Shown in pieces: positions 1-64,000 of a stretch of DNA of 64,000 nucleotides. The stretch's first letter is position 1, and the number at the start of each line of letters is the position of its first letter. The notes beneath the pieces are model-generated. The model was not told where the DNA came from, searched no databases, and was given only the letters and a program-made list of their open reading frames with translations. The position numbers and the translations under genes were made by a program. The stretch is from Brevundimonas naejangsanensis (GTDB lineage: Bacteria > Pseudomonadota > Alphaproteobacteria > Caulobacterales > Caulobacteraceae), in the NCBI RefSeq assembly GCF_000635915.2, contig NZ_CP015614.1:603501-667500 (forward strand), written 5' to 3'.

Positions 1-1
1 C

Positions 2-2914
2 GCCGCCGCCGGCGCCCTGCGCGGCCGGGTGCTCGACACCGTCAGCGGCGAGTATCTGCGCAATGCCGAGGTTCGCGTCGAAGGCACGGGCATCGTCGCC
101 TATTCCGAGGACGGCGGCGCCTTCCGTCTCAGCGGCGTGCCGACGGGCGAGGTCACGCTTGTGGTCCGCTACGCCGGCCTGCAGGACGCGCGGGCCACAG
201 CCAGCGTCGTCGCAGGCCAGACCACGGTTGTCGACATCGCGCTGAAGGCCCCGCTCTATGCTGGCTCCGATGAGGCGTCTGCCGTGGAGGACATCGTGGT
301 CACTGCCGCACGCGGAGGCCAGGCCAAGGCGCTGATGGAGCGCCGCGTGGCGATGAACGCCAAGAACGTGGTCCCGGCCGACAACTTCGGCGCCCTGACC
401 ATGGGCGACGTGGGCGAGTTCATGAAGTCGATGCCGGGCCTGTCGATCGACTACACCGAGGTCGACGCCACCGCCGTGCGCATCGGCGGCCTGCCGCCCA
501 AATATTCCACCTTCACCATGGACGGGGCCAGGATGGCCACGGCCACCTCGAACAACAACTCGGGCCGTCAGAACTCGTTCGAGCAGATGTCGATCACCGG
601 CATCGAGACGATCGAGCTGAACCACACCCTGCTGGCCAGCATGGACGCGGACTCGCCGGGCGGCAGCATCAACCTGCGCAGCAAGTACGCCTTCCAGCTG
701 CCCGGGCGGCAGCTGCGCTTCCAGGTGGGCGGGGTGGCGACCTCGGACTCGGCCCTGTCGCGTCACTACATGCCCGACGACAAGAAGCACGCCAGCCTCT
801 ATCCCTCGGCCCAGTTCTCCTACGCCGACGTGTTCCTGGACGGCCGCCTGGGCGTCGCGGTCAGCGCCAGCCATAACGCCAACTATGTGCAGCAGGATCG
901 CATCCAGACCGACTGGTCCTATCTGGCTGACGGCCGGGTGATCCCCTACCAGGTCATGTGGCGCCCGGGGCCGAAGCTGACCAGCCGATCCGCCGCCAAC
1001 TTGGCGGTGGACTACAAGTTCACCGAAGACCTGATCTTCTCGCTGCGCAGCAACTACTCGTTCTATGACGTCGAGTATTTCAACCAGTACACCTATCTGA
1101 CGTTCGGCACGACGACGAAGTCCTACGCCACGCCTGAATCGACGGGCACGCATATCGTGGTCAATCCGGATGGCCGGAACACCCGTCTGCACACCGGCTA
1201 TTCGCACCGCTACGCCGGAACGCCGACCTATCTGATCGCGCCGAAGCTGGAATATAAGGGCGAGACGTGGGAAGCGGCGCTGCGCGCCAGCTACTCGTCG
1301 GCGGAGTTCAACTTCCGCGACACCAGCAAGGGCTTCTTCCAGCGAACCGACAACCACCTGACGGGGATCGGCTTCGAGATGGAGCGCGAGTCCACGGACT
1401 CCAACGCCTGGTATCTGCGCCAGACGGCGGGTCGTTCGTGGAGCGATCCGATGAACTTCAATCGCGACATCGACATCGGCAACAACGTCCGCACGGCGGA
1501 ATCGGACGCCGTCAACGACATGTATTCGCTGAACCTGGACGCGAAGAAGCGGCTCAGCCTGGGCGACGTCCACTTCACCCTGATGGGCGGCCTGGGCGCG
1601 CGCAGCAATGACTGGCGTACGGACGAGGGCTCCTATCAGCAGTTCCAGTATGTCGGCTCGACCGGCGATCTGACCCAGACCGCCGCCGAAGCCGTGGTGC
1701 CGTGGACGCAGAAATACCGCTTCGAGATGATCGGCTTCGATGCGGGCAACATGAACGCCCAGGGCTGGCGCGCCGACAGCCACTACGGAATGTACGACAT
1801 CTACCGCGAACACCCTGAGTATTTCGTGGCGGACGAGGTCGGCAACCTGAAGCGCCGTCTCGACAACAACAAGCGGGTCAAAGAAGACATCACCTCGGCC
1901 TACGTCGAGGCCCAGGCCGACGCGGGCCGCGCGCGCTTCGACCTGGGGCTGCGCTATGAGAAGACCGAGACGGCGGCCCGTATCGCCGTCATCCGTCCGG
2001 CCAAGGAGGTCGCGGACGCCGGCCTGTCGGTCAACACGGTCGAGGGGCTGCTGTACCAGTACAACAACGGGACCTATCAGGATCGCAAGGGCGAGTACGA
2101 CGACTGGTTCTGGAGCGGCGGGGTGAAGTACGACTTCACCGACAAGCTGGTCGGCCAGCTGTCCTTCAGCCAGGCGGTCCTACGCCCCGACTACGGCAAC
2201 CTGGGCGGGGTGGTGTCGGTCAACGACGACACCATGATCGTGACCGTGCCGAACCCCGAGCTGAAGCCGGAGCATTCGACGAAGTATTACGCCAGCCTGC
2301 AGTATTATCTGGCGCCGGCGGGCATCATCGGTCTGTCGGCCTACCAGCTCGACATGCAGGACATGCAGGTCACCGGCATGACGGTGAACCCGGAGGACGT
2401 CGGCTTCGATCCGGCCGAGTACGCGGGCTACACCTTCCGCAGCGCCCAGAACCTGCCGGGGACCAGCACCAACCGGGGCTATGTCGCGGAATACAGCCAG
2501 CAGCTGACCTTCCTGCCGGGCGCCTGGCGCGGCCTGGGCCTGCATGGCTCGGTGACTTACCTGGATCCGGACGGCGAGCGTCAGGGCACGCCGAAACAGG
2601 CGGCCAACTGGGGCGTGCGCTACAACATCGGCCGCTTCGACTTCCAGCTGAACGGCAACTGGCAGTCGAAGTATCGCGTCAGCGGTCTGAACAACACGCC
2701 GACCACGGCCAACAACGGCGTCCTCTACCACTCGCCGCGCGAGCTGTGGAATGTCAGCGTCAACTACAAGATCAACGACCACTTCGACCTGATGCTGGCC
2801 GGTCGGAACATCTTCAACTCGCCGGACGTCATCTACTCCAACGAGCGTGATCGGGTGCAGCAGTACACCGTCTACGGCTCGATGTGGAACATCGGCGTCA
2901 AGGGCGTCTTCTGA
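2..2914 (+). CDS. TonB-dependent receptor with N-terminal carboxypeptidase-regulatory-like domain (5' partial)
   Basis: Outer-membrane, TonB-driven uptake channel. The frame is open from base 2, so the signal peptide and true start lie upstream; the first possible internal start is the GTG at 29. The first ~75 residues look like a carboxypeptidase-regulatory-like beta-sandwich (GEYLRNAEVRVEG, GAFRLSGVP, VVRYAGL). A TonB-box-like EDIVVTA follows, then the plug (MPGLSIDY, VRIGGLPPKYSTFTMDGA, IELNHTLLASMDADSPGGSINL), and then a long barrel ending in phenylalanine (GVKGVF). The PhoD-type phosphatase starts 110 bases downstream on the same strand. Receptor-plus-phosphatase pairing suggests uptake linked to phosphate esters, which is inference only; the substrate cannot be read from the sequence. 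Confidence 0.93.
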   Translation, partial: AAAGALRGRVLDTVSGEYLRNAEVRVEGTGIVAYSEDGGAFRLSGVPTGEVTLVVRYAGLQDARATASVVAGQTTVVDIALKAPLYAGSDEASAVEDIVVTAARGGQAKALMERRVAMNAKNVVPADNFGALTMGDVGEFMKSMPGLSIDYTEVDATAVRIGGLPPKYSTFTMDGARMATATSNNNSGRQNSFEQMSITGIETIELNHTLLASMDADSPGGSINLRSKYAFQLPGRQLRFQVGGVATSDSALSRHYMPDDKKHASLYPSAQFSYADVFLDGRLGVAVSASHNANYVQQDRIQTDWSYLADGRVIPYQVMWRPGPKLTSRSAANLAVDYKFTEDLIFSLRSNYSFYDVEYFNQYTYLTFGTTTKSYATPESTGTHIVVNPDGRNTRLHTGYSHRYAGTPTYLIAPKLEYKGETWEAALRASYSSAEFNFRDTSKGFFQRTDNHLTGIGFEMERESTDSNAWYLRQTAGRSWSDPMNFNRDIDIGNNVRTAESDAVNDMYSLNLDAKKRLSLGDVHFTLMGGLGARSNDWRTDEGSYQQFQYVGSTGDLTQTAAEAVVPWTQKYRFEMIGFDAGNMNAQGWRADSHYGMYDIYREHPEYFVADEVGNLKRRLDNNKRVKEDITSAYVEAQADAGRARFDLGLRYEKTETAARIAVIRPAKEVADAGLSVNTVEGLLYQYNNGTYQDRKGEYDDWFWSGGVKYDFTDKLVGQLSFSQAVLRPDYGNLGGVVSVNDDTMIVTVPNPELKPEHSTKYYASLQYYLAPAGIIGLSAYQLDMQDMQVTGMTVNPEDVGFDPAEYAGYTFRSAQNLPGTSTNRGYVAEYSQQLTFLPGAWRGLGLHGSVTYLDPDGERQGTPKQAANWGVRYNIGRFDFQLNGNWQSKYRVSGLNNTPTTANNGVLYHSPRELWNVSVNYKINDHFDLMLAGRNIFNSPDVIYSNERDRVQQYTVYGSMWNIGVKGVF

Positions 2915-3024
2915 TCCGCCCGAACGTCTGAAGGCCCGGCGGCCGCGTCGTCTCGCGACGGCGCGGTCGTGCTGGGTCGAACCGGGCGGCCCTGTCGCTC
3001 GATTGCATTTCCAAAGGATATGGC

Positions 3025-4659
3025 ATGCCTCTGATGCTTGATCGACGGCGGCTGGTGCTGGGCGGCGGCCTGGGGCTGGCGGCGCTGGGCCTGCCGGGCG
3101 GCGCGGCGCTGGCGCGCGAACTTCTCAGCGCCTCCGGCTTCACCCACGGCGTGGCCAGCGGCGAACCAGGGCCGGACTCCCTGCTGCTGTGGAGCCGCTA
3201 CGTTCCCTCGGGCGGCGTCGACGAGGTCCGCCTGGACGCCGAGATCGCCCTGGACGCAAGCTTCCATCAGGTCGCGGCGCGCGGCGTGGTGCGGACCGGC
3301 GCCTATCGCGACTGGACGGTGAAGATCACCCTGGACGGTCTGCAACCGGGCACGACCTACTGGTATCGCTTCATCGGCCCAGACGGCTCGCGGTCGCAGA
3401 CGGGGCGGGCGCGGACCCTGCCGGTCGGTCGGGCCGAGCGGTTCCGCATCGGCCTGTTCTCCTGCTCCAACCTGCCGATGGGCTGGTTCAACGCCTATGC
3501 CCATGCGGCGGCGCGCGACGACGTCGACCTGTGGCTGCACGTCGGCGACTATGTGTATGAGTACGGCCTGGGCTCCTACGCCGTGGACGACCGGATCGCC
3601 GAGCGCGCGGTCCTGCCCGCCCATGACCACGAGATGGTGGCTCTGGCCGACTATCGCCTCCGCTTCGCCTGCTATCGCGCCGACCCCGACCTGCAGGCCG
3701 TGCATGCGGCGGCGCCCATGGTCTGCGTCTGGGACGATCATGAATCGACCAACGACAGCTGGGAAGGCGGGGCGCAGAATCATCAGGCAGCCACCGAAGG
3801 CGACTGGAGCACGCGCCGCGCCGCCGCCGCTCAGGCCTATCTGGAATGGATGCCGATCTCGGAAGAGCCGTGGAAAGCCTATACGATCGGCGATCTGGCC
3901 ACCCTCTATCGCACGGAATCGCGCCTGATCGGCCGCACGCGCCAGGCCGACATCGGCGCCGCCTATCGCGAGGGGACGGAAGCCGCCCTGACCGCCTTCC
4001 GCGACGGCGCCTGGCAGGACGCCTCGGCCTCCATGCTGGGCTCGACCCAGGAGGCCTGGTTGGCGCGCGAACTGCGGATCAACGCACCCAAGACAGCCTG
4101 GCAGGTGGTGGGTATGGGCACGATCATGGGGCGCACCGTCATGCCCCACGACGCCGTCAGCTGGCTGCGCTCGGACCTGAGCGAAGGCGCCGTCCGCTCC
4201 TTCACCAACGCCGCGCGGGCGGGGCGGGTCGGCCTGCCCATGTGGATGGACCGCTGGGACGGCTATCCGGCGGCGCGCTCGCGCTTCCTCAAGGCGGCGC
4301 AGGCGGCCGACGCGGATCTGGTCATGTTGGCCGGCGACAGCCACAACGCCTGGGCCTATTCACTGTCCGAGGACGGTCGCCCGGCCGGGGTGGAGTTCGC
4401 CGGTCAGGCCGTGACCTCCAACGGCATCGAAAAACAGTTGGGCGTGGCCCCCTCGGTCGCCGCCCGTTCCTTCGTCGCCGCCAACCCGGAGATGGCCTGG
4501 GCCCAGACCAGCGGGCGCGGCTATATGATGATCGACATCACGCCGGACCGCGTCGGCGGCGAGTGGATCTTCATGGAGACGATCAAGGCGCGCAGCACCG
4601 CCGTCGCAGGCGCGCACCGGATGACAGTCCAGAAGGGACGGCGACGTTTCGTCGCCTGA
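3025..4659 (+). CDS. phoD: Alkaline phosphatase D family protein (PhoD-like)
   Basis: Predicted secreted metallophosphoesterase hydrolysing phosphate mono- or diesters, 544 residues. The N-terminus has a Tat-like twin arginine (DRRRLVLGGG) and a hydrophobic stretch ending near ALA. Residues ~35-130 fit the PhoD N-terminal beta-sandwich. The metallophosphatase core carries the expected metal-ligand blocks in order: FSCSN, LHVGDYVYEYG, VCVWDDHESTNDSW and MLAGDSHNAWAY. The start at 3025 is preferred because the twin arginine follows at once. It lies 110 bases after the receptor and is probably co-transcribed with it. Family assignment is firm; the preferred substrate is unknown. Confidence 0.92.
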   Translation: MPLMLDRRRLVLGGGLGLAALGLPGGAALARELLSASGFTHGVASGEPGPDSLLLWSRYVPSGGVDEVRLDAEIALDASFHQVAARGVVRTGAYRDWTVKITLDGLQPGTTYWYRFIGPDGSRSQTGRARTLPVGRAERFRIGLFSCSNLPMGWFNAYAHAAARDDVDLWLHVGDYVYEYGLGSYAVDDRIAERAVLPAHDHEMVALADYRLRFACYRADPDLQAVHAAAPMVCVWDDHESTNDSWEGGAQNHQAATEGDWSTRRAAAAQAYLEWMPISEEPWKAYTIGDLATLYRTESRLIGRTRQADIGAAYREGTEAALTAFRDGAWQDASASMLGSTQEAWLARELRINAPKTAWQVVGMGTIMGRTVMPHDAVSWLRSDLSEGAVRSFTNAARAGRVGLPMWMDRWDGYPAARSRFLKAAQAADADLVMLAGDSHNAWAYSLSEDGRPAGVEFAGQAVTSNGIEKQLGVAPSVAARSFVAANPEMAWAQTSGRGYMMIDITPDRVGGEWIFMETIKARSTAVAGAHRMTVQKGRRRFVA

Positions 4660-4717
4660 GGGTTTGCTGGTCTTCAGGCAGATCGACGCGCGGGCCCACC
4701 CGGACCGGCGTATCCGA

Positions 4718-4816
4718 TCAGAAGCGGAACCGAGGTCCGGCCGTGAATTGGCGCTCAGCTACGCCATAGACTGCGGCTTCGGCCGTGGAGGTCACTTGGG
4801 CGTTGGCTCCGTCCAT
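4718..4816 (-). pseudogene. C-terminal remnant of a TonB-dependent receptor
   Basis: On the minus strand, about 32 codons end in ERQFTAGPRFRF and a stop. This aromatic-terminated last strand is typical of TonB-dependent receptors. Nothing receptor-like precedes it; the frame abuts the stop of the amidase remnant through a TGATG overlap. It is best read as the scar of a deletion that removed the rest of a receptor gene. Confidence 0.5.
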
Positions 4817-5280
4817 CACCCCACCCAGACCGGCGGCTTGCGCAGGTCCCATTGCAACTCGCGTTCAAGCTCGAAGGCTAGTTGAAGCAGGATGGCTTCG
4901 CCCCCGGGGCGGGTTGAGAACTGCAGGCCGAGAGGCAGGCCGTCACGACTCTGGCCCATCGGCAGGGTGATCGCGGGCGTGCCGGCGACGTTGTCGAGCC
5001 ACGTCGGGGCGTAGCCGAACAGACGTTCCATCTGGGTTTCGACCGGCAGGGCCTGATCCAGATAGGACAGCGGGACCGGCGGCTTGTTCTGCGTCGGGGT
5101 GATGAAGACATCGATGCTGTCGAACTGGGCGAGGTAGCCCTCCATAGACCCGCCGAGGATTCCTAAGGCAGCGCTCATGGCTTCGGGGGCGAGCGTCGGC
5201 CGATCTCGGCCAGGGCGAGGGTCAGGGGCTCTAGGTCGTCGGGGCCTGCCTCGCGCCCCAGGTCGACCCTTGGGCTCGAG
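4816..5280 (-). pseudogene. Amidase-signature family enzyme, C-terminal remnant with frameshift
   Basis: Only about the last 155 residues of a ~500-residue amidase are present. The open part begins MSAALGILGGSMEGY and includes IDVFITPTQNKPP and AGTPAITLPMGQSRDGLPLGLQ, the usual C-terminal blocks of amidase-signature enzymes. Just upstream the homology continues in another frame (LEPLTLALAEIGRRSPP). Adding one base to the five-G run at 5185-5189 joins the two parts. The catalytic Lys-Ser-Ser region is absent and the remnant runs into copC, so it cannot be functional even with the frame repaired. Confidence 0.75.
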
Positions 5281-5292
5281 CTAGCGTCGCTC

Positions 5293-5679
5293 TTAGTGAA
5301 CCATGAAGCTGACGGTCCCGGTCATGCGGTGGCCGTCCGGCGCCTCGGCGACCCATATCGCCCGATAGGTTCCGGGCGCGAGACGCGGCAGGGGCGCGCC
5401 GACGCTGAGCGCGGCAGGCGCTTCCGGCGCCGTGACCACGATCGGAGCATGGTCCTCCATCGTCAGGGTGACGGTCCTGAGCATCATCGGATGGGGGAAG
5501 GTCACGTTGAAGCGCTCCGGCGAGCCGTGCGTCATGGCGCCGTCGGCCGGGCTGGTGACGATGCCCGAGGCGGCCGATGCCTGCGGATGCATTCCAGCGT
5601 GGCCGGAATGGGGATCCTGCGCGAAGGCTGCGCCGGCGGTGAGAGCCAGCGCAGTGGTGAAAGCCAAGGTGCGCATCAT
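5293..5679 (-). CDS. copC: CopC-like periplasmic copper-binding protein
   Basis: Small periplasmic beta-barrel protein, 128 residues, with a clear signal peptide ending AAFAQ. A short His/Met-rich segment follows (DPHSGHAGMHPQ). The body is CopC/YobA-like: SPADGAMTHGSPERFNVTFPHPMM early and EAPDGHRMTGTVSFMVH at the end. The DGH near the C-terminus matches a copper(II) ligand site in CopC proteins. The classic N-terminal His of mature CopC is not in the usual place, so it may be a divergent member. It lies 19 bases after copB and is the last gene of the cop operon. Confidence 0.82.
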   Translation of the reverse strand: MMRTLAFTTALALTAGAAFAQDPHSGHAGMHPQASAASGIVTSPADGAMTHGSPERFNVTFPHPMMLRTVTLTMEDHAPIVVTAPEAPAALSVGAPLPRLAPGTYRAIWVAEAPDGHRMTGTVSFMVH

Positions 5680-5698
5680 TGTCAGCTATCCTTCAGTG

Positions 5699-6952
5699 TT
5701 AGAACCAGGCCTTCAGGCCGACCACGAAACGCATGTCCTCGGCGTCTTGGCCGCGGGCCTTGGCGTAATCGGCCGTGTCGCCCAGCGAGCGGCTCCACTC
5801 GACGCCGGCATAGGGCGCGAACTCCTTGCGGATTTCATAGCGCAGGCGCAGCCCCGCCGTGACCGAGGTCAGGCCCGAGCCCACCTCCAGTTCCGGGATG
5901 TCGCTCGCCGACATATGCAGTTCGACCGCCGGCTGCAGGATCCACTTCTGGGTGATGCGCTGGTCGTATTCGGCTTCGAAGCGGGCGGTCAGGTCGCCCT
6001 CGGTCGACAGGAAGGCGGCGGCGCCCATCTCGAACCAATAGGGGGCCACGCCTTGGACGCCGACGGTCAGATGGGTCGTGTCGTCGCCGTCGGGACGGAT
6101 GTCCTGGCGCAGGCCTGCCTGCAGATCCCAGAAGGGGGCGACGGCACGGCTGTAGAGGGCCTGGAACTCGGCCTCGTGCAGGTTGCCGCCGAACTCGCCT
6201 TCGCCCTCGGTCTTCCACCAGAAGCGGTTGATGTCGCCGCCGGTCCAGCCCTGGGCCTCCCAACTGTAGCCGTCGGCGCCGTCGCCGAAGTTGGCTTCGA
6301 GGGAGTCGATGAATACGGCGGTCGAGCGGATGTCGCCGTTCTCGGCCAGCAACTGCTTGCGCGCCGCAGCCATGACGACCGGGTCGAACAGCAGGTCAGC
6401 GGCGTGGGCGGGGGCCGCGCGCGCGGCGGCGGGGGGAGGAGTCTCGACCATGCGGCCGCCGACGGCGTCCACGCTGGTCGGGATGTTCGGACCACCGCGT
6501 GTCGCGCCCATGTCATGACCGGCGTGCGGGTCGGCCTGAGCCGCTGGGGCGGAAGCCATGGCGTGGCTCGCGTGGGGATCGGCCGCAGCAGCGCCGTGTC
6601 CGGCGTGGCTGCTCATGTCATGACCGGCGTGCGGATCGGCTTGGGCCGCTGGGGCTGGAGCCGTGGCGTGGCCCCCGTGGGGATCGGCCGCAGCAGCGCC
6701 GTGTCCGGCATGGCTGCTCATGTCATGACCGGCGTGCGGGTCGGCCTGAGCGCCGGTGGCGGCTGCGCCGTGCGTGGGGCAGGGCTTGCCGTCACGCATC
6801 ATCGGGCGGTCATGCGCGGGCTTGGCCGGCGGAGTCGCCGCTTGAGCAGCGGGAGCATGGCCGGCATGTCCGGCATGGCTCTGGGTCAGGGCGGGCCCGC
6901 CGGCGGCCACCATCAGCGGGGCGAGCGCGAGCGAAAGAGAAAGGGACTTCAC
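5699..6952 (-). CDS. copB: Copper resistance outer-membrane protein CopB with expanded His-rich repeats
   Basis: Outer-membrane copper-binding protein, 417 residues. After the signal peptide, residues ~25-150 are a low-complexity His/Met/Ala region built from repeats such as ADPHAGHDM and SHAGHG. The C-terminal ~230 residues are the CopB barrel (LLFDPVVMAAARKQLL, WEAQGWTGGDINRFWWKTEGEG, final VGLKAWF). The start overlaps the copA stop by 4 bases (ATGA), so translation is probably coupled. The repeat region is duplicated at DNA level with a 105-base period and is likely to vary in length between strains. It is inferred to sequester periplasmic copper together with CopA. Confidence 0.92.
   Translation of the reverse strand: MKSLSLSLALAPLMVAAGGPALTQSHAGHAGHAPAAQAATPPAKPAHDRPMMRDGKPCPTHGAAATGAQADPHAGHDMSSHAGHGAAAADPHGGHATAPAPAAQADPHAGHDMSSHAGHGAAAADPHASHAMASAPAAQADPHAGHDMGATRGGPNIPTSVDAVGGRMVETPPPAAARAAPAHAADLLFDPVVMAAARKQLLAENGDIRSTAVFIDSLEANFGDGADGYSWEAQGWTGGDINRFWWKTEGEGEFGGNLHEAEFQALYSRAVAPFWDLQAGLRQDIRPDGDDTTHLTVGVQGVAPYWFEMGAAAFLSTEGDLTARFEAEYDQRITQKWILQPAVELHMSASDIPELEVGSGLTSVTAGLRLRYEIRKEFAPYAGVEWSRSLGDTADYAKARGQDAEDMRFVVGLKAWF
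6511..6750 (-). repeat. 105-base tandem repeat inside copB
   Basis: Near-identical units start at 6511, 6616 and 6721, each opening with tgtcatgaccggcgtgcgg on the plus strand. The first two units are full length with a few substitutions; the third matches for about 30 bases. The period is 35 codons, so the frame is kept and each unit adds a histidine/methionine cluster to CopB. Confidence 0.9.
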
Positions 6953-8763
6953 GAGACGGTTCCATCCAGCGGGCGAACAGTGACGACGTTGAACATGCCC
7001 GCATGCATGTGCATCAGAAGGTGACAGTGGAAGGCCCAGTCGCCGGGTGCGTCGGCGGTTAGGTCGAAGGTGACCTTGCCGCCCGGGGCGACGTTGACCG
7101 TGTGCTTCAGCGGCTGATGTCCGTCGTGGCCGTTGACCAGTTCGAAGAAATGGCCGTGCAGGTGGATGGGGTGGGCCATCATGGTGTCGTTGACCAGGGT
7201 CACGCGCACCCGTTCGTTCAGCTCGAAGCGGATCGGCTCGACAACTTCAGAGAATTTCCGTCCGTCGAAGCCCCACATGAACCGCTCCATATTGCCGGTC
7301 AGGTGGATCTCCATGGAGCGCGAGGGCGCGCGATGGTCCTTGTTCGGCGTCAGCGAAACCAGATCGGCGTAGACCAGCACGCGGTGGTCGACGTTATCCA
7401 GACCCTGAGGCCTGTCGGCCAGACGGTTGGAAGGAGCGGGCGAAATCATGTCGACGCCGACGCCGACCGCCATGTCGGCCGGGGCGTTGTTCGGATCGCG
7501 CATGCTGTGGCTCATGCCGCCGTGGTCCATCGGCGCGGCGGTTGCGGCCGCGCCTGCGGCCGTACCGTGGCCTATGGCCGCGTGGTCGGCGCCGGCAGCG
7601 CCGTGGCCCATGGCGCTGTGGTCCATTCCGCCGTGATCCATGCCGCCCATGCCCATGTCCTTCATGGTCAGGTTCGGGACCTGGCGCAGCGGCGGGACCT
7701 CGGCCGTCATGCCCAGGCGCGGCGCCAGGGTGGCGCGGCCCATGCCCGAACGGTCGATGGCCTCGGAAACGATGGTGTAGGCGCGATCCTCAGTGGGACG
7801 GACGATGACGTCATAAGTCTCGGCGACCGAGATCTGGAACTCGTCCACCTCGACCGGGCGCACGTTCTCGCCGTCGGCGTTGACCACGGTCATGGCCAGC
7901 CCCGGAATGCGGACGTTGAAGATCGACATGGCCGAGGCGTTGATGATGCGTAGCCGCACGCGCTCGCCGGGCCGGACCAGGCCGGTCCAGTTCTCGTCCG
8001 GCCCGTGGCCGTTGACCAGATAGGTGTAGGTCGAGCCGTTGACGTCCAGGATGTCGCGCGGGTCCATCCGCATGGAGCCCCACATCCGCCGCTCGGCCAG
8101 GTTCATGCGATCAGATCCGTCGATCAGGCCCGCCAGCGTCGTCTTCTGCTGGTTGAAGTAGCCGGGGCTCTTCTTCAGTTTGTCGAGGATTTCGTGCGGA
8201 TGCAGGAAGCTCCAGTCCGACAGGACCAGGACATGCTCGCGGTCATAGGCGACCGGGTCGGCGCCCGCCGGATCGATGACGATAGGGCCATAGTGGCCCA
8301 TGGCTTCCTGAAGGCCGGAATGGCTGTGGTACCAATAGGTGCCCGACTGCTTGATCGGGAACTCATAGACGAAGGTCTCGCGCGGCTTGATGCCAGGGAA
8401 GCTGATGCCCGGCACGCCGTCCATTTGGAACGGCAGCAGCAGGCCGTGCCAATGGATCGAGGTGTCCTCGTCCAGGGTGTTCGTCACCGACAGGCGCACG
8501 TTCTGGCCCTCGCGCATCCGCAGCAGGGGGGCTGGCAAAAGGCCGTTCACCGTCACCGCATGGCCGGTGCGGCCGCCGACGGTGAAGTCGGAGCGCCCGA
8601 CCCTCAAGTCGATGTTCGGCCCGGTCAGGGTCGGCAGGTCGGCGCGAAGGCCCGGCGATCCGGTCTGGGCCCAGGCGGGCAGTAGGCCCTGCAGGCCCAG
8701 GACGCCGCCGCCCAGGGCGGCGCCTCTCAATAGGGTTCGACGGTCCAGGGATGTTGTCGCCAT
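6949..8763 (-). CDS. copA: Copper resistance multicopper oxidase CopA
   Basis: Periplasmic multicopper oxidase, 604 residues, exported by Tat (DRRTLLRGAALGGG). All four copper-ligand blocks are visible: HWHG, YWYHSHSG, HPIHLHGHFFE and HCHLLMHMHAGM. This supports one type 1 site and a type 2/3 trinuclear cluster. Residues ~370-410 form a Met/His-rich insert (MGGMDHGGMDHSAMGH), typical of CopA/PcoA and thought to bind extra Cu(I). It is followed by copB with a 4-base overlap. The 162 bases upstream separate it from the ECF sigma gene and may hold its own promoter. Confidence 0.95.
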   Translation of the reverse strand: MATTSLDRRTLLRGAALGGGVLGLQGLLPAWAQTGSPGLRADLPTLTGPNIDLRVGRSDFTVGGRTGHAVTVNGLLPAPLLRMREGQNVRLSVTNTLDEDTSIHWHGLLLPFQMDGVPGISFPGIKPRETFVYEFPIKQSGTYWYHSHSGLQEAMGHYGPIVIDPAGADPVAYDREHVLVLSDWSFLHPHEILDKLKKSPGYFNQQKTTLAGLIDGSDRMNLAERRMWGSMRMDPRDILDVNGSTYTYLVNGHGPDENWTGLVRPGERVRLRIINASAMSIFNVRIPGLAMTVVNADGENVRPVEVDEFQISVAETYDVIVRPTEDRAYTIVSEAIDRSGMGRATLAPRLGMTAEVPPLRQVPNLTMKDMGMGGMDHGGMDHSAMGHGAAGADHAAIGHGTAAGAAATAAPMDHGGMSHSMRDPNNAPADMAVGVGVDMISPAPSNRLADRPQGLDNVDHRVLVYADLVSLTPNKDHRAPSRSMEIHLTGNMERFMWGFDGRKFSEVVEPIRFELNERVRVTLVNDTMMAHPIHLHGHFFELVNGHDGHQPLKHTVNVAPGGKVTFDLTADAPGDWAFHCHLLMHMHAGMFNVVTVRPLDGTVS

Positions 8764-8925
8764 GTCGTCCAGGTCTCAAGGAAGCCGTTCGCCAAGGGAT
8801 GGCGGGCAGGGAAGAGGTTTGATCGGGATACGCGAAGAATGCGATGGCCCCTCGCCCCGCCGTTGCGGCAGGGCGCCGCAGGCTCGGCCAAGGTCCAGGT
8901 CTAGGGTGTCCGACGTGCGTCGGTC

Positions 8926-9480
8926 TCAACCCCTCAGGGCCAGGTTCAGTTTCTGTCGCGCGCGGGCGATGCGGGTTTCCACCGCCTTGGGGGTGACGCC
9001 GAGCACTTCGGCGATCTCTGCGTGAGAGCGGCCTTCCAGGGCTGCCAGCAGAAGCGGCGCCTTCAGCGCGTCGGGCAGGTCGGCCAGGACGCGATCAAGG
9101 TCGGCCATGCGGCGGCCGGCGTCCAGACGGGCCTCGGGCTCGGGCGCCTCCTCGCCCACGGCCATGGCTTCGGGACCGTCCAATCCCATGACGCCGCGCA
9201 CGATGCGCCGCACCGTCCGCTTTCTGCCCCAGTCGCGGCACTTGTTGACGGCGATGCTGCGCAGCCACGTCGCAAAGGGCCGCGCCGGATCGTAGCGCCG
9301 GATGGCCATCCACGCGGAGGCGTAGGTTTCCTGCAGCAGGTCCTGAGCCTCGTCCGCATCGCCGACATACCGGCGGACGAAGCGGTACAGCTCGCCGCTG
9401 GTCGCCGCCATCAGGGCGGAGAAGGCGCGTCGATCGCCCTGCGCGGCCCGGATTTCGTCTGTGTCGTCGTCGGCCGCCAC
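8926..9480 (-). CDS. ECF RNA polymerase sigma factor, CnrH-like position
   Basis: Alternative sigma factor of 184 residues. Region 2 spans ~17-88 (FVRRYVGDADEAQDLLQETY, FATWLRSIAVNKCRDWGRK). Region 4 spans ~125-180 (LPDALKAPLLL, HAEIAEVLGVTPKAVETRIARARQ). It is the third gene of an anti-sigma/sensor/sigma series in the order of cnrYXH of Cupriavidus, 8 bases after the sensor gene, and directly precedes copABC. The inferred role is to switch on the copper genes, and itself, when the sensor binds metal in the periplasm. Confidence 0.9.
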   Translation of the reverse strand: MAADDDTDEIRAAQGDRRAFSALMAATSGELYRFVRRYVGDADEAQDLLQETYASAWMAIRRYDPARPFATWLRSIAVNKCRDWGRKRTVRRIVRGVMGLDGPEAMAVGEEAPEPEARLDAGRRMADLDRVLADLPDALKAPLLLAALEGRSHAEIAEVLGVTPKAVETRIARARQKLNLALRG

Positions 9481-9487
9481 CCCGGGC

Positions 9488-9928
9488 TTACCTGGGCTCT
9501 TGCGTCAGGGCGCCGGCGATTTCCCTGTCGAAGACGCGAGCCTGTTCCGGCGTCAGCACCGCGCGCATCTCGAACACATGGGCGATGGTCGCTTTCTGCA
9601 GCGCGCCCATGGCGTCGTGGAAGTGATCGACCGCGGCGCGCACCTCGGGGCTGTCGCCCTGGCTGGCGGCGATGGCCTGGGCCAGTTCGCGGTTGGCGGC
9701 GCGAACGTCTGCCTCCAGAGCCTCGCGCCGAACGGCGAAGCGGGCTTCGATCTCGTCCAGGCGGACATCCTGTTCGGCAGTGAGGTCCAGCTTCTGATGC
9801 ACGATCTCATGCAAGCCGGGCGTCTCATGCCGCTGCATCATCCAGCCGGCGCCAAGCCAGGCTCCGCCGGCGCTCGCCAGGGCCGCCATGACCACGGTCA
9901 GGGCGATCGACTTCCAGTTCGAGCTCAT
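9488..9928 (-). CDS. CnrX-like periplasmic heavy-metal sensor
   Basis: Membrane-anchored periplasmic metal sensor of 146 residues. One transmembrane segment (residues ~8-30) precedes an all-helical domain. As I recall them, the nickel/cobalt ligands of CnrX are H42, H46, E63, H119 and M123. Here H40, H44, E61, H117 (of AHVFEM) and M121 fall at the same spacing, offset by two. The gene overlaps the upstream anti-sigma gene by 4 bases and sits before the sigma gene. In CnrYXH, metal binding by CnrX releases CnrH from CnrY. The metal sensed here is inferred to be copper from the neighbours, although the ligand set resembles a Ni/Co site. Confidence 0.85.
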   Translation of the reverse strand: MSSNWKSIALTVVMAALASAGGAWLGAGWMMQRHETPGLHEIVHQKLDLTAEQDVRLDEIEARFAVRREALEADVRAANRELAQAIAASQGDSPEVRAAVDHFHDAMGALQKATIAHVFEMRAVLTPEQARVFDREIAGALTQEPR

Positions 9929-10206
9929 CCGCCAACCTCGACGCTCGTCATCGGCGACAGGCCGGCGGAGACGCTGAAGACCTGGATGTCGGACGGCCGG
10001 GGCTTGAAGGCCTGGCCCAGTACGCCGCCGTTGGTCACGCCGACCAGCAGCGCGAAGGCCAGGACGGCCAGGCGCACCTGACCCTGGCGGCGTTGCGCCT
10101 GCCGCTCCTCGATGCGGCGCCAGACGCGCCCTTCCAGCCCGGTCAGATGCGCGGTTTCGTCGCTTGAAAGCGGCGTCGCCAGCATGCGCTCGATGTCGTC
10201 GGTCAT
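9925..10206 (-). CDS. CnrY-like membrane anti-sigma factor
   Basis: 93-residue protein with a cytosolic N-terminal ~45 residues (MTDDIERMLATPL, EGRVWRRIEERQAQRR), one transmembrane segment (~45-62) and a short periplasmic tail. Size, topology and position before a CnrX-like sensor and an ECF sigma factor match CnrY. The start at 10206 is chosen because a GAGGA ribosome-binding site precedes it by about seven bases; an upstream extension to 10269 lacks one. It overlaps the sensor gene by 4 bases. The sequence itself is not recognisable as CnrY, so the call rests on architecture. Confidence 0.72.
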   Translation of the reverse strand: MTDDIERMLATPLSSDETAHLTGLEGRVWRRIEERQAQRRQGQVRLAVLAFALLVGVTNGGVLGQAFKPRPSDIQVFSVSAGLSPMTSVEVGG

Positions 10207-10346
10207 TGCAAATCCTCGCGGCCCCGACGGTGAATACGCAGCCCGTCGTTCCTTCCCTTGAAAGCGCATGAGGGGGCGCGCGTCGATAGGCGTATAGGGT
10301 TCATTCGGCCGTGGCGGCCGCGGCGCCTTGAGCTTGAGGGGAAGCT

Positions 10347-11081
10347 ATGAAGGTCCTGCGTTATTCGACCCAGATTCACAAATGGGTCGGCCTGGTGGTG
10401 GGCTTGCAGGTGTTGTTCTGGGTCGGGGGCGGCCTGGTCATGACCGCAATCCCGATCGAAGCGGTGCGCAGCGAGCATCGGCTGAAGGCGGCGGCGCCGG
10501 TCGCCCTGGCCCTGGATCAGGCCTTGCCGCTGGCCGAGGCCGCGCGCCTGTCGGGCGTGGCGCCCGCGCGCGCCGAGTTGAAAACCACGCCGCGCGGACC
10601 TGCCTGGGTCCTGACCCCGCTTGAGGGCGCGCCTGTCACCGTGGCCGCCGCGACCGGCCGATCCTTCGCCGCCATGAGGGAGGACGAGGCCTCGGCCCTG
10701 GCAGCGGCCGCCTATCGGGGCGGGGCGGCGCCCAGGCAGGCGGTTCTGCTGGATCAGGCGCCGAAGGAGACGGGCCGCGAGGGGCCGATCTGGCGCGTGG
10801 AATTCAACGACGCCGAACGGACGGCTTTCTATCTGTCGCCGCAGACGGGCGATGTGGTGACGCGGCGCTCGGCGGTCTGGCGCTTCTACGACTTCTTCTG
10901 GCGGCTCCATATCCTGGACTTCAAGGACGGCGACAACTTCAACCATCCCTTGCTGATCGGCCTGACGGCACTGACGCTCAGCATCGTGATCACCGGCTTC
11001 ATCCTGCTTTGGATACGCCTGGCGCGCGACCTGAAGACGGCGCGGGCGGTGCGGGCGGCCCGCCGCAAGGCCGCCCTCTAG
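10347..11081 (+). CDS. PepSY-domain membrane protein
   Basis: 244-residue inner-membrane protein. An N-terminal membrane segment begins HKWVGLVVGLQVLFWVGGG, a ~150-residue periplasmic part follows with PepSY-like sequence (IWRVEFNDAERTAFYLSPQTGDVV), and a second membrane segment lies at ~200-222 (LLIGLTALTLSIVITGFILLW). RRSAVWRFYDFFWRLHI before the last helix resembles PepSY-associated transmembrane proteins, some of which work in metal reduction or flavin transfer. It is divergent from the anti-sigma operon and convergent with copD, so a copper-related role is plausible but inferred. Confidence 0.75.
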   Translation: MKVLRYSTQIHKWVGLVVGLQVLFWVGGGLVMTAIPIEAVRSEHRLKAAAPVALALDQALPLAEAARLSGVAPARAELKTTPRGPAWVLTPLEGAPVTVAAATGRSFAAMREDEASALAAAAYRGGAAPRQAVLLDQAPKETGREGPIWRVEFNDAERTAFYLSPQTGDVVTRRSAVWRFYDFFWRLHILDFKDGDNFNHPLLIGLTALTLSIVITGFILLWIRLARDLKTARAVRAARRKAAL

Positions 11082-11090
11082 GACTCGTCG

Positions 11091-11996
11091 CTACAGGGCT
11101 GCGGGTGGCGGCAGCGTTCCCATGACCGCGATCACGGCCAGAATCCCCAAGGCCGCAGCGAACTCGATCGTCAGGCTCTTCTTCAGATGGGGAAGCGCCT
11201 GGCCGGCGTCCCTGGCCATCAGAGGCGCGAGGCGAAAACGGTGGATCGCCGCCAAGCCGAGCATCAGGCCGAACAGGACCAGTTTGATCATCAGAAGGAC
11301 GCCATACGGGCTGGTCCACAGTTCAAGCGCCTTCGACGGCCCGACCAGGAAGGCGCTGTTGATCAGGCCGGTGACGATCAACGTGCCGACCGCCGTCGCG
11401 CCGACCCCGGCGAACCCGGTCAAGCTGCGCGCCACGCTCGCCTCCCAGGCGGGATCCTCCGCAGGTCGCCGCACGACCAGGACCGCGAAGGCGGCCAGGG
11501 CGCCGATCCAGATGGAGGCGGCCAGGGCATGGAGGACGTCGGAGATCAGATGCGCCGCATGGCCTGCGCCTTCGGTCGCGGCGCCGTGGCCGGTCCAGGC
11601 GAAGCTGGCCGAGACGATGACGCCCAGCAGCGTCAGCACGCTCCACATCGGACGTCCGGGCCGCAGCAGCAGGGCCGCCCCCAACGCCAGGACGGCCGCC
11701 AGCGTCCGCACCATCAGCGCCTGGCCCAATCCCATGCCTGTGACCATAAACGCCAGGGTGGCGGGCTTGACGGCTTCGCTCAACGACCCGGCCATCATTG
11801 CGGTCTGGGTCACCAGGGCGGCGGGCGCGGCCACCGCCGCCGCCGCCGCCGCCCAGATCAGGACCTGACGCGGCCAGCGCAGACCCAGCGGCCCGACCGC
11901 CTGCTGACTGTAGAGCATGAAGGCGGGCAGCCCCAGCAGCAACGCCCCGGCGGCGTATTGCAGGCCGCGCAGGACGACGATCCAGACGTCGGCCAT
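11091..11996 (-). CDS. copD: Copper resistance protein CopD
   Basis: Polytopic inner-membrane protein of 301 residues with about eight hydrophobic helices. Typical CopD/PcoD features are the early helix RGLQYAAGALLLGLPAF, GHGAATEGAGHAAHLISDVLHALAASIWIGAL with conserved histidines, and a final helix ending MGTLPPPAAL. In the family, CopD works with CopC to move copper across the inner membrane. It starts one base after the copC stop, so the two form a unit. Confidence 0.9.
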   Translation of the reverse strand: MADVWIVVLRGLQYAAGALLLGLPAFMLYSQQAVGPLGLRWPRQVLIWAAAAAAVAAPAALVTQTAMMAGSLSEAVKPATLAFMVTGMGLGQALMVRTLAAVLALGAALLLRPGRPMWSVLTLLGVIVSASFAWTGHGAATEGAGHAAHLISDVLHALAASIWIGALAAFAVLVVRRPAEDPAWEASVARSLTGFAGVGATAVGTLIVTGLINSAFLVGPSKALELWTSPYGVLLMIKLVLFGLMLGLAAIHRFRLAPLMARDAGQALPHLKKSLTIEFAAALGILAVIAVMGTLPPPAAL

Positions 11997-11997
11997 T

Positions 11998-12357
11998 TCA
12001 GCGGACGGTGAAGCCGTGGCGGCCGGTCATGCGGTGGCCGTCGCTGGAAGCGATGCGCCAATTGACGACATAGGCGCCGGCAGGCAGCGGCCGAGCCAGC
12101 GTTCCGGTCAGGGTCTTGCCGTCCTGTGACACAGCGACCCTGATCGCGATTTTCGCACCCGCGGCGTTTATCACGTCGAAGCTGGAAAAGGCCGCCATGG
12201 TCCGCTCGCTGAAGGTCAGGCTGATGGACCGGGGCGCCGACACGGCGGAACCGGGCGCCGGCGTCGCGCTGACGAGACGGGCGTGCGCCGCCGCCGGGCC
12301 GGCCGCGATCGTCACGGCCGCGACGGCGACGAAGGGGACGATATTTGAGTAACCCAC
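11998..12357 (-). CDS. copC: Copper resistance protein CopC
   Basis: 119-residue periplasmic copper chaperone. The signal peptide ends AGPAAA, giving a mature start HARLVSATPAPGS; the N-terminal histidine is the classic Cu(II) ligand. SSDGHRMTGRHGFTV near the C-terminus supplies the conserved Asp and His. It is directly followed by copD. Compared with the CopC-like protein at 5293 this is the canonical copy, and the two differ enough that a recent duplication is unlikely. Confidence 0.92.
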   Translation of the reverse strand: MGYSNIVPFVAVAAVTIAAGPAAAHARLVSATPAPGSAVSAPRSISLTFSERTMAAFSSFDVINAAGAKIAIRVAVSQDGKTLTGTLARPLPAGAYVVNWRIASSDGHRMTGRHGFTVR

Positions 12358-12372
12358 GCGCGGTCTCCACGG

Positions 12373-12391
12373 TATTGGCCGATATTGGCCG
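12373..12391. promoter_or_regulatory. Tandem 10-base direct repeat upstream of copC
   Basis: TATTGGCCG occurs twice with starts 10 bases apart (12373 and 12383), that is, on the same helix face, 16-34 bases upstream of the copC start. GGCCGATATTGGCC within it is also nearly palindromic. This may be an operator for the copCD unit; the regulator is unknown. Confidence 0.35.
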
Positions 12392-12790
12392 CGTGATCAT
12401 CTACGCGTCGGGCGGGCGCTTCCCTCATCGGATCGGTGTTGGCTGGCCGAAAGTGAAGACACAGTAGTCGAGCGTGACTCATTCAGGCCGTCCAGGAGGC
12501 GCCGGTATTGCTTCCGAAAGAGCCGAGGTCGCTGACATAAAAGTGGACTTTGACGCGGTCCTTCCAAGTTTTTCGGAGGGGCTCGCCTGATCGCCCAGGC
12601 CCGCGAAAAGCCTATCGACGTTCGTGGTGAACGTCCCGCTCCCGAGCGGAGGCGCGGCGGCGGCTCGGCCTCAGCCTGAGCTTCTTTTGCGCAGGATGTT
12701 GGACGCAAGCTTCGCGAGAAAGTCTTCGACGCGGCGGAACGGTTTGAATCCGGGCGGCTTCCTTCAACACCTCATCAAAGGAGAAAGTCC
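12392..12790. other. Intergenic region, no gene seen
   Basis: About 400 bases between copC and a divergent lipoprotein gene. I found no convincing reading frame or RNA. GGAAC at 12736-12740 could be the -35 of an EcfG (general stress) promoter for the downstream genes, but a clear cGTT -10 at 16-17 bases is missing. A ribosome-binding site (AAAGGAGA) precedes the gene at 12791. Confidence 0.4.
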
Positions 12791-13144
12791 ATGACAAGAG
12801 CCCTCATCGGCCTGGCGGGAGCCGCCCTTCTGCTCGGAGCGTGCGGCAATGGTCGCGACGCCGAGGCGCCTGTTGAAGGGCCTGTGGTGTCCGAGTCCGA
12901 AACGCCCAGGAACCCCGCCGTCGACACGACGCAGAACGCTGCAGACGGGACGCTCACGCCGGGCGCGAACTCCTTCACCGAGGGCCAGGCGCGAAGCGCC
13001 ATTGAAAAACAGGGCTACGCCCAGATCGGCGCCCTGAGCCAAGGCCAAGACGGCGTCTGGACGGCGACCGCCGTCAAGGACGGCGTCCAGTCCAAGGTTT
13101 CCGTCGACTACAAGGGCGTTGTCAGCGCCTCGCCCGCTTCCTGA
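12791..13144 (+). CDS. Small putative lipoprotein
   Basis: 117-residue protein with a lipoprotein signal (lipobox LLGAC, cysteine near residue 18). A disordered acidic linker is followed by a ~60-residue domain (FTEGQARSAIEKQGYAQIGALSQGQDGVWTATAVKDGVQSKVSVDYKGVV by position ~57-112) that resembles a PepSY-like fold. It is followed 17 bases later by a general-stress-type gene and probably shares its transcript. I do not recognise a specific function; envelope stress is an inference from the neighbour. Confidence 0.75.
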   Translation: MTRALIGLAGAALLLGACGNGRDAEAPVEGPVVSESETPRNPAVDTTQNAADGTLTPGANSFTEGQARSAIEKQGYAQIGALSQGQDGVWTATAVKDGVQSKVSVDYKGVVSASPAS

Positions 13145-13161
13145 TGCTTAAGGAGATTTCC

Positions 13162-13797
13162 ATGTCCACGATCACGCGCCTTTACGATACTCACACCGAA
13201 GCGATGGATGCCGTGTCCGCCCTTGAAGCTGCAGGTTTTGCAGAGGGCGACATCAGCATCATCTCCAACAACTCCGATAACTGGCATGAGGGCCACCGCC
13301 ATCACGGGCGCTCGCCGGGCGATATGAACGGCGATGGCGAGAACGACGTCGCAGAAGGCGCTGGCAAGGGCGCGGCGACGGGCGGCGCGCTCGGCGTGGG
13401 CGCCGGCGTTCTGGCAGGCTTGGGCATGCTGGCGGTGCCGGGCTTGGGCCCCGTGGTGGCTGCCGGCTGGCTCGCGTCGGCGGCGGCTGCGGGCGTCGCG
13501 GGCGCCGCTGCAGGCGGCGCGGTCGGCGGCATCCTCGGCGCGCTCAAGGAGGCGGGCCATGATGACAATGACGCCCACGTCTACGCCGAGGGCGTGCGTC
13601 GGGGCGGGACCTTGGTCAGCGTCCGCGTCGATGAAGCGGAGCGGTCCAGGGCGCAGGCGATCCTGGACGAAAGCCGGGGCTGGGACGCCGGCGCTCGAGG
13701 CGCAGCCTACCGCGAAGCCGGCTGGACGAACTTCGACCCTGCCGCCGCGCCCTATACCACCGAAGAAATCGCTGCCGAGCGCGCGCGATATCGATAA
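13162..13797 (+). CDS. General stress protein 17M-like domain protein with glycine-zipper core
   Basis: 211 residues. The first ~40 residues (STITRLYDTHTEAMDAV, LEAAGFAEGDISII) match the general-stress-protein-17M-like N-terminal domain. The middle (~65-130) is a Gly/Ala-rich hydrophobic stretch with zipper spacing that may insert in membranes. The C-terminal part returns to a ferredoxin-like half (YAEGVRRGGTLVSVRVDEAERSRAQAIL, roughly residues 140-168). The start at 13162 has a strong AAGGAGAT site. The role is unknown; such proteins are commonly stress-induced in alphaproteobacteria. Confidence 0.75.
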   Translation: MSTITRLYDTHTEAMDAVSALEAAGFAEGDISIISNNSDNWHEGHRHHGRSPGDMNGDGENDVAEGAGKGAATGGALGVGAGVLAGLGMLAVPGLGPVVAAGWLASAAAAGVAGAAAGGAVGGILGALKEAGHDDNDAHVYAEGVRRGGTLVSVRVDEAERSRAQAILDESRGWDAGARGAAYREAGWTNFDPAAAPYTTEEIAAERARYR

Positions 13798-13809
13798 GGC
13801 GAAGAGGGG

Positions 13810-13838
13810 AGGCGGCGCGAACGCAATCGCGCCGCCTT
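13810..13838 (+). terminator. GC-rich hairpin after the stress gene
   Basis: Perfect 11-base stem AGGCGGCGCGA / TCGCGCCGCCT with a six-base loop, 12 bases after the stop. Only two T residues follow, so it is a weak intrinsic terminator at best. Confidence 0.5.
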
Positions 13839-13971
13839 CACGCCTAAGGCGGATCGCAGGACGGGGCGATGACGCGCAGATAAGGCTTCGTTCTGGCGCC
13901 CTGCCGCCGCGTGGCATGATCACGAGGGGGGCTCTCGAAGCTTCACCTAGGCGCAACGGCCGTTGCGCAGC

Positions 13972-14190
13972 TTAAGGGCGGCTTTGTGGTTTCGCGCTGG
14001 CCGCGGGGGCGGCCGATGTCTTCTTAAACGTGTCGCCAACCTCGCGGGCGTCAGGTCCGTCAGGCCCGGCGCGACGGCTGGATTCTCGTCCCACCCGACG
14101 CACGGCTTCATCGGACGTGGCCGCATCGGGCTTGCCGCCCGGAATGGCGGCGTTCTCCTCTCGACCTTTCGACTGCTTCGGTTGTCCCAT
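13972..14190 (-). CDS. Small disordered hypothetical protein
   Basis: 72-residue, highly charged, Pro/Ser/Lys-rich protein beginning MGQPKQSKGREE. It has no hydrophobic segment and no recognised domain. A good ribosome-binding site (GGGAGA, six bases from ATG) supports it as a real gene. Small hydrophilic proteins of this type often accompany stress genes; function unknown. The ~260 bases upstream (14191-14450) show no further gene. Confidence 0.5.
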   Translation of the reverse strand: MGQPKQSKGREENAAIPGGKPDAATSDEAVRRVGRESSRRAGPDGPDAREVGDTFKKTSAAPAASAKPQSRP

Positions 14191-14450
14191 CGGACTCTCC
14201 CGTCATGGCTTTGCCTCTGATGAGGGGACGGCGCCCGAAATGGTTCCCGCCCGGCAACAGGCGACTGGTGTCTATCGCTCGACGGTCGAACGGCTTGGGC
14301 GCTCCCCGTAGTCGCCGAACTGACCGCATTATGGGAGGTGCATCAAAAGCCGCGTGACTTCCAACGACGAGCGGAGTGCTTGGGCTAGTGATCCGCCCCA
14401 CAGGCGGTCCACGTAACCGCGACGATCACTAGCTGGAGCCCCGCTTGAGG

Positions 14451-15896
14451 TCAGGCCTTGGAGTTCAGGGGGACGAAACTCTGGCCCAGCAGGCGTCCGA
14501 AGGTCAGGGCGGGCGTCGCCATCATGCCTCCGCAGACGGCGCGTCCCATGGTCTGGCTTGCGCCCAGCAGTTCGCCGGCGGCCCACAGCCCCGGTATGGC
14601 CGAGCCGTCGGGGCGGATCACCTGAAGCTGGTCGTTGACGGCCAGGCCGACCGCGCTGCTGACCGCCGCGCCCTGCACCCGGATGGCGTAGAAAGGGCCT
14701 TGCGCGATCGGGAGAGGCAGATGGCGGCGGCCCAGGAAATCGTTGCCGGAATGGACGCCGTAATTATAGCCGCGCACGGCGCGCATCAGGCCATGCGCGT
14801 CGACGCCCGCTTTCTGAGCCAGCGTCTCCAGATCATTCGCCTTGTAGAAGAAGGGGCGATCGTCCGCGAACAGAGCGCGTATTTCGCCGGCGTCGAAGCC
14901 GGCGATGAACGGCGGCGCCTCCGTCAGGATCCGCTCGTCGAACACGACCCAGTAACGTTGCACGGGCTGCTCCAGCAGCGCGTTTTCGCGGGCATCGACG
15001 GACTCCATGTCTTCGCGCACGAAGCGGTCGCCGTGGGCGTTGACGTAGATCTCCCACGGCGGACGACGCTGGGGATAGGTGTTCAACCGGCCGACCATGC
15101 CGGGGCGCGGTCCTTCGCCGTCCAGCAGGAAGCCGAAGTTGATGAAGAAGTTCTCCTGACCTCGCAGCCATCCGCCGACGCTGCAGCCCAGCCTGTGCCC
15201 GACCCCCTGCGAATAAGCATAGGGCAGATTGGTGTAGAGAGGGACGCCGTTCAGGGCCTGATAGACGTCGGGCGAGGCGGAATAGCCGCCCGTCGCCAGC
15301 ACGGTCTGGGCGGCCTCGAAATGATGTTCGGCGCCTTGGGCGTCGCGGGTCGTAACCCCCGTCACGGCGCCGCCGGGGTTGGTCGTCAGGCTCAGTGCTT
15401 CATGGCCGAGCCGCAGGCTGATCCGGCCGTCCGCGACGGCTTGCTCGATGCGCGGGATCAGGACATCGCGCAGCGAGGCGCCGCCGTTTCGGCCCCAGTA
15501 GTAGCGGGCGCGCGAATAGGGCTCGTGGCCGACGCCGTCGACCGGACAGGCGGGGTCGATGTCGAACCCCTGTTCCATCAGCCAGTCGAACGTCTCGGCG
15601 GCGTTCCACACCGCCAGCCGTACCAGGGCCTCGTTCGCCGTGCCCCGGCTTAGGCGCATGATGTCGTCGAAATGCGCCTGGGCGTCGTCTTCGATCCCCT
15701 TGTCGCGCTGTAGGCGCGTGCCAGCCGCGCTCAACTGGCCGTTGGCGACCCAGAGGGTTCCGCCCAGCACATCGGCGTGGTCGATCAACAGGACGCGAGA
15801 CGTGCGCTCCGCCGCGAAGATGGCGGCGGCCATACCGGCGGCCCCTCCGCCGACGATAACGAGGTCCCAGGGAGCGGCGCCTGAGGCCCTGTTCAA
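14451..15896 (-). CDS. FAD-dependent oxidoreductase, fumarate-reductase/KstD flavoprotein family
   Basis: Soluble flavoprotein of 481 residues. The FAD dinucleotide motif lies at ~12-30 (LVIVGGGAAGMAAAIF), and the C-terminal FAD block is IPGLWAAGELLGASQTMGRAVCGG. The general layout is that of fumarate reductase, urocanate reductase and ketosteroid dehydrogenase flavoproteins. It is the last gene of an ABC-transporter operon, overlapping the binding-protein gene by 4 bases, so it probably oxidises or reduces a C-C bond of the imported compound. The substrate is not predictable from sequence. Confidence 0.85.
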   Translation of the reverse strand: MNRASGAAPWDLVIVGGGAAGMAAAIFAAERTSRVLLIDHADVLGGTLWVANGQLSAAGTRLQRDKGIEDDAQAHFDDIMRLSRGTANEALVRLAVWNAAETFDWLMEQGFDIDPACPVDGVGHEPYSRARYYWGRNGGASLRDVLIPRIEQAVADGRISLRLGHEALSLTTNPGGAVTGVTTRDAQGAEHHFEAAQTVLATGGYSASPDVYQALNGVPLYTNLPYAYSQGVGHRLGCSVGGWLRGQENFFINFGFLLDGEGPRPGMVGRLNTYPQRRPPWEIYVNAHGDRFVREDMESVDARENALLEQPVQRYWVVFDERILTEAPPFIAGFDAGEIRALFADDRPFFYKANDLETLAQKAGVDAHGLMRAVRGYNYGVHSGNDFLGRRHLPLPIAQGPFYAIRVQGAAVSSAVGLAVNDQLQVIRPDGSAIPGLWAAGELLGASQTMGRAVCGGMMATPALTFGRLLGQSFVPLNSKA

Positions 15897-17434
15897 CGCA
15901 GGGTCATTTCTTCATAGACCGGCACGCGGTGGCGGATTTTCACGTGGCCCACCCTGGGCGTATAGGCGAACAGGTCCTGGTGCTCGATCAGGAACAGCGA
16001 AGGCGCCGCCTCCCGGTACAGTCGACCCAGCGCCTGATAGGCCTTCAGCCGCTCGTCATCGTCCATGATCTCGCGCGCGGTCTTCAGCTTGTCGGTGATT
16101 TCCGCGTTGCAGAAGAAGGGCGTCGGCCGCATGCAGGAGAAGTCCTCCATGGCGCGGGTGACGTCGTAGTACTGGAAGCTGTTCCACGACAGGGCCAGCG
16201 CCTCGCCCGACCAGCTGTTGGTCTGATACTTCACCAGGAAGTCCGGCATGGTCATGACCTTGAGGCGGGTATCGACCCCGACGGCGCGCCAGTATTCGGC
16301 CACCGCCTGGGACATCATGTCGTCGCCCGGCGCCGCGTCGGTCAGGACCTCCATCGTCAGATTGAAGCCGTTCGGGTAACCGGCCTGCGCCAACAGGCGG
16401 CGCGCCTTGGCGGGGTCATAGGGGTAGGGCGCGATGGTCGGGTCGTAGCCGAACACTCCCTTGGCGGCAGGCTGGCCCGACGGCTTGGCGTTCTGCGGCA
16501 GCAGGGAGGCGATCGCCTCCTTGTCGACGGCGTAGTTGAGCGCCTGACGCACGCGAACGTCGCGCAAGGGCGAGGACGGATCGCCGCCCACGTTGCGGAA
16601 GGAGTAGGCCTTCACCTGCATGGAGGGTCTGTAAAGAACGTGGAAGCCGTTGCGCTCCAGCCGCTCCGTCTCCTCCAGGTCGACCAGAGACAGATCCACA
16701 TCGCCCGACAGCAGGGCCTGAGTCCGCCCCGCCGCGCTCGGCAGTTCGTAGAAGACCACGCCGTCGATCGTCGACGACCGCCATGATTTCGGGTTTCGGG
16801 CCAGGGTCAGGCGGCGGGTGCGCTGGTCCCAGCCGGTCATGACGAAGGCCCCGGTGCCGACCGGCTTCTGGGCGTAGGCGTCCATGCCCACCTCGGCCAG
16901 GGCTTTCGGCTCGATCATCATGATGGCGGCCAGGCGGCGCGGCAGGACCGGGTCGGGACGCTCGGTGCGGATCTCCAGTTCCAGCGGTCCGACGGCGCGC
17001 GCTTCGACGATGCCGCGCGCTTCGGAGCCGATCAGGGTGCGCTTGCCCTGATCCGAGCGCAGGAAGGCGAATACCTCGGCCGCGACCTCGGCGTCGAACG
17101 GGCGATCGTTGGAATAACGCACGCCTTCGCGCAGCTTGAAGCGCCAGACCGTCGGTTCGATCAGCGTCCATTCGGTCGCCAGGCCCGGCCCCAACTGGTC
17201 GTCGTCGTTGATGGCGGTCAGGCCGTCGTAAATGGCCAGCCACAGCAGGGAGCCGGGACGGCTGTTGCCCCGGAACGGATTGCCGAGGCTGGAAGGCAGG
17301 CTGGCGGCGGCGACGCGCAGCACCTGGCTGCCGGTCGCAGGCGTCGGCTTGTTCGCGGCGCCCTGGCTGCAGGCGGCGACCAGGGCGGCGCCGAGACAGG
17401 CGGCGATGAAGCGGCGAAGGCGGTTCGGCGTCAT
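15893..17434 (-). CDS. ABC transporter substrate-binding lipoprotein, peptide/opine family 5
   Basis: Periplasmic solute-binding protein of 513 residues for an oligopeptide/nickel/opine-type importer. The lipobox AALVAACS puts the acylated cysteine near residue 20. Family 5 features include YDGLTAINDDDQLGPGLATEW, the KLREGVRYSNDRPFDAE segment, and VRQALNYAVDKEAI. The start at 17434 is chosen because it overlaps the upstream ATPase stop (ATGA) and starts the signal peptide. Such binding proteins accept many ligands besides peptides, so the substrate is open. Confidence 0.9.
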   Translation of the reverse strand: MTPNRLRRFIAACLGAALVAACSQGAANKPTPATGSQVLRVAAASLPSSLGNPFRGNSRPGSLLWLAIYDGLTAINDDDQLGPGLATEWTLIEPTVWRFKLREGVRYSNDRPFDAEVAAEVFAFLRSDQGKRTLIGSEARGIVEARAVGPLELEIRTERPDPVLPRRLAAIMMIEPKALAEVGMDAYAQKPVGTGAFVMTGWDQRTRRLTLARNPKSWRSSTIDGVVFYELPSAAGRTQALLSGDVDLSLVDLEETERLERNGFHVLYRPSMQVKAYSFRNVGGDPSSPLRDVRVRQALNYAVDKEAIASLLPQNAKPSGQPAAKGVFGYDPTIAPYPYDPAKARRLLAQAGYPNGFNLTMEVLTDAAPGDDMMSQAVAEYWRAVGVDTRLKVMTMPDFLVKYQTNSWSGEALALSWNSFQYYDVTRAMEDFSCMRPTPFFCNAEITDKLKTAREIMDDDERLKAYQALGRLYREAAPSLFLIEHQDLFAYTPRVGHVKIRHRVPVYEEMTLR

Positions 17435-18324
17435 GAGGGGGACTGCTCCTGCATGAGGGCGTTCGCGCCGATGATGTCCATCACGCCGGCCAGCGCCTCG
17501 TCCGTGATCGGGCCGCCGGCTTCCAGGGCGGCGCTCAGGCGCGGGTCGGCCAGGGCGGCGGCCGGATTGAGGGCGGCGGCCAGCAGCAACTGCGTATAGG
17601 CGCTCTTGGGGTGATAGAGGACCTCTGCGACCGGCCCCTGTTCGACCACCTGACCGCCTTCGATGACGCACACGTGGTCGGCCATGCGGCGAACGCTGCG
17701 CATGTCGTGCGAGACGAACAGCATGGCCAGATTCAGCCGATCCTTCAGCTCCAGCAGCAGGGCGGAGACCTTGTCCTGATTGGCGAAGTCCAGGGCCGAC
17801 AACGCCTCGTCGGCGATCAGCAGGCGCGGCTCCATCGACAGGGCGCGGGCGATGGCGACGCGCTGTTTCTGCCCGCCGGACAGGGCGGAGGGCCGCAGGT
17901 CCAGCAGGCGACGGTCCAGATGAACGAGGTCCATCAGTTCTTCGACCCGCCGCCGTCGCGCCGCGCCGTCCAGCCTGCCCACCACGATCAGCGGCTCTTC
18001 CAGCACGGTGCGGATCGACTGGCGCGGATTCAGGCTGGCGCCGGGGTCCTGAAAGACCATCTGGATGCCGTGCAGCATGGCCTTGGAGCGCTTGCCCAGG
18101 GGCGGCAGGGCGACGCCTTCGAACATGATCCTGCCTTCAGCGGGCGTCGCCAGGCCGGCGACGGCGCGCACCAGGGTCGACTTGCCCGATCCCGACTCGC
18201 CGACGATGGCCATGACCTGACCGGGCGCCAGGTCGAAACCGGCGCCGCGCAGAACGAAGCGGCGGTCACGTCCGCTGCCGTAAGCGACCCCCAGGTTCTG
18301 AATCGACAGAAGCGGCGCGGTCAT
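17431..18324 (-). CDS. ABC transporter ATP-binding protein, OppF/DppF type
   Basis: 297-residue ATPase. Walker A GESGSGKST lies at 42-50, the Q-loop in VFQDPGASLNP at ~90, the signature LSGGQKQR at 148-155 and Walker B LLIADEAL at ~168-175. The C-terminal oligopeptide-transporter extension is short. It couples ATP hydrolysis to import with the OppD-type partner encoded just upstream (4-base overlap). Confidence 0.92.
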   Translation of the reverse strand: MTAPLLSIQNLGVAYGSGRDRRFVLRGAGFDLAPGQVMAIVGESGSGKSTLVRAVAGLATPAEGRIMFEGVALPPLGKRSKAMLHGIQMVFQDPGASLNPRQSIRTVLEEPLIVVGRLDGAARRRRVEELMDLVHLDRRLLDLRPSALSGGQKQRVAIARALSMEPRLLIADEALSALDFANQDKVSALLLELKDRLNLAMLFVSHDMRSVRRMADHVCVIEGGQVVEQGPVAEVLYHPKSAYTQLLLAAALNPAAALADPRLSAALEAGGPITDEALAGVMDIIGANALMQEQSPS

Positions 18325-19130
18325 GCCCGTCTCCCCAGGTGAGCGGCGTCCCGCAGGCTGCGGGTGAAGGGATGCCGGGGCTCGTACAGCACCTGCGTCG
18401 TGGGACCTTCCTCGACGATCTCGCCTTCCAGCATGACGGCGATACGGTCGCAGACAGCGCCGGCGGCTGCGATGTCGTGGGTGATCATCAGGGCGGCGGC
18501 CTGCTGGGCCTGACGCCGCAGCAGGGCCAGAATCTGTAACTGGACCGTCGGGTCCAGCGCCGTGGTCGGCTCGTCGGCCAGGATCAGCGCGGGCTGATTG
18601 ATTAGCGCCAGGCCGATCATGGCGCGCTGGCGTTGCCCGCCCGACAACTGGTGCGGGAAGGCGTCGACGCAGGCGTCGGCTCCCGGCAGGCGCATCGCTC
18701 GCAGGGTTTCGACGGCCAGGGCGCGGGCGGCCGCCTTGTCGAGGCCGCGATGGCGACGCGCCGATTCGATCAGAATGGAGCCGACCGTCTTCACCGGGTT
18801 GAACGAGGACAGGGGGTCCTGGAACACCATGCCGATGCGGCCGCCGCGCACGGCGCGCCAGTCCGCCTCGGCCAGATTGTCGATGCGGCGGCCTTCCAGA
18901 TGAATCTCGCCGCCCGCAACGCGCACGCCCGGCGGAACCAGGCCGCCGACGGCGAAGCAGGTCAAGGTCTTGCCCGACCCCGACTGGCCGACCAGGCCGA
19001 CGATCTCGCCGCGGCGGATCGTCAGGTCGAGGTTGGGGATCAACACGCGGCGGTCGGCGACGGTCTCCAACCTCAGCTTGCGGATATCCAGCACCATTTC
19101 GTGCGCCGTATTCAGCTCAGCAACGCTCAT
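18321..19130 (-). CDS. ABC transporter ATP-binding protein, OppD/DppD type
   Basis: 269-residue ATPase with Walker A GQSGSGKT, signature LSGGQRQRAM, Walker B LILADEPTTALD and a switch histidine in MITHDIAAAG. The start at 19130 overlaps the upstream permease stop (ATGA); a longer upstream reading lacks family similarity. It forms a heterodimer with the OppF-type protein that follows. Confidence 0.92.
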   Translation of the reverse strand: MSVAELNTAHEMVLDIRKLRLETVADRRVLIPNLDLTIRRGEIVGLVGQSGSGKTLTCFAVGGLVPPGVRVAGGEIHLEGRRIDNLAEADWRAVRGGRIGMVFQDPLSSFNPVKTVGSILIESARRHRGLDKAAARALAVETLRAMRLPGADACVDAFPHQLSGGQRQRAMIGLALINQPALILADEPTTALDPTVQLQILALLRRQAQQAAALMITHDIAAAGAVCDRIAVMLEGEIVEEGPTTQVLYEPRHPFTRSLRDAAHLGRRA

Positions 19131-19933
19131 CGGGTCAGGTTCCGCAGGTGCTGGCCCACGCTGTGGGCGGCCACGATGATGATGACCATGGCGAAGGCCG
19201 GGCCCAGCGTCAGCCACGGAGCCTGAAGCATGAAGGCGCGCCCTTCGCTCAGCATGGCGCCCCAGGTCGCGGCCCCCAGCGGTGCGCCGATGCCCAGGAA
19301 GGACAGGGCGCTTTCAGCCACAATCATCTCGGCGAAGTGGAAGACCACCAGCACCGACAGCGTCGGGACGAGGGCCGGCAGAACGTGGTGGGCGTAAAGA
19401 CGCGCGACGCCCATGCCGGTCATTTCGGCGGCCTGGACGTATTCACGCTGAAACAGGCTGCTGGCCTCGGCGTAGACGACGCGGGAGAAGACCGGCCAGG
19501 TCACCAGGCCGAGCGTCAGCGTGACCGCCCAGAAGCCGCTGTCGCCCAGCAGGGCGATCACCGTCACCGCCATGACGAAGGACGGAAAGGACTGGGTGAA
19601 GGTGGTCAGCAGCTTCAGGGCGCCGCCCAGCCAGGCGCCCTTGTGCGCCGCCGCCAGGCCGAAGGTCGTGCCGATGCTGAAGGCGATCAGGGTAGCGCAC
19701 AGGGCCGATCCTACCGACCAGCGCATTCCGTTCAGCAGACGCGCCAGCACGTCGCGCCCCAGTTCGTCCGTTCCCAACAGATGGCCCGGCGCCAGCGGGG
19801 CGGCCAGACGTATCGACAGGTCGATGGCGCGGTGGTCATGGCCGGACAGGGCGTCGCCGAAGATCATGACGGCGAGGCAGAACAGGCCCACCACGCCGGC
19901 GCCGACAATGGCGGGGGACAGGCTGCGGCTCAT
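19127..19933 (-). CDS. ABC transporter permease, DppC type
   Basis: 268-residue inner-membrane permease with about six helices. The early extracytoplasmic segment LAPGHLLGTDELGRDVLARLLNGMRWS is the DppC/OppC hallmark. The ATPase-coupling EAA-like loop reads YVQAAEMTGMGVARLYAHHVLPALVP. It overlaps the DppB-type gene by 4 bases. Confidence 0.92.
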   Translation of the reverse strand: MSRSLSPAIVGAGVVGLFCLAVMIFGDALSGHDHRAIDLSIRLAAPLAPGHLLGTDELGRDVLARLLNGMRWSVGSALCATLIAFSIGTTFGLAAAHKGAWLGGALKLLTTFTQSFPSFVMAVTVIALLGDSGFWAVTLTLGLVTWPVFSRVVYAEASSLFQREYVQAAEMTGMGVARLYAHHVLPALVPTLSVLVVFHFAEMIVAESALSFLGIGAPLGAATWGAMLSEGRAFMLQAPWLTLGPAFAMVIIIVAAHSVGQHLRNLTR

Positions 19934-20868
19934 GATGCAGCCCTCGCGCGGCTGCGGATGCGCGGGTCCAGCAGGGCCTGCACCGCCTCGGTGACGGCGT
20001 TGCTGAGGAAGACGCTGACCACCATGACGAAGACCACGGCCTGCACCACGGGGAAGTCCAGGTTCAGCGTGGACTGCACCAGCAGCCAGCCGATGCCGGG
20101 CCAGGCGAAGATGGTCTCGATGACCACCAGCCCCGTCAGCATGAAGGCCAGTTCAGCCCCGATCAGGGCGACGGCGCCCAGCAGGGCGTTGGGCAGGACA
20201 TGGCGCCACAGGATCTGGTTCTCGGACGCCCCGGTCGAGCGCGCGGTGCGCACGAAGTCGGCGGCCAGGGCGGCATGAGTGTTGGCCTCGACCACGCGGA
20301 TCAGCTTGGGGGCCAGGAAGGAGACGACCGAGATCACCGGCAGCACCCAGGTCGCCGGTCCGCCGTAACCGATCGAGGGCAGCCATTCGAGCCCGGCGGC
20401 GAACAGGTTGATCAACAGCAGGGCGATGACGAAACCGGGAAATCCCTGCATCACCGTCAGCACGCCGCGCACCGCACGACGCGCCGCCCCGGTGCGCTTC
20501 TGCCCCAGCCAGGCGCCCAGCGGCAGCGAGATCAGCAGGTTCAGACTCAGCGCCATGGCGGCCAGGAACAGGGTGGCGGGCAGGGAGGCCAGGACCTTGC
20601 CCAGAGCCGGGCTTCCATCGGTCAGCGACTTGCCGAAGTCGCCCTGGAGCAGACGCAGCATGGTCTGGCCGTACTGGACGATCAGGCTCCTGTCGAAGCC
20701 GTATTCGACGCGGATCGCCTCGATCTGAGCCGGAGAGGCGCCTTCGCCCGCAATGACCAGGGCCGGGTCGCCGGTCAGCCGCAGCAGGAAGAACAGCACT
20801 GTCATTGCGGCGATCAGGACAAAGGCGAAGTCCCTCAAGCCGCCAAGCATACGAGAAGAGGAAAACAT
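19930..20868 (-). CDS. ABC transporter permease, DppB type
   Basis: 312-residue permease and first gene of the operon (permease, permease, ATPase, ATPase, binding protein, flavoprotein). The N-terminal helix is followed by GDPALVIAGEGASPAQIEAIRVEYGFDRS by position ~32-60, a DppB/OppB feature. The coupling loop is FVRTARSTGASENQILWRHVLPNA. The end has the usual DPRIRSR. A weak GTATC-N6-AAGAC element lies about 84 bases upstream of the start, resembling operators found at other units of this island. Confidence 0.92.
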   Translation of the reverse strand: MFSSSRMLGGLRDFAFVLIAAMTVLFFLLRLTGDPALVIAGEGASPAQIEAIRVEYGFDRSLIVQYGQTMLRLLQGDFGKSLTDGSPALGKVLASLPATLFLAAMALSLNLLISLPLGAWLGQKRTGAARRAVRGVLTVMQGFPGFVIALLLINLFAAGLEWLPSIGYGGPATWVLPVISVVSFLAPKLIRVVEANTHAALAADFVRTARSTGASENQILWRHVLPNALLGAVALIGAELAFMLTGLVVIETIFAWPGIGWLLVQSTLNLDFPVVQAVVFVMVVSVFLSNAVTEAVQALLDPRIRSRARAAS

Positions 20869-20951
20869 CAGGGGCGGCGGCTCGCTTTGCTGCGGGCCGA
20901 AACGCTCGGTAGAGGCTTGGGCATGTCCTGAACGGTCTCCGCCGCAGAGTC

Positions 20952-20967
20952 GTATCTAAGTTAAGAC
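20952..20967. promoter_or_regulatory. Weak class 1 palindrome upstream of the ABC operon
   Basis: GTATC, six bases, AAGAC. It fits the GTATY-N6-RATAC pattern of 32293, 32451, 35000 and 38564 in spacing, but each half has one mismatch to the best site and the two arms agree at only 3 of 5 positions. Confidence 0.35.
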
Positions 20968-21005
20968 ATCATCCTTAGGGTAAGCGAAGCGCCTGTCAAC
21001 GGCGC

Positions 21006-22211
21006 TCAATCGCCGGACATGAGATCGCTCAGCACATCTTCCGTATCCTGCCCCAGCTTCGGCGGCGGGGCGTCGTATCGCACCGGCGTCTTCGACAGGC
21101 GGATGGGCGAGGCGACGGTGCGGATCGGACCGGCCAGGTCGGCCCGGGTCTGTTCGACCATGAGGCCGCGATGGATCGCCTGAGGCTCGGCGAACACCTG
21201 ATCGATGGTGTTGACGGGCCCGCAGGGCACGCCCGCCGCCTCCAGCGCCTGCATCAGCCCCTGCATGGTGAAGCCCGCCGTCTTCGCCGCGATCAGCGGC
21301 CCCAGCGCCTCGCGCTCGGCGACCCGCAGGGCGTTGGTGGCGAACCGATCTTCGACCTCCAGCCCCAGGGCGCCGCACAGGGCGCGGAACTGGCCGTCGT
21401 TGCCCACGGCGATGATCACCATCCCGTCAGAGCAGGCGAAGGGCTGATAGGGGGCCAGATTGGGGTGGGCGTTGCCCATCCGCGTCGGCGCGGCGCCGGA
21501 CACGAAGTAGTTGGTCGCCTGATTGGCCAGCATGGCGGCCTGAACGTCGAACAGGGCGATGTCGACGTGTTGCCCCTCGCCGGTCGCGCGGGCGTGCCAC
21601 AGGGCGGCAAGGATAGCGTTGGAGGCGTAAAGGCCGGTGAACAGGTCCACGACCGCCACCCCGACCTTCATCGGCTCGGCGCCCGGCGCGCCGTCGGGCT
21701 GGCCGGTGATGGACATCAGCCCGCCCATGGCCTGGATCATGTAGTCGTAGCCCGCCCGAGGCGCGTCCGGCCCGTCCTGTCCGAAGCCGGTGATCGAGCA
21801 GTAGACCAGCCTCGGATTGATCGCCGCCAGCGAGGCGTAGTCGAGGCCGTATTTCTTCAGCCCGCCGGTCTTGAAGTTCTCGACCACCACGTCGCAGGTC
21901 GCGGCCAGACGGCGCACGGCCTCGGCGCCCTCCGGACGGGCGATGTCCAGCGCGACCGACTTCTTGCCCCGGTTGGCGCACAGGAAATAGGCGGCGTCGC
22001 CGGGCGCGCCGTCGGCCGTGGTGGTGAAGGGCGGGCCCCAGTGGCGGGTATCGTCGCCGGCGCCCGGCCGCTCGATCTTGATGACCTCGGCCCCCAGATC
22101 GGCCAGGGTCTGCGTCGCCCACGGCCCCGCCAGCACCCGCGACAGGTCCAGAACCCGCACGCCGTGAAGCGGGCCGCAGGCTGTCTCGTAAATCGCGGGG
22201 CTGGGGGTCAT
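21006..22211 (-). CDS. Family III CoA-transferase (CaiB/BaiF type)
   Basis: 401-residue enzyme moving CoA between carboxylic acids. Family features are LHGVRVLDLSRVLAGPWATQ, LGAEVIKIERPGAGDDTR, CANRGKKSVALD, VVENFKTGGLKKYGLDY and GYDYMIQAMGGLMSITG, which should hold the catalytic aspartate. The start at 22211 has an AGGAGA site six bases away. It lies 14 bases after gcdH, so the pair probably activates a dicarboxylic acid to its CoA ester and then dehydrogenates it. The CoA donor and substrate are unknown; glutarate or a substituted succinate are plausible. Confidence 0.9.
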   Translation of the reverse strand: MTPSPAIYETACGPLHGVRVLDLSRVLAGPWATQTLADLGAEVIKIERPGAGDDTRHWGPPFTTTADGAPGDAAYFLCANRGKKSVALDIARPEGAEAVRRLAATCDVVVENFKTGGLKKYGLDYASLAAINPRLVYCSITGFGQDGPDAPRAGYDYMIQAMGGLMSITGQPDGAPGAEPMKVGVAVVDLFTGLYASNAILAALWHARATGEGQHVDIALFDVQAAMLANQATNYFVSGAAPTRMGNAHPNLAPYQPFACSDGMVIIAVGNDGQFRALCGALGLEVEDRFATNALRVAEREALGPLIAAKTAGFTMQGLMQALEAAGVPCGPVNTIDQVFAEPQAIHRGLMVEQTRADLAGPIRTVASPIRLSKTPVRYDAPPPKLGQDTEDVLSDLMSGD

Positions 22212-22224
22212 GACAGTCTCCTGA

Positions 22225-23430
22225 TCAGAAAGCGGCTTCGCCGGTGATGGCGCGGCCCAGGATGAGGGCGTGGACGTCGTGGGCGCCCTCATAGGTGTTG
22301 ACGGTTTCCAGGTTCATGGCGTGGCGCATGACGTGCAGTTCGCCGGTGATCCCGGCGCCGCCGTGCATGTCGCGGGCCTCGCGCGCCACGGCCAGGGCCT
22401 TGCCGCAGTTGTTGCGCTTCATCAGGCTGATGGCCTCCGGAACCCAGGCGCCCGTGTCCAGCAGGCGGCCCAAGGCATAAGCGCCCTCGAAGCCGAGGAA
22501 GATCTCGGTCTGCATGTCGGCCAGCTTCTTCTGCACCAGCTGCCGCGCCGACAGCGGGCGACCGAACAGGGTGCGCTCGGCCACATAGTCGCGGCTGGCG
22601 TGGAAGCAGAACTCGGCGGCGCCCATCGCGCCCCAGGCGATGCCGAAACGCGCCTTGTTCAGGCAGGAGAACGGCCCGCGCAGACCCTGCACGCCCGGCA
22701 GGATATTGGCTTCCGGCACGAAGACGTCGTTCAGGCCGATGTCGCCGGTGATCGAGGCGCGCAAGGACAGCTTGTCGCCGATCTTGCCCGTGGTGAAGCC
22801 GTCGAAATCGCGCTCGACGATGAAGCCCCTGATGGTCCCATCCAGCTTGGCCCAGACGATGGCCAGGTCGCTGATGGGCGAGTTGGTGATCCAGTATTTG
22901 CCGCCGTTCAGGCGATAGCCGCCGTCGACCGCGACCGCCGTGGTCTTCATTGAGGCCGGGTCCGACCCGCCGTCGGCCTCGGTCAGGCCGAAGCAGCCGA
23001 CCAGTTCGCCCGCCGCCATCTTGGGCAGGAACTTGGCCTTCTGCTCGTCCGAGCCGAAGGCGTAGATCGGATACATGGCCAGCGACGACTGCACGCTCAT
23101 GGCCGAGCGGTAGCCGCTGTCGATCGCCTCGACCTCGCGCGCGATCAGACCATAGGCGACGTGCGACGCTTCGGAGCCGCCGTATTGCTCGGGCAGCATG
23201 GCGCCCAGGAAGCCCATCTCGCCCATCTCGGTCATGATGGCGCGATCGAAGACCTCGTCGCGGAAGGCGGCGACGACGCGCGGCAGCAGGGCCTCGCGCG
23301 CATAGGACCGGGCGGCGTCCTGCACCATCCGCTCTTCGTCGGTCAGACGCCCCGTCAGGTCGAAGGGATCATCCCAGCGGAACGTCTGGCCCGAGGGTTG
23401 TGGGGCGGAAGAAGCGGCGGGGTTCGACAT
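22225..23430 (-). CDS. gcdH: Glutaryl-CoA dehydrogenase-like acyl-CoA dehydrogenase
   Basis: 401-residue FAD enzyme. Sequence blocks are those of glutaryl-CoA dehydrogenases: [22 protein letters not shown], where the Arg/Ser contact the distal carboxylate, [18 protein letters not shown], and [20 protein letters not shown] with the catalytic glutamate. It normally makes crotonyl-CoA from glutaryl-CoA with decarboxylation. Because it sits in a specialised operon it may use a branched or substituted dicarboxylyl-CoA. It is divergent from the hydratase/lyase operon, with a perfect palindrome between them. Confidence 0.88.
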
Positions 23431-23491
23431 GATGAGCGTTCCTGACGGACTGGAAGGTGCGGGAAGGCGCTTGCCAAGGCTGCGCGTTTAG

Positions 23492-23511
23492 ATGATATAA
23501 AACTATATCAT
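23492..23511. promoter_or_regulatory. Perfect 8-base inverted repeat between gcdH and the hydratase operon (class 2)
   Basis: ATGATATA, four bases (AAAC), TATATCAT. It lies 62 bases before gcdH and 45 bases before the aconitase-family gene, so one bound dimer could control both. It is very AT-rich against the GC-rich background. A related element with the same spacing is at 28897. Confidence 0.75.
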
Positions 23512-23555
23512 TTGATCCAGCAATGCCCTTGTGCGGCGCATCATCGGGAGAAGGC

Positions 23556-24842
23556 ATGGGTCGGGGCTCCACGCTCGTTGAAAAGATCATCGCCCGGGCG
23601 GCCGGCGTGGACCGGGTTGCGCCCGGCCAACTGGTGACGGCTCAGGTCGATCTGGCCTTTGCGCACGACAGTTCGGGGCCGCGTCGCTGGGCGCCGATGC
23701 TGCGCGAACTGGGCGTGGGGCTGTGGGATCCGCACAAGGTCGCCATCGTCTCTGACCATTATGTCCCGGCGGTGGACGCTGAATCCGCGCGCATCCTGAA
23801 GCTGGCGCGAGAGTTTGCGGCCGAACATCAGGTCGGCGCCTTCTTCGACATGGTGGGAATCTGCCATCTGGTCCTGCCCGAGCACGGGCTGATCCGGCCG
23901 GGCGCCTTCGTGGCGGGGGGCGACAGTCACTCGCCGACGGCGGGGGCCTTCGGCGCCTATGCAGCAGGCTATGGCGCCACCGACATGGCCGCCATCGTCG
24001 CCACCGGCGAAACCTGGCTGGCGGTGCCCGAGACGATCCGCGTCGAGTGGTCGGGCCGGTTCGGCGCAGGCGTTGCGGCCAAGGACATCATGCTGTTCCT
24101 GTGCCGCGAACTGGGCATGGACAACGCCTTCAAGGCCATTGAATACGGCGGCGACACGGTCGAGGGCCTGTCGATGGCCGAGCGCATGGTCCTGTGCAAC
24201 ATGGCCGCCGAACTGGGCTGCGAAGCCGGGGTCGTGGCGCCGGACCGGACCACCTTCGACTATCTGCGCGCGGCCGGGCGTCCGGTCGAGGATGAGGCGG
24301 CGGCTCTGGCGCTGGCGTCGGACCGCGATGCCGCCTACGCCGCCGTTCATCGCTTCAATGCGGCGACGCTGCAGCCCCAGATTGCCGCGCCGCATGATCC
24401 GTCGCGCACTCAGGACGTGACCGAACACGCCGGGATCAAGGTGGATCAGTGCTATATCGGCGCCTGCGTCGGGGCCAAGATCGAAGACCTTCGCATGGCC
24501 GCCGCCGTGTTGAAGGGCCGCAAGGTGTCGCCGGATACTCGCCTGCTGATCGCTCCGGCGTCTCAGAAAACCACGACGACAGCGACGCAGGACGGCACCT
24601 TGCAGACGCTGATGGAGGCGGGCGCGGTCCTGCTGCCCTCCGGCTGCGGCGCCTGTGCTGGCTATGGCGCCGGGGTGCTGGCGGACGGCGAGGTCTGCAT
24701 CTCTTCGACCAACCGCAACTTCAAGGGGCGCATGGGGTCCAAGGAGGCGCAGGTCTATCTCGGCTCGCCCTATTCCGTGGCCGCCGCTGCCGTTGCAGGC
24801 CGCATCGCCGATCCGCGTCAGTTCCTGGGAGAGGCGGCATGA
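23556..24842 (+). CDS. Aconitase-family hydro-lyase, large subunit (LeuC/DmdA-like)
   Basis: 428-residue [4Fe-4S] dehydratase subunit. Conserved blocks include VEKIIARAAG, SDHYVPA, GDSHSPTAGAFGAYAAGYGATDMA, and the cluster cysteines in YIGACVG and SGCGACAG, followed by STNRNFKGRMGS. The usual SCTNGR around the first cysteine is ACVGAK here, so it is not standard isopropylmalate dehydratase. The start at 23556 has GGGAG five to seven bases upstream. Its stop overlaps the small subunit (ATGA), and a lyase gene follows. It likely hydrates a substituted maleate to a malate. Confidence 0.87.
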   Translation: MGRGSTLVEKIIARAAGVDRVAPGQLVTAQVDLAFAHDSSGPRRWAPMLRELGVGLWDPHKVAIVSDHYVPAVDAESARILKLAREFAAEHQVGAFFDMVGICHLVLPEHGLIRPGAFVAGGDSHSPTAGAFGAYAAGYGATDMAAIVATGETWLAVPETIRVEWSGRFGAGVAAKDIMLFLCRELGMDNAFKAIEYGGDTVEGLSMAERMVLCNMAAELGCEAGVVAPDRTTFDYLRAAGRPVEDEAAALALASDRDAAYAAVHRFNAATLQPQIAAPHDPSRTQDVTEHAGIKVDQCYIGACVGAKIEDLRMAAAVLKGRKVSPDTRLLIAPASQKTTTTATQDGTLQTLMEAGAVLLPSGCGACAGYGAGVLADGEVCISSTNRNFKGRMGSKEAQVYLGSPYSVAAAAVAGRIADPRQFLGEAA

Positions 24843-25327
24843 GCGGTCGGGCCTTCGTCTTCGGCGACAATATCGACACCGACGTCATGGCGCCGGGGAC
24901 GCTGATGAAGCTGCCGCCCGAGGAACTGGCGCAGCATTGTCTGGCCGCAGTCGATCCTGACTTCGCCCGCACGGTTGCCAAGGGCGACTTCGTCGTCGGC
25001 GGTCGCAGCTTCGGCATCGGCTCGTCGCGCGAGCAGGCGGCGGTGTCGTTGGGCCTGCTGGGCGTGCGCGCCGTGATCGCGCGCTCTTTCGCCCGCATCT
25101 TCTGGCGCAATGCGATCAATCTGGGGGTGCCCTGCATCACCCTTGAGCAGGCGGGCGAGATTTCCGCAGGCGACCGGCTGGAGGTCGATCTGGCGGCCGG
25201 GCGTCTGACGAATCTGACGACGGGGCAGGGTTATGATTTCACGCCCCTGCCGCCGCACCTTATGGCCATGATGGATGACGGGGGGCTGATGCCGCACCTG
25301 AAGAAGAAGCTGGCGGGCGCCGCATGA
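24839..25327 (+). CDS. Aconitase-family hydro-lyase, small subunit (LeuD/DmdB-like)
   Basis: 162-residue swivelling-domain subunit. FGDNIDTDVMAPGTLM matches the DNIDTD block and VVGGRSFGIGSSREQAAVSL the GSSREHA block of LeuD/DmdB proteins. It contributes substrate-binding residues to the large subunit. Overlaps on both sides (4 bases each) place it in a tight large/small/lyase operon. Confidence 0.9.
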   Translation: MSGRAFVFGDNIDTDVMAPGTLMKLPPEELAQHCLAAVDPDFARTVAKGDFVVGGRSFGIGSSREQAAVSLGLLGVRAVIARSFARIFWRNAINLGVPCITLEQAGEISAGDRLEVDLAAGRLTNLTTGQGYDFTPLPPHLMAMMDDGGLMPHLKKKLAGAA

Positions 25328-26211
25328 GCGAGCGTCTGAACCTGCGTCGCCGGCTCAAGCAGTCCCCCGCCCTTCTGGCACCGGGATGCTATGACGCCCT
25401 GTCCGGCCTGCTGATCCAGCAGGCGGGATTCGAGGCGGCCTATCTGTCGGGCGCCTCGGTCGCCTATACCCAGCTGGGGCGGCCGGATATCGGCCTGGTC
25501 AGTCTGGATCACGTCGTTGACGTGGCGGCGCGCATCACCGAGCGGATCGACATTCCCCTGATCGTCGACGCGGATACCGGCTTCGGCAACGCCCTGAACA
25601 TGGGCCGCACGGTGCGGCTGTTCGAGCGAGCGGGCGCCCGCGCGATCCAGATCGAGGACCAGACCTTTCCCAAGCGGTGCGGCCATCTGCGCGGCAAGGG
25701 CGTGATTTCAGCGCAGGAGATGGCGGGCAAGGTCCGCGCCGCCGTCGATGCGCGCCACGACGACGACACCCTGATCATCGCCCGCACCGACGCCATCGCG
25801 GTCGAAGGCTTTGAAGCGGCGATGGATCGCGCCGAACTGTTCCTGGAGGCCGGGGCCGACGTCCTGTTCGTCGAGGCGCCGCGCGATCTGGAGCAGATGC
25901 GGGCGGTGGCCGAACGCTTCGCCGCCCGCGTTCCCCTGCTGGCCAATATGGTCGAGGGCGGAGACACGCCGCTAAGCTCGGCGGACAGCCTGTCCGAGTT
26001 GGGCTATCGCCTTGTCATTGCGCCGGGCGCGATTGTGCGGGCCGTCATTCCGGCTGTCGAAGCCTTCCTGTCGGTGCTGAAGCGCGACGGCGGCACGGCG
26101 GCGCACCGCGCGCACATGACCGACCTGATGGGGGTCAACGCCCGCATCGGTCTGGATGAGATGATGGCTCTGGGACAGCGATACGAAGCGCAGGAAGAGG
26201 AGAAGGCATGA
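25324..26211 (+). CDS. Isocitrate lyase/PEP mutase superfamily lyase (dimethylmalate/methylisocitrate lyase-like)
   Basis: 295-residue TIM-barrel enzyme. Visible motifs are the Mg-binding DADTGFG at 82-88, QIEDQTFPKRCGH at ~109-121 including the KRCGH catalytic loop, and IIARTDA. The family cleaves a 2-hydroxy-dicarboxylate into pyruvate or another oxoacid plus a carboxylate. The neighbouring hydratase could supply a substituted malate. Hydratase plus lyase of this kind is known from dimethylmaleate breakdown in nicotinate fermentation; the exact substrate here is inferred. Confidence 0.87.
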   Translation: MSERLNLRRRLKQSPALLAPGCYDALSGLLIQQAGFEAAYLSGASVAYTQLGRPDIGLVSLDHVVDVAARITERIDIPLIVDADTGFGNALNMGRTVRLFERAGARAIQIEDQTFPKRCGHLRGKGVISAQEMAGKVRAAVDARHDDDTLIIARTDAIAVEGFEAAMDRAELFLEAGADVLFVEAPRDLEQMRAVAERFAARVPLLANMVEGGDTPLSSADSLSELGYRLVIAPGAIVRAVIPAVEAFLSVLKRDGGTAAHRAHMTDLMGVNARIGLDEMMALGQRYEAQEEEKA

Positions 26212-27158
26212 CCGTCGCGGACCCCAACCTCTACGACTACTGGCCCTATCGAGACCGGCCGAAGATCGTCTGGCCGGGCGGCAAGAAACTGGCCTTCTGG
26301 GTCGCTCCGAACATCGAGTTCTATGAGTTCGATCCCGCGAAGAATGCCGGCCGCGCCGGCTGGCCCAAGCCTGCGCCCGATGTCGTCGCCTATTCCCAGC
26401 GCGATTGGGGCAACCGGGTCGGCCACTGGCGGCTGATGGAATTGCTGGACAAATACGGCCTGCGCGGCTCGGTGTCGCTGAACGTCGCCCTTTGCGACCA
26501 CCATCCCGAGATCATCGAGGCCTGCGTCGAGCGGAACTGGGAGTTCTTTTCGCACGGCGTCTACAACACCCGCTATTCCTACGGCATGGACGAGGCGCAG
26601 GAGCGCGCCATCATCGAGGACGCCATCCGCACGGTCGAAAAGGCCAGCGGCCAGCGTATTCGCGGCTATCTGGCTCCGGCTCTGACGCACACCGAACGGA
26701 CGCTGGACCTGATCGCCGAGAACGCCTTCTGGTACACCTGCGACCTGTTCCAGGACGACCAGCCGCAGCCGGTGAAGACGGCGTCGGGCAAGCTGATCTC
26801 GCTGCCCTATTCGCTGGAGGTGAACGACGTCATCACCTACGGCGCCCTGGGGATGAGCCCGGCGCGCTACACCGACATCCTGAAGCGGCACTTCGACCAG
26901 TTGCTGGAAGAGGGCGAGCAGAGCGGCACGGTCATGTGCATTCCTTTGCACGCCTATCTGGTCAGCCAGCCGCACCGCATCGGCCCGTTCGAAGAGGCGC
27001 TGAAACACGTGATGGGCCACGCCGACGACGTGTGGTTCGCCACCGGCGCCGAGATCGCGGGCTACTATCGCGACCACTGCTGGGACCAGACGCAGGCCGA
27101 TATTGCGGCCAAGGGCTGCGCGACCGGAGGAAAGGGGTTCGGCCATGGCGCTGCCTGA
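26208..27158 (+). CDS. NodB/PuuE-like polysaccharide deacetylase-fold hydrolase 1
   Basis: 316-residue protein of the polysaccharide deacetylase fold, closest in style to PuuE allantoinases, which open cyclic amides. Blocks are FWVAPNIEFYEFDP, YSQRDWGNRVGHWRLMELLDKYGLRGSVSLN, EFFSHGVYNTR and the segment around HTERTLDLIAENAFWYTCDLFQDDQP. The standard H-x3-x4-H metal pair is not intact (SHGVYN), as in metal-independent PuuE proteins. It overlaps the lyase gene by 4 bases and a paralogue follows. Inferred: hydrolysis of a cyclic or N-acyl amide intermediate. Confidence 0.8.
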   Translation: MTVADPNLYDYWPYRDRPKIVWPGGKKLAFWVAPNIEFYEFDPAKNAGRAGWPKPAPDVVAYSQRDWGNRVGHWRLMELLDKYGLRGSVSLNVALCDHHPEIIEACVERNWEFFSHGVYNTRYSYGMDEAQERAIIEDAIRTVEKASGQRIRGYLAPALTHTERTLDLIAENAFWYTCDLFQDDQPQPVKTASGKLISLPYSLEVNDVITYGALGMSPARYTDILKRHFDQLLEEGEQSGTVMCIPLHAYLVSQPHRIGPFEEALKHVMGHADDVWFATGAEIAGYYRDHCWDQTQADIAAKGCATGGKGFGHGAA

Positions 27159-28059
27159 GGACTATCTGACCTATCCGCACCGCTCCTACGGCATGGATCA
27201 GACGCTGTATCCGTGGCGTCCGGCGACCGAGCGGCCGAAGATCGCCTGGCCGGACGGCAATACTGCCGCCGCCATGATCGTGGTCCCGCTGGAGTTCCAT
27301 CGCCTGAACCCGCAAGGCAAGCCGTTCAAGCACCCCGGCGCCATGCAGACGACCTATCCGGATCTGCGCCACTTCACGACCCGGGACTACGGCAATCGGG
27401 TCGGGGTGTTCCGCATTCTGGACGCGCTGAAAGCGAGAGGGTTGAAGGCGGTGTTTCCGATCAATGCGGTCCTGCTGGAGCGTGCTCGACCGCTGGTCGA
27501 GGCCATCCTCGCCGACGGGCATGAGATCGCCGCCTATGGCTGGGAAGCGGACTGCATCCACTGGAGCGGGCTTGAGCCGGGCGTCGAGGCGGAATGGATC
27601 GGCCGTACGCGCGACGCCTTCGACAGGGCGGGGCTGAAGCCGCGCGCGTGGATGAGCCCGGCGCGGCAGCAGTCGTTCCAGACGCTGGAGCTGATCGCCG
27701 AGGCGGGCTTCGACATTTGTCTGGACTGGGAGCAGGACACGGTTCCCGTGCCGATGCAGACTGACAAGGGCGTGGTCTGGGCGGCGCCTTTGTCGAATGA
27801 ACTGGATGACCGCACCCTGCTGACCGTGCGCCTTCAGACCGAAGACGAATGGGCCGATCAGGTGCTGGAGGCGATCCGCCTGCACAAGGCCGAGGCCGAC
27901 CGCTTCGGCGGCCAGGTCGTCGGCTTCATCCTGACCCCCTACGTCAGCGGCCTGCCGTTCCGGATGAAAACTGTCCGTCGCGTGCTGGACGGTCTGGCGC
28001 AGGACGACGCCGTATGGACCGCCGGCGTCTCGGAGATTGTCGAGGCGGCGCGCGGCTGA
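27145..28059 (+). CDS. NodB/PuuE-like polysaccharide deacetylase-fold hydrolase 2
   Basis: 304-residue paralogue of the preceding protein (LTYPHRSYGMDQTLYPW, IVVPLEFHRLNP, FTTRDYGNRVGVFRILDAL, EIAAYGWEADCIHW). The position usually holding the first metal histidine (AHGWE) is tyrosine. The start at 27145, inside the upstream gene by 14 bases, is supported by GGAGG/AAAGG upstream. Two dissimilar copies side by side suggest a heteromeric enzyme or two steps on related substrates. It is the last gene of the hydratase operon. Confidence 0.8.
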   Translation: MALPEDYLTYPHRSYGMDQTLYPWRPATERPKIAWPDGNTAAAMIVVPLEFHRLNPQGKPFKHPGAMQTTYPDLRHFTTRDYGNRVGVFRILDALKARGLKAVFPINAVLLERARPLVEAILADGHEIAAYGWEADCIHWSGLEPGVEAEWIGRTRDAFDRAGLKPRAWMSPARQQSFQTLELIAEAGFDICLDWEQDTVPVPMQTDKGVVWAAPLSNELDDRTLLTVRLQTEDEWADQVLEAIRLHKAEADRFGGQVVGFILTPYVSGLPFRMKTVRRVLDGLAQDDAVWTAGVSEIVEAARG

Positions 28060-28132
28060 GGCCGCCGTCGTCCCGGCTCCTGGCTCGGCCGTCGCCCCCA
28101 ACCTTCGGCCGGGAAGCGTAAAAGCGTAAAAA

Positions 28133-28164
28133 GAAGGGCGGCGGATTTCGGTCCGCCGCCCTTC
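28133..28164. terminator. Strong intergenic terminator between convergent operons
   Basis: Perfect 13-base stem GAAGGGCGGCGGA / TCCGCCGCCCTTC with a six-base loop. An A-rich stretch before it gives a T-tract on the minus strand, ending the amidase transcript; it probably also acts on the plus-strand hydratase operon. Confidence 0.8.
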
Positions 28165-28186
28165 GATTCTTCAGGCTGCCGTCAGC

Positions 28187-28879
28187 TCAGCGCGCGGCCA
28201 GCCAGTCCAGCACTTCCCGTGCCGACACCACGTCGGCGTACTTCAGCTGAAGGTCGGTCAGATTGGCGTAGTGGTAGCTCTCGTGCTTGTCCGCCACGCA
28301 CTCTTCGGCGACGATGGTGCGGAAGCCATAGGACAGGCTGTCCACCGCCGTGGCGCGCACGCAGCCCGAGGTCGAGCCCCCCGTCACCAGCACCGTGTCC
28401 ACCTTGTGCCACCGCAGGTAGGAGTTCAGCGGCGTCTCGAAGAAGGCCGAGGGCATCCGCTTGGTGTAGATCAGGTCGGCGGCCTCATCGATCTGACAGC
28501 GCGGATCGAGGGCGTGGCGTTCGGAACCGTATTTGATGTTCTGCAGGCTGTCGGGCGTATCGGTGCGCGTGCCCCAGACGCCTGCGTCCCCGGCGTCGGC
28601 CTTATAGCCGACATGGCTCCAGATCACCGGCATCCCCTTGGCGCGCGCGGCGGCCGAGATGCGGTTGGTGAAGCCGATCTGGTCAGGGTGGGTCACATAG
28701 GCCGTCTTCGGAAACAGATCGGGGCGGGTGTAGGACTGCTGGAAGTCGACGTTCACGACGGCCAGTTTCTCGCCGAAGCCGAAACGGGCGCGGGCGGGAT
28801 TGGCCTTGACCGCCTCGAACAGTTCGCGCGCCGTCTTGTTCTCGCAGATCATGGTCGGTTCGAAGACAAGGTCGCTCAC
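28187..28879 (-). CDS. Isochorismatase-family amidohydrolase (maleamate/N-carbamoylsarcosine amidase-like)
   Basis: 230-residue cysteine hydrolase. The family triad is visible: Asp in VVNVDFQQSY, Lys in YTKRMPSAFFET and Cys in GGSTSGCVRATAVDSLSYGF. SRAT-type and N-carbamoyl amidohydrolase features make it an amidase acting on small amides (maleamate, N-carbamoyl compounds) rather than an isochorismatase. The start is taken as GTG at 28879, with AAGGAC five bases upstream; reading back to 28915 would run through the palindrome at 28897-28914. Inferred role: release of ammonia from an amide intermediate of the pathway. Confidence 0.85.
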   Translation of the reverse strand: MSDLVFEPTMICENKTARELFEAVKANPARARFGFGEKLAVVNVDFQQSYTRPDLFPKTAYVTHPDQIGFTNRISAAARAKGMPVIWSHVGYKADAGDAGVWGTRTDTPDSLQNIKYGSERHALDPRCQIDEAADLIYTKRMPSAFFETPLNSYLRWHKVDTVLVTGGSTSGCVRATAVDSLSYGFRTIVAEECVADKHESYHYANLTDLQLKYADVVSAREVLDWLAAR

Positions 28880-28896
28880 GGTCGGTCTGTCCTTAA

Positions 28897-28914
28897 TGGT
28901 ATAAAGATATGCCA
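28897..28914. promoter_or_regulatory. Class 2 palindrome upstream of the amidase gene
   Basis: TGGTATA, four bases (AAGA), TATGCCA; six of seven arm positions pair. It has the same arm/spacer layout as 23492-23511 (TGATATA-N4-TATATCA). It sits 18 bases before the likely GTG start, a position suited to repression. Confidence 0.65.
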
Positions 28915-28969
28915 ACTATAGACCGTCCTGCGGCGGGCGCCAGCCGGTCCTGAGGCGGTGCAGCGGAAA

Positions 28970-29770
28970 TCAGGCGCCGTCCTGCCAGTTTCCGTCTTCG
29001 CGACGGCTGAGCAGGTGATAGCGGAAGCGGTCGGCGTGATAATGGGCGTGAATATACTGGACCGGTTCGCCGTCGGCCCGGCGCATGATCCGCTCGACCC
29101 TGAGCAGGGGCGACCCGATCGCCACCTGGAGCGCCGAGGCCGCAGCAGTGTCTGCGCCGACTGACGAGATCCACAGTTCAGCCTCATGCGGCGTCGCCCC
29201 GGCTCGCTCCAGCAGGTCCAGCATGGACTGTTCAGCGAAGGCGGCGTCGTCACATCCGCTGGCGACGAACTCCGGCAGCCACGACACCAGATAGGAAAAA
29301 GGCGTCTCGCCCAGCCGACGCAGGCGGATGATGCGCCGCACGGGCGCGCCGGGGCTGACCGCCAGCGCGTGCGCGACGTCGCTATCAGCCGCGACGGACC
29401 GGCTTTCCAGCAACTCGACCTGGGTTTCGTGCCCCATGGTCTTGAGCGAATCCATCAGGGTGGAGAAGGATCCTGTCACCACAGGCAGTTCGACCTGCGG
29501 CGCCACCACCGTGCCGCGGCCCCGATGGCGCGTGACCAGGCCCGCATCGGCCAGTTCATTCATGGCGCGCTTGATCGTGATTCGCGACGCGCCCAGCAGT
29601 TCTGCGATCTGATGCTCACCGGGCAACAGGCAGCCGGGCGGAAACACGCCGCGCCGGATCCGCTCGGCGAGCAGCAGCCGAACCTGATGATACAGGGGGA
29701 TCGGCAGCCGGTCGTCCAGAAGCTCGGGACGCAGGTCCAAGGCGTCGTCTGTCGGCGGGGATGAGGTCAT
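28970..29770 (-). CDS. GntR-family transcriptional regulator, HutC/UTRA subfamily (1)
   Basis: 266-residue repressor-type regulator. The winged helix-turn-helix lies at ~30-95 (PLYHQVRLLLAERIRRG, GEHQIAELLGASRITIKRAMNELADAGLV, HRGRGTVV) and the UTRA effector domain fills the rest (RRIIRLRRLGETPFSYLVSWLP, PLLRVERIMRRADGEPVQYIHAHYHADRFRY). The ATG at 29770 with AAGG upstream is preferred over a TTG at 29806. It is divergent from a second GntR gene, with an inverted repeat between. It is a candidate binder of one of the two palindrome classes in the island. Confidence 0.9.
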   Translation of the reverse strand: MTSSPPTDDALDLRPELLDDRLPIPLYHQVRLLLAERIRRGVFPPGCLLPGEHQIAELLGASRITIKRAMNELADAGLVTRHRGRGTVVAPQVELPVVTGSFSTLMDSLKTMGHETQVELLESRSVAADSDVAHALAVSPGAPVRRIIRLRRLGETPFSYLVSWLPEFVASGCDDAAFAEQSMLDLLERAGATPHEAELWISSVGADTAAASALQVAIGSPLLRVERIMRRADGEPVQYIHAHYHADRFRYHLLSRREDGNWQDGA

Positions 29771-29836
29771 GCCGCCTTGTGTGGCGTGCGGCGGCGATGG
29801 AGACAAGCCGGAGTGGCCAACCCGCTAAGGTCTGAT

Positions 29837-29858
29837 AATAAGCACAAGTTCGCTAATT
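29837..29858. promoter_or_regulatory. Inverted repeat between the two divergent GntR genes
   Basis: AATAAGC, eight bases, GCTAATT; six of seven arm positions pair. Position between two divergent regulators suggests an autoregulatory operator. Its arms differ from both other palindrome classes. Confidence 0.5.
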
Positions 29859-29891
29859 GACGACGCAGGCCCTGACGCCGGCGTGTGGAGG

Positions 29892-30722
29892 ATGAGCTTG
29901 GCCAGACAGGGCGCTGGGGCAGGGACCGATATCGGTCGACGCAGCCTCAAGGCGGACGGCGGTTCCAGCAGCCTGCCGATCTACCACCAGCTGACCACCA
30001 TTCTGCGTCAGCAGATCAAGGACAGCGCCTTTGCGCCGGAGCAGCCGCTGCCGTCCGAAATGCAGCTGGCGGCGGCCTATGACGTGTCGCGCGTGACGGT
30101 GCGGCGCGCGCTGGATCTGCTGGAACGCGAAGGCTGGATTCGACGCAAGCATGGCGTCGGCACCTTCGTCGCCCCCCGTGCTGATGAGGCGCAGCGAGAG
30201 GAAAGCCGGGTGTCGGGCCTGGTCGAGAACCTCATCACCCTGGGGCTTGAGACGACGGCGCGGCTTTTGGCCTATGAACCCGAGGCGCCCACGCCGGCCG
30301 CCGTGCTTCAGGCGCTGGGCCTTCCCGCCGACGAGCGGGCGCTGCGGATCGAGCGCCTGCGTTTCTTCAAGGACAAGCCCCTGTCGGTGACGACGGTGTG
30401 GCTGCCTCGTTCCGTCGCCTCCCTGACGCCCCGCAGCGTCATCGATGACCGGCCGATCATGCGCATTCTGGAAAGCGGCGGAATACGCGCCCAGCGCGCC
30501 GAACAGACCATCAGCGCCATTCTCGCCGACGACGCGGCGGCCAATAAGCTGAATGTGGCCATCGGGGCGCCGCTGCTGCGCCTGCGCCGCACCGTGTTTG
30601 ACGGCGACGGCCGCCCGTTCGAGCATCAGGTCGGCCTCTATAATCCCGATCAGTATGAGTACCACATGCTGCTGACGCGCGATAACAGCTCGGCCCGTCC
30701 GCAGTGGCGCCACATCGGCTGA
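29892..30722 (+). CDS. GntR-family transcriptional regulator, HutC/UTRA subfamily (2)
   Basis: 276 residues. Winged helix-turn-helix near 28-95 (LPIYHQLTTILRQQIKDSAF, PSEMQLAAAYDVSRVTVRRALDLLEREGWI, KHGVGTFVAP), then a UTRA ligand domain (LRIERLRFFKDKPLSVTTVWLP, LRRTVFDGDGRPFEHQVGLYNPDQYEY). The start is uncertain: GGAGG directly abuts the ATG at 29892, so a TTG at 29898 (better spacing) or GTG at 29883 is possible. It belongs to the same subfamily as the neighbour but is only moderately similar, consistent with different operators or effectors. Confidence 0.9.
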   Translation: MSLARQGAGAGTDIGRRSLKADGGSSSLPIYHQLTTILRQQIKDSAFAPEQPLPSEMQLAAAYDVSRVTVRRALDLLEREGWIRRKHGVGTFVAPRADEAQREESRVSGLVENLITLGLETTARLLAYEPEAPTPAAVLQALGLPADERALRIERLRFFKDKPLSVTTVWLPRSVASLTPRSVIDDRPIMRILESGGIRAQRAEQTISAILADDAAANKLNVAIGAPLLRLRRTVFDGDGRPFEHQVGLYNPDQYEYHMLLTRDNSSARPQWRHIG

Positions 30723-30729
30723 CGCGAAG

Positions 30730-30752
30730 CGCGGCGGGACAGGCCCGCCGCG
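30730..30752. terminator. GC hairpin between convergent genes
   Basis: CGCGGCGGG / CCCGCCGCG, nine pairs with a five-base loop, between gntR-2 and the convergent aldehyde dehydrogenase. There is no T-tract, so its efficiency as an intrinsic terminator is doubtful. Confidence 0.45.
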
Positions 30753-30764
30753 ACCCAGTCGGGA

Positions 30765-32258
30765 TCAGACGCCGAACTTGCGCAGCGGCACGTCGGCCAG
30801 AGGAATGGTCGTCGTCTTCTCTTCGGTGAAGAAGGCCATGGAGGCGGCGGCGCCGTCGCGGCCCAGGCCTGAATCCTTCACCCCGCCGAACGGCGCGCGC
30901 AGTTCACGCACCATCGGGGTGTTGACCCACATCAGACCGGTACGAACAGCCTGACTGACCCTCAGGGCCTTGTCCACGTTCTGCGTCCAGCAATAGCCGA
31001 CCAGGCCGAACTGGCTTTCATTGGCCATGCGGACGGCGTCCTCCATGTCGCTGAACTTCACGAAGGCGGCGAAGGGGCCAAAGATTTCCTCCTGACAGAC
31101 GCGGTCGCTGTTGTTGGGCGCCAGGACGGCGGTCGGCTCGATGAAATAGCCCGGTCGGTCCAGCGCCTTGCCGCCGGTCAACAGGGTCGCGCCCTGACTT
31201 TTGGCGATGTCGACATAGGACAGGATGTGCTGACGGTGGCGGGCGGAGGCGATGGGGCCGATCTCGGTGGCGTCGTCCAGCGGGTCGCCGACGCGGATCT
31301 TTCGCGCCCGCTCGACGAAGCGATCAACGAACTCGTCGAAGATGGAATCCTGGACCAGGATGCGCGACCCGGCCAGGCACTGTTGCCCGTTGTTCGAGAA
31401 GATGGAGATCAAGGCGCCGTCCAGGGCCCGCTCCTGATCGGCGTCGGCGAAGATGATGTTGGCCGACTTGCCGCCCAGCTCCATCGCCGCCGGTTTCAGC
31501 CGCCGTCCGGCCGCCTGCATGATGTGGCGGCCCGTCTCGGTCCCGCCGGTGAAGGAGATCAGATCGACCTCGGGGTGATCCACTAGGGCGGCGCCCGTCA
31601 CCGCCCCGCGGCCGTTCACCAGGTTGACCACGCCCGGCGGGGTGATGGTGTTGATGATCTCGACCATGCGGGCCAGGGACAGCGGAGTCTGCTCCGACGG
31701 CTTCAGCACGCAGGTGTTGCCGAAGGCGATGGCCGACGCGACCTTCATCGACGCCAGCGCCAGCGGCGAGTTCCACGGCGCGATCAGGGCAGCCACGCCG
31801 ACGGGATGGCGCGTGACGAAGGTCAGGTGATCCTTGATCTGCTGCCAGACCTGGCCGGGCTGCTGGCTGATCGCCTCGGCGAAGAAGCGGAAATTATAGC
31901 CTGCACGCACGACCTGGCGGCTGAGAACGTCGCGCAGGACGATGCCGGCGTTCAGCGTTTCCAGCGTCGCCAATTCCACGGCGTGGGCGTCGATGGCGTC
32001 AGCGATCCGGTAAAGGATCGCCTGTCGGGCCTCTACCGACATCTCGCGCCAGGCGGGATCGTTGAAGGCCCGGCGGGCCGACCGGACCGCACGATCGACT
32101 TCCTCGGCGTCGGCTTCCTGCAGTTCGGAGATGACTTCTCCGTTGCCCGGATAATAGGCGGGCAGACGATGGCCGCCGCGCTCTGCGACATAGGCGCCGT
32201 CAATCAGGCTGGTGACCGTTTTGGGAGCCCAGTCGAACGGGGAAGCGGGGAGGGACAT
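30765..32258 (-). CDS. NAD(P)-dependent aldehyde dehydrogenase (hydroxymuconic-semialdehyde dehydrogenase-like)
   Basis: 497-residue aldehyde dehydrogenase. Catalytic Glu lies in ELGGKSANIIF and catalytic Cys in NNGQQCLAGSRILV; GGTETGRHIMQAAG is the cofactor loop. The style resembles 2-hydroxymuconic or betaine/vanillin-type aldehyde dehydrogenases used in aromatic catabolism. It is divergent from the FAD hydroxylase, and the 230-base gap holds two class 1 palindromes, so the two are probably co-induced. Inferred: oxidation of an aldehyde produced before or after ring hydroxylation. Confidence 0.9.
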   Translation of the reverse strand: MSLPASPFDWAPKTVTSLIDGAYVAERGGHRLPAYYPGNGEVISELQEADAEEVDRAVRSARRAFNDPAWREMSVEARQAILYRIADAIDAHAVELATLETLNAGIVLRDVLSRQVVRAGYNFRFFAEAISQQPGQVWQQIKDHLTFVTRHPVGVAALIAPWNSPLALASMKVASAIAFGNTCVLKPSEQTPLSLARMVEIINTITPPGVVNLVNGRGAVTGAALVDHPEVDLISFTGGTETGRHIMQAAGRRLKPAAMELGGKSANIIFADADQERALDGALISIFSNNGQQCLAGSRILVQDSIFDEFVDRFVERARKIRVGDPLDDATEIGPIASARHRQHILSYVDIAKSQGATLLTGGKALDRPGYFIEPTAVLAPNNSDRVCQEEIFGPFAAFVKFSDMEDAVRMANESQFGLVGYCWTQNVDKALRVSQAVRTGLMWVNTPMVRELRAPFGGVKDSGLGRDGAAASMAFFTEEKTTTIPLADVPLRKFGV

Positions 32259-32292
32259 GAGCGGTCATCCTGATACTGTGGCGACTTGTGTT

Positions 32293-32308
32293 GTGTTTAA
32301 GCTAATAC
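32293..32308. promoter_or_regulatory. Class 1 palindrome upstream of the aldehyde dehydrogenase
   Basis: GTGTT, six bases (TAAGCT), AATAC; four of five arm positions pair. It is 35 bases before the gene start, the same distance as the 35000 site from its minus-strand gene. Confidence 0.6.
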
Positions 32309-32450
32309 GTGATCGATGCGGATCGCAAGGCGAGAGGGTGCGGTGAGGCAAAAGCTGCTTCATTGGCTCTTTGAGGCGTCGAAGTTTCCTTAAATGCGCG
32401 AGGCTGCAGGGAAGTCTGCGACTCTTCCCTTGCTGGAATGCTGAACAAAT

Positions 32451-32466
32451 GTATTAAGTCAGATAC
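32451..32466. promoter_or_regulatory. Class 1 palindrome upstream of the FAD hydroxylase
   Basis: GTATT, six bases (AAGTCA), GATAC; with flanking T and A it becomes TGTATT-N6-GATACA. It ends 22 bases before the ATG at 32489. Confidence 0.6.
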
Positions 32467-32488
32467 AAGTAGGCATGAGGTCGCCAAT

Positions 32489-33688
32489 ATGCAGCAATGG
32501 GACGCCCAAGTGGTCATCGTCGGCGCCGGCCCGGTCGGGTTGAGCGCGGCCTTGAGGCTGGAAGCTTTCGGGATTTCAGCCATCGTGCTTGAGGCCGAAA
32601 CGGAGTTGCCTGAAGACCTGCGGGCGTCGACGTTTCATCCCCCGACGCTGGACATGCTGGCGCAGTACGGACTGGCCGAGCCGCTGATCGCTCAGGGGCT
32701 GAAGTGCGAACAGTGGCAGATCCGTCATCATGAAACCGGGGAACGCGCCGTATTCGACCTGTCCTATCTGCAGGGCGAGACGCTGCATCCCTTCCGGCTG
32801 CAGTGCGAACAGTTTCGTCTGTGCCGCATCCTGGCCGACCACCTGTCAGATGCGCGTCATGTCGAAATCCGTATGGGCGCAACGGTGTGCGCCGTGGATC
32901 AGGATGCAGACGGCGTCAACGTCACCTATGAGCAGGGCGGTCAGGAGCAGACTCTGCGCTGTCGCTATCTGATCGGGGCGGACGGCGCCCGTAGCGCGGT
33001 GCGGACCCTGCTGGGGTGGGAGCTTGACGGCAAGACCTATCCTGAGACGACCATCCTCGCGATCACGGACTTCCCCTTTGAAGACCATCTGGAGGGGCTG
33101 TCGAACGTCAACTACTGCTGGACGGACGGCGGCACCTTCTCCCTGCTCAAGCTGAAGGATTTCTGGCGCTGCAGCCTCTATCCGCGCGGCGAAGAGTCCA
33201 TCGAGGACGCGCTGGACCCCACCAGCATCGAGCGCAAGCTTCAGGCCATCGTCGCCAGGGACGAGCCCTATAAGGTGCTGGAGATCCGTCCCTATCGCGT
33301 GCACATGAGGATCGCGCCTGATTACCGCAGCGGACGGGTCGTGCTGGCGGGCGACGCCGCCCACATCAACAGCCCGTCCGGCGGGATGGGCATGAACGGC
33401 GGCGTCCATGACGCCTTCAACCTGACCGAAAAGCTGAAGGCCGTTCTGGACGGCGCCGACGAGAGGCTGCTGGATCTCTACACCCGCCAGCGCCGCCCTA
33501 TCGCCGAGCAGGAGATCCTGGCCCAGGCGGATCGCAACCGTGGCCGGATGCAGGAGCGCGACCCGGAGCGCCGCAAGGTCATGATGGCCGAGATGCAGGC
33601 CATGCTGGCCGATCCTGTGCGGCACAAGGATTATGTGATGCGGTCATCCATGATCGACGGCCTGCGCAAGGCGGCGACGCTGACCTGA
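32489..33688 (+). CDS. FAD-dependent aromatic-ring monooxygenase (PheA/TfdB-type)
   Basis: 399-residue class A flavoprotein hydroxylase. Motifs: GxGxxG in VVIVGAGPVGLSAALRLEAFGI, DG motif in YLIGADGARSAVRTLLG, and GD motif in RVVLAGDAAHINSPSGGMGMNGG. Such enzymes hydroxylate phenols, hydroxybenzoates or hydroxypyridines with NAD(P)H and O2. The start at 32489 is chosen because a GAGG site precedes it and because an upstream ATG at 32438 would place the palindrome inside the coding region. It is probably an early ring-attack step of the island. Confidence 0.9.
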   Translation: MQQWDAQVVIVGAGPVGLSAALRLEAFGISAIVLEAETELPEDLRASTFHPPTLDMLAQYGLAEPLIAQGLKCEQWQIRHHETGERAVFDLSYLQGETLHPFRLQCEQFRLCRILADHLSDARHVEIRMGATVCAVDQDADGVNVTYEQGGQEQTLRCRYLIGADGARSAVRTLLGWELDGKTYPETTILAITDFPFEDHLEGLSNVNYCWTDGGTFSLLKLKDFWRCSLYPRGEESIEDALDPTSIERKLQAIVARDEPYKVLEIRPYRVHMRIAPDYRSGRVVLAGDAAHINSPSGGMGMNGGVHDAFNLTEKLKAVLDGADERLLDLYTRQRRPIAEQEILAQADRNRGRMQERDPERRKVMMAEMQAMLADPVRHKDYVMRSSMIDGLRKAATLT

Positions 33689-33754
33689 GGCGAGCTCCTC
33701 CGTGCGTCGCTGCTTGAGGGAGCATCGGCGAAAGCGGAAGGGGGGGCGCGGGCG

Positions 33755-33789
33755 ACGGGCCGGGATGCGAAGGCGTCCCGGCCCGTTTT
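33755..33789 (+). terminator. Intrinsic terminator after the FAD hydroxylase
   Basis: Eleven-base perfect stem ACGGGCCGGGA / TCCCGGCCCGT with a ten-base loop followed by TTTT-like sequence (GTTTTC) on the plus strand. Confidence 0.8.
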
Positions 33790-33793
33790 CGCA

Positions 33794-34087
33794 TCAGGCG
33801 CCTAACTGTCCCTTGAGGGCGTCGACCTCTTCCTGAAGTACGTAGAACACACGGTCGGTTAGCGCCGCGTGGCGCGCGCGGCGCGCGGCCTGTTCCTGCT
33901 CGGTCAGGACATGATGATCGACCGCGTCTGGCGACAGAACGCCCTGGGCGGCCAGCAGGTTTTCCAGCGTCGCCACCCGGTCGCTCAACCCGGCCACCTC
34001 AGTCACCAGGGCGGTGATGATGGCGGTCAGCCGGTCATTGGCGGTGTCTTCGAAGAAGGTCGGGCGGGGCGGCTTGGGCGTGGACAT
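33794..34087 (-). CDS. Small hypothetical protein with coiled-coil stretch
   Basis: 97 residues. The start at 34087 has a clear GAGGAG site. Residues ~18-45 (TAIITALVTEVAGLSDRVATLENLL, given by position) show heptad-like spacing and suggest a helix that oligomerises. The rest is charged (LTEQEQAARRARHAALTDRV). It lies 35 bases after the Asp/Glu racemase-family gene, probably the same transcript. I do not recognise the family; a helper or subunit role is possible. Confidence 0.65.
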   Translation of the reverse strand: MSTPKPPRPTFFEDTANDRLTAIITALVTEVAGLSDRVATLENLLAAQGVLSPDAVDHHVLTEQEQAARRARHAALTDRVFYVLQEEVDALKGQLGA

Positions 34088-34122
34088 CGGGAAACTCCTC
34101 GAAACGAAATCAGAATAGGGCG

Positions 34123-34965
34123 TCAGGCGCTCTTCAGCCGGGCGTGAACGGCGGGGAAACGGCTCCATAACCGTTCGCGCCAGGGGGCGTCGGGCGCGAG
34201 CCAGTCCGTGATCAGCGGCCGCTCTTCCAGTCCCAAATGACGCGCGACCGACCAGGCTGTGGCCAGGTTGGAGGACAGGATCGGGATATCCGTTTCCTCG
34301 CTGGCGACGGCCAGGGCGGCCAGGCTTGGCGCGCCCGTTCCCATGACGATCACGGCGTCGGCGACGCCCGCCTTCAGGCCTTGGCGCAGCCCTGTCAGCA
34401 GGGTGGCGGCCGTCTGGCCGTAGATCGGGTGGGTCGCGCCATGCGCGAGGGGCGACTGGATGACAGCGGCCACATCATATCCCGCCGCGCGCCAGTGGTC
34501 CTGAGCGGCCTCGGTCAAGGCAGAAGGGTAAGGGCTGACCAGGGTGATGCGCTGCGCCCTCAGCGATTGCAGGCCATCCTTCAGCGCATCGGCGGCGCAG
34601 ACGACGGGGCAGGGCCCGTGGCGACGCTCCAGCGCTTCCGGCCGACGCCGCGAAGGGCCCAGCAGATAGGTCGAGCCGGTGCAGGCGAACGCAACGGCGT
34701 CCAGCGGCGCGTCCCCGAAAGGGGCCAGCCATTCCTCAAGCCGCGTCTCATAGGCCCTCAGCCTGGCGCTCATCTCGGAAGCGGGCGCATACATGCGCGC
34801 TGTCAGCAGGTTCACGTCCGGCGGCAACAGCAGCGACAGCTCGGGCTCGGCGGTCGGGTTTTCGGCCGGGGTCAGCAGGGCGACCACGCCGCGCGCGCCC
34901 AGATCGGGCCGATCGTGCTCCACACCGGATGCAGCGTGAACAGGGGGCGGCGAGATTGAAGGCAT
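34123..34965 (-). CDS. Asp/Glu racemase superfamily protein (maleate isomerase / arylmalonate decarboxylase-like)
   Basis: 280 residues. LGARGVVALLTPAENPTAEPELSLLLPP resembles the N-terminus of maleate cis-trans isomerases. FACTGSTYLLG carries the first active-site cysteine. The second half motif VIVMGTGAPSLAAL lacks the second cysteine normally used by two-cysteine maleate isomerases, so the chemistry may be decarboxylation or a one-base isomerisation. It is divergent from the methyltransferase, sharing a perfect class 1 palindrome. In nicotinate-type pathways this family makes fumarate from maleate; the role here is inferred. Confidence 0.78.
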   Translation of the reverse strand: MPSISPPPVHAASGVEHDRPDLGARGVVALLTPAENPTAEPELSLLLPPDVNLLTARMYAPASEMSARLRAYETRLEEWLAPFGDAPLDAVAFACTGSTYLLGPSRRRPEALERRHGPCPVVCAADALKDGLQSLRAQRITLVSPYPSALTEAAQDHWRAAGYDVAAVIQSPLAHGATHPIYGQTAATLLTGLRQGLKAGVADAVIVMGTGAPSLAALAVASEETDIPILSSNLATAWSVARHLGLEERPLITDWLAPDAPWRERLWSRFPAVHARLKSA

Positions 34966-34999
34966 GGTCCGATCCGACGAAGAGACTTCCGCATAAGAG

Positions 35000-35015
35000 G
35001 TATTTGAGATAATAC
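35000..35015. promoter_or_regulatory. Perfect class 1 palindrome between the racemase-family gene and the methyltransferase
   Basis: GTATT, six bases (TGAGAT), AATAC. All five arm positions pair. It is 35 bases from the minus-strand gene and 43 bases from the plus-strand gene and could serve both. GT...AC ends fit the general GntR operator shape. Confidence 0.75.
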
Positions 35016-35057
35016 ATCATGAAAGGCTGAACGCCAGTCGAACATGGAGGAGAGCGC

Positions 35058-36218
35058 ATGATCATCGACCGTACGGCCACCCATGAGCTTCTGGCGCGGC
35101 CGCTTCACGACGAGGCGGCGCGCACCCAGTACATCGTGCAGTTGAAAAACCGGCTGCGCCGCTATGAGGACGCCAACAAGGTCGCCCTGGACGCCCGCGC
35201 TGGGCCCGCCTTCAAGGCCGCCTCGGGCAGGGCGCCCGAAACCGTCGAGGACATCACGGCGGCCATGGTCCGTGATCCTTTCTATCAGATCTGGAGCGCC
35301 TTCAGCCGCAGCGCTCAGGACGTCATGTGGAACTCGGTGGGAGAGACCATTCATCGCGAACTGCCGCGCATGAAGGAGGTCGCCGTCAGTCTGGCCCAGG
35401 CGCCGGCGGGCGGCAGCTGCGAAACCAGCCCCGACTTTGCGGCTCCGGCCGACGCCTATGCCGGCCACATCCACGGCCAGCCCGGCGGCTATATGCTGGG
35501 CGAGGGTTCAGCCGACGACTTCACGGCCGGGGCCTTCTATGAAAGCGGGGGCAACGCCTATTCTCTGGGCGTCGGCATCGGCACGCGCGACTCCAAGTCT
35601 GCGGCCGTCATTGAATTCCTGGCTGAGCGTTATCCCGGCTTCAAGCCGCGTCGCATTCTGGATCTGGCCTGTTCTTCGGGCGGCGCCACGGTCGGCTATG
35701 CGGCGGCCTTTCCCGAGGCCGAGGTCTACGGCGTCGACGTGGCGCCGGGCCTGCTGCGCTACGCCCATATCCGGGCCGAGGCGATGGGATTGAAGGCGCA
35801 CTTCCGTCAGATGGATGCGGGCGCCATGCCGTTCGAGGACGAAAGCTTTGATCTGGTCGTGTCGCACAACATGATGCACGAGGTCTCGCGCGCTTCGCTC
35901 GGCCGCATTTTCAGCGAGGCGCGCCGCGTCCTGCGCCCCGGCGGCGTGGTCGTGCATCAGGACGTGCCGATGAAGGGCGCCGATTTCAGCGCCTTCGAGA
36001 AGTTCATCTTCGCCTGGCAGACCAAGAACAACGACGAACCCTTCTGGGACGAGTTCCTGGCGACACAGGCGCCGGACGTCATGCTCGAAGCGGGTTTCGC
36101 GGCTGACGAAGTGCTGGAGACGACGGTGCGGATGCGGGACGGCCCGCGCGCCTGGTATATCGTGCTGGGCGAGAAGCCCGACGCTGAGGGACGTCGCGGC
36201 ACGGCTCTCACCCGCTGA
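35058..36218 (+). CDS. Class I SAM-dependent methyltransferase
   Basis: 386 residues. The C-terminal ~200 residues form a Rossmann methyltransferase: SAM motif RRILDLACSSGGATVGYA, acidic loop VYGVDVAPGLLRYAHIRAEAMGLKAHF (by position ~225-250), GAMPFEDESFDLVVSHNMMHEV, and FSEARRVLRPGGVVVHQD. The first ~150 residues are an extra helical region of unknown function (LKNRLRRYEDANKVALDARAG). A strong GGAGGAG site precedes the start. The acceptor is unknown; within a catabolic island it may modify the substrate or an intermediate, or be a repurposed enzyme. Confidence 0.85.
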   Translation: MIIDRTATHELLARPLHDEAARTQYIVQLKNRLRRYEDANKVALDARAGPAFKAASGRAPETVEDITAAMVRDPFYQIWSAFSRSAQDVMWNSVGETIHRELPRMKEVAVSLAQAPAGGSCETSPDFAAPADAYAGHIHGQPGGYMLGEGSADDFTAGAFYESGGNAYSLGVGIGTRDSKSAAVIEFLAERYPGFKPRRILDLACSSGGATVGYAAAFPEAEVYGVDVAPGLLRYAHIRAEAMGLKAHFRQMDAGAMPFEDESFDLVVSHNMMHEVSRASLGRIFSEARRVLRPGGVVVHQDVPMKGADFSAFEKFIFAWQTKNNDEPFWDEFLATQAPDVMLEAGFAADEVLETTVRMRDGPRAWYIVLGEKPDAEGRRGTALTR

Positions 36219-36240
36219 TCGACCCGGCGATCAAATGATG

Positions 36241-36278
36241 AAAAAGGCCCCGGACGCATCGCCGTCCGGGGCCTTTTT
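36241..36278. terminator. Strong bidirectional terminator
   Basis: AAAAAGGCCCCGGACG / CGTCCGGGGCCTTTTT with a six-base loop: an 11-base GC stem flanked by A5 and T5, so it works on both strands. It ends the methyltransferase transcript and blocks readthrough from the receptor. Confidence 0.9.
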
Positions 36279-36315
36279 GCATCACCGGCCAGAAGCTGCC
36301 CGAGGCCGGGGCCTC

Positions 36316-36350
36316 AAAGAAAAAGGGCCCGCAGCGTGAACTGCGGGCCC
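36316..36350 (-). terminator. Intrinsic terminator of the receptor gene
   Basis: Ten-base stem GGGCCCGCAG / CTGCGGGCCC at 36325-36350, with a T-rich tail on the minus strand (complement of the A-run at 36316-36324). It lies 22 bases after the receptor stop. Confidence 0.88.
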
Positions 36351-36371
36351 AACCAACTTCCGGAAGGCAGG

Positions 36372-38528
36372 TCAGAAGTTGGCTTCGTAGGTCAGGCCGA
36401 TCTGACGACCGCGCGGCAGGGAGCCCACAAAGCCGCGACGGTTGGTGGTGAAGTCCGAATAGCGGACGATGCCGACAGGATCGATGTTGTCGAAGATGTT
36501 GCGGCCGAACAGGATCACCCGGTGCGGGCCGCGCTCCCACCCCAGCTGCACGTTGGCGGTGTCGCGGCCGTCCACCCAGGCGAGGTTGGCGACCTGATCA
36601 TACTTCTTGGAGCGGAAGGAATAGGTGCCGTCGACGAAGAAGCGGTTCTCGCCGACGTACCAGGCGTAGTTGCTGCCCAGGGAGTACTGGATCTTGGGCG
36701 CGTTGGGGATCGCCTTGCCGCTGACGTCGCCGTCGCCCCCGGTCAGGGTGGCGAAGTCCGGGTCGAACGCATTGGTGTATTCGGAATCCGCATAGGCGAA
36801 GGTGCCGCGCACGGACCAGTCGGAAGTGATCTTGGCCTGGGCCTCGACCTCGACGCCCTTGACCTCGACCTCGCCGACATTGCGGATGAAGGAGACGGTT
36901 TCGGTCGAGGACAGGTTGGCCACCTGGGTCATCTGCTGGTTCGACCAGTCGATATAGTAGCCGGCGACGTTCAGGCGGACACGGCGATCGAACAGATCGC
37001 TCTTGAAGCCCAGTTCATAGTTCCAGGCGGTCTCTTCGCCGTAGGAGCGATCCGCGGGGCTCAGGCGCACGTCGGTGTTGAAGCCGCCCGGCTTGTTGCC
37101 GCGCGCCACCAGGCCATAAAACATCAGGTCGTCAGTGGCCTTATACGACATGGTGAAGCGCGGGTTGGTCGAGCGATAGGTCGCTTCGTAATCGAAGTTG
37201 GAATCGCCGCCGGTCAGGTGGAGCTTTTCTTCGGCGACCCGCACTTCGGCCGTGCCCGACAGCTTGTCGGTGAAGTCGAAGCCGACCAGGCCGAAGGCGG
37301 CCAGGTTTTCCGTTTCGATCGTGCCGTTGTCCTGCAGGGCGCGTGAGACATAGCGATAACGCCCGTCCCAGCGGTCGCTGTTGAAATAATAGGCCCCGGC
37401 CATCCAGTGCAGGCGTTCGCCGCGCGGCGAGGCGATGCGGAACTCCTGGCTGAAGCCCTTGATGTTCACCCGGTCGTCGACATGCAGCGAGCCGCCCAGC
37501 AGGCGCTGGGGCAGGTAATCAAGGTCGGCCTTTCGGTGCTCTTCGGAGTCGTTATAGGCGCTGATCGAGGTCAGGGTGTAGCCGCCGTGATCGTATTCGG
37601 CGGTCAGGCTCAGACGGCCGGTCTTGCGTTCAACGCCGCCGCCGCCGATTTCATCCAGATTCAGGCCGATCATGTCGGGCGTGACGTTGATGGCGCCGCA
37701 ATAATACTGGGTGCGCGTGTTCAGATAGCAGTTGTTGGCGCTCGAGCGTTGGATCGCCATCGGCTCGTGGCCGTCGTTGTTATGGGCGTACGAGCCGCGC
37801 AGGATGAAGCTCAGTTCCGACGTCGGCGTGTACATCAGCGCCAGGGTGCCGCCGACGGTCTTTTCCTGACCGGTGGTCTTGCCGTCGCTGGGCGTGCCGG
37901 GCGCGTTGTTCCGGTACTCGCCGCCATAGGTGTAGTAGTTGACGGACGCCTGGGCCGACAGCACGTCCTTCACCAGCGGCCCGCTGAGGCCCATCAGGAA
38001 GTTGTATTCGTCATGCTCGGCCGCGGTGGCGCGGATCAGGGCCTCGACGTCCTGCGACGGCTTGCGTGTCGTGTAGCTGATCGCGCCCGAGAAGGTCTGG
38101 CGGCCGTACAGGGCCGACTGCGGTCCCTTGATCACCTCGACCTGATCGACGAAGGCCATTTCGGTGGCGAACAGGCTGTCCGGGATATAGACGCCGTCGA
38201 TGAAGGAGGCGGCGTTGGGCGCGCCGAAGACGTTGGCCTGGCCGCGAATGACCGGGCGCTCGAAGCGGCGGCCCTGGTCTTTCTCGATGTTCAGACCCGG
38301 CGCGATCGAGGACAGATCCGTAACGTCTCGAATGCCGCGACGCTGCATTTCCTCGGCATTCAGGGCGGTAATGGCCAGCGGGACCTCTTGCAGACGCTCG
38401 CTGGTCTTGCGTGCGGTGACTATGATGTCATCGACCTGGGCGGTTTCTTGGGCTGCGGCGACGCTGGCCAGGACGCTGAAGCCGGCCGCGACGGCAGTCA
38501 TGGCTAAGGCGTGGGTACAATGTTTCAC
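36372..38528 (-). CDS. TonB-dependent receptor of the catabolic island
   Basis: 718-residue outer-membrane receptor. The signal peptide ends VAAAQ; the TonB box region DDIIVTARKTSERLQEVPLAIT leads into the plug (DVTDLSSIAPGLNI, VEVIKGPQSALYGRQTFSGAISY). The barrel ends in TYEANF. The start is taken as GTG at 38528 with GGGGAG five bases upstream; a start at 38594 would include the palindrome at 38564 and a long non-signal leader. This sub-type (DDIIVTA...LQEVP) is widespread in sphingomonads and Caulobacter for aromatic and plant-derived compounds. The operator suggests it imports the island's substrate. Confidence 0.92.
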   Translation of the reverse strand: MKHCTHALAMTAVAAGFSVLASVAAAQETAQVDDIIVTARKTSERLQEVPLAITALNAEEMQRRGIRDVTDLSSIAPGLNIEKDQGRRFERPVIRGQANVFGAPNAASFIDGVYIPDSLFATEMAFVDQVEVIKGPQSALYGRQTFSGAISYTTRKPSQDVEALIRATAAEHDEYNFLMGLSGPLVKDVLSAQASVNYYTYGGEYRNNAPGTPSDGKTTGQEKTVGGTLALMYTPTSELSFILRGSYAHNNDGHEPMAIQRSSANNCYLNTRTQYYCGAINVTPDMIGLNLDEIGGGGVERKTGRLSLTAEYDHGGYTLTSISAYNDSEEHRKADLDYLPQRLLGGSLHVDDRVNIKGFSQEFRIASPRGERLHWMAGAYYFNSDRWDGRYRYVSRALQDNGTIETENLAAFGLVGFDFTDKLSGTAEVRVAEEKLHLTGGDSNFDYEATYRSTNPRFTMSYKATDDLMFYGLVARGNKPGGFNTDVRLSPADRSYGEETAWNYELGFKSDLFDRRVRLNVAGYYIDWSNQQMTQVANLSSTETVSFIRNVGEVEVKGVEVEAQAKITSDWSVRGTFAYADSEYTNAFDPDFATLTGGDGDVSGKAIPNAPKIQYSLGSNYAWYVGENRFFVDGTYSFRSKKYDQVANLAWVDGRDTANVQLGWERGPHRVILFGRNIFDNIDPVGIVRYSDFTTNRRGFVGSLPRGRQIGLTYEANF

Positions 38529-38563
38529 GGTGGCTCCCCTGTCATGCCCTCTTGGCCGAGCAT

Positions 38564-38579
38564 GTATCTTTATGAATAC
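38564..38579. promoter_or_regulatory. Class 1 palindrome upstream of the receptor
   Basis: GTATC, six bases (TTTATG), AATAC; four of five arm positions pair. It is 36 bases before the GTG start, matching the distances at 32293 and 35000. Confidence 0.6.
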
Positions 38580-38985
38580 GTGCGATGTCGACATAACCTG
38601 AGCTTTCTGTCAATCAGTCCGCGTGAAAACCTGACAAACGCACGCGACGAGCCGTGCCGTTCGGTCGTCCCAGGGCTGGCCTAGAATTTAGAGGTATTCA
38701 AATGCACTCGTCATGGCTGGGCCGTGCGCGCAAGGCGCTGTCGTGCGGGCCCGCCCCCCGATAGCGCACGGTGGTCCGCTCGACGCCCAGAGCATGACCC
38801 TCCCGACTTTCGCCTAACTCCTAGGCGGACTGCAGGTGACCGGTCGCCTCGCGCCAACCGGCGGGCCTGACCGCCTTTCTCTCCAGCAGGTCCTTTCGAG
38901 GTTCAGCGTGTGACGCCAGCGCGGCTGATCCAGAGGTCGGGATGGGGCGTATTGTGCGCGGGTGCGGTTTGGAGTTCCGACGGTC
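38580..38985. other. Intergenic region, no gene seen
   Basis: About 400 bases upstream of the receptor and the DCC-family gene. Apart from the receptor promoter side, I see no conserved motif, hairpin or reading frame that I would defend. Confidence 0.4.
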
Positions 38986-39390
38986 GTGAAGCGCTTACCT
39001 CATCAGGCAGAGCCGGCGGATTCCGGGATGATCGTCTACTACGACGGCGGGTGCCCGCTCTGCTCTCGGGAAATCAGGGTGATGCGGCGGCTGGACCGTC
39101 ACAGGCGTTTGTCCTTCCTCGACGTGACGCGGCACGATGTGGGGGATATGGACCGCGACGCGCTGCTCCGTCAGTTTCATGTGCGCGGGACCGACGGTCA
39201 GACCGTTAGCGGAGCCGCAGCCTTCGCCGCCGTCTGGCGCGAGCTTCCGGCCTTGAACTGGCTTGGCCGACTGGCGACAATCCGACCTGTCGCCGCAGTT
39301 CTGGAGTGGGCCTACCGAGGCTTCCTGCGCCTTCGTCCTCGCCTGCAGAGGGTCGTTCGCCGCCTGGAACGCGAAGGCGAGGGGGTATGA
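38986..39390 (+). CDS. Thiol-disulfide oxidoreductase DCC-family protein (DUF393)
   Basis: About 134 residues. The family motif is clear: IVYYDGGCPLCSREIRVM with the CxxC, then LSFLDVTRHD and a C-terminal helix pair (ALNWLGRLATIRPVAAVLEWAYRGFLRLRP, by position). The start is uncertain: GTG at 38986 with GGAG about ten bases upstream, or ATG at 39028 directly before the motif. Its stop overlaps the DUF3429 gene (ATGA). Function is a presumed redox protein; partners unknown. Confidence 0.85.
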   Translation: MKRLPHQAEPADSGMIVYYDGGCPLCSREIRVMRRLDRHRRLSFLDVTRHDVGDMDRDALLRQFHVRGTDGQTVSGAAAFAAVWRELPALNWLGRLATIRPVAAVLEWAYRGFLRLRPRLQRVVRRLEREGEGV

Positions 39391-39827
39391 TGCAGGCCCC
39401 GCGCTCAGCGATGATCCTGGGCTGGTCCGGCATTATACCCTTCGCCGGCCTTGTGGGGGCTCTGGCGTTTGGGCTGGGCGATTCTGATCAGGTCGCGGGC
39501 GCCCTTCGGCTGTACGGCGCGATTATTCTGTCCTTCATGGGCGGCGTCCACTGGGGCGTCGCGACGTTGAGAAATGAAGATAAGGCGCCGCCTTATGCCG
39601 TCAGCGTCCTGCCCGCGCTGTGGGCCTTTGCCATGGGGTTCGCCCCGACGACGATCGGTCTGGTCGGGCTCGCCGCCGGTTTCTGCCTCCTGCTGGCCTA
39701 TGATCTGAGATGCGTCCGGCGTGGCGACCTTCCGCAATGGTATGGTCGGATCCGTGTATGGCTCACCTTGGCAGTCTGCGTTTGCCTGATCGCGGCGTCC
39801 GCCGTGCTCCTGACCGCTAGACTTTGA
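39387..39827 (+). CDS. DUF3429-family membrane protein
   Basis: 146 residues with four to five hydrophobic helices. LGWSGIIPFAGLVGAL and LYGAIILSFMGGVHWGVA are the DUF3429 signature blocks, the latter with a conserved GxxHW. Two adjacent ATG codons (39387, 39390) are possible starts and both overlap the DCC gene stop. In other bacteria DUF3429 genes sit near photolyase or DCC genes, as here. Role unknown. Confidence 0.82.
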   Translation: MMQAPRSAMILGWSGIIPFAGLVGALAFGLGDSDQVAGALRLYGAIILSFMGGVHWGVATLRNEDKAPPYAVSVLPALWAFAMGFAPTTIGLVGLAAGFCLLLAYDLRCVRRGDLPQWYGRIRVWLTLAVCVCLIAASAVLLTARL

Positions 39828-39890
39828 CGCCGAGATCGCGGGTCTTCCCCAGGATCTGAGCCGCATCGTCGCCGAGCGCCGCGCTGACCT

Positions 39891-41471
39891 TCACCGGCCT
39901 AAGCCTTCGTCCGCGCCGCTGATCGGCGCAGCGCCGAGAGCCAGCCGCGCGGCTTCCGCCTCTGCCAGCAAGGCGGCGCGTTTCGCCTCTCCGAAGCCGT
40001 CCAGCGTGCGATAGGGCATGGCCAGGCGGGCGTTGTGGCGAAGGCGCGGGCGATTGCGTTCCAGGAAGCCCCAGTAGAGACGGTTGAACGGACAGGCGCC
40101 ATCGCCGCTCTTGCCCTTCACGTCATAGCGACAGCCGCCGCAGTAGTCGCTCATGCGCTGGATATAGGCGCCGGACGCCGCGTAGGGCTTGGAGCCGACG
40201 ATCCCCCCGTCCGCAAAGGTCGCCATGCCCCGCGTGTTCGGCATCTCGACCCACTCATAGGCGTCGGCATAGACGGTCATGTACCAGTCATCGACGGCGT
40301 CGGGATGAACCCCCAGCATCATGGCCAGATTGCCGGTGATCATCAGGCGCTGGATATGGTGGGCGTAGGCGTTGGCGCGGGTGGCGGACACCACGTCGGC
40401 GACGCAGGCCATGTCCGTCTCGCCTGACCAGAAGAACCAGGGCAGGGTGCGGTCCGCGTCCAGAAAGTTCATGCGCCCGTACTCGGGCGTTTTCAGCCAA
40501 TAAACGCCGCGCACGAACTCTCGCCACCCCAGAATCTGGCGGATGAAGCCCTCGACCGCGTTCAGGGGCGCGGCGCCGGCCCGATAGACGGCTTCGGCTC
40601 GTCGGCAGACGTCCAGCGGGTCCAGCAGGCCCATGTTGATCGCCGTCGAGACCAGGCCGTGCCACATCCAGGGCTCGCCGTGGGCCATGGCGTCCTGCCA
40701 GTCGCCGAAGGCGGGCAGGATGCGCGCCAGAAAGGTCTCCAGCGCGGCCTCGGCCTCCTCGACCGTGGTCGGCCATCCGAAATCGTCCAGATCGCCGAAA
40801 TGGTCGGGAAACAGGCGCGCGACGTCAGCGATCGCGCCTTGGGTCGTCGCCGAAGGGGCGGTGCGCAGCCGGGTCGGCGGGCGCAGTCCCCGGGTCAGCT
40901 TCTTGCGGTTCTCGGCGTCGAAGTTCCAGCGACCGCCCGCAGGCTCGGCGCCGTCCATCAGCAGGCCCGTTTCGCGGCGCATCTCGCGATAGAAATACTC
41001 CATTCTGAGTTCGCGCTTGTCGGCGGCCCAGCGTCGAAAACGGGCATGGGAACAGATGAAGCGCCGGTCCTCGCGGATCTCGACCGGCAGGCCGGCGGTC
41101 GCGGCGAATGCCGCGAAGGCTTCGGCCAGCCTGACCTCGCCGGGCTCGGTGATCACGACGCGGGCATAGGCGCCGTTCGTCAGCGCGCGGTGCAGCTCGC
41201 CTATGATGGAATGCGTGTTGTCGGGGTCGTCGATGCGGACATAGCGAACCGTCACGCCTTGCGCCGCCAGCCGGTTCGCGTGCGCGCGCATGGCGCCGAA
41301 GGTCAGCGCGATCTTCTGCTTGTGATGGCGCACATAGGTCGCCTCGTCCCGCACCTCCGCCATCAGCACGACGTCGCGCGTCGCCTCCAGATCAGTCAGG
41401 CCGGCAAGGCTGTCTGAAAGCTGATCGCCGAGTACCAGCCGCAGGACCCTCGCGTCATCCACCCGCGTCAT
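39891..41471 (-). CDS. Cryptochrome/photolyase-related protein with iron-sulfur cluster (PhrB/FeS-BCP type)
   Basis: 526-residue flavoprotein of the bacterial (6-4) photolyase group. The N-terminal alpha/beta domain begins VLRLVLGDQLSDSL. The C-terminal FAD domain carries ILGWREFVRGVYW, HHIQRLMITGNLAMMLGVHP and DWYMTVYADAYEWVEMPNTRGMATFADGG. Three of the four cluster cysteines are evident in YCGGCRYDVKGKSGDGACPFN; the fourth is likely in LDVCRRAEAVYRAG. It repairs UV lesions in light. The start overlaps the DUF2256 stop (ATGA), indicating coupled translation. Confidence 0.92.
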   Translation of the reverse strand: MTRVDDARVLRLVLGDQLSDSLAGLTDLEATRDVVLMAEVRDEATYVRHHKQKIALTFGAMRAHANRLAAQGVTVRYVRIDDPDNTHSIIGELHRALTNGAYARVVITEPGEVRLAEAFAAFAATAGLPVEIREDRRFICSHARFRRWAADKRELRMEYFYREMRRETGLLMDGAEPAGGRWNFDAENRKKLTRGLRPPTRLRTAPSATTQGAIADVARLFPDHFGDLDDFGWPTTVEEAEAALETFLARILPAFGDWQDAMAHGEPWMWHGLVSTAINMGLLDPLDVCRRAEAVYRAGAAPLNAVEGFIRQILGWREFVRGVYWLKTPEYGRMNFLDADRTLPWFFWSGETDMACVADVVSATRANAYAHHIQRLMITGNLAMMLGVHPDAVDDWYMTVYADAYEWVEMPNTRGMATFADGGIVGSKPYAASGAYIQRMSDYCGGCRYDVKGKSGDGACPFNRLYWGFLERNRPRLRHNARLAMPYRTLDGFGEAKRAALLAEAEAARLALGAAPISGADEGLGR

Positions 41472-41656
41472 GACGGCATCGACGAAGAACGGACAGGCTT
41501 GCCCGCCTCTTCGACGGGCGTCTTTCGGGAGGCGCAACGCGCGCTGCAGTAGATCACGTTCGGCCAGTCTCTTTGCCATTTCTTGCGCCACGCGAAGGGC
41601 CGGGCGCAGACGGGGCAGGTCTTGGAAGGCAGGTCCTTCTTCTGAACTCGCCGCAT
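41468..41656 (-). CDS. DUF2256-family small zinc-ribbon-like protein
   Basis: 62 residues with four cysteines in KTCPVCARPFAWRKKW and YCSARCASRK, the DUF2256 signature. The spacing suggests one metal site. The start at 41656 (ATG) is preferred over GTG at 41665. It is translated directly before the photolyase with a 4-base overlap, and this pairing recurs in many genomes (known association). It may support cluster assembly or folding of the photolyase; that is inference. Confidence 0.85.
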   Translation of the reverse strand: MRRVQKKDLPSKTCPVCARPFAWRKKWQRDWPNVIYCSARCASRKTPVEEAGKPVRSSSMPS

Positions 41657-41805
41657 CCAAGTCACCTACCGCCCTGCAAGAGGGGTCCCGCCTCAGTCCG
41701 GCTTTATTACGCTCCAGCCCTTGGTTGGATCAGGTCTAGCCGCCTCCATTGAGCGGACCGTCGAGGAAGGGGCGGCTTTGGGGCCTGTCGAGGGGCCCTT
41801 TCTCT

Positions 41806-42801
41806 TCACGAGGAGGAGGCCTCAGAGGACCGGCCCCGCGTCTTCCAGAGCGACCACAACACCCCGGCGGCTAGGATGAAGGCTGTGATGGCCAGCGACC
41901 ATTCCGCAGGAAACTTCTCCCAGCCCAAGAGGTCGGCCACAAAAACCTTGCCGCCGATGAACACCAGCAGCACGGCCAGCGCCTGCTTGAGATAGGCGAA
42001 GCGGTGGATGATGGCGGCGAGCGCGAAATAGAGCGCCCGGAGCCCCAGGATGGCGAAGATGTTTGAGGTGTAGACGATGTAGGGGTCAGTGGTGATGGCG
42101 AAAATCGCCGGCACCGAGTCCACAGCGAAGATCACGTCCGCGATCTCGATCATCACCAGCGCCAGGAAAAGCGGCGTGGCCCAGAGGGCCGGGCGTCCGG
42201 TCTTCGGGTGGGGCTCCCGCACGAAGAACCTCTGGCCGTGCAGCTGGTCGGTGATTCTGAGATGCCCGCGCATCCACTTCACCAGCGGATTGGCGCCCAC
42301 GTCGGCATGTCCGTCGCCGGCGAAAAACATCTTGATGCCGGTGAAAATCAGGAAGGCGGCGAAGATGTAGAGCACCCAGCCGTACTGGCTGACCAGGGCC
42401 GCGCCCGCGCCGATCATGATGGCTCTGAGCACGATCACGCCCAGGATGCCCCAGAAAAGCACCCGGTGCTGCAGCGCCCTGGGGATGGCGAAGTAGCCGA
42501 AGATCATGGCGATGACGAAGACGTTGTCCATCGCCAGCGACTTCTCGATCGCGAAGCCTGTCAGGTATTCCATGCCCGACTGGCTGCCCAGCTCCCGCCA
42601 GACCCAGCCGCCGAAAAGGAGCGCGACGGCGATGTACATGCTGGAGAGCAAGAGGCTCTCACGCACGCCGATCTCGTGCTGGTCGCGGTGCAGGACGCCC
42701 AGGTCCAGCACCAGCAGCGCCACGACCACGCCCATGAACGCCAGCCACATCCCGGCCGGCTTGCCCAGCCATTCGGTCAGGAAGAAAGTCATCAGGTCCA
42801 T
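41806..42801 (-). CDS. TerC/Alx-family integral membrane protein
   Basis: 331 residues, about nine helices. Family motifs with acidic residues in membrane segments: LLVLDLGVLHR, EKSLAMDNVFVIAMIFGYF, IEIADVIFAVDSVPAIFAIT and GLRALYFALA. TerC/Alx proteins are linked to manganese export and tellurite or alkaline stress. It stands alone; I looked upstream for a yybP-ykoY manganese riboswitch and did not find one. Confidence 0.92.
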   Translation of the reverse strand: MDLMTFFLTEWLGKPAGMWLAFMGVVVALLVLDLGVLHRDQHEIGVRESLLLSSMYIAVALLFGGWVWRELGSQSGMEYLTGFAIEKSLAMDNVFVIAMIFGYFAIPRALQHRVLFWGILGVIVLRAIMIGAGAALVSQYGWVLYIFAAFLIFTGIKMFFAGDGHADVGANPLVKWMRGHLRITDQLHGQRFFVREPHPKTGRPALWATPLFLALVMIEIADVIFAVDSVPAIFAITTDPYIVYTSNIFAILGLRALYFALAAIIHRFAYLKQALAVLLVFIGGKVFVADLLGWEKFPAEWSLAITAFILAAGVLWSLWKTRGRSSEASSS

Positions 42802-43112
42802 AAGGACACCCCTTGTTCAAGGAGCGACCCCGGCGCGCAATTTGGGGGATCGACCAGAAGGGGGGTAGTCGCGCACCGAGATCACTCGATGCGGTCCGAC
42901 ATCACGTCTGCCATCAGACGTCAGAGGGGCCCGGTCCGCTGATCCATAATTTACCGGGCCCGAACTTTCCCGGCAAGCCGAAACCGATGCGGGGCGGCGG
43001 CGCCCTCGACCGAGAGCGGTCAGGCGCTGGTCTGGCCTGTTCCGCGCCGGGCGTCCTATCAGCCAAGCGAGGCGCCTGGGACCGCCTTTGCGCCGTCCCA
43101 GGCGGAAACCCC
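42802..43112. other. Intergenic region with one hairpin
   Basis: About 310 bases between terC and a receptor, both on the minus strand. A ten-base perfect hairpin (CGCCTGGGAC / GTCCCAGGCG at 43073-43104) lies just past the receptor stop and may be its terminator, but there is no T-tract. No gene seen. Confidence 0.45.
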
Positions 43113-45530
43113 TCAGTAGGTGTAGGTCAGGTCGACGCCCCACATTCTGGGTTCGGTGATGTTCACGAACGGGGTGCCCAAGGTGGTGGCGGTGATGTTG
43201 TTCACGCCGGTCACATACTGGTTGTCGAACAGGTTGTTGACGTAGAAACCGACCTGATAGCGCTCGTCCGCATTGCGCCAGTAGAGACGAACGTCCGTTC
43301 GGTTCTGCGCCTCGGAGGGATCGAACCAGGGGGTCTGAAGGCAAGAACCCTGACCCGTGGACGTCTTGTTGCAGCGACCTTCGCCACGATAGGCGTGGAT
43401 CAGCTGCATGTCGAGCGAGCCGGCGCCGCCGAGGTCGCGCCGATAGGAGGCGCCCGCCGCTGCGGACCACAGGGGCTCGCCGGTCGGCTGGCCGGCCAGA
43501 TCGCCGTCGTCGGTCATTTTTCGCTTGTAGGTGGCGTCGATGTACTGGGCGTTGGCGAACAGGTTCAGGCCGTCCAGAGGCTGCACGTCCAGTTGCATGT
43601 CGAGGCCCCAGGCGGTGTCGTCGCTGGTCTCGACCAGATACTGCGGCACATTGGACCCCGCCGGCGTGACCAGCCGGATCGATTGCTTGCCGTCGTAGTC
43701 ATACTGGAAGGCCGAGATGTTGACGCGGGCGTTGGGGCCCAGGCTGCTCTTCAGCCCGATCTCGAAATTCTGCACGTCTTCATTGTCGAAGCGCGAGGCG
43801 ACCTCGACGCTGTTGAAGCCCCCGGCCTTATAACCCTTGGCGTAGGAGAAGAAGACCATGGCGTTGTCGGTCAGGTGATAGTCCGCGACGAAGCGCGGGC
43901 TGAGGTCGGACCAGGAGTCGGACAGCTTGCAGGCCACGCCTTCCTGGACCGTGACGCCGTTGTCGCACTGGACCCCCGCCAGGCCAGACAGGTCGAAGAC
44001 GAAGTCGGAATACAGATAGCCCAGCGCCGGCCCCATGTAGGTATCCAGCACGAAGTTCACCGTGGGGTCGTTGAGCACGGCGTCCAGTCCGGGCGCGACG
44101 CGCGGGCCGTTCAGCCACTGGAACGTCTTCTTGTCGCGGGTATAGCGCAGGCCGAACGTCAGGTTCAGGCGGTCGTTGGCGGCCCAGATGACGTCGGCGA
44201 ACACGGCGGTCGCATCGAAATCGCCCTCGTTGATCATGTCCTCCTGCCAGCTGTGGCCCAGCGTGCTGGCGGGGATTCCGGCCATGCCCAGGATCATGTC
44301 GGCCAGCGAGAACAACGGCTGTCCGGCCGCATTGGTCAGGATGGTGTTGATGCTGTCGGTGGTGGCGTAGGTGTCGCTGCGCTGTTCGGCGTGTTCGCTG
44401 TAGTAGCTGGCGCCGGCGATCCAGTTGAACGCGCCGTGTTCGCCGGCGAAACGGAATTCCTGGTACCAGGACCGGTTCTTTTCGCGGTTGTTGGTGTCGA
44501 AATACAGATCCGGCCGGTTGGTGCCGTCCTCGTCCTCGCGGTTCTCGGTGCTGAAGCGGCGAGCCGAGGTCAGGGAGGTGAAGTCGATGTCGCCGAAGGC
44601 GTGGGTGATCGTCAGCGTGCCCTCGTCCAGGCGACGCGTCTCGTGGTTGTCGATGACGTCGTTGCGGATTCCGGCCTTGAACGGGTTCAGATAGTTTGCC
44701 GGGTTCGACGGAAAGGTCGGCAAACCCGGTGCGGCGGGCAGGGGGGCGACGCCGATCGCCGGGCGGGCGTCCTGATCGATCTCGTCATGGGTCCAGCTGA
44801 GGATCATCTGCGTCTGGGGACCGACATCCCAGCGCAGGGCTGCACGCGCCGCCCAGTTGTCTTCGCGGTCATAGTCCTGGCCGGTGGCCTGATCGATGAG
44901 CCAGCCGTCGCGGCGGTTCACCAGGGCGTTGACCCGCAGGGCCAGGGCGTCGTTGATCGGCAGATTGACCAGACCCTCGAAGCGGCGCTTGTCGTATTCG
45001 CCCAGCCGGACGCCGAGGCGGGCTTCGAATTCGTCGCTGGGCTTGTTGGTGGTGATGGACACGGCGCCGGCGGCGCTGTTGCGGCCGAACAGGGTGCCTT
45101 GCGGCCCTTTCAGCACCTCGATCCGGGCCACGTCGCTGAACGCCAGCAGGCCGGCGCCCGAGCGCGCCGCATAGACGCCGTCGACATAGACGCCCACCGC
45201 CGGGTCGGTGCCGACGCCGAAGTCCGACGTCGAGACCCCGCGAATGCTGTACGTGGCCTGGGTCGGACTGGTGTTCGACACTGAGAGGCCCGGCACGAAG
45301 GCGGAGACGTCGCCCATGTCGTCCGCCGCCAGCGATTCCAGGGTCTTGGCCGTGACGACGCTGACCGTGATCGGGACTTCCTGCAGGCTCTGTTCGCGCC
45401 GTTGCGCGGTGACGACGACGTCATCGAGGGTCGTGGCCTCCTGCGCCGTCGCCAGACCCGGCGCGGCCAGGGCGGCCAGCGCCACGCTCCCCGCCAGCGT
45501 CGCCTTGCGACAGTGTTCCATCTTGATCAT
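43113..45530 (-). CDS. TonB-dependent receptor adjacent to TetR regulator
   Basis: 805-residue outer-membrane receptor. The signal peptide ends GLATAQ; TonB box LDDVVVTAQRREQSLQEVPITV; plug with SIRGVSTSDFGVGTDPAVGVYVDGVY and IEVLKGPQGTLFGRNSAAGAVSI; terminal strand MWGVDLTYTY. The start at 45530 has GGGAGGGG upstream. A near-perfect 21-base palindrome lies 39 bases before the start, and tetR is divergent. The related operator at 50218 suggests co-regulation with the beta-helix/cytochrome operon. Substrate unknown. Confidence 0.93.
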   Translation of the reverse strand: MIKMEHCRKATLAGSVALAALAAPGLATAQEATTLDDVVVTAQRREQSLQEVPITVSVVTAKTLESLAADDMGDVSAFVPGLSVSNTSPTQATYSIRGVSTSDFGVGTDPAVGVYVDGVYAARSGAGLLAFSDVARIEVLKGPQGTLFGRNSAAGAVSITTNKPSDEFEARLGVRLGEYDKRRFEGLVNLPINDALALRVNALVNRRDGWLIDQATGQDYDREDNWAARAALRWDVGPQTQMILSWTHDEIDQDARPAIGVAPLPAAPGLPTFPSNPANYLNPFKAGIRNDVIDNHETRRLDEGTLTITHAFGDIDFTSLTSARRFSTENREDEDGTNRPDLYFDTNNREKNRSWYQEFRFAGEHGAFNWIAGASYYSEHAEQRSDTYATTDSINTILTNAAGQPLFSLADMILGMAGIPASTLGHSWQEDMINEGDFDATAVFADVIWAANDRLNLTFGLRYTRDKKTFQWLNGPRVAPGLDAVLNDPTVNFVLDTYMGPALGYLYSDFVFDLSGLAGVQCDNGVTVQEGVACKLSDSWSDLSPRFVADYHLTDNAMVFFSYAKGYKAGGFNSVEVASRFDNEDVQNFEIGLKSSLGPNARVNISAFQYDYDGKQSIRLVTPAGSNVPQYLVETSDDTAWGLDMQLDVQPLDGLNLFANAQYIDATYKRKMTDDGDLAGQPTGEPLWSAAAGASYRRDLGGAGSLDMQLIHAYRGEGRCNKTSTGQGSCLQTPWFDPSEAQNRTDVRLYWRNADERYQVGFYVNNLFDNQYVTGVNNITATTLGTPFVNITEPRMWGVDLTYTY

Positions 45531-45568
45531 CGCAGCCCCTCCCAAAGCCCCGTTTCTCAAACTTCAAG

Positions 45569-45589
45569 AAACAGAATATTATTCCGTTT
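45569..45589. promoter_or_regulatory. 21-base palindromic operator between the receptor and tetR
   Basis: AAACAGAATA, central T, TATTCCGTTT; nine of ten arm positions pair. It lies 39 bases before the receptor start and 84 bases before tetR, the typical place for a TetR-dimer operator. The GAA-N5-TTC core recurs at 50218-50238. Confidence 0.78.
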
Positions 45590-45672
45590 GACAAGGGGCT
45601 GTGGCTCGATGCGGCGTATGGAAAGGCGTCAAGTCATGTTAGACGGCCTGCAGACTGGAATGGAGGGCGGCA

Positions 45673-46317
45673 GTGACCTCGCGCGCGTCGCAAGAAATCA
45701 TCACCACGCTGGAACGCCGCGCCGCGCCGATGCAGCAACGTGCGCGCGATAGAATCACCCGGGTGCTGGCGGCGACCGAGAAGCTCCTGGCCTCGACTTC
45801 CGTCGATACGATCACCACCAGCGCCATCGCGGCTGAAGCCAATGTGCCGGTCAGCTCGATCTATCGCTACTTCCCGAACGTCTTCGCCATCTACAAGGAG
45901 CTGTTCGAGACCCTGGTGGCGCAACTGCACGCCCGCATCGCCGAGATCATGGAGAACCCTGAGTTCACATCATGGCGCGAGCGCCATCTGCAGGTGATGC
46001 GGACCCTGCGCAAGATGCTGGACGAGGACCCCGCCTATCGCCCCCTGTTCCATCTGATGCTGACGACGCGCGAACTGCGGATCGTCAAGGAACAGGCCAA
46101 CGCCCAGATCGCGGCCTATCTGGCGGCGCGGTGGGAACAGGGGCTGGACGGCTTCCATGGCGACGCGCCCCTGGCCGTCGCCCGCATGGCCACTGAGATT
46201 TTCACCTCGTTTGAAACCCTGACCAGCGGCGAGGCCCAGTCGGAATGGACCGACCGTCTGTTCGCGGAGGCGACCGTGGCGCTGGAGCGTTATCTGTCAG
46301 CCTATCTGCAGGACTGA
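45673..46317 (+). CDS. TetR/AcrR-family transcriptional regulator
   Basis: 214 residues. The N-terminal helix-turn-helix lies at ~28-75 (RITRVLAATEKLLASTSVDTITTSAIAAEANVPVSSIYRYFPNVFAIYKELF, by position). The C-terminal ~130 residues are an all-helical ligand domain. The start is GTG with GGAGGG five bases upstream. It is divergent from the receptor and 15 bases from the end of the convergent aldehyde dehydrogenase. Likely a repressor of the receptor and, from the second operator, of the 50.1-46.3 kb operon. Confidence 0.92.
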   Translation: MTSRASQEIITTLERRAAPMQQRARDRITRVLAATEKLLASTSVDTITTSAIAAEANVPVSSIYRYFPNVFAIYKELFETLVAQLHARIAEIMENPEFTSWRERHLQVMRTLRKMLDEDPAYRPLFHLMLTTRELRIVKEQANAQIAAYLAARWEQGLDGFHGDAPLAVARMATEIFTSFETLTSGEAQSEWTDRLFAEATVALERYLSAYLQD

Positions 46318-46332
46318 TCCGGCCCAGACGGC

Positions 46333-47760
46333 TCAGGCCATGCGTCGGAAAAGCGCCAGCTTGCCCGGGGTGAAGGGCGGATAGCGGATGCTGGCGTCCA
46401 GTGCGAAGCCGCGTTTCAGCACGGCGCGCCGATGGCTGAAGGCCTCGAAACTGTAGCGTCCGTGGTAGGCGCCCATGCCGCTGGCCCCCACGCCCCCGAA
46501 CGGCAGGTTCGGATTGGCCATGAAGATTACAGCATCGTTGATGGTGGCCGAGCCGGATCGCGTGGCGGCGATGATCCGGTCAGCCGTCGCCTTGTTCCGG
46601 GTGAAGGCGTAGAGCGCCAGGGCGGGGGCGCGGGCGTTGATCGCCGCCAGGGGTTCGTCCAGCGTCTGATAGGGCAGCACCGGCAGGATCGGACCGAAGA
46701 TCTCCTCGGCCAGAACCGGCGCATCGGCCGCGACATCCGTCAGGATGGTGGGCGCGACATAGCAGGCGTCGACATCGGCCTGGCCGCCCGTGACGGCGCG
46801 GCCGTCGGCCAGCAGGCTCTGCAGGCGCGCGGCGTGACGCGCGTTGATGATGCGGCCGTAGTCCGCGCTTTGCCGTGGATCGGGGCCGAACATGGCCGTG
46901 ACCGCGCGCTTCAGCTCCTCCAGCAAACGGGCCTCGACCGAGGCGGCGACATAGACGTGATCCGGCGCCACGCAGATCTGGCCGGCGTTCAGGAACCGGC
47001 CCCAGACGATGCGCCGGGCGGCCACCGTCAGATCAGCGGTTTCATCGACGATGCAGGGGTTCTGCCCGCCCAGCTCCAGCACGACCGGGGTCAGATGGCG
47101 GGCGGCGGCCGCCATGACGATCCGACCGACCCGTTCGCCGCCGGTATAGAAGATCAGGTCGAAACGCTGGTCCAACAGGGCTGTCGAGACTGCGGCGTCA
47201 CCCTCGACCACGGCGAAGGCGCGCGGGTCCAGATAGCGCTCCACCAGACGCTTCAGCAGGGCGGAGGACTGGACCGCCATCTCCGAGGGCTTGATGACCG
47301 CGCAGTTGCCCGCCGCGATGGCCCCGACCAGAGGGGCCAGCACCAGCTGGAAGGGATAATTCCACGCCCCGATGATCAGGGTCACGCCGTATGGCGCCGA
47401 CTCGATAAAGCTCTTGCCGGGTTGGATCGCCAGGGGGGTGCGGGTCCGCTGGGGGCGGCTCCAGCGGCCCAGATGCTTGCGCGCGAGGGCCGCCTCGCTG
47501 GAGACGAGGTCGATCTCGGCCGTACAGGCCTCGGCGAACGGCTTGCCCAGATCCGCCTTCAGCGCAGAAGCGATCTCCGCTTCGTTCTCGACCATCATCC
47601 GTTTGAGGGCGGCGAGCTGGGCGCGGCGCCAGGCCAGGTCGCGCGTCAGGCCGCTGTCGAAGGCGGCCCGGAGGCGATCCAGGATCGCGGGGATCTGAGG
47701 GTCAGGGGGCTGAGGGGCAGGGGTCTGGTGCACAGGGGTCTGGGCCGCGTCTAACGACAT
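46333..47760 (-). CDS. Coniferyl-aldehyde-dehydrogenase-like aldehyde dehydrogenase
   Basis: 475-residue membrane-type class 3 aldehyde dehydrogenase. Key blocks: SAPYGVTLIIGAWNYPFQL, TGGERVGRIVMAAAARHLTPVVLELGGQNPCIVDE with catalytic Glu, and WGRFLNAGQICVAPDHVYV with catalytic Cys; FGGVGASGMGAYHGRYSFEAFSH near the end. This group includes CalB (coniferyl aldehyde) and fatty aldehyde dehydrogenases. It overlaps the cytochrome gene by 10 bases and is the third gene of its operon. The aldehyde could come from an alcohol oxidised by the cytochrome partner; inferred. Confidence 0.88.
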   Translation of the reverse strand: MSLDAAQTPVHQTPAPQPPDPQIPAILDRLRAAFDSGLTRDLAWRRAQLAALKRMMVENEAEIASALKADLGKPFAEACTAEIDLVSSEAALARKHLGRWSRPQRTRTPLAIQPGKSFIESAPYGVTLIIGAWNYPFQLVLAPLVGAIAAGNCAVIKPSEMAVQSSALLKRLVERYLDPRAFAVVEGDAAVSTALLDQRFDLIFYTGGERVGRIVMAAAARHLTPVVLELGGQNPCIVDETADLTVAARRIVWGRFLNAGQICVAPDHVYVAASVEARLLEELKRAVTAMFGPDPRQSADYGRIINARHAARLQSLLADGRAVTGGQADVDACYVAPTILTDVAADAPVLAEEIFGPILPVLPYQTLDEPLAAINARAPALALYAFTRNKATADRIIAATRSGSATINDAVIFMANPNLPFGGVGASGMGAYHGRYSFEAFSHRRAVLKRGFALDASIRYPPFTPGKLALFRRMA

Positions 47761-48896
47761 GATCCCTCCAGTGAATCGATCCAGGACCGGATCAGGGCGA
47801 CGCCTTCGTCATGGCGGGTCGAGCGGCCGATCTCGGGCATCATGACGGCCGGATGGGTCGAGTCCATGCGGTAGGCCATGATGGATTCATCCGCCTTGCC
47901 CGGCACGATGTCGAACCGCAGGTTCCCCGTGCCCGCGCCCGCCGCGACGGGCGGTTTGCACAGGCCTGCGGACCCGGACAGCGGCGAGGGCGCATCCAGA
48001 TAGAGCCCCGAGGTGGCGGCGGCTCCCTTGGGGTTGTGGCAATGGCCGCAGTTGACGTCGAGATAGGCCCTGGTGCGGGCCTCGGTCGATGCGGCGGCGT
48101 CTGTCCAGGACACCTGAAGCGGCGCCTGGCCCGGATCGGCGACGCCCTTCAGATAGCCCATGGCGGTCAGGCGGCTCAGCTGGTTCTCCGTCCTGTCCGA
48201 ATAGGCGAAGTCGCGGTTGAGCAGACGGGCCTTGGGGCCGATGGGCTGGATTTCGCGGGTGGCGACATTGGTCGCATGGCAGGCCGAGCACTGGGTCGCA
48301 TTGGGGACGATGTAGGAGAAGGTTTCGTCCTTGCCGTCCGAGCCCGTCATCGTCAGCGGGACCGCGGCGCCGACGCGGTGCAGGACGGCGTCGGTCTGGG
48401 CCTCGTTCCACAGATAGGTCAGGGCGGTCCAGCCCTCGGGCCGGCGGATTAGCAGGCGGGTTTCGATCATGCGAACCTGCTTGAGCTTCAGGCCGTCGCC
48501 ATCATGGAATTGCCTGGGGTCCCCCTGCCGCAGCACGCGGCCCTTGGCGCCGGTCGGGTAGAAGAAGGTCTTGGTGATGACCGTGCCGACCGGGAAGGAC
48601 AGCGCGTCGTCCGGCGTGTAATCGGCCGAAACGCCCGGCGGCATCCAGATGGTCCGCAGCTTCTGCGCATAGTCGGTGAACAGCGGCGTGGTCAGGTCAT
48701 AGGGCGTGACCCGGGCGCCGAGGACCAGAGCCCCGTCCGACGTCTGAACCATGCCCCATTCCCGAAGGGATTTGGGATTGGCGGCCTCGAAATAGGTCGG
48801 CTCCGCCAGAGGCTGGGCCGGGGCCGGAGGCTTGGAGCAGCCTGCTGCTCCGATCAGGAGCAGCAGGCCCAGCGAGAGCAGGCGAAGCGGTTTCAT
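47751..48896 (-). CDS. SO2930-family di-haem c-type cytochrome lipoprotein
   Basis: 381 residues. Lipobox LIGAAGC places the acylated cysteine at 20. Two haem c motifs are visible: CSACH at 203-207 and CGHCH at 283-287. The rest (WMPPGVSADYTPDDALSFPVGTVITKTFFYP, by position ~84-114) matches the TIGR03806-type family that is encoded next to beta-helix proteins in Shewanella and others. It is 8 bases after the beta-helix gene. The biochemical role of the pair is not established, to my knowledge; electron transfer in the periplasm is likely. Confidence 0.88.
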   Translation of the reverse strand: MKPLRLLSLGLLLLIGAAGCSKPPAPAQPLAEPTYFEAANPKSLREWGMVQTSDGALVLGARVTPYDLTTPLFTDYAQKLRTIWMPPGVSADYTPDDALSFPVGTVITKTFFYPTGAKGRVLRQGDPRQFHDGDGLKLKQVRMIETRLLIRRPEGWTALTYLWNEAQTDAVLHRVGAAVPLTMTGSDGKDETFSYIVPNATQCSACHATNVATREIQPIGPKARLLNRDFAYSDRTENQLSRLTAMGYLKGVADPGQAPLQVSWTDAAASTEARTRAYLDVNCGHCHNPKGAAATSGLYLDAPSPLSGSAGLCKPPVAAGAGTGNLRFDIVPGKADESIMAYRMDSTHPAVMMPEIGRSTRHDEGVALIRSWIDSLEGSCR

Positions 48897-48904
48897 GGGC
48901 CGTG

Positions 48905-50143
48905 TCAGGCTTGCGGCAGGACGACCGGCTTGAGCCGGGGCAGGGTGCAGCGATGCGGCGTGATGTCGGTGTTGGGCTTGGCGTATTTGTTGGGCCCGTC
49001 GACGTTCAGGATTCCGGCGTCGCCGTTGTCGATGCAGATCCGCAGTTCAGCGGGCAACTGGCCGTTCACCAGCTTCTTCGGATTGACATAGCCGTCCCAC
49101 AGGATGTCGGGGAAGCGGCCGGTGGGGCCGAATTTGGCGATGCGCAGAGCCTGGAAATCCATGCCGTCCGGCGCATTGCCGCCGCCGCTGAAGCGGTTGT
49201 CCTTGATCAGGATGGCCTCGGGATAGGGGTCGAAGTCCGCGCTCATGGCGCTGTCGGAATAGCCGGCGGAGAACAGGGCCGAGATGATGATGTTGGCCGT
49301 CTTGTTGTCGGCGATCTCATTGTCGAAGATCTCGACCTGATCGTTGGAGTTGACGATCACGCCCGTGCCTGCGGGCACGCTGGCGACCGGGGTGCCGGCG
49401 TGGCCGAAGTTGCGCGTGTTGTTGGCGATGGCGCGGTTGTTGTAGACGCGCGTCCGATAGCCGGCCTGCTGAAGCTGGGGCATGTTGAAGACCAGAATGC
49501 CGCCGGTGTTGTTGGTCGCCAGGTTTTCATAGACGTCGGCGTCGATGCAGTTCTCGATCTCGATGCCGGCCACGTTGAACTCGGCGCGGTTGCGGCGGAC
49601 CACCACATTCTGCGACTGGCCGACATAGATTCCGGCGTCGGAGGCGCCGATCGCCACGCTGTCTTCGATCAGGACATTCTTGGTCTGAACCGGATAGATG
49701 CCGTAGGCGCCGTTTTCCGTCTTGGGGCCCTGAGTCCATTCCGTGCGGATCTTGCGCACGATGATGTTCTCGCCCTTGTTGATCTTGATGGCGTCGCCCT
49801 TGGTGTCCTCGATCGCCAGGTTTTCGATGGTGAAGTTGCTGGCGGTGACCAGCAGCCCCTGGGCGCCGGCCGCCTGGTTGCGGAAGTTCAGGATGGTCTT
49901 GTCCATGCCCTGGCCTCGGATGGTCACGCCGTCGACCACGAGGCTCAGCTCGGTATCGATGGCGAAGACGCCGGCGGGGATCTCGATCACCGCGCCCGGC
50001 TTGGCGTCCATCAACAGCTCCATCAGTTCGTTCTGATAGGTGGTGTTCGCCTTGCTGAGGTCCGTGCCCTTCTCGGCCGGTTTCGACCCGCAGGCGCTCA
50101 GAAACAATATCGCCGCGACCGGCAGCCAGATGCGCATTTTCAT
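48905..50143 (-). CDS. Parallel beta-helix domain lipoprotein (SO2929-like partner of the di-haem cytochrome)
   Basis: 412 residues with a lipoprotein signal (LFLSACG). The body is a right-handed parallel beta-helix with repeated rungs (VTIRGQGMDKTILNFR, NFTIENLAIEDTKGDAIKI, NVLIEDSVAIGASDAGIYVGQSQNVVVRRN). The family (TIGR03805 type) is the known partner of the SO2930-like cytochrome. The start at 50143 has GGAGGGG upstream. It is the first gene of the operon, with a palindrome 75-95 bases upstream. It may be a carbohydrate- or lipid-modifying enzyme or a binding scaffold; no catalytic set is evident to me. Confidence 0.87.
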   Translation of the reverse strand: MKMRIWLPVAAILFLSACGSKPAEKGTDLSKANTTYQNELMELLMDAKPGAVIEIPAGVFAIDTELSLVVDGVTIRGQGMDKTILNFRNQAAGAQGLLVTASNFTIENLAIEDTKGDAIKINKGENIIVRKIRTEWTQGPKTENGAYGIYPVQTKNVLIEDSVAIGASDAGIYVGQSQNVVVRRNRAEFNVAGIEIENCIDADVYENLATNNTGGILVFNMPQLQQAGYRTRVYNNRAIANNTRNFGHAGTPVASVPAGTGVIVNSNDQVEIFDNEIADNKTANIIISALFSAGYSDSAMSADFDPYPEAILIKDNRFSGGGNAPDGMDFQALRIAKFGPTGRFPDILWDGYVNPKKLVNGQLPAELRICIDNGDAGILNVDGPNKYAKPNTDITPHRCTLPRLKPVVLPQA

Positions 50144-50217
50144 GATGTCCCCTCCAGAACGCTCGTGAGTGTTCGCCCAGCCCAAGGCTTTCACAAGCTT
50201 CATTACGCCGCAAGAAG

Positions 50218-50238
50218 AAAATGAAACTGTTTCTGTTT
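50218..50238. promoter_or_regulatory. Second TetR-like operator upstream of the beta-helix operon
   Basis: AAAATGAAAC, central T, GTTTCTGTTT. Aligned to the reverse complement of the 45569 operator, 14 of 21 positions agree, including the GAA-N5-TTC core and the outer AAA/GTTT. GAAACTGTTTC inside it is a perfect 11-base palindrome. It lies in the divergent gap before fadD as well. Confidence 0.6.
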
Positions 50239-50443
50239 TTGGCTACGCTCGACGAATCGTCGGGGTTGTCTCGAGGGCCTTGGTCGCCAAGACCTTCGCT
50301 CCCGCGCCGCAGTTTCGGCTCGGAAAGGCGTTGCTTTACGTAGGAGCAGGCGGCCACGAATGTGATTTTTCCGCGCGCGCCGCCATTGGGTCGCGCATCC
50401 ATATGCAGGGTCGCCTGACCCTTTCATCCAGGGATGAAGCCCT
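50239..50443. other. Divergent promoter region, no gene seen
   Basis: About 200 bases between the palindrome and the thiolase fragment. Nothing gene-like is visible; a promoter for the plus-strand thiolase-fragment/fadD unit should lie here. Confidence 0.4.
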
Positions 50444-50623
50444 ATGCTGACCGCATCCGCACCGCCACGGTTCGCCATGATCGGCGGCGTTCGTATCCCC
50501 TTTTGTCGGTCCAGCGCCGCCTGGGCCGTTGGGGCGAACCGGGCCAGGCTGACCGCCGCCCTGCGCGTCCATTGTCGCGAGGCGGCCGCAGGGCGCCGGT
50601 CGGCGTGGGCGGTCGAGAAATGA
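50444..50623 (+). pseudogene. N-terminal thiolase (acetyl-CoA acetyltransferase) fragment
   Basis: 59 codons beginning MLTASAPPRFAMIGGVRIPF; the RxAxIGGxRIPFCRS pattern and the following LTAAL are the start of FadA/FadI-type thiolases (~400 residues or more). The reading then becomes unrelated and stops, with the TGA overlapping the fadD start (ATGA). About 85 percent of the enzyme, including all catalytic residues, is missing. Most likely an internal deletion fused the thiolase start to fadD; the remnant may now act only as a translated leader coupling ribosomes to fadD. Confidence 0.65.
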
Positions 50624-52347
50624 GCGCCGTGACTGATTCCGCTGACGACCTGGACCAACTGTGGGCCGAGCGTTTCTGGACGAAATTCTATCACAAGGGC
50701 GTGCCCCGCTGCATTGAGGACGAGCTGGCGCGCTGGACGTCGGTCCCTCAGTTGTTCGAGGCGGATGCGCTGAAGTTCGCCGACCGGCCCGGCTTCGTCA
50801 GCCTGGGTTCGGCAGTGACCTACGGCGATATGCTGAAGGCGGCCAAGAGCTTCGGCGCGTGGTTGCAGTCGATCGGCGTGCAGCCGGGCGAGCGGGTGGC
50901 GCTGATGATGCCGAACTGCCTGCAGTATCCGGCGGCCCTGTTCGGCGCGCTGTTCGCCGGCGCCATCGTGGTCAACGTCAATCCGCTCTACACCCCGCGC
51001 GAGTTGAACCATCAGCTCAAGGACAGCGGGGCGGTCGTCCTGGTGGTCATGGACATGTTCGCCGCCACGGTGGAGCAGGCGCGCGAAGGGACCCATCTTC
51101 GGGATGTCGTCGTCACCGCCATGGGCGACATGATGGGCGGCCTGAAGGGCGTCGCCGTCAGCGCCATGATGCGTCATGTTCAGAAGATGGTTCCGACCTA
51201 TCGCCTGCCGGGCGCGCATCGGTGGACGCGCCTGATGGCCAAGGCGCGGCGAATGAGCTTGCAGCCGGCGCCGATCAGTCCCGAGGACATCGCCTTCCTG
51301 CAATATACGGGAGGCACGTCAGGCGTGGCGAAGGGGGCGATGCTGACCCATCGCAACATCCTGGCCAACACGATTCAGGGGCGGGTCTGGCTGCTGGATC
51401 AGATTGATCAGACACGGCCTTTAGGCAATGTCACCATGCTGCCGCTGTACCATATCTTCTCGCTGACCGCGAACCTGATGATGTTCACGGGGGCGGGCGG
51501 GCGCAACATCCTGATCGCCAATCCGCGCGACGCCAAGCGGGTGGAATGGATCCTGCGCAAGGAGCGCTTCGTGGCCATGACCGGGCTGAACACCCTGTTC
51601 GTCAGCCTGATGAAAAGCCAGGCGTTTCGAGACCGCGATTTCTCGGATCTGAAGCTGACCATCGCCGGCGGCATGGCGACCCAGAGCGTTGTGGCCCAGG
51701 AGTGGCAGGCGGTGACGGGCGCGCCGCTGATCGACGGCTATGGCCTGACGGAGACATCGCCGGTGGTCTGCATCGGGCGCGTCGATCTGGAGCATCCGGA
51801 AGGGATGGGCTTCGACGGAACGGTCGGCCTGCCGGTGCCCTCGACCGAGGTTCGCATGCGTCGCGAGGACGGCAGCTGGGCCGGGATCGGCGAAGAGGGA
51901 GAGCTGCATGTGCGCGGCCCCCAGGTGATGCTGGGCTATTGGAAACGGCCCGACGAGACAGCCAGGGTGCTGTCGGACGACGGCTGGCTGGCGACGGGGG
52001 ACGTCGGGGTGATGCAGGCGGACGGGCGCGTGCGTCTGGTGGACCGGATCAAGGACATGATCCTGGTGTCCGGCTTCAACGTCTATCCGGGCGAGATCGA
52101 GGATGTGGTCGCCAGCCATCCTCTGGTCGAGGAGGTCGCCGCCGTCGGCGTGCCGGATGCGGCGCAGGGCGAGCGGATCAAGATCGTCGTCGTGCCGCGA
52201 TCGCCTGAGCTGACGAAGGAGATGCTGATCGCCCACTGCCGCGCGCAACTGACCGGCTACAAGGTGCCGCGCATCGTCGAGTTCCGCAGCGAACCCCTGC
52301 CCAAGACGGCGGTGGGCAAGGTGCTGCGCCGCGAGCTGCGCGGCTGA
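50620..52347 (+). CDS. fadD: Long-chain acyl-CoA synthetase (FadD-like AMP-forming ligase)
   Basis: 575-residue adenylate-forming enzyme activating a fatty or related acid to its CoA ester. Motifs: P-loop YTGGTSGVAKGAMLTH, GYGLTETSPV, GELHVRGPQVMLGYW, GWLATGDVGVM, DRIKDMILVSGFNVYPGEIEDVV and the catalytic lysine in KTAVGKVLRREL. The start at 50620 is coupled to the thiolase fragment. Its position opposite the cytochrome/aldehyde dehydrogenase operon suggests oxidation alcohol to aldehyde to acid to acyl-CoA, an inference that would explain the grouping. Confidence 0.93.
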   Translation: MSAVTDSADDLDQLWAERFWTKFYHKGVPRCIEDELARWTSVPQLFEADALKFADRPGFVSLGSAVTYGDMLKAAKSFGAWLQSIGVQPGERVALMMPNCLQYPAALFGALFAGAIVVNVNPLYTPRELNHQLKDSGAVVLVVMDMFAATVEQAREGTHLRDVVVTAMGDMMGGLKGVAVSAMMRHVQKMVPTYRLPGAHRWTRLMAKARRMSLQPAPISPEDIAFLQYTGGTSGVAKGAMLTHRNILANTIQGRVWLLDQIDQTRPLGNVTMLPLYHIFSLTANLMMFTGAGGRNILIANPRDAKRVEWILRKERFVAMTGLNTLFVSLMKSQAFRDRDFSDLKLTIAGGMATQSVVAQEWQAVTGAPLIDGYGLTETSPVVCIGRVDLEHPEGMGFDGTVGLPVPSTEVRMRREDGSWAGIGEEGELHVRGPQVMLGYWKRPDETARVLSDDGWLATGDVGVMQADGRVRLVDRIKDMILVSGFNVYPGEIEDVVASHPLVEEVAAVGVPDAAQGERIKIVVVPRSPELTKEMLIAHCRAQLTGYKVPRIVEFRSEPLPKTAVGKVLRRELRG

Positions 52348-52353
52348 TCGCCT

Positions 52354-53223
52354 TCAGCCTGCGACGGCTGTTGCGCGCTTGCGGGTGATCAGCAGGCCGA
52401 ACGCCGCCGCCAGGGGGAACATCAGCACGCCATAGACGGCGCCCGGCAGGGTCATCTCCGGGCTGCGCAGCACCGATTGGGCGATGACGATGGCGAGGGT
52501 GGCGTTGTGCAGCCCGACCTCGAAGGCGCTGGCGATGGCCTGCGGGCGTTCGATCTTCAGCAGGCGCGGCACGGCGAAACCTATGCCCAGGCTGAACAGG
52601 CAGAACAGGATGACGATCCCCGCCAGGGCCTGGAAGTTGGCTAGCAGCACATCCAGGCTGGACGCCGCCGCGCCCAGGATCACCAGGGTCAGGATCAGTA
52701 TGGAGGCGATCCGCACCGGCCTGTCCATCGCCTGGGCGAAGCCGGGTTTCAGGCCGCGCACCAGCATCCCCAGCGCCACGGGAACCAGCACGATCATGAA
52801 GACCTCGAGGGTCTTGGTCAGCTGCAGGCCGACCTTCATGTCGCCGGGCTGGAAATAGGCCACGGCCAGGTTGACGATGACCGGCAGGGTCACGACGGCG
52901 ATGACGGAGTTGATCGCTGTCAGGCTGATGTTGAGGGCCACATCGCCGCGGAACAGGTGGCTATAAAGGTTGGCCGTTGTCCCGCCCGGCGAGGCGGCCA
53001 GCAGCATCATGCCGACCGCCAGAAGCGGCGGCAGCTGGAACGCCAGCACCAGGGCGAAGCAGATCGCCGGCAGCAGAAGCAGCTGACAGGCCAGGGCCAC
53101 CGCCGCCGCCTTCGGCTGTCGGCACACCCGGACGAAATCGGATGGCGTCAAACTCAGGCCCAGGCCGAACATGATGATGCCCAGCGCGATCGGCAGCCCG
53201 ATCAGGGTCAACGGCGAGCCCAT
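52354..53223 (-). CDS. Bile acid:sodium symporter (BASS)-family transporter
   Basis: 289 residues and about nine to ten helices. Family blocks: GIIMFGLGLSLTPSDFVRV, LLLAASPGGTTANLYSHLFRGDVALNISLTAINS (by position ~72-108), and FEVGLHNATLAIVIAQSVL near the end. Members move organic anions such as pantoate, pyruvate or bile acids with sodium. It is convergent with fadD at six bases, with no obvious operon partner; substrate unknown. About 240 bases without a gene separate it from the export operon. Confidence 0.9.
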   Translation of the reverse strand: MGSPLTLIGLPIALGIIMFGLGLSLTPSDFVRVCRQPKAAAVALACQLLLLPAICFALVLAFQLPPLLAVGMMLLAASPGGTTANLYSHLFRGDVALNISLTAINSVIAVVTLPVIVNLAVAYFQPGDMKVGLQLTKTLEVFMIVLVPVALGMLVRGLKPGFAQAMDRPVRIASILILTLVILGAAASSLDVLLANFQALAGIVILFCLFSLGIGFAVPRLLKIERPQAIASAFEVGLHNATLAIVIAQSVLRSPEMTLPGAVYGVLMFPLAAAFGLLITRKRATAVAG

Positions 53224-53466
53224 AGGTCATTCCCCCTGTCGTCAGGTCCGCCCTGACAGCGCCCCTTCCGCCGCCGAGCCCGGAAGCTTCGCCAGCGGTA
53301 TGGAGACCTTCCAGCACAGGGTCGTCGCGCGTCAAGACGGTTCGGAACAGGGCTGGAATCCGGCTAGAACGCCTTTCCTCAAGGCGAGCGGGCGCGGCCC
53401 GTGCTTGCTTGACGCAACGGCGGCGCGTCAGGATCGTTGGGGCCGGACGTGATACGGGGTGAAGCG

Positions 53467-54990
53467 ATGGTGATCAGTGGTGTCGGGCTGTGCGTCGCGC
53501 TGGCTGCGGGGCCGATGGCGAGCAGCCAGGAGGCGGAGCCGCAGGCGCAACTGACCGCATCTGCGCCTCGAAACGCCGAAACGTCCCGCACCCCGCTGAG
53601 CTATGCAGAGGCCGAGGCGCGGCTGCGTTCGACCTCCAGCCTGAACCGGGCGGCGGGTTATGCGGTGGAGGCGGCGGAAGCTCAGGCGCGCGCCGCAGAC
53701 GGCCTGAACCGACCGACGGTGTCGCTGGACGCTCAGTTGATCCGCTATCGCAAGACGTTCGACCTGTCTCTGGGCGAGCCGCTGGACCGGGCGCAGTCCG
53801 ACATCAGCGCGGCCATTCCGGGTCTGATTTCAGGTCTGCCCGGCGTGCCGGGCGATGTTCTGGGCGTCGTGGAGCAGAGGCTGCAGGCGGCTCTGCCAGA
53901 GATTTTCGCCGCCCTGCCGCACGATATCCGGCTGCAGGTGGACGACACGACGTTTCGCCCGACGGTGACGGCGCTTCAGCCGATCTATACCGGCGGCGCC
54001 ATTCCGGCCCTGCGTCGGGCGGCGGAGGCCAATCTGGATATGGCCGAAGCCAAGCGTCGCGAAGCCGTCGATCTGGAAGGCGTCGGGCTGGCCCAGGCCT
54101 ATTTCGGCCAGGTGCTGGCGGCGGAGGCGCTGAAGATCGCCATCGAAACGCGCGACGGCTTTGATCTGCATCTGAACAACGCGCGCCGCATGGAGAGCGA
54201 GGGTTTCCTCAGCCGCGCCCAGACGCTTCAGGTCGAGGTGGCGCGCGACGCCGCCCAGCGTCAGGTCAACCGCGCCGAACTGGAGCATGAAAACGCCGTC
54301 GCCTCGCTGGCGCGCGTGACGGACCTTGAGGACGGGGCGACGCCGACCACGCCGCTGTTCGTCAACCGCGGCCCGGTGGGACCGGCCGACCTGTTTGTGG
54401 ACAGCGCGGGGCAGTCGAACGCGCGGGTCATTCAGGCGCAGGCCGGGCGCGATCTGGCCGAGGCGGGGGCGGATCTGGCGGCCTCGCGGCTGAAGCCGTC
54501 GGTGTTCGCCTTCGGGACCTACAACCTGAACCCCGATGATTCCCTGCCGACCGAGCCGGACTGGGCCTTTGGTCTGGGCGCGCGCTACACCCTGATGTCT
54601 TCGGTGGACCGGCGACGGCTGCTCGGCGCCGCGCGCGCCCAGGCCTCGGCGGCGTCCCAGATGGAGCGCAATGCCCGCGACGACGCCCGGCTGATGGTCA
54701 CGCGCGCCTATAATCAGGTCGATCTGGCGCGGCGGCAGTTCCTGAGCATGGACAGCAGTCTGGAGGCCGCGCGCGAAAACCTGCGCGTGCAGGAGGTCGG
54801 CTTCCGCGAGGGCGAGGCGACGGCCGCCTCGGTGATCGACGCCCGCAACCTGTTGGGAACCGCGCGCCTGCAACGGGCGGCGGCGGCCTATGAATACGAC
54901 CTGAGCCTGGCGGCGCTGTTGGCGGCGTCGGGCAATGGTCAGACCCTGAACGATTATCTGCAACGCGACGACCGGATCAGCGCCCCATGA
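53467..54990 (+). CDS. TolC-family outer-membrane efflux protein
   Basis: 507 residues. After the signal peptide, two repeated TolC-type coiled-coil halves are seen (ETSRTPLSYAEAEARL, RRAAEANLDMAEAKRREAV, LGARYTLMSSVDRRRLLGAARAQASAASQ, GEATAASVIDARNLLGTARLQRAAA). It would form the trimeric outer channel of the export system encoded next. The start at 53467 has GGGG/GAAG spacing of about six bases. It is first in a three-gene operon overlapping by 4 bases. Confidence 0.9.
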   Translation: MVISGVGLCVALAAGPMASSQEAEPQAQLTASAPRNAETSRTPLSYAEAEARLRSTSSLNRAAGYAVEAAEAQARAADGLNRPTVSLDAQLIRYRKTFDLSLGEPLDRAQSDISAAIPGLISGLPGVPGDVLGVVEQRLQAALPEIFAALPHDIRLQVDDTTFRPTVTALQPIYTGGAIPALRRAAEANLDMAEAKRREAVDLEGVGLAQAYFGQVLAAEALKIAIETRDGFDLHLNNARRMESEGFLSRAQTLQVEVARDAAQRQVNRAELEHENAVASLARVTDLEDGATPTTPLFVNRGPVGPADLFVDSAGQSNARVIQAQAGRDLAEAGADLAASRLKPSVFAFGTYNLNPDDSLPTEPDWAFGLGARYTLMSSVDRRRLLGAARAQASAASQMERNARDDARLMVTRAYNQVDLARRQFLSMDSSLEAARENLRVQEVGFREGEATAASVIDARNLLGTARLQRAAAAYEYDLSLAALLAASGNGQTLNDYLQRDDRISAP

Positions 54991-56054
54991 CTCAGCGCCC
55001 CATGAGCGAGACGCCTTCTTCGGCCTATACGCCGTCCAAACCCGCCGAGGCGCCGCCGCCGAAACCGCGCCGTCCGCTTCTGCCGTTGATCGTCGCGGCG
55101 GGGGTGGCGCTGCTGCTGGTCTTCATCGTCGTGGGTCTGTTCCTGGCCGCCCGTCCAGCGCCGGATCAGGTTCAGGGCATGGTCGAGGCCGAGACCTTCA
55201 CTGTCGCCACCAAGGTGCCCAGCCGCGTCGAACGCTTCATGGCCGCCGAGGGCGATCGGGTGACGGCCGGGCAGGAACTGGCGCTGATGAGCAGCCCCGA
55301 GGTCGAGGCCAAGGACGCCCAGGCCCGCGCCCTGCTGCAGTCGACGCAGGCCATCCAGTCCATGAGCCGCGAGGGCGCCCGCGTCGAGGACGTGCAGACG
55401 GTCGAGTCCATCTGGCGCGCGTCTCAGGCGACGGCCCGTCTGGCCGATCAAACCGCGCGCCGGGCCGAAAACCTGTTCGCCGAGGGCGTCATTTCCGCCC
55501 AGCGCCGGGATGAGGCGGTGGCCGCCCGCGCCGCTACGGCGTCTCAGTCCGAGGCCGCGCGCCAGCAGTATCTGAAGGCGCAGGCCGGAACCCGTCCGCA
55601 GGAGAAGTCGGTCGCCGACGCCAATGTCAGCGGCGCCCGCGCCGCCGTCGCCGAGGTCGAAAGCCTGCAGGGCGAGACCCGCCTGACCGCTCCGCATGGG
55701 GGCGAGGTGTCGGAACGCTTCGCCAATGTCGGCGAGCTGGTGCTGACGGGGGTGCCGGTGTTCACCATCGTCGATACGGCCGAGCCGTGGGTCGCCTTCA
55801 GCGTGCGCGAGGATCAGTTCCGCGATCTGAAGATCGGCGCGACCGTGCGCGGGGACGTGCCGGCGCTGGGCGTGAAGGGCGCCGCCTTCCGCGTCACCGC
55901 CATCAGCCCGCAGGGCGAGTTCGCCACCTGGCGCTCGACCCGGCAGTCCAGCGGCTATGATGTCCGCAGCTTCCAGGTGAAGGCCAAGCCTGTCCGGCCG
56001 ATCGAGGGCCTGCGGCCGGGCATGAGCGTCCTGTTCGACTGGTCGGCGCGATGA
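54987..56054 (+). CDS. HlyD-family periplasmic adaptor protein
   Basis: 355 residues. Proline-rich cytosolic start, one membrane helix (~35-55, LLPLIVAAGVALLLVFIVVG), then lipoyl-like and hairpin domains (VEAETFTVATKVPSRVERFMAAEGDRVTAGQELALM by position ~68-103; LTAPHGGEVSERFANVGELVLTGVPVFTIVD). It bridges the permease and TolC partner. Overlaps of 4 bases on both sides place it between them. Confidence 0.92.
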   Translation: MTQRPMSETPSSAYTPSKPAEAPPPKPRRPLLPLIVAAGVALLLVFIVVGLFLAARPAPDQVQGMVEAETFTVATKVPSRVERFMAAEGDRVTAGQELALMSSPEVEAKDAQARALLQSTQAIQSMSREGARVEDVQTVESIWRASQATARLADQTARRAENLFAEGVISAQRRDEAVAARAATASQSEAARQQYLKAQAGTRPQEKSVADANVSGARAAVAEVESLQGETRLTAPHGGEVSERFANVGELVLTGVPVFTIVDTAEPWVAFSVREDQFRDLKIGATVRGDVPALGVKGAAFRVTAISPQGEFATWRSTRQSSGYDVRSFQVKAKPVRPIEGLRPGMSVLFDWSAR

Positions 56055-58351
56055 AGGGCGGGGCGGCCGTCTTTCTTGCGGCCGTTCAGGACGAGTCGCG
56101 GCGGCTGGCGACCCGCCCGTGGGACGCCTTCGTCGCTTTCGGCCTGCCGCTGATCCTGCTGGCGGTGATCGCGGCCATGCTGGCGCCCGGCGTGATCCGT
56201 CAGGCGCCGGTCGCCGTGGTGGATCAGGACAACTCAGCTTTCAGCCGGGCGGCCATCCGCAACATGGAGGCCAGCCCCGGCGTGCGGGTGGCCCACGCCC
56301 CGGCGACGGTGGATGAGGCCGTCGCCCTGATGCGGCGCGGCGAGGTCTACAGCATCGCGCACTTTCCCTCGGGCTTCAGCGAAGGCGCCTTCCGTCGTCC
56401 GGAGCAGGTGACGGTGTCGTTCAACGGCGCCTTCCAGACCGTCGGCGCCCTGTCGGCCTTGGGGCAGTCGGCGGCCATCGCCTCGGCCGCCGCGCCGCGA
56501 CTGGAGGAGCGCGCGCGCCAGATGGGCCTGCCCGCCACGGCGCTGGAGCCGCCGGCAGTCCAGGTGTCGATCATCGGCAATCCGCAGTTGAGTTTCGAGC
56601 TGTTCCTCGGCGGCCTGCTGGCGCCCGGCGTGCTGCATCTGCTGGCGGCCTGTTCAGCGGTGCTGGCGGTGGGGCGGCTGATGCAGGGCGGCTCCTTCCA
56701 GACGTTCAAGGCCCAGAACGACGGGCGGACGACGGCGGCCCTGATCGGGACGCTGATCCCGCATTTCGTCATCTTCACCCTGTGGGGGCTGGCGTGGATC
56801 GGCTGGCTGTGCGGGATCAGAGGCTGGGGCGTGGCGGGGTCGTTGCCACTGCTGATGCTGGGCGTGGTCGCCCTGATGGCGGTCAGCGTCGCCCTGTCGG
56901 CCCTGCTGGTCGCCCTGCTGGGCGATGTCGACATGGCCTTCTCGGGCACCGCCATCTATTCGGGCGCGGCCATCGCCTTCTCGAACGGCACCCTGCCGCT
57001 GGATCACGGGCCGCGCTTCGCCCGGATCTGGAGCGACATCCTGCCCTACACCCACTATCTGCGCCTTCAGACCGGCCAGATGGTGACCGGCGCAGCGCCC
57101 GGCGGGGCCTGGCGGGACCTGATGATCCTGAGCTTCGTCGCCGTCATCGCCCTGATCCTGGCCGCCGTACTGATCCGCCTGCGCGCCCGGCGCGCGCCCA
57201 AGGCCGAAGCGCTGGCCTTTCCCCTGCCCGAACAGGGCGTCGGCGCCGCCTTCATCGCGACCTTCCGCAATCTGCCGCGCGCCCGGCCTGTCAGCAGCCT
57301 GCTGATCCTGGCTGTGGTTCTGTACGCCTTCTACTATCCGGCGGCCTATGCCGGGCAGGCGGCGACGGGGCTGCCGGTCGCCGTGGTGACGCCGACGCAG
57401 AGCGCCCTGACCCGCGCCCTGGTCGAAGACCTCAACGCCTCTCACGCGATCGAGGTCGCCGCTGTGATCCCCTCGACCGCCGAGGCGTCCGACCTGATGC
57501 GGCGCGGCGTTGTGGACGGCGTCGTCATCTTGCCGGACCGGTTTGAGAGCGACCTGGCGCGCGGCGCGCCCAGCGGCGTCGCCGTCTGGCTAAACGGCGG
57601 CTATCTGGTTCGGGTCACCTCGGTCGGCAAGGCGGTCGCGGCCGCTGCGGCCCACGTCGCCGAGACGCGGCTGGAGGGCCTGCCTCAGGCCGCCCGCGCG
57701 GCAAAGCTGGCCCCGACGCTGAAGCAGGAATCCCTGTTCAATCCGACGGAAGGGTATGGCGATTATGCCGTGCCGGCGGTCAGCCTGATCATCCTGCAGC
57801 AGACCCTGCTGCTGGGCGCAGGCGTCATCGCCGCCCTGCGCCGCGAGACCGGCGCAGCCCCCATGCGGCGCAGCGCAAGACTGGGTTTATGGCTGGCGCT
57901 GACGGCGATCGGCACGGGGTCCTGCCTGTTCTATTTCGGCTTCGTGTTCTGGGTGCAGGACTATCCGCGCGGCGGCGATCTAGGCGGGGTCGTCCTGTTG
58001 TCGCCCGTGTTCGCAGCCGGGGTTTCGGCGCTGGGGCTGCTGCTGGGCGGATTGTTCGATCGTCACGAGCGGGTCTTGCAGGTGCTGGTCGGAACCTCGG
58101 CGCCTCTTTTCTTCCTGGCGGGGGCGGCGTGGCCGCATTTCATGATGCCCAAGCTGCTGGTCTGGCTGGCTTGCCTGTCGCCCTCGACCGCCGCCGTCCA
58201 GGCCTTTGTGCCGATGAACGCCATGGGCGCCAGTCTGGCGGAGGTCGCGCCTCAGGCGGCGGGGCTGGTGGCATTGGCGGCGATCTTCGGCGCCCTGTGG
58301 TTGCTGCTCGATCCGCCGCGTAGCAGCCTCGTCCGTCGCAGCGGTAAATGA
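56051..58351 (+). CDS. Fused double ABC-2-type permease (YhhJ-like), no ATPase nearby
   Basis: 766 residues made of two homologous halves of ~385 each, every half with an N-terminal helix, a large periplasmic domain and about five C-terminal helices. The duplication is visible: APVAVVDQDNSAFSRA versus LPVAVVTPTQSALTRA, and EAVALMRRGEVYSIAHFP versus EASDLMRRGVVDGVVILP. Single-half ABC-2 permeases normally pair with a separate ATPase (YhiH-like). None is encoded in the operon or window, so it either borrows one or belongs to an ATPase-independent lineage. With TolC and HlyD it forms a tripartite exporter. Confidence 0.88.
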   Translation: MKGGAAVFLAAVQDESRRLATRPWDAFVAFGLPLILLAVIAAMLAPGVIRQAPVAVVDQDNSAFSRAAIRNMEASPGVRVAHAPATVDEAVALMRRGEVYSIAHFPSGFSEGAFRRPEQVTVSFNGAFQTVGALSALGQSAAIASAAAPRLEERARQMGLPATALEPPAVQVSIIGNPQLSFELFLGGLLAPGVLHLLAACSAVLAVGRLMQGGSFQTFKAQNDGRTTAALIGTLIPHFVIFTLWGLAWIGWLCGIRGWGVAGSLPLLMLGVVALMAVSVALSALLVALLGDVDMAFSGTAIYSGAAIAFSNGTLPLDHGPRFARIWSDILPYTHYLRLQTGQMVTGAAPGGAWRDLMILSFVAVIALILAAVLIRLRARRAPKAEALAFPLPEQGVGAAFIATFRNLPRARPVSSLLILAVVLYAFYYPAAYAGQAATGLPVAVVTPTQSALTRALVEDLNASHAIEVAAVIPSTAEASDLMRRGVVDGVVILPDRFESDLARGAPSGVAVWLNGGYLVRVTSVGKAVAAAAAHVAETRLEGLPQAARAAKLAPTLKQESLFNPTEGYGDYAVPAVSLIILQQTLLLGAGVIAALRRETGAAPMRRSARLGLWLALTAIGTGSCLFYFGFVFWVQDYPRGGDLGGVVLLSPVFAAGVSALGLLLGGLFDRHERVLQVLVGTSAPLFFLAGAAWPHFMMPKLLVWLACLSPSTAAVQAFVPMNAMGASLAEVAPQAAGLVALAAIFGALWLLLDPPRSSLVRRSGK

Positions 58352-58509
58352 TTAGTTAAAATTGACTAGTCCAAGATGAGTATCAACCTTGGGGATGTTG
58401 GCCTCTGGGGGGAGGTTTAAATGGCGAGATTGTGGCGATTGGCCGCAAGTCCAGACATCGGAAGCGACAGTCTGGAGTCTCGTTTAACAACCCATTCCCG
58501 GAGGCGAAG

Positions 58510-59103
58510 ATGCGTACTTTGATGATCACTGCGGCCGCCACCGCCGCAGCAGCCCTGCTGGCTCTGCCCGGCGTTTCCAGCGCGCAAACCAATGTGACGG
58601 TCAGCACCAGCGTGACCAACTTCTGCGGCATCGGCCTGGCCAACGTGGCTGGCGGCAATGTCGCGGTGGCCAACGGCCAGCGCCAGAAAGTCACCACGCT
58701 GCGGATGTCGTGTAACGCCCCGACGGGCGCCAAGCTGACCTCCAGCGCCGCCAACGGCGACTTCAAGTCGGTCGACGGCGTGCTGATCAACTACGACTGG
58801 GACCTGGTGGTTCAGCAAGTGCCGACCCTGGGCTTCCCGGCTCAGGACACCTGGCCCGGCAGCCCGGCGATCGTCACCAACTCGGGCGGCTATAGCCAAG
58901 CCCTGGCTGACGGCATCTTCGCCGATCTGTTCCTGAACCTTTGCTACAACGTTCCGGGCGGCACCGGCGTCGGCGGCACGCAAGGCGACAACACCAACCC
59001 CGGTTCGACGGGCTGCGCGGCTGCGCCGTCTGGTCCGGGCGCGGCTACGGCCCCGGCCGGCACCTATACGGAGACCTTCACCTTCACGCTGAACCCGGCT
59101 TGA
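58510..59103 (+). CDS. Spore coat U-domain major pilin (Csu-type)
   Basis: 197 residues, secreted (signal ends VSSAQ). The mature part begins TNVTVSTSVTNFCGIGLANV and ends TYTETFTFTLNPA, an incomplete immunoglobulin-like pilin fold completed by donor strand exchange. Two Cys pairs are probable (C near 40 and 77; C near 144 and 167). GGAGG precedes the ATG at 58510. It opens the pilus cluster and is followed by a terminator, so the pilin can be made in excess over the assembly proteins. The 158 bases before it are AT-rich in the first part and should hold the promoter. Confidence 0.85.
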   Translation: MRTLMITAAATAAAALLALPGVSSAQTNVTVSTSVTNFCGIGLANVAGGNVAVANGQRQKVTTLRMSCNAPTGAKLTSSAANGDFKSVDGVLINYDWDLVVQQVPTLGFPAQDTWPGSPAIVTNSGGYSQALADGIFADLFLNLCYNVPGGTGVGGTQGDNTNPGSTGCAAAPSGPGAATAPAGTYTETFTFTLNPA

Positions 59104-59112
59104 TCGAGCCAG

Positions 59113-59144
59113 AACGGGGAGCCCGCAAGGCTCCCCGTTTTTCT
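59113..59144 (+). terminator. Intrinsic terminator after the pilin gene
   Basis: Eleven-base perfect stem AACGGGGAGCC / GGCTCCCCGTT with a five-base loop followed by a T-run (TTTTTCTTT). Partial readthrough would set the pilin-to-chaperone ratio. Confidence 0.9.
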
Positions 59145-59172
59145 TTCGCATTACTGCAGGGGAGATGCAGTT

Positions 59173-59910
59173 ATGAGAGTTCAAGTCATCGCAGCTTCGG
59201 TGCTCTGTCTGATGATGGCCATGACGGCGCCGTCAGACACGCGCGCCATGGACGTCTCGCCGATGGTGGCCAAGATCACGCCTTCAGGAAGCGGATCCAG
59301 CTACCGACTGACCGTGCGCAACACCGCCACGGCGCCGGCCACGGTGGAGATAGAAGTTTATCGGATGAGGGTCGACGAAAACGGCGTCCGCAGCCTGGTC
59401 CCTGAAGAAGACGACATCGGCGTCTTCCCGGTGCAATCCGTCATTCCGCCCAATCGCGAACAGGTGGTGCAGGTGCGCTATCTCGGCGACAGCGGGCCGG
59501 AAGGCAAGATGTACCTGGTGCGTGCGGCGCAACTGCCGATCAATATGCAATCGGTCACCGGCGAGGACGAGGCCGGCGCCGACGTCAAACTGGCTTTCAC
59601 GATCAACACCTATGTCTTCGTGGCGCCGACCAGCGCCAGGGCGGCGGTCGAGGTGACCTCCGTTTCCCGCGCGCCGAACGGCGACATTCTTCTGACGGCG
59701 CGAAACACGGGCGACGGCTTCGCCCATCTGCGCGAGGCGCGTTTCACGCTCAAGACGGCGGACGGGAAGACGCATGAGGTTCCTGCTGCCAATATTGATG
59801 TCGGAGAGGTCAGCGTGATGGCGGGCGGCGCCACGCGCAACATGCGTATCCCGGCTGCGCTGGCGGCTGACGCCAGCGGCGACGTGACCGCCTCGATCGT
59901 GCTGCTGTGA
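59173..59910 (+). CDS. Periplasmic pilus chaperone (Csu/PapD-like)
   Basis: 245 residues with signal peptide ending RAMDV. PapD-like two-domain fold: MVAKITPSGSGSSYRLTVRNTATAPATVEIEV (by position ~15-46), VFPVQSVIPPNREQVVQVRYLGD, and a second domain with VEVTSVSRAPNGDILLTARNTGDGFAHL. It caps pilins before hand-over to the usher. It precedes the usher by one base. Confidence 0.88.
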   Translation: MRVQVIAASVLCLMMAMTAPSDTRAMDVSPMVAKITPSGSGSSYRLTVRNTATAPATVEIEVYRMRVDENGVRSLVPEEDDIGVFPVQSVIPPNREQVVQVRYLGDSGPEGKMYLVRAAQLPINMQSVTGEDEAGADVKLAFTINTYVFVAPTSARAAVEVTSVSRAPNGDILLTARNTGDGFAHLREARFTLKTADGKTHEVPAANIDVGEVSVMAGGATRNMRIPAALAADASGDVTASIVLL

Positions 59911-59911
59911 G

Positions 59912-62523
59912 ATGTCCGGCCGCAAACGGATCTGGCGGCGCCTGGGCGCCGCGGCCTGCCTGGGCGGCAGCGTCGCCTCGGCCAGCAACGCCGAAGCGCC
60001 CTTCGCGGGGGATGAAGTCATCCGCACGGCGCGCAACTATTCCGAAGTCACCTACGGCGCCGCCGCCGTAGTCCCGGTCGAGCGAGACGCCCCTGACGTC
60101 CTGCTCGCCGCCGGCGCCGCGTCGAGTGTTCCCCCGCGCTCGATGCGGCGGCCGGCGGACCCCAGGATCAGGCGCCCTCGGCCCGGCCGACGCCGGTGCT
60201 GAGCCCGATCCAGGGGCCGCTGACCCTCGATGGCCGCTATCTGGGCGACCTGGCGGGGGAGGTGGATCTGCAAGGCCAGGGGCTGGTCGACGCCGAGGGG
60301 CTGATGGACCTTCTGGGTCCCAGTCTGGCGCCCGCCCAGCGCGACCGGCTGAAGACGATCATCGCGTCGCAAAAGCGCGTCAACATGGCGGACCTGAGAG
60401 GCGAGGGCTTTTCCTTGAGCTTCGATCCACTGGCCCTGACCTTCGTGGCAGAACTGTCGGCCGGGGCGCGTGCGCGTCGGGACGTCAGCTTCAACCGCAA
60501 CGAGTTGGTCGATCCGGCGGCCTTTGATCAGCCCGCCAATTTTTCGGCTGGAGCGAATATCACCATGGCTCAGCAGTATTCGCATTCGGAGAACAGCTTT
60601 GCGCCCCTGGCGGGCGGGGTGGACATGTTCGCCAACTTCGGCGGCTTCGACGGCGTGACGTTAACGGCAGGCGTCGACTACGACGGCTCATCCGATGAGC
60701 GCTGGCGCCGCCGCGAAATCCGCCTCACCAAGGATCTGTTCCAGTCGGCGGTGCGCCTGACGGCCGGCGAGTTCGCACCGCCGGTTGAGAGCTTCCAGGG
60801 TTCGCGACGATTTCTGGGCCTGTCGGCGGCGCGGGCCTATTCGACGATCCGACCGTTCCAGAACGTGCGGCCATCTGGGCGGCGCCAGTTCGTGCTGGAT
60901 CGCCCCGCCCTGGTGGTGGTCGAGGTCAATGGCGTGATTATCGAGCGGCTGCGCCTGGACGCCGGGCCCTATTCACTGGGCGACTTTCCGTTCGGCCAGG
61001 GCGCCAACACCGTGCGCCTGCTGGTCGAGGACAATACGGGCCAGAGAGAGATCGCCGTGTTCGACCTGTTCGGCGGCGCAGGACTGCTGGACCCCGGCGT
61101 GCTGGATTTCGGCGTCTCGGCGGGCGTGCTGGAGGAGGGCGGATCGCTGGAATACGGCTCCGCCTTGGGCGCGTCGGGCTTTGTCCGCAAGGGGATAAGC
61201 GACGTGCTGACCGTGGGCGCCAACGCCCAGCTGGCCGAAGGACGCGGCCAGGCCGGCGGGCTGGCCGTATGGGGCAGCCGCCTGGGCCTGATCCAGGCGA
61301 GCGCCGCTGTCAGTCATAACGGCGACACCGGACGGCAGGGCTATATCGGCTCGATCGACTATCTGCGCGAGACGACGTTCGGCCGGGAAGCTGATCTTCG
61401 CCTTGTAGCGTCAGTCCAGGCGACCAGCCGCTATTTCCAGAGCGCCTTCGAAACCAATGGCTTCAACCGTGAGAGATGGCGCGCCGCCGGCCAGGCGTTG
61501 TTGCGGTTCCGCGCCTATACGATGGGCTTTGGCGCGGCCTATGTGAAGGGGCGGGGCGAGCGGGATCGGACCGACCTCAATCTGAACTTCGGCCGCAGTT
61601 TCCGCCGTTTCGGCGTCAATATGACCGTGCAGCGCACGACCGCCCTGGACGGGCGGGAGGACACGCGGTTCGGCATCAACCTGACCACTCGTTTCGGCGG
61701 GCGGTGGAGCGGCGTGGCCCGCTACGACAGCCAGAACGACCTACGCGAGGTCGGTCTTTCGCGCGCCTCGTCAGGCCGCCTGAACGATCTGAGCGGGGAT
61801 CTGCGCTTCTCCGAAGACGGGACGCAGCAGACCATCGCCGGCGACCTGCGCTACATCAACAACCGCTTCGATGCGGAGATCATCTCAAACCGCCTGGTTT
61901 CGAACCTGAACGACGGCGAGACGCGGCAGGAGTCGCTGTGGCGGCTCTCGACCATGGTCGGTTATGCGAACGGCGCTTTCGGCATTGGCCGATCGGCGCG
62001 CGAAGGCTTCGTCATCGCCACCGGCCACCCGACATTGAAGGGCGCGCAGGTCAGCTTGACGGACTCCAGCGGCTATCCGGTCGCCAAAAGCGGCTGGTTC
62101 GGCCCGGCGCTGGCGGGCATTGATCGCGGCTATGGCGTCCGGCGCTATGAGTTGGAGGTCGATCCCTTGCCGGAGGGGTATGATCTCGGCGCCGGCGTGA
62201 TCCAGGCCTTTCCTGGTTTCGGCAATGGGTATCGTTTTGTCGTCGGCAGCGACGCCTCGCGTACGGCGCGGGGCTATCTGATTTCGCCCGAGGGGCCGGT
62301 GGCCTTGATGGGCGGCCTGATCGTCCCGGCCGGTGCAAAGGACGACGCACAGGGCAAGCCCTTCTTCACCAATCGCAACGGGCGTTTCATCGCCGACGGC
62401 CTGGCCCCCGGACAATACCGACTGGTGATCAAGGGGCGAACGGTGGGCGAATTTGTCATTCCGGACAACGCGGAAGGAGTAAGCGATGTGGGAGAAATCA
62501 AAACCCCTGGCCCGGTGTCATAG
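59912..62523 (+). CDS. Pilus outer-membrane usher with apparent frameshift
   Basis: About 870 residues if continuous. The first ~75 codons (signal MSGRKRIWRRLGAAACLGG..., then TYGAAAVVPVERDAPDVLLAAGAASSVPP) are in one frame; from ~60136 the coding sense continues in another frame (ALDAAAGGPQDQAPSARPTP then PIQGPLTLDGRYLGDLAGEVDL) and runs to 62523 with plug, barrel and C-terminal domains (RAYSTIRPFQNVRPSGRRQFVLDRP, GAQVSLTDSSGYPVAKSGWFGPALAG). Adding one C to the run at 60131-60135 joins them exactly. Otherwise the second part could start at GTG 60196 but would lack a signal. Sequencing error, phase-variable slippage or a fresh mutation are all possible. Confidence 0.82.
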
Positions 62524-63421
62524 GGCGCAAGGGCGGCTGATGATCGGGACAGCGGGCCTGCTTGCGGCTGCAGCCCTGGCGTCCAGCGTCTCGGCCCAGA
62601 CATGCGAGCTGGCGGCGCGGGACGGGCCGCAGACGGTGCGGATCGAGTACAACCCCTTCGCCATCGGACCGTCGTCCGGCGCGCTGGACATCGACCTGGA
62701 GAACCGGGGCGACGCCGCCTGCGATGTGCGGATGTCGTTCACCGACGACGTCGGCGTTGAAGTCACCAGCGTGATCCTGGGTAATGTGGGCGTGCAATTC
62801 CGGCCGCGTGAGGCGTCGGGCGTGCAGATGGCCGATGTGCAGACAGCCGTGTTCCAATATCAGCTCGCTCCGGGCGCCAAGGGGCAGGCCCAGTTCGACG
62901 CCGCTGTGGTGCAGGGAGCGGTGGCCGACGCCGGCGAATACGGCGTGAATCTGCGTCTGGTCGTGAAGACGGCGGACGGCGAACCGATCGGAGCGCCGAT
63001 CCCGGTGCGGCTGATCCTTCAGGCGACGCCCAGAGCGCAACTGAATCTGGCGGGCGCAGCGGGAGCCTTCGGCACGGGCTCCAGCGTTGAGGTCGTGGAT
63101 TTCGGCGAGGCGATCGCCGGCGTCACCCGGCGGATATTCCTTCAGGTCCGCGCCAATACGATGGCGACGGTGTCGGTTTCGTCTCAGCACGGCGGCGTCA
63201 TGCGCCGGGTGGAGGAGGCGCCCGACGCCCCGGCCTTGCCCTACACAGTGGATTTGGACGGTGATGGTGTTGATCTGTCGACCCTGTGGACAAAACAGAT
63301 TGATCCGCCGCGGACCCTGGCCGGTATTTCCATTCCGATGACCTTCATTTTGGGGTCTGTCGCCGGCGCCATGGAAGGTCGTTATGCGGACGTTCTGACG
63401 ATAGACATCTCCCCCAAATGA
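62486..63421 (+). CDS. Pilus tip protein / spore coat U-domain adhesin (CsuE-like)
   Basis: 311 residues with a signal peptide ending SVSAQ and two U-domain-like halves: CELAARDGPQTVRIEYNPFAIGP..., and VEVVDFGEAIAGVTRRIFLQVRANTMATVSVSSQHGGVMRRVEE (by position ~205-250). Two-domain proteins at this place in Csu clusters are tip adhesins. It overlaps the usher end by 38 bases and has a strong GGAAGGAG site. It completes a compact four-gene chaperone-usher system. Confidence 0.8.
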   Translation: MWEKSKPLARCHRAQGRLMIGTAGLLAAAALASSVSAQTCELAARDGPQTVRIEYNPFAIGPSSGALDIDLENRGDAACDVRMSFTDDVGVEVTSVILGNVGVQFRPREASGVQMADVQTAVFQYQLAPGAKGQAQFDAAVVQGAVADAGEYGVNLRLVVKTADGEPIGAPIPVRLILQATPRAQLNLAGAAGAFGTGSSVEVVDFGEAIAGVTRRIFLQVRANTMATVSVSSQHGGVMRRVEEAPDAPALPYTVDLDGDGVDLSTLWTKQIDPPRTLAGISIPMTFILGSVAGAMEGRYADVLTIDISPK

Positions 63422-63720
63422 ACTGACCCATTTTGGGACTTTATAGCGGCGTGTTAAATTTCGTGCCAGAACGAATTTGTTTACAGCGCCAAGTATGCTG
63501 TTTGTCAGATCTGTGAAGTCATCGAAGTTTTTTATTTAGTGTTGATCAAACGTACCCACTAGGGAGAATCTTTAAAGCGCAGCTTATTAAAATCCCGATT
63601 TCTCATTTTGAACCTTGAAAAGCCACCGATATGCGACCAACAATGTGGAATTAGAGGATGCGCTGTTCAGCTTTCAGGAGCTGATGGTCCTTAGGGCCTG
63701 GCGTGCGGGAGGTTAGGGCG
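63422..63720. other. AT-rich intergenic region
   Basis: About 300 bases between the pilus cluster and the last gene, markedly AT-richer than the surroundings (runs such as GAAGTTTTTTATTTAG). I see no reading frame or stable hairpin. It probably holds the promoter of the PAS-like gene. Confidence 0.45.
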
Positions 63721-64000
63721 ATGATCGGAGAGCAGACCACGACGACGCTTGGATCGGATACGGGGAGCCCCGTTGACGGGTTGTGGATAAGCCGATCTGA
63801 AGCGGCCTTCGGCGATATCCGCTCGTTCCATCCCCCTTCCGCGCCTAGCGATCTACCGGAAGCGGACGCTTGGTTTGAGGCCGATGATACGGCCCGCTTT
63901 ATTCTGGATTCAGACGGTCGGGTTCTACGCACCAACGCCAAGGCGCGCGCCCTGGCTGACTGCGGCATGGTGGGGTCGCGCGGTCTGTTTATCTGCGCGG
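63721..64000 (+). CDS. PAS-like sensory/regulatory protein (3' partial)
   Basis: Open from ATG at 63721, preceded by GGAGG eight bases upstream, to the window edge (93 codons). After a polar N-terminal ~50 residues, the sequence DDTARFILDSDGRVLRTNAKAR is typical of the start of a PAS domain. The output domain lies outside the window; LuxR-type regulators and histidine kinases both begin like this. Position next to the pilus genes makes a regulator of them possible. Confidence 0.6.
   Translation, partial: MIGEQTTTTLGSDTGSPVDGLWISRSEAAFGDIRSFHPPSAPSDLPEADAWFEADDTARFILDSDGRVLRTNAKARALADCGMVGSRGLFICA

Follow-up and report, generated by a model that had tools for sequence, protein, structure and literature searches.

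Which regulator, if any, joins the catabolic and uptake genes scattered over this Brevundimonas island? The window, meaning the whole stretch of 64,000 nucleotides that was analysed, had been proposed in an initial annotation to carry a repeated palindrome, here called class 1, that marks the transcription units of the island. The same annotation pointed to two adjacent GntR/UTRA genes, here GntR1 and GntR2, as candidate readers. The features discussed are collected in Table 1.

Table 1. Genes, predicted operators and proposed regulators in the window
Feature	Position	Strand	Site and form	Evidence
Aldehyde dehydrogenase, predicted class 1 regulon	30765..32258	-		
FAD_binding_3 hydroxylase, predicted class 1 regulon; nearest solved relatives PnpA and HspB	32489..33688	+		
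Asp/Glu racemase / arylmalonate decarboxylase superfamily protein, predicted class 1 regulon	34123..34965	-		
Class I methyltransferase-fold protein, N-terminal part without assignment, predicted class 1 regulon	35058..36218	+		
TonB-dependent receptor, predicted class 1 regulon; probable GTG start	36372..38528	-		
ABC importer operon, dipeptide/nickel class (two permeases, two ATPases, binding protein)	15893..20868	-		
GntR2, GntR/UTRA (HutC-type) regulator, proposed class 1 reader	29883..30722	+		domain search, orthologue loci, tree
GntR1, GntR/UTRA regulator, proposed reader of the second-class palindrome	28970..29806	-		domains, neighbour-locus counts, tree
Class 1 operator before aldehyde dehydrogenase gene	32293..32308	.	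GTGTTTAAGCTAATAC, one mismatch (GTGTT...AATAC)	pattern, alignment, matrix
Class 1 operator before FAD hydroxylase gene	32451..32466	.	GTATTAAGTCAGATAC, exact	pattern, genome count, alignment, matrix, sequence model
Class 1 operator between divergent racemase-family and methyltransferase genes	35000..35015	.	GTATTTGAGATAATAC, exact	pattern, genome count, alignment, matrix, sequence model
Class 1 operator before TonB receptor gene	38564..38579	.	GTATCTTTATGAATAC, exact	pattern, genome count, alignment, matrix
Weak class 1 operator before ABC importer operon	20952..20967	.	GTATCTAAGTTAAGAC, one mismatch (GTATC...AAGAC)	orthologous sites, matrix rank 6
Second-class palindrome, not class 1, before leuC-like operon	23492..23511	.	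ATGATATAAAACTATATCAT	
Second-class palindrome, not class 1, before isochorismatase-family gene	28897..28914	.	TGGTATAAAGATATGCCA	

The class 1 palindromes

The class 1 palindromes are real, and the observation holds. All five were found at the positions given for them, and their GC content of 0.25-0.31 against 0.67 for the window makes them AT islands in a GC-rich background, as described. The four good sites were said to lie 22-42 bases before start codons, and the distances agree: 34 bases for the aldehyde dehydrogenase, 22 for the hydroxylase, and 34 and 42 for the racemase-family and methyltransferase genes. The distance to the TonB receptor start is about 35 bases if the gene begins at the GTG near 38528. 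This start is preferred because the longest ATG open reading frame (38594) would place the operator within the gene. The fifth site lies 83 bases upstream of the gene that opens the ABC importer operon.

The exact form of the motif is rare in the genome, while its degenerate forms are not. GTATY-N6-RATAC occurs three times in 2.97 Mb, each time in the island and within 6.2 kb, and a reversed control occurs once. With up to one mismatch there are 46 places in the genome against 50 for the reversed control, and with up to two mismatches the window has 19 matches against 19.2 expected. In the genome-wide scan, a check that the annotation called for, the exact form thus stands before several units and is rare elsewhere, but with one mismatch the scan returns background.

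Since the pattern had been defined on the window sites themselves, the window was also scored with a matrix built from 13 sites of other genomes. The four good sites take ranks 1-4 (17.0-24.8 bits) and 20952 takes rank 6 with 12.6 bits, followed by a score of 8.2; the highest scores in 20 simulated windows ranged from 6.3 to 13.7 bits. The test is not wholly independent, because the 13 sites were picked from orthologous clusters with the same pattern at zero or one mismatch. Rank 5, at 1075, lies within a TonB-receptor gene and was rejected as probably due to chance. When the whole genome was searched with a sequence model of 22 sites taken from other genomes, only 35000 and 32451 came out at E<=10; the other three sites did not pass the threshold. 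In the region 28800-38750, a sigma-70 scan found two promoter-like matches against 1.2 expected, none of them at the operators, and there were six terminator-like matches against 5.0 expected.

Conservation in related genomes

Relatives with protein identities as low as 56% have the sites ahead of the same genes. Intergenic alignments of genomes whose hydroxylases are about 81% identical show the palindrome conserved above its flanks. The 32293 site aligns with GTCTTAAACCTAATAC and GTCTTTAACCTAATAC in G024 and G118, and the 35000 site is kept also in G155. Conservation between orthologous islands, on which the regulon proposal depended, is therefore found, with only weak matches in the aldehyde dehydrogenase/hydroxylase region of G155 and none in the island of G005, which lacks a GntR2 orthologue and has neither of its two exact sites there. 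Both one-mismatch sites are backed by orthologous islands. The site at 20952 had been called weak, and it has a mismatch in the window, but the orthologous ABC importer operon is preceded by an exact site in G024 and G118, and so the case for it is stronger than was noted. The importer is probably a member of the GntR2 regulon.

Exact sites are concentrated near the islands, and their spacing is fixed. In five genomes that are not close relatives, 11 of the 28 exact sites fall within about 190 kb read around orthologous islands, out of 15.3 Mb (P about 2e-14, with the caveat that G024 and G118 are close to one another). Near-copy genomes have three of four, three of four and three of five exact sites inside the island. 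When the gap between GTAT and ATAC was varied, N8 alone was enriched: seven clusters together had 16 matches at this gap and 0-4 at any other, and GTAT-N8-ATAC was absent from 18 regions without a GntR2 orthologue. Direct repeats GTAT-Nk-GTAT (k from 0 to 20) occur zero to five times per gap in the seven clusters, and no gap stands out. A DNA loop joining the two sites in the aldehyde dehydrogenase/hydroxylase region was considered and dropped, because their starts are 158 bases apart in the window against 150 and 149 in G024 and G118, and the helical phase is not kept.

GntR2 as the proposed reader

It is highly likely that GTATY-N6-RATAC is the operator of GntR2, that GntR2 represses the units until a metabolite releases it, and that GntR1 acts separately. 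GntR2 is a member of the HutC subfamily with an atypical proposed operator; its winged helix-turn-helix (PF00392) scores 75.9 bits against a cut-off of 27 and its UTRA domain (PF07702) 107.1 bits against 23.8. It is the likely reader because no other regulator was recognised among the genes common to the clusters (open reading frames of at least 90 aa in G118 with matches in the window and in G024, G155, G145 and G140). At least one exact site is present in the stretch read at 10 of 12 GntR2-orthologue loci, compared with none of 18 regions without an orthologue. The exceptions are L121 and G003; the latter has a 70% identical GntR2 and no convincing site, and the 30 kb read there is also without most of the regulon genes. 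In G024 and G118 the GntR1-like gene is far off while the sites and GntR2 stay together. The annotation's choice of the GntR proteins thus stands for GntR2, the best candidate by comparative evidence, and not for both.

The class 1 sites are mostly more than 1.5 kb from the GntR2 genes (1 of 12 within that distance). In the window the best matrix score before GntR2 itself (29790-29890) is 4.4 bits, and autoregulation there was rejected. Related gntR genes of distant proteobacteria have an exact site upstream with the six-base spacer at 7 of 21 loci; every other spacer from 0 to 14 gives 0 of 21, and other GntR loci give 0 of 48 at any spacer. With one mismatch allowed, the distant clade has 7 of 21 at spacer 3 and 10 of 21 at spacer 6. 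The palindrome lies 77-172 bases before the matched coding start of the gene itself, a usual sign of autoregulation. This clade is not the sister of GntR2 in a midpoint-rooted tree. The operator geometry occurs in alphaproteobacteria and at least one gammaproteobacterial locus.

In the proposed mechanism, a GntR2 dimer would bind two TGTAT-like half-sites and repress the hydroxylase, the aldehyde dehydrogenase, the racemase-family/methyltransferase pair, the TonB receptor and probably the ABC importer. Binding of a metabolite of the pathway to the UTRA domain would release the dimer from the operator. We infer repression because the receptor operator sits at or just after the likely transcription start and HutC proteins are mostly repressors. 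A repressor role is stated for NagR in PMC4333415.

Two palindromes and the alternative readings

The island probably contains two regulons: GntR2 with the class 1 sites, and GntR1 with a second palindrome. The second palindrome, TGRTATA-N4-TATAYCA, precedes lower-pathway genes, which GntR1 would control separately through it. It is carried by the leuCD/lyase/deacetylase operon and the isochorismatase-family gene, contrary to the suggestion that class 1 marks the transcription units of the island. The idea of a single regulon that includes an outer-membrane receptor survives as a conserved class 1 regulon with its receptor, but it does not cover the whole island.

That GntR1, or both proteins, read the class 1 sites is quite improbable. 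GntR1 adjoins GntR2, and a TG...CA pair lies at equal distance from the centre in both operator classes. The split is also not perfect, because in G024 the PD1 gene next to a GntR1-like gene is preceded by a class 1-like site, GTCTTATTTCAAAGAC. However, of 26 distinct GntR1-like proteins, 19 have the second palindrome no more than 1.5 kb away and none has a class 1 site there, and no exact class 1 site occurs in 16 regions read around GntR1-like genes (identity 46-52% for 15 of them, 36% for G165). An exact class 1 site is present in G087, where no GntR1 gene was found and the sole GntR1 match is GntR2 itself.

A regulator of the TetR, MarR, PadR or LysR type, encoded elsewhere and with GntR2 as a mere neighbour, is improbable as well. 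The half-site distance would also suit these families, and in the window no site precedes the GntR2 gene, but no other regulator was recognised among the shared genes in the stretches read and the distant GntR2 relatives bear the same palindrome before their own genes. It is hardly credible that chance or AT-rich promoter sequence accounts for the palindromes. The background counts with mismatches fit this reading, as does TATAAT within some sites. At 52 other GntR loci the best matrix match is upstream of the gene in 10, where position alone would give 0.9; AT-rich intergenic DNA therefore raises the number of matrix matches. The fixed spacing, the high ranks under a matrix from other genomes and the conservation above the flanks all count against it.

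Significance

With GntR2 as the class 1 reader, scattered catabolic and uptake genes gain a proposed regulator, an operator and a membership list. The sites also give a handle on the substrate, since genes that share them should act on one compound. Paralogous regulators side by side with two palindromes offer a small natural test case for the evolution of GntR specificity. A broader reading is tentative and less likely than not: a widespread, undescribed UTRA branch may read the wide palindrome TGTATTA-N4-TAATACA and, together with the related GntR1 (TGATATA-N4-TATATCA), govern an undescribed pathway that opens a cyclic imide or lactam and cleaves the substituted maleate so formed. The listings from literature searches gave no description of the pathway, the regulator or the motif. 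Hematinic acid, a tetrapyrrole breakdown product, would fit the gene content as substrate. The steps would be served by PuuE-like imide hydrolases, an isochorismatase-family half-amidase and a homoaconitase-like hydratase. A methylisocitrate-lyase-like cleavage would then yield pyruvate and glutarate, followed by a glutarate CoA-transferase and glutaryl-CoA dehydrogenase.

Comparison with known regulators

GntR2 very probably reads the class 1 motif through an unusually wide spacing, as judged from sequence comparison. Characterized HutC proteins (NagR/YvoA, DasR, PhnF) share the winged helix-turn-helix and UTRA domains, and their operators share the GT and AC ends, the AT-rich palindromes and double sites in a divergent region. 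The ends fit GntR operators, as the annotation had remarked, but 12 nucleotides separate GT and AC in class 1 and four in the published HutC consensus GTMTAKAC, so the class 1 geometry falls outside it. GTMTAKAC is not enriched in the seven clusters: it is absent from six and occurs once in G087. Arg38 of NagR, which reads one G of GG, is replaced by Met, Ser or Asn in the aligned GntR2 orthologues, while all 12 rows aligned retain Arg48 and the wing Gly.

Other exceptions within the HutC subfamily come closer in half-site than in geometry. In PMC4494728, FarR and NagQ have the half-sites TGTATTAWTT and TGGTATT, which resemble the class 1 half-site TGTATTA and the second-class half-site TGGTATA. 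They are given there as direct repeats, whereas class 1 consists of inverted repeats enriched at one gap, and GTAT direct repeats are enriched at none. The same source lists SdhR with a long palindrome, TCTTATGTCTTATATAAGACATAAGA. Its inner part, GTCTTA-N2-TAAGAC, is similar to variants of the class 1 site, for example GTCTTAAACCTAATAC, but SdhR has GT-N10-AC with extra symmetry and class 1 has GT-N12-AC. In the YtrA subfamily of GntR, too, the operator is a long palindrome whose GT and AC stand well away from its centre. The C-terminal domain of these proteins is short, and they mostly control single ABC operons, whereas GntR2 has a full UTRA domain and would control several units.

Class 1 sites in the window and the genome

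The exact class 1 palindrome, GTATY-N6-RATAC, is rare and clustered in the Brevundimonas naejangsanensis genome. All five palindromes proposed in the initial annotation are found where it placed them; three are exact, and 32293 and 20952 have one mismatch each. The reported spacing of 22-42 bases to the start codons is confirmed for the aldehyde dehydrogenase (ALDH), FAD hydroxylase, racemase-family, and methyltransferase genes. A further site is about 35 bases upstream of the TonB receptor if the GTG near 38528 is the start. The predicted scarcity of the motif elsewhere holds for the exact form, with three matches in 2,971,535 bases, confined to a 6.2-kb stretch (one match with the reversed control), but not for mismatched forms, which are at background: 46 genome matches with up to one mismatch versus 50 with the reversed control, and 19 window matches with up to two mismatches versus 19.2 expected.

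Because the pattern was derived from the window sites themselves, a matrix was built on 13 sites from other genomes. These were chosen in orthologous clusters by the same pattern with zero or one mismatch, so the test is not wholly independent. Over all window positions the four stronger sites take ranks 1-4 (17.0-24.8 bits). Rank 5 is 1075, within a TonB-receptor gene, rank 6 is 20952 (12.6 bits), and the following match has 8.2 bits; maxima in 20 simulated windows were 6.3-13.7. A sequence model based on 22 sites, all taken from other genomes, was run against the whole genome: 35000 and 32451 alone reached E<=10, and 32293, 38564, and 20952 fell short of it.

Features of the island in the window
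Feature	Position (strand)	Placement
FAD-binding protein gene	14451-15896 (-)	adjoins ABC importer operon
Weak class 1 site	20952	83 bases upstream of the importer's first permease gene
Lower-pathway genes	21006-28915	
Second-class palindrome	23492-23511	upstream of leuC-like operon
Second-class palindrome	28897-28914	upstream of isochorismatase-family gene
GntR1 gene	28970-29806 (-)	
GntR2 gene	29883-30722 (+)	
Class 1 sites	32293, 32451, 35000, 38564	
124-aa protein gene	33794-34168 (-)	between hydroxylase and racemase-family genes

Conservation in orthologous islands

Class 1 sites are conserved between orthologous islands, as the initial annotation anticipated. A hydroxylase search of 200 related genomes gave 24 above threshold, including the source genome. 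Nine others have orthologues (56-99% identity), and sites recur in eight: the near-copies G031, G051, and G059 (97-99%), G024 and G118, which are near each other (81-82%), G155 (72%; Glycocaulis albus by matching record), G145 (59%), with a site upstream of a CoA-transferase/hydroxylase/racemase operon, and G140 (56%), with a one-mismatch site upstream of the hydroxylase and an exact one upstream of the receptor. In G005 (59%; genome 66% complete) the stretch read has no exact site, and no GntR2 orthologue was found, the best GntR matches being 33%. The weak site 20952 is supported by the exact site upstream of the orthologous ABC operon in G024 and G118.

The palindrome arms are the longest invariant blocks in five aligned racemase/methyltransferase promoters. 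Invariant blocks in the receptor promoter comprise the arms and CTGTCAA, the latter a TTGACAG element when read on the gene's strand. The best match in the G155 ALDH/hydroxylase region has just 12.7 bits. With near-copies, G003, and L121 set aside, seven of the 12 GntR2 loci remain (260 kb); they contain 16 copies of GTAT-N8-ATAC and 0-4 of each alternative gap between 0 and 20. In 346 kb from 18 regions that lack a GntR2 orthologue, GTAT-N8-ATAC is absent and the alternative gaps again number 0-4 each.

Two regulators and two palindromes

Each palindrome class is linked to its own regulator. GntR1 and GntR2 each have a winged-HTH and a UTRA domain and are about 35% identical. Their orthologues form separate groups in a midpoint-rooted tree (GntR1, 15 rows, 100/100; GntR2, 9 rows, 95/88), and a C-terminal PQWRH is common to the aligned GntR2 orthologues. 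One or more exact class 1 sites are found in 10 of the 12 GntR2-orthologue loci read; G003 has no convincing site, and L121 (Phenylobacterium) has no exact site and a two-mismatch site upstream of the methyltransferase gene. The 18 regions lacking a GntR2 orthologue have no exact site; 16 of them surround GntR1-like genes, three of these in genomes that carry GntR2 at another place, and two come from G005. Among G118 ORFs of at least 90 aa with matches in each of the window, G024, G155, G145, and G140, GntR2 is the sole regulator recognised; ALDH, hydroxylase, racemase-family, methyltransferase, and receptor make up the rest.

The second palindrome, TGRTATA-N4-TATAYCA, has the same TG...CA distance. 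With up to two mismatches and within 1.5 kb of the gene, it is found near 19 of 26 distinct GntR1-like proteins, many closely related, 4 of 74 other GntR proteins, and 4 of 12 GntR2 proteins, three of these because window-type islands hold both gntR genes. The sites and regulator linkage of both classes point to an island governed by two regulators, each with its own putative operator. Of the single GntR-read regulon first proposed, the shared regulon including the receptor stands; its extension to the whole island does not, as the second palindrome goes with GntR1. A class 1-like site, GTCTTATTTCAAAGAC (locus L103, 6761), lies 67 bases upstream of the G024 PD1 homologue with a GntR1-like gene adjoining, and cross-talk between the two regulons is possible.

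The class 1 site extends to a third GntR clade. The GntR2 alignment was used to scan one-genome-per-species contigs; of the best 80 loci, ten have an exact site in the flanking sequence stored with them. G031 and G155 reappear among the ten, and one is Moorella L156, GC-rich and dissimilar to the rest. In the other seven (two Ruegeria, Roseobacter, Planktotalea, Paracoccaceae, Methylocystaceae, and Ectothiorhodospiraceae), all third-clade, the site is 77-172 bases upstream of the matched gntR start. The clade set has 21 entries: 19 tree rows, and two more that probably belong to it and were included by genus. Among the matches listed, with arms fixed, an exact site is upstream in 7/21 at spacer 6 and in 0/21 at each of the remaining spacers between 0 and 14; the 48 other GntR loci have none, whatever the spacer. 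Allowing one mismatch raises the clade count to 10/21 at spacer 6, yet also gives 7/21 at spacer 3. Also among the matches listed, the best matrix match falls within 245 bases upstream in 13/19 clade members (0.3 expected) and in 10/52 of the remaining GntR loci, where 0.9 is expected; two of the latter are probably clade members. The matrix alone separates the clade less cleanly than the fixed-spacer count.

Gene content and possible pathway

Class 1 genes encode a PnpA/HspB-like hydroxylase, an aldehyde dehydrogenase, a racemase-family protein, and a methyltransferase-fold protein. Products of the lower genes are two PuuE-like deacetylases, an isochorismatase-family hydrolase, a homoaconitase-like pair (leuCD-like hydratase), and a methylisocitrate-lyase-like enzyme; glutarate-CoA-transferase-like and acyl-CoA dehydrogenase genes adjoin them. 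None reaches an NCBIfam equivalog cut-off, and the homoaconitase-like pair reaches subfamily cut-offs. In L124 (Ectothiorhodospiraceae) class 1 sites lie beside deacetylase, isochorismatase-family, lyase, leuCD, and acyl-CoA dehydrogenase genes, and no CoA-transferase was seen. Acting on a cyclic imide or a substituted maleimide (hematinic acid would be one), the lower set could yield pyruvate and glutarate; a literature search found no description of such a route from a cyclic imide.

The 124-aa protein matches no Pfam or NCBIfam family and keeps its place in G031, G051, G059, G024, G118, and G155. In G024 and G118 homologues of the FAD-binding protein adjoin the orthologous ABC importer operon; by eye this protein resembles the flavocytochrome c/tricarballylate dehydrogenase type, and the flavoprotein scan covered one from L127. 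The Ruegeria pomeroyi locus L160 also has a class 1 site. It encodes a caprolactamase-like protein (5510-7576; below the family cut-off) beside a lyase gene and, judged by eye, an isochorismatase-like gene, and no PuuE-like match turned up in it. The G145 cluster (L042, L043), with both GntR genes inside, is flanked by two similar short ORFs that look like pieces of a transposase, perhaps IS6-like, an arrangement suggestive of a mobile unit.

Operator geometry and proposed mechanism

By arithmetic on the sequence and alignment, TTGACA plus a 17-base spacer would put the receptor transcription start inside the putative operator. With the start there, repression by blocking would be the simplest reading, and a ligand would release GntR2, judging from its UTRA domain. 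The class 1 operator has 12 bases from GT to AC, whereas most HutC operators have 4 (PMC4494728). In NagR, according to PMC4333415, Arg38 and Arg48 read two adjacent guanines and the wing reads a third. Aligned GntR2 proteins keep Arg48 and the wing glycine, but Met replaces Arg38, except in the two most divergent orthologues, which have Ser or Asn. This pattern does not explain the 12-base distance but fits an operator arm with one conserved G.
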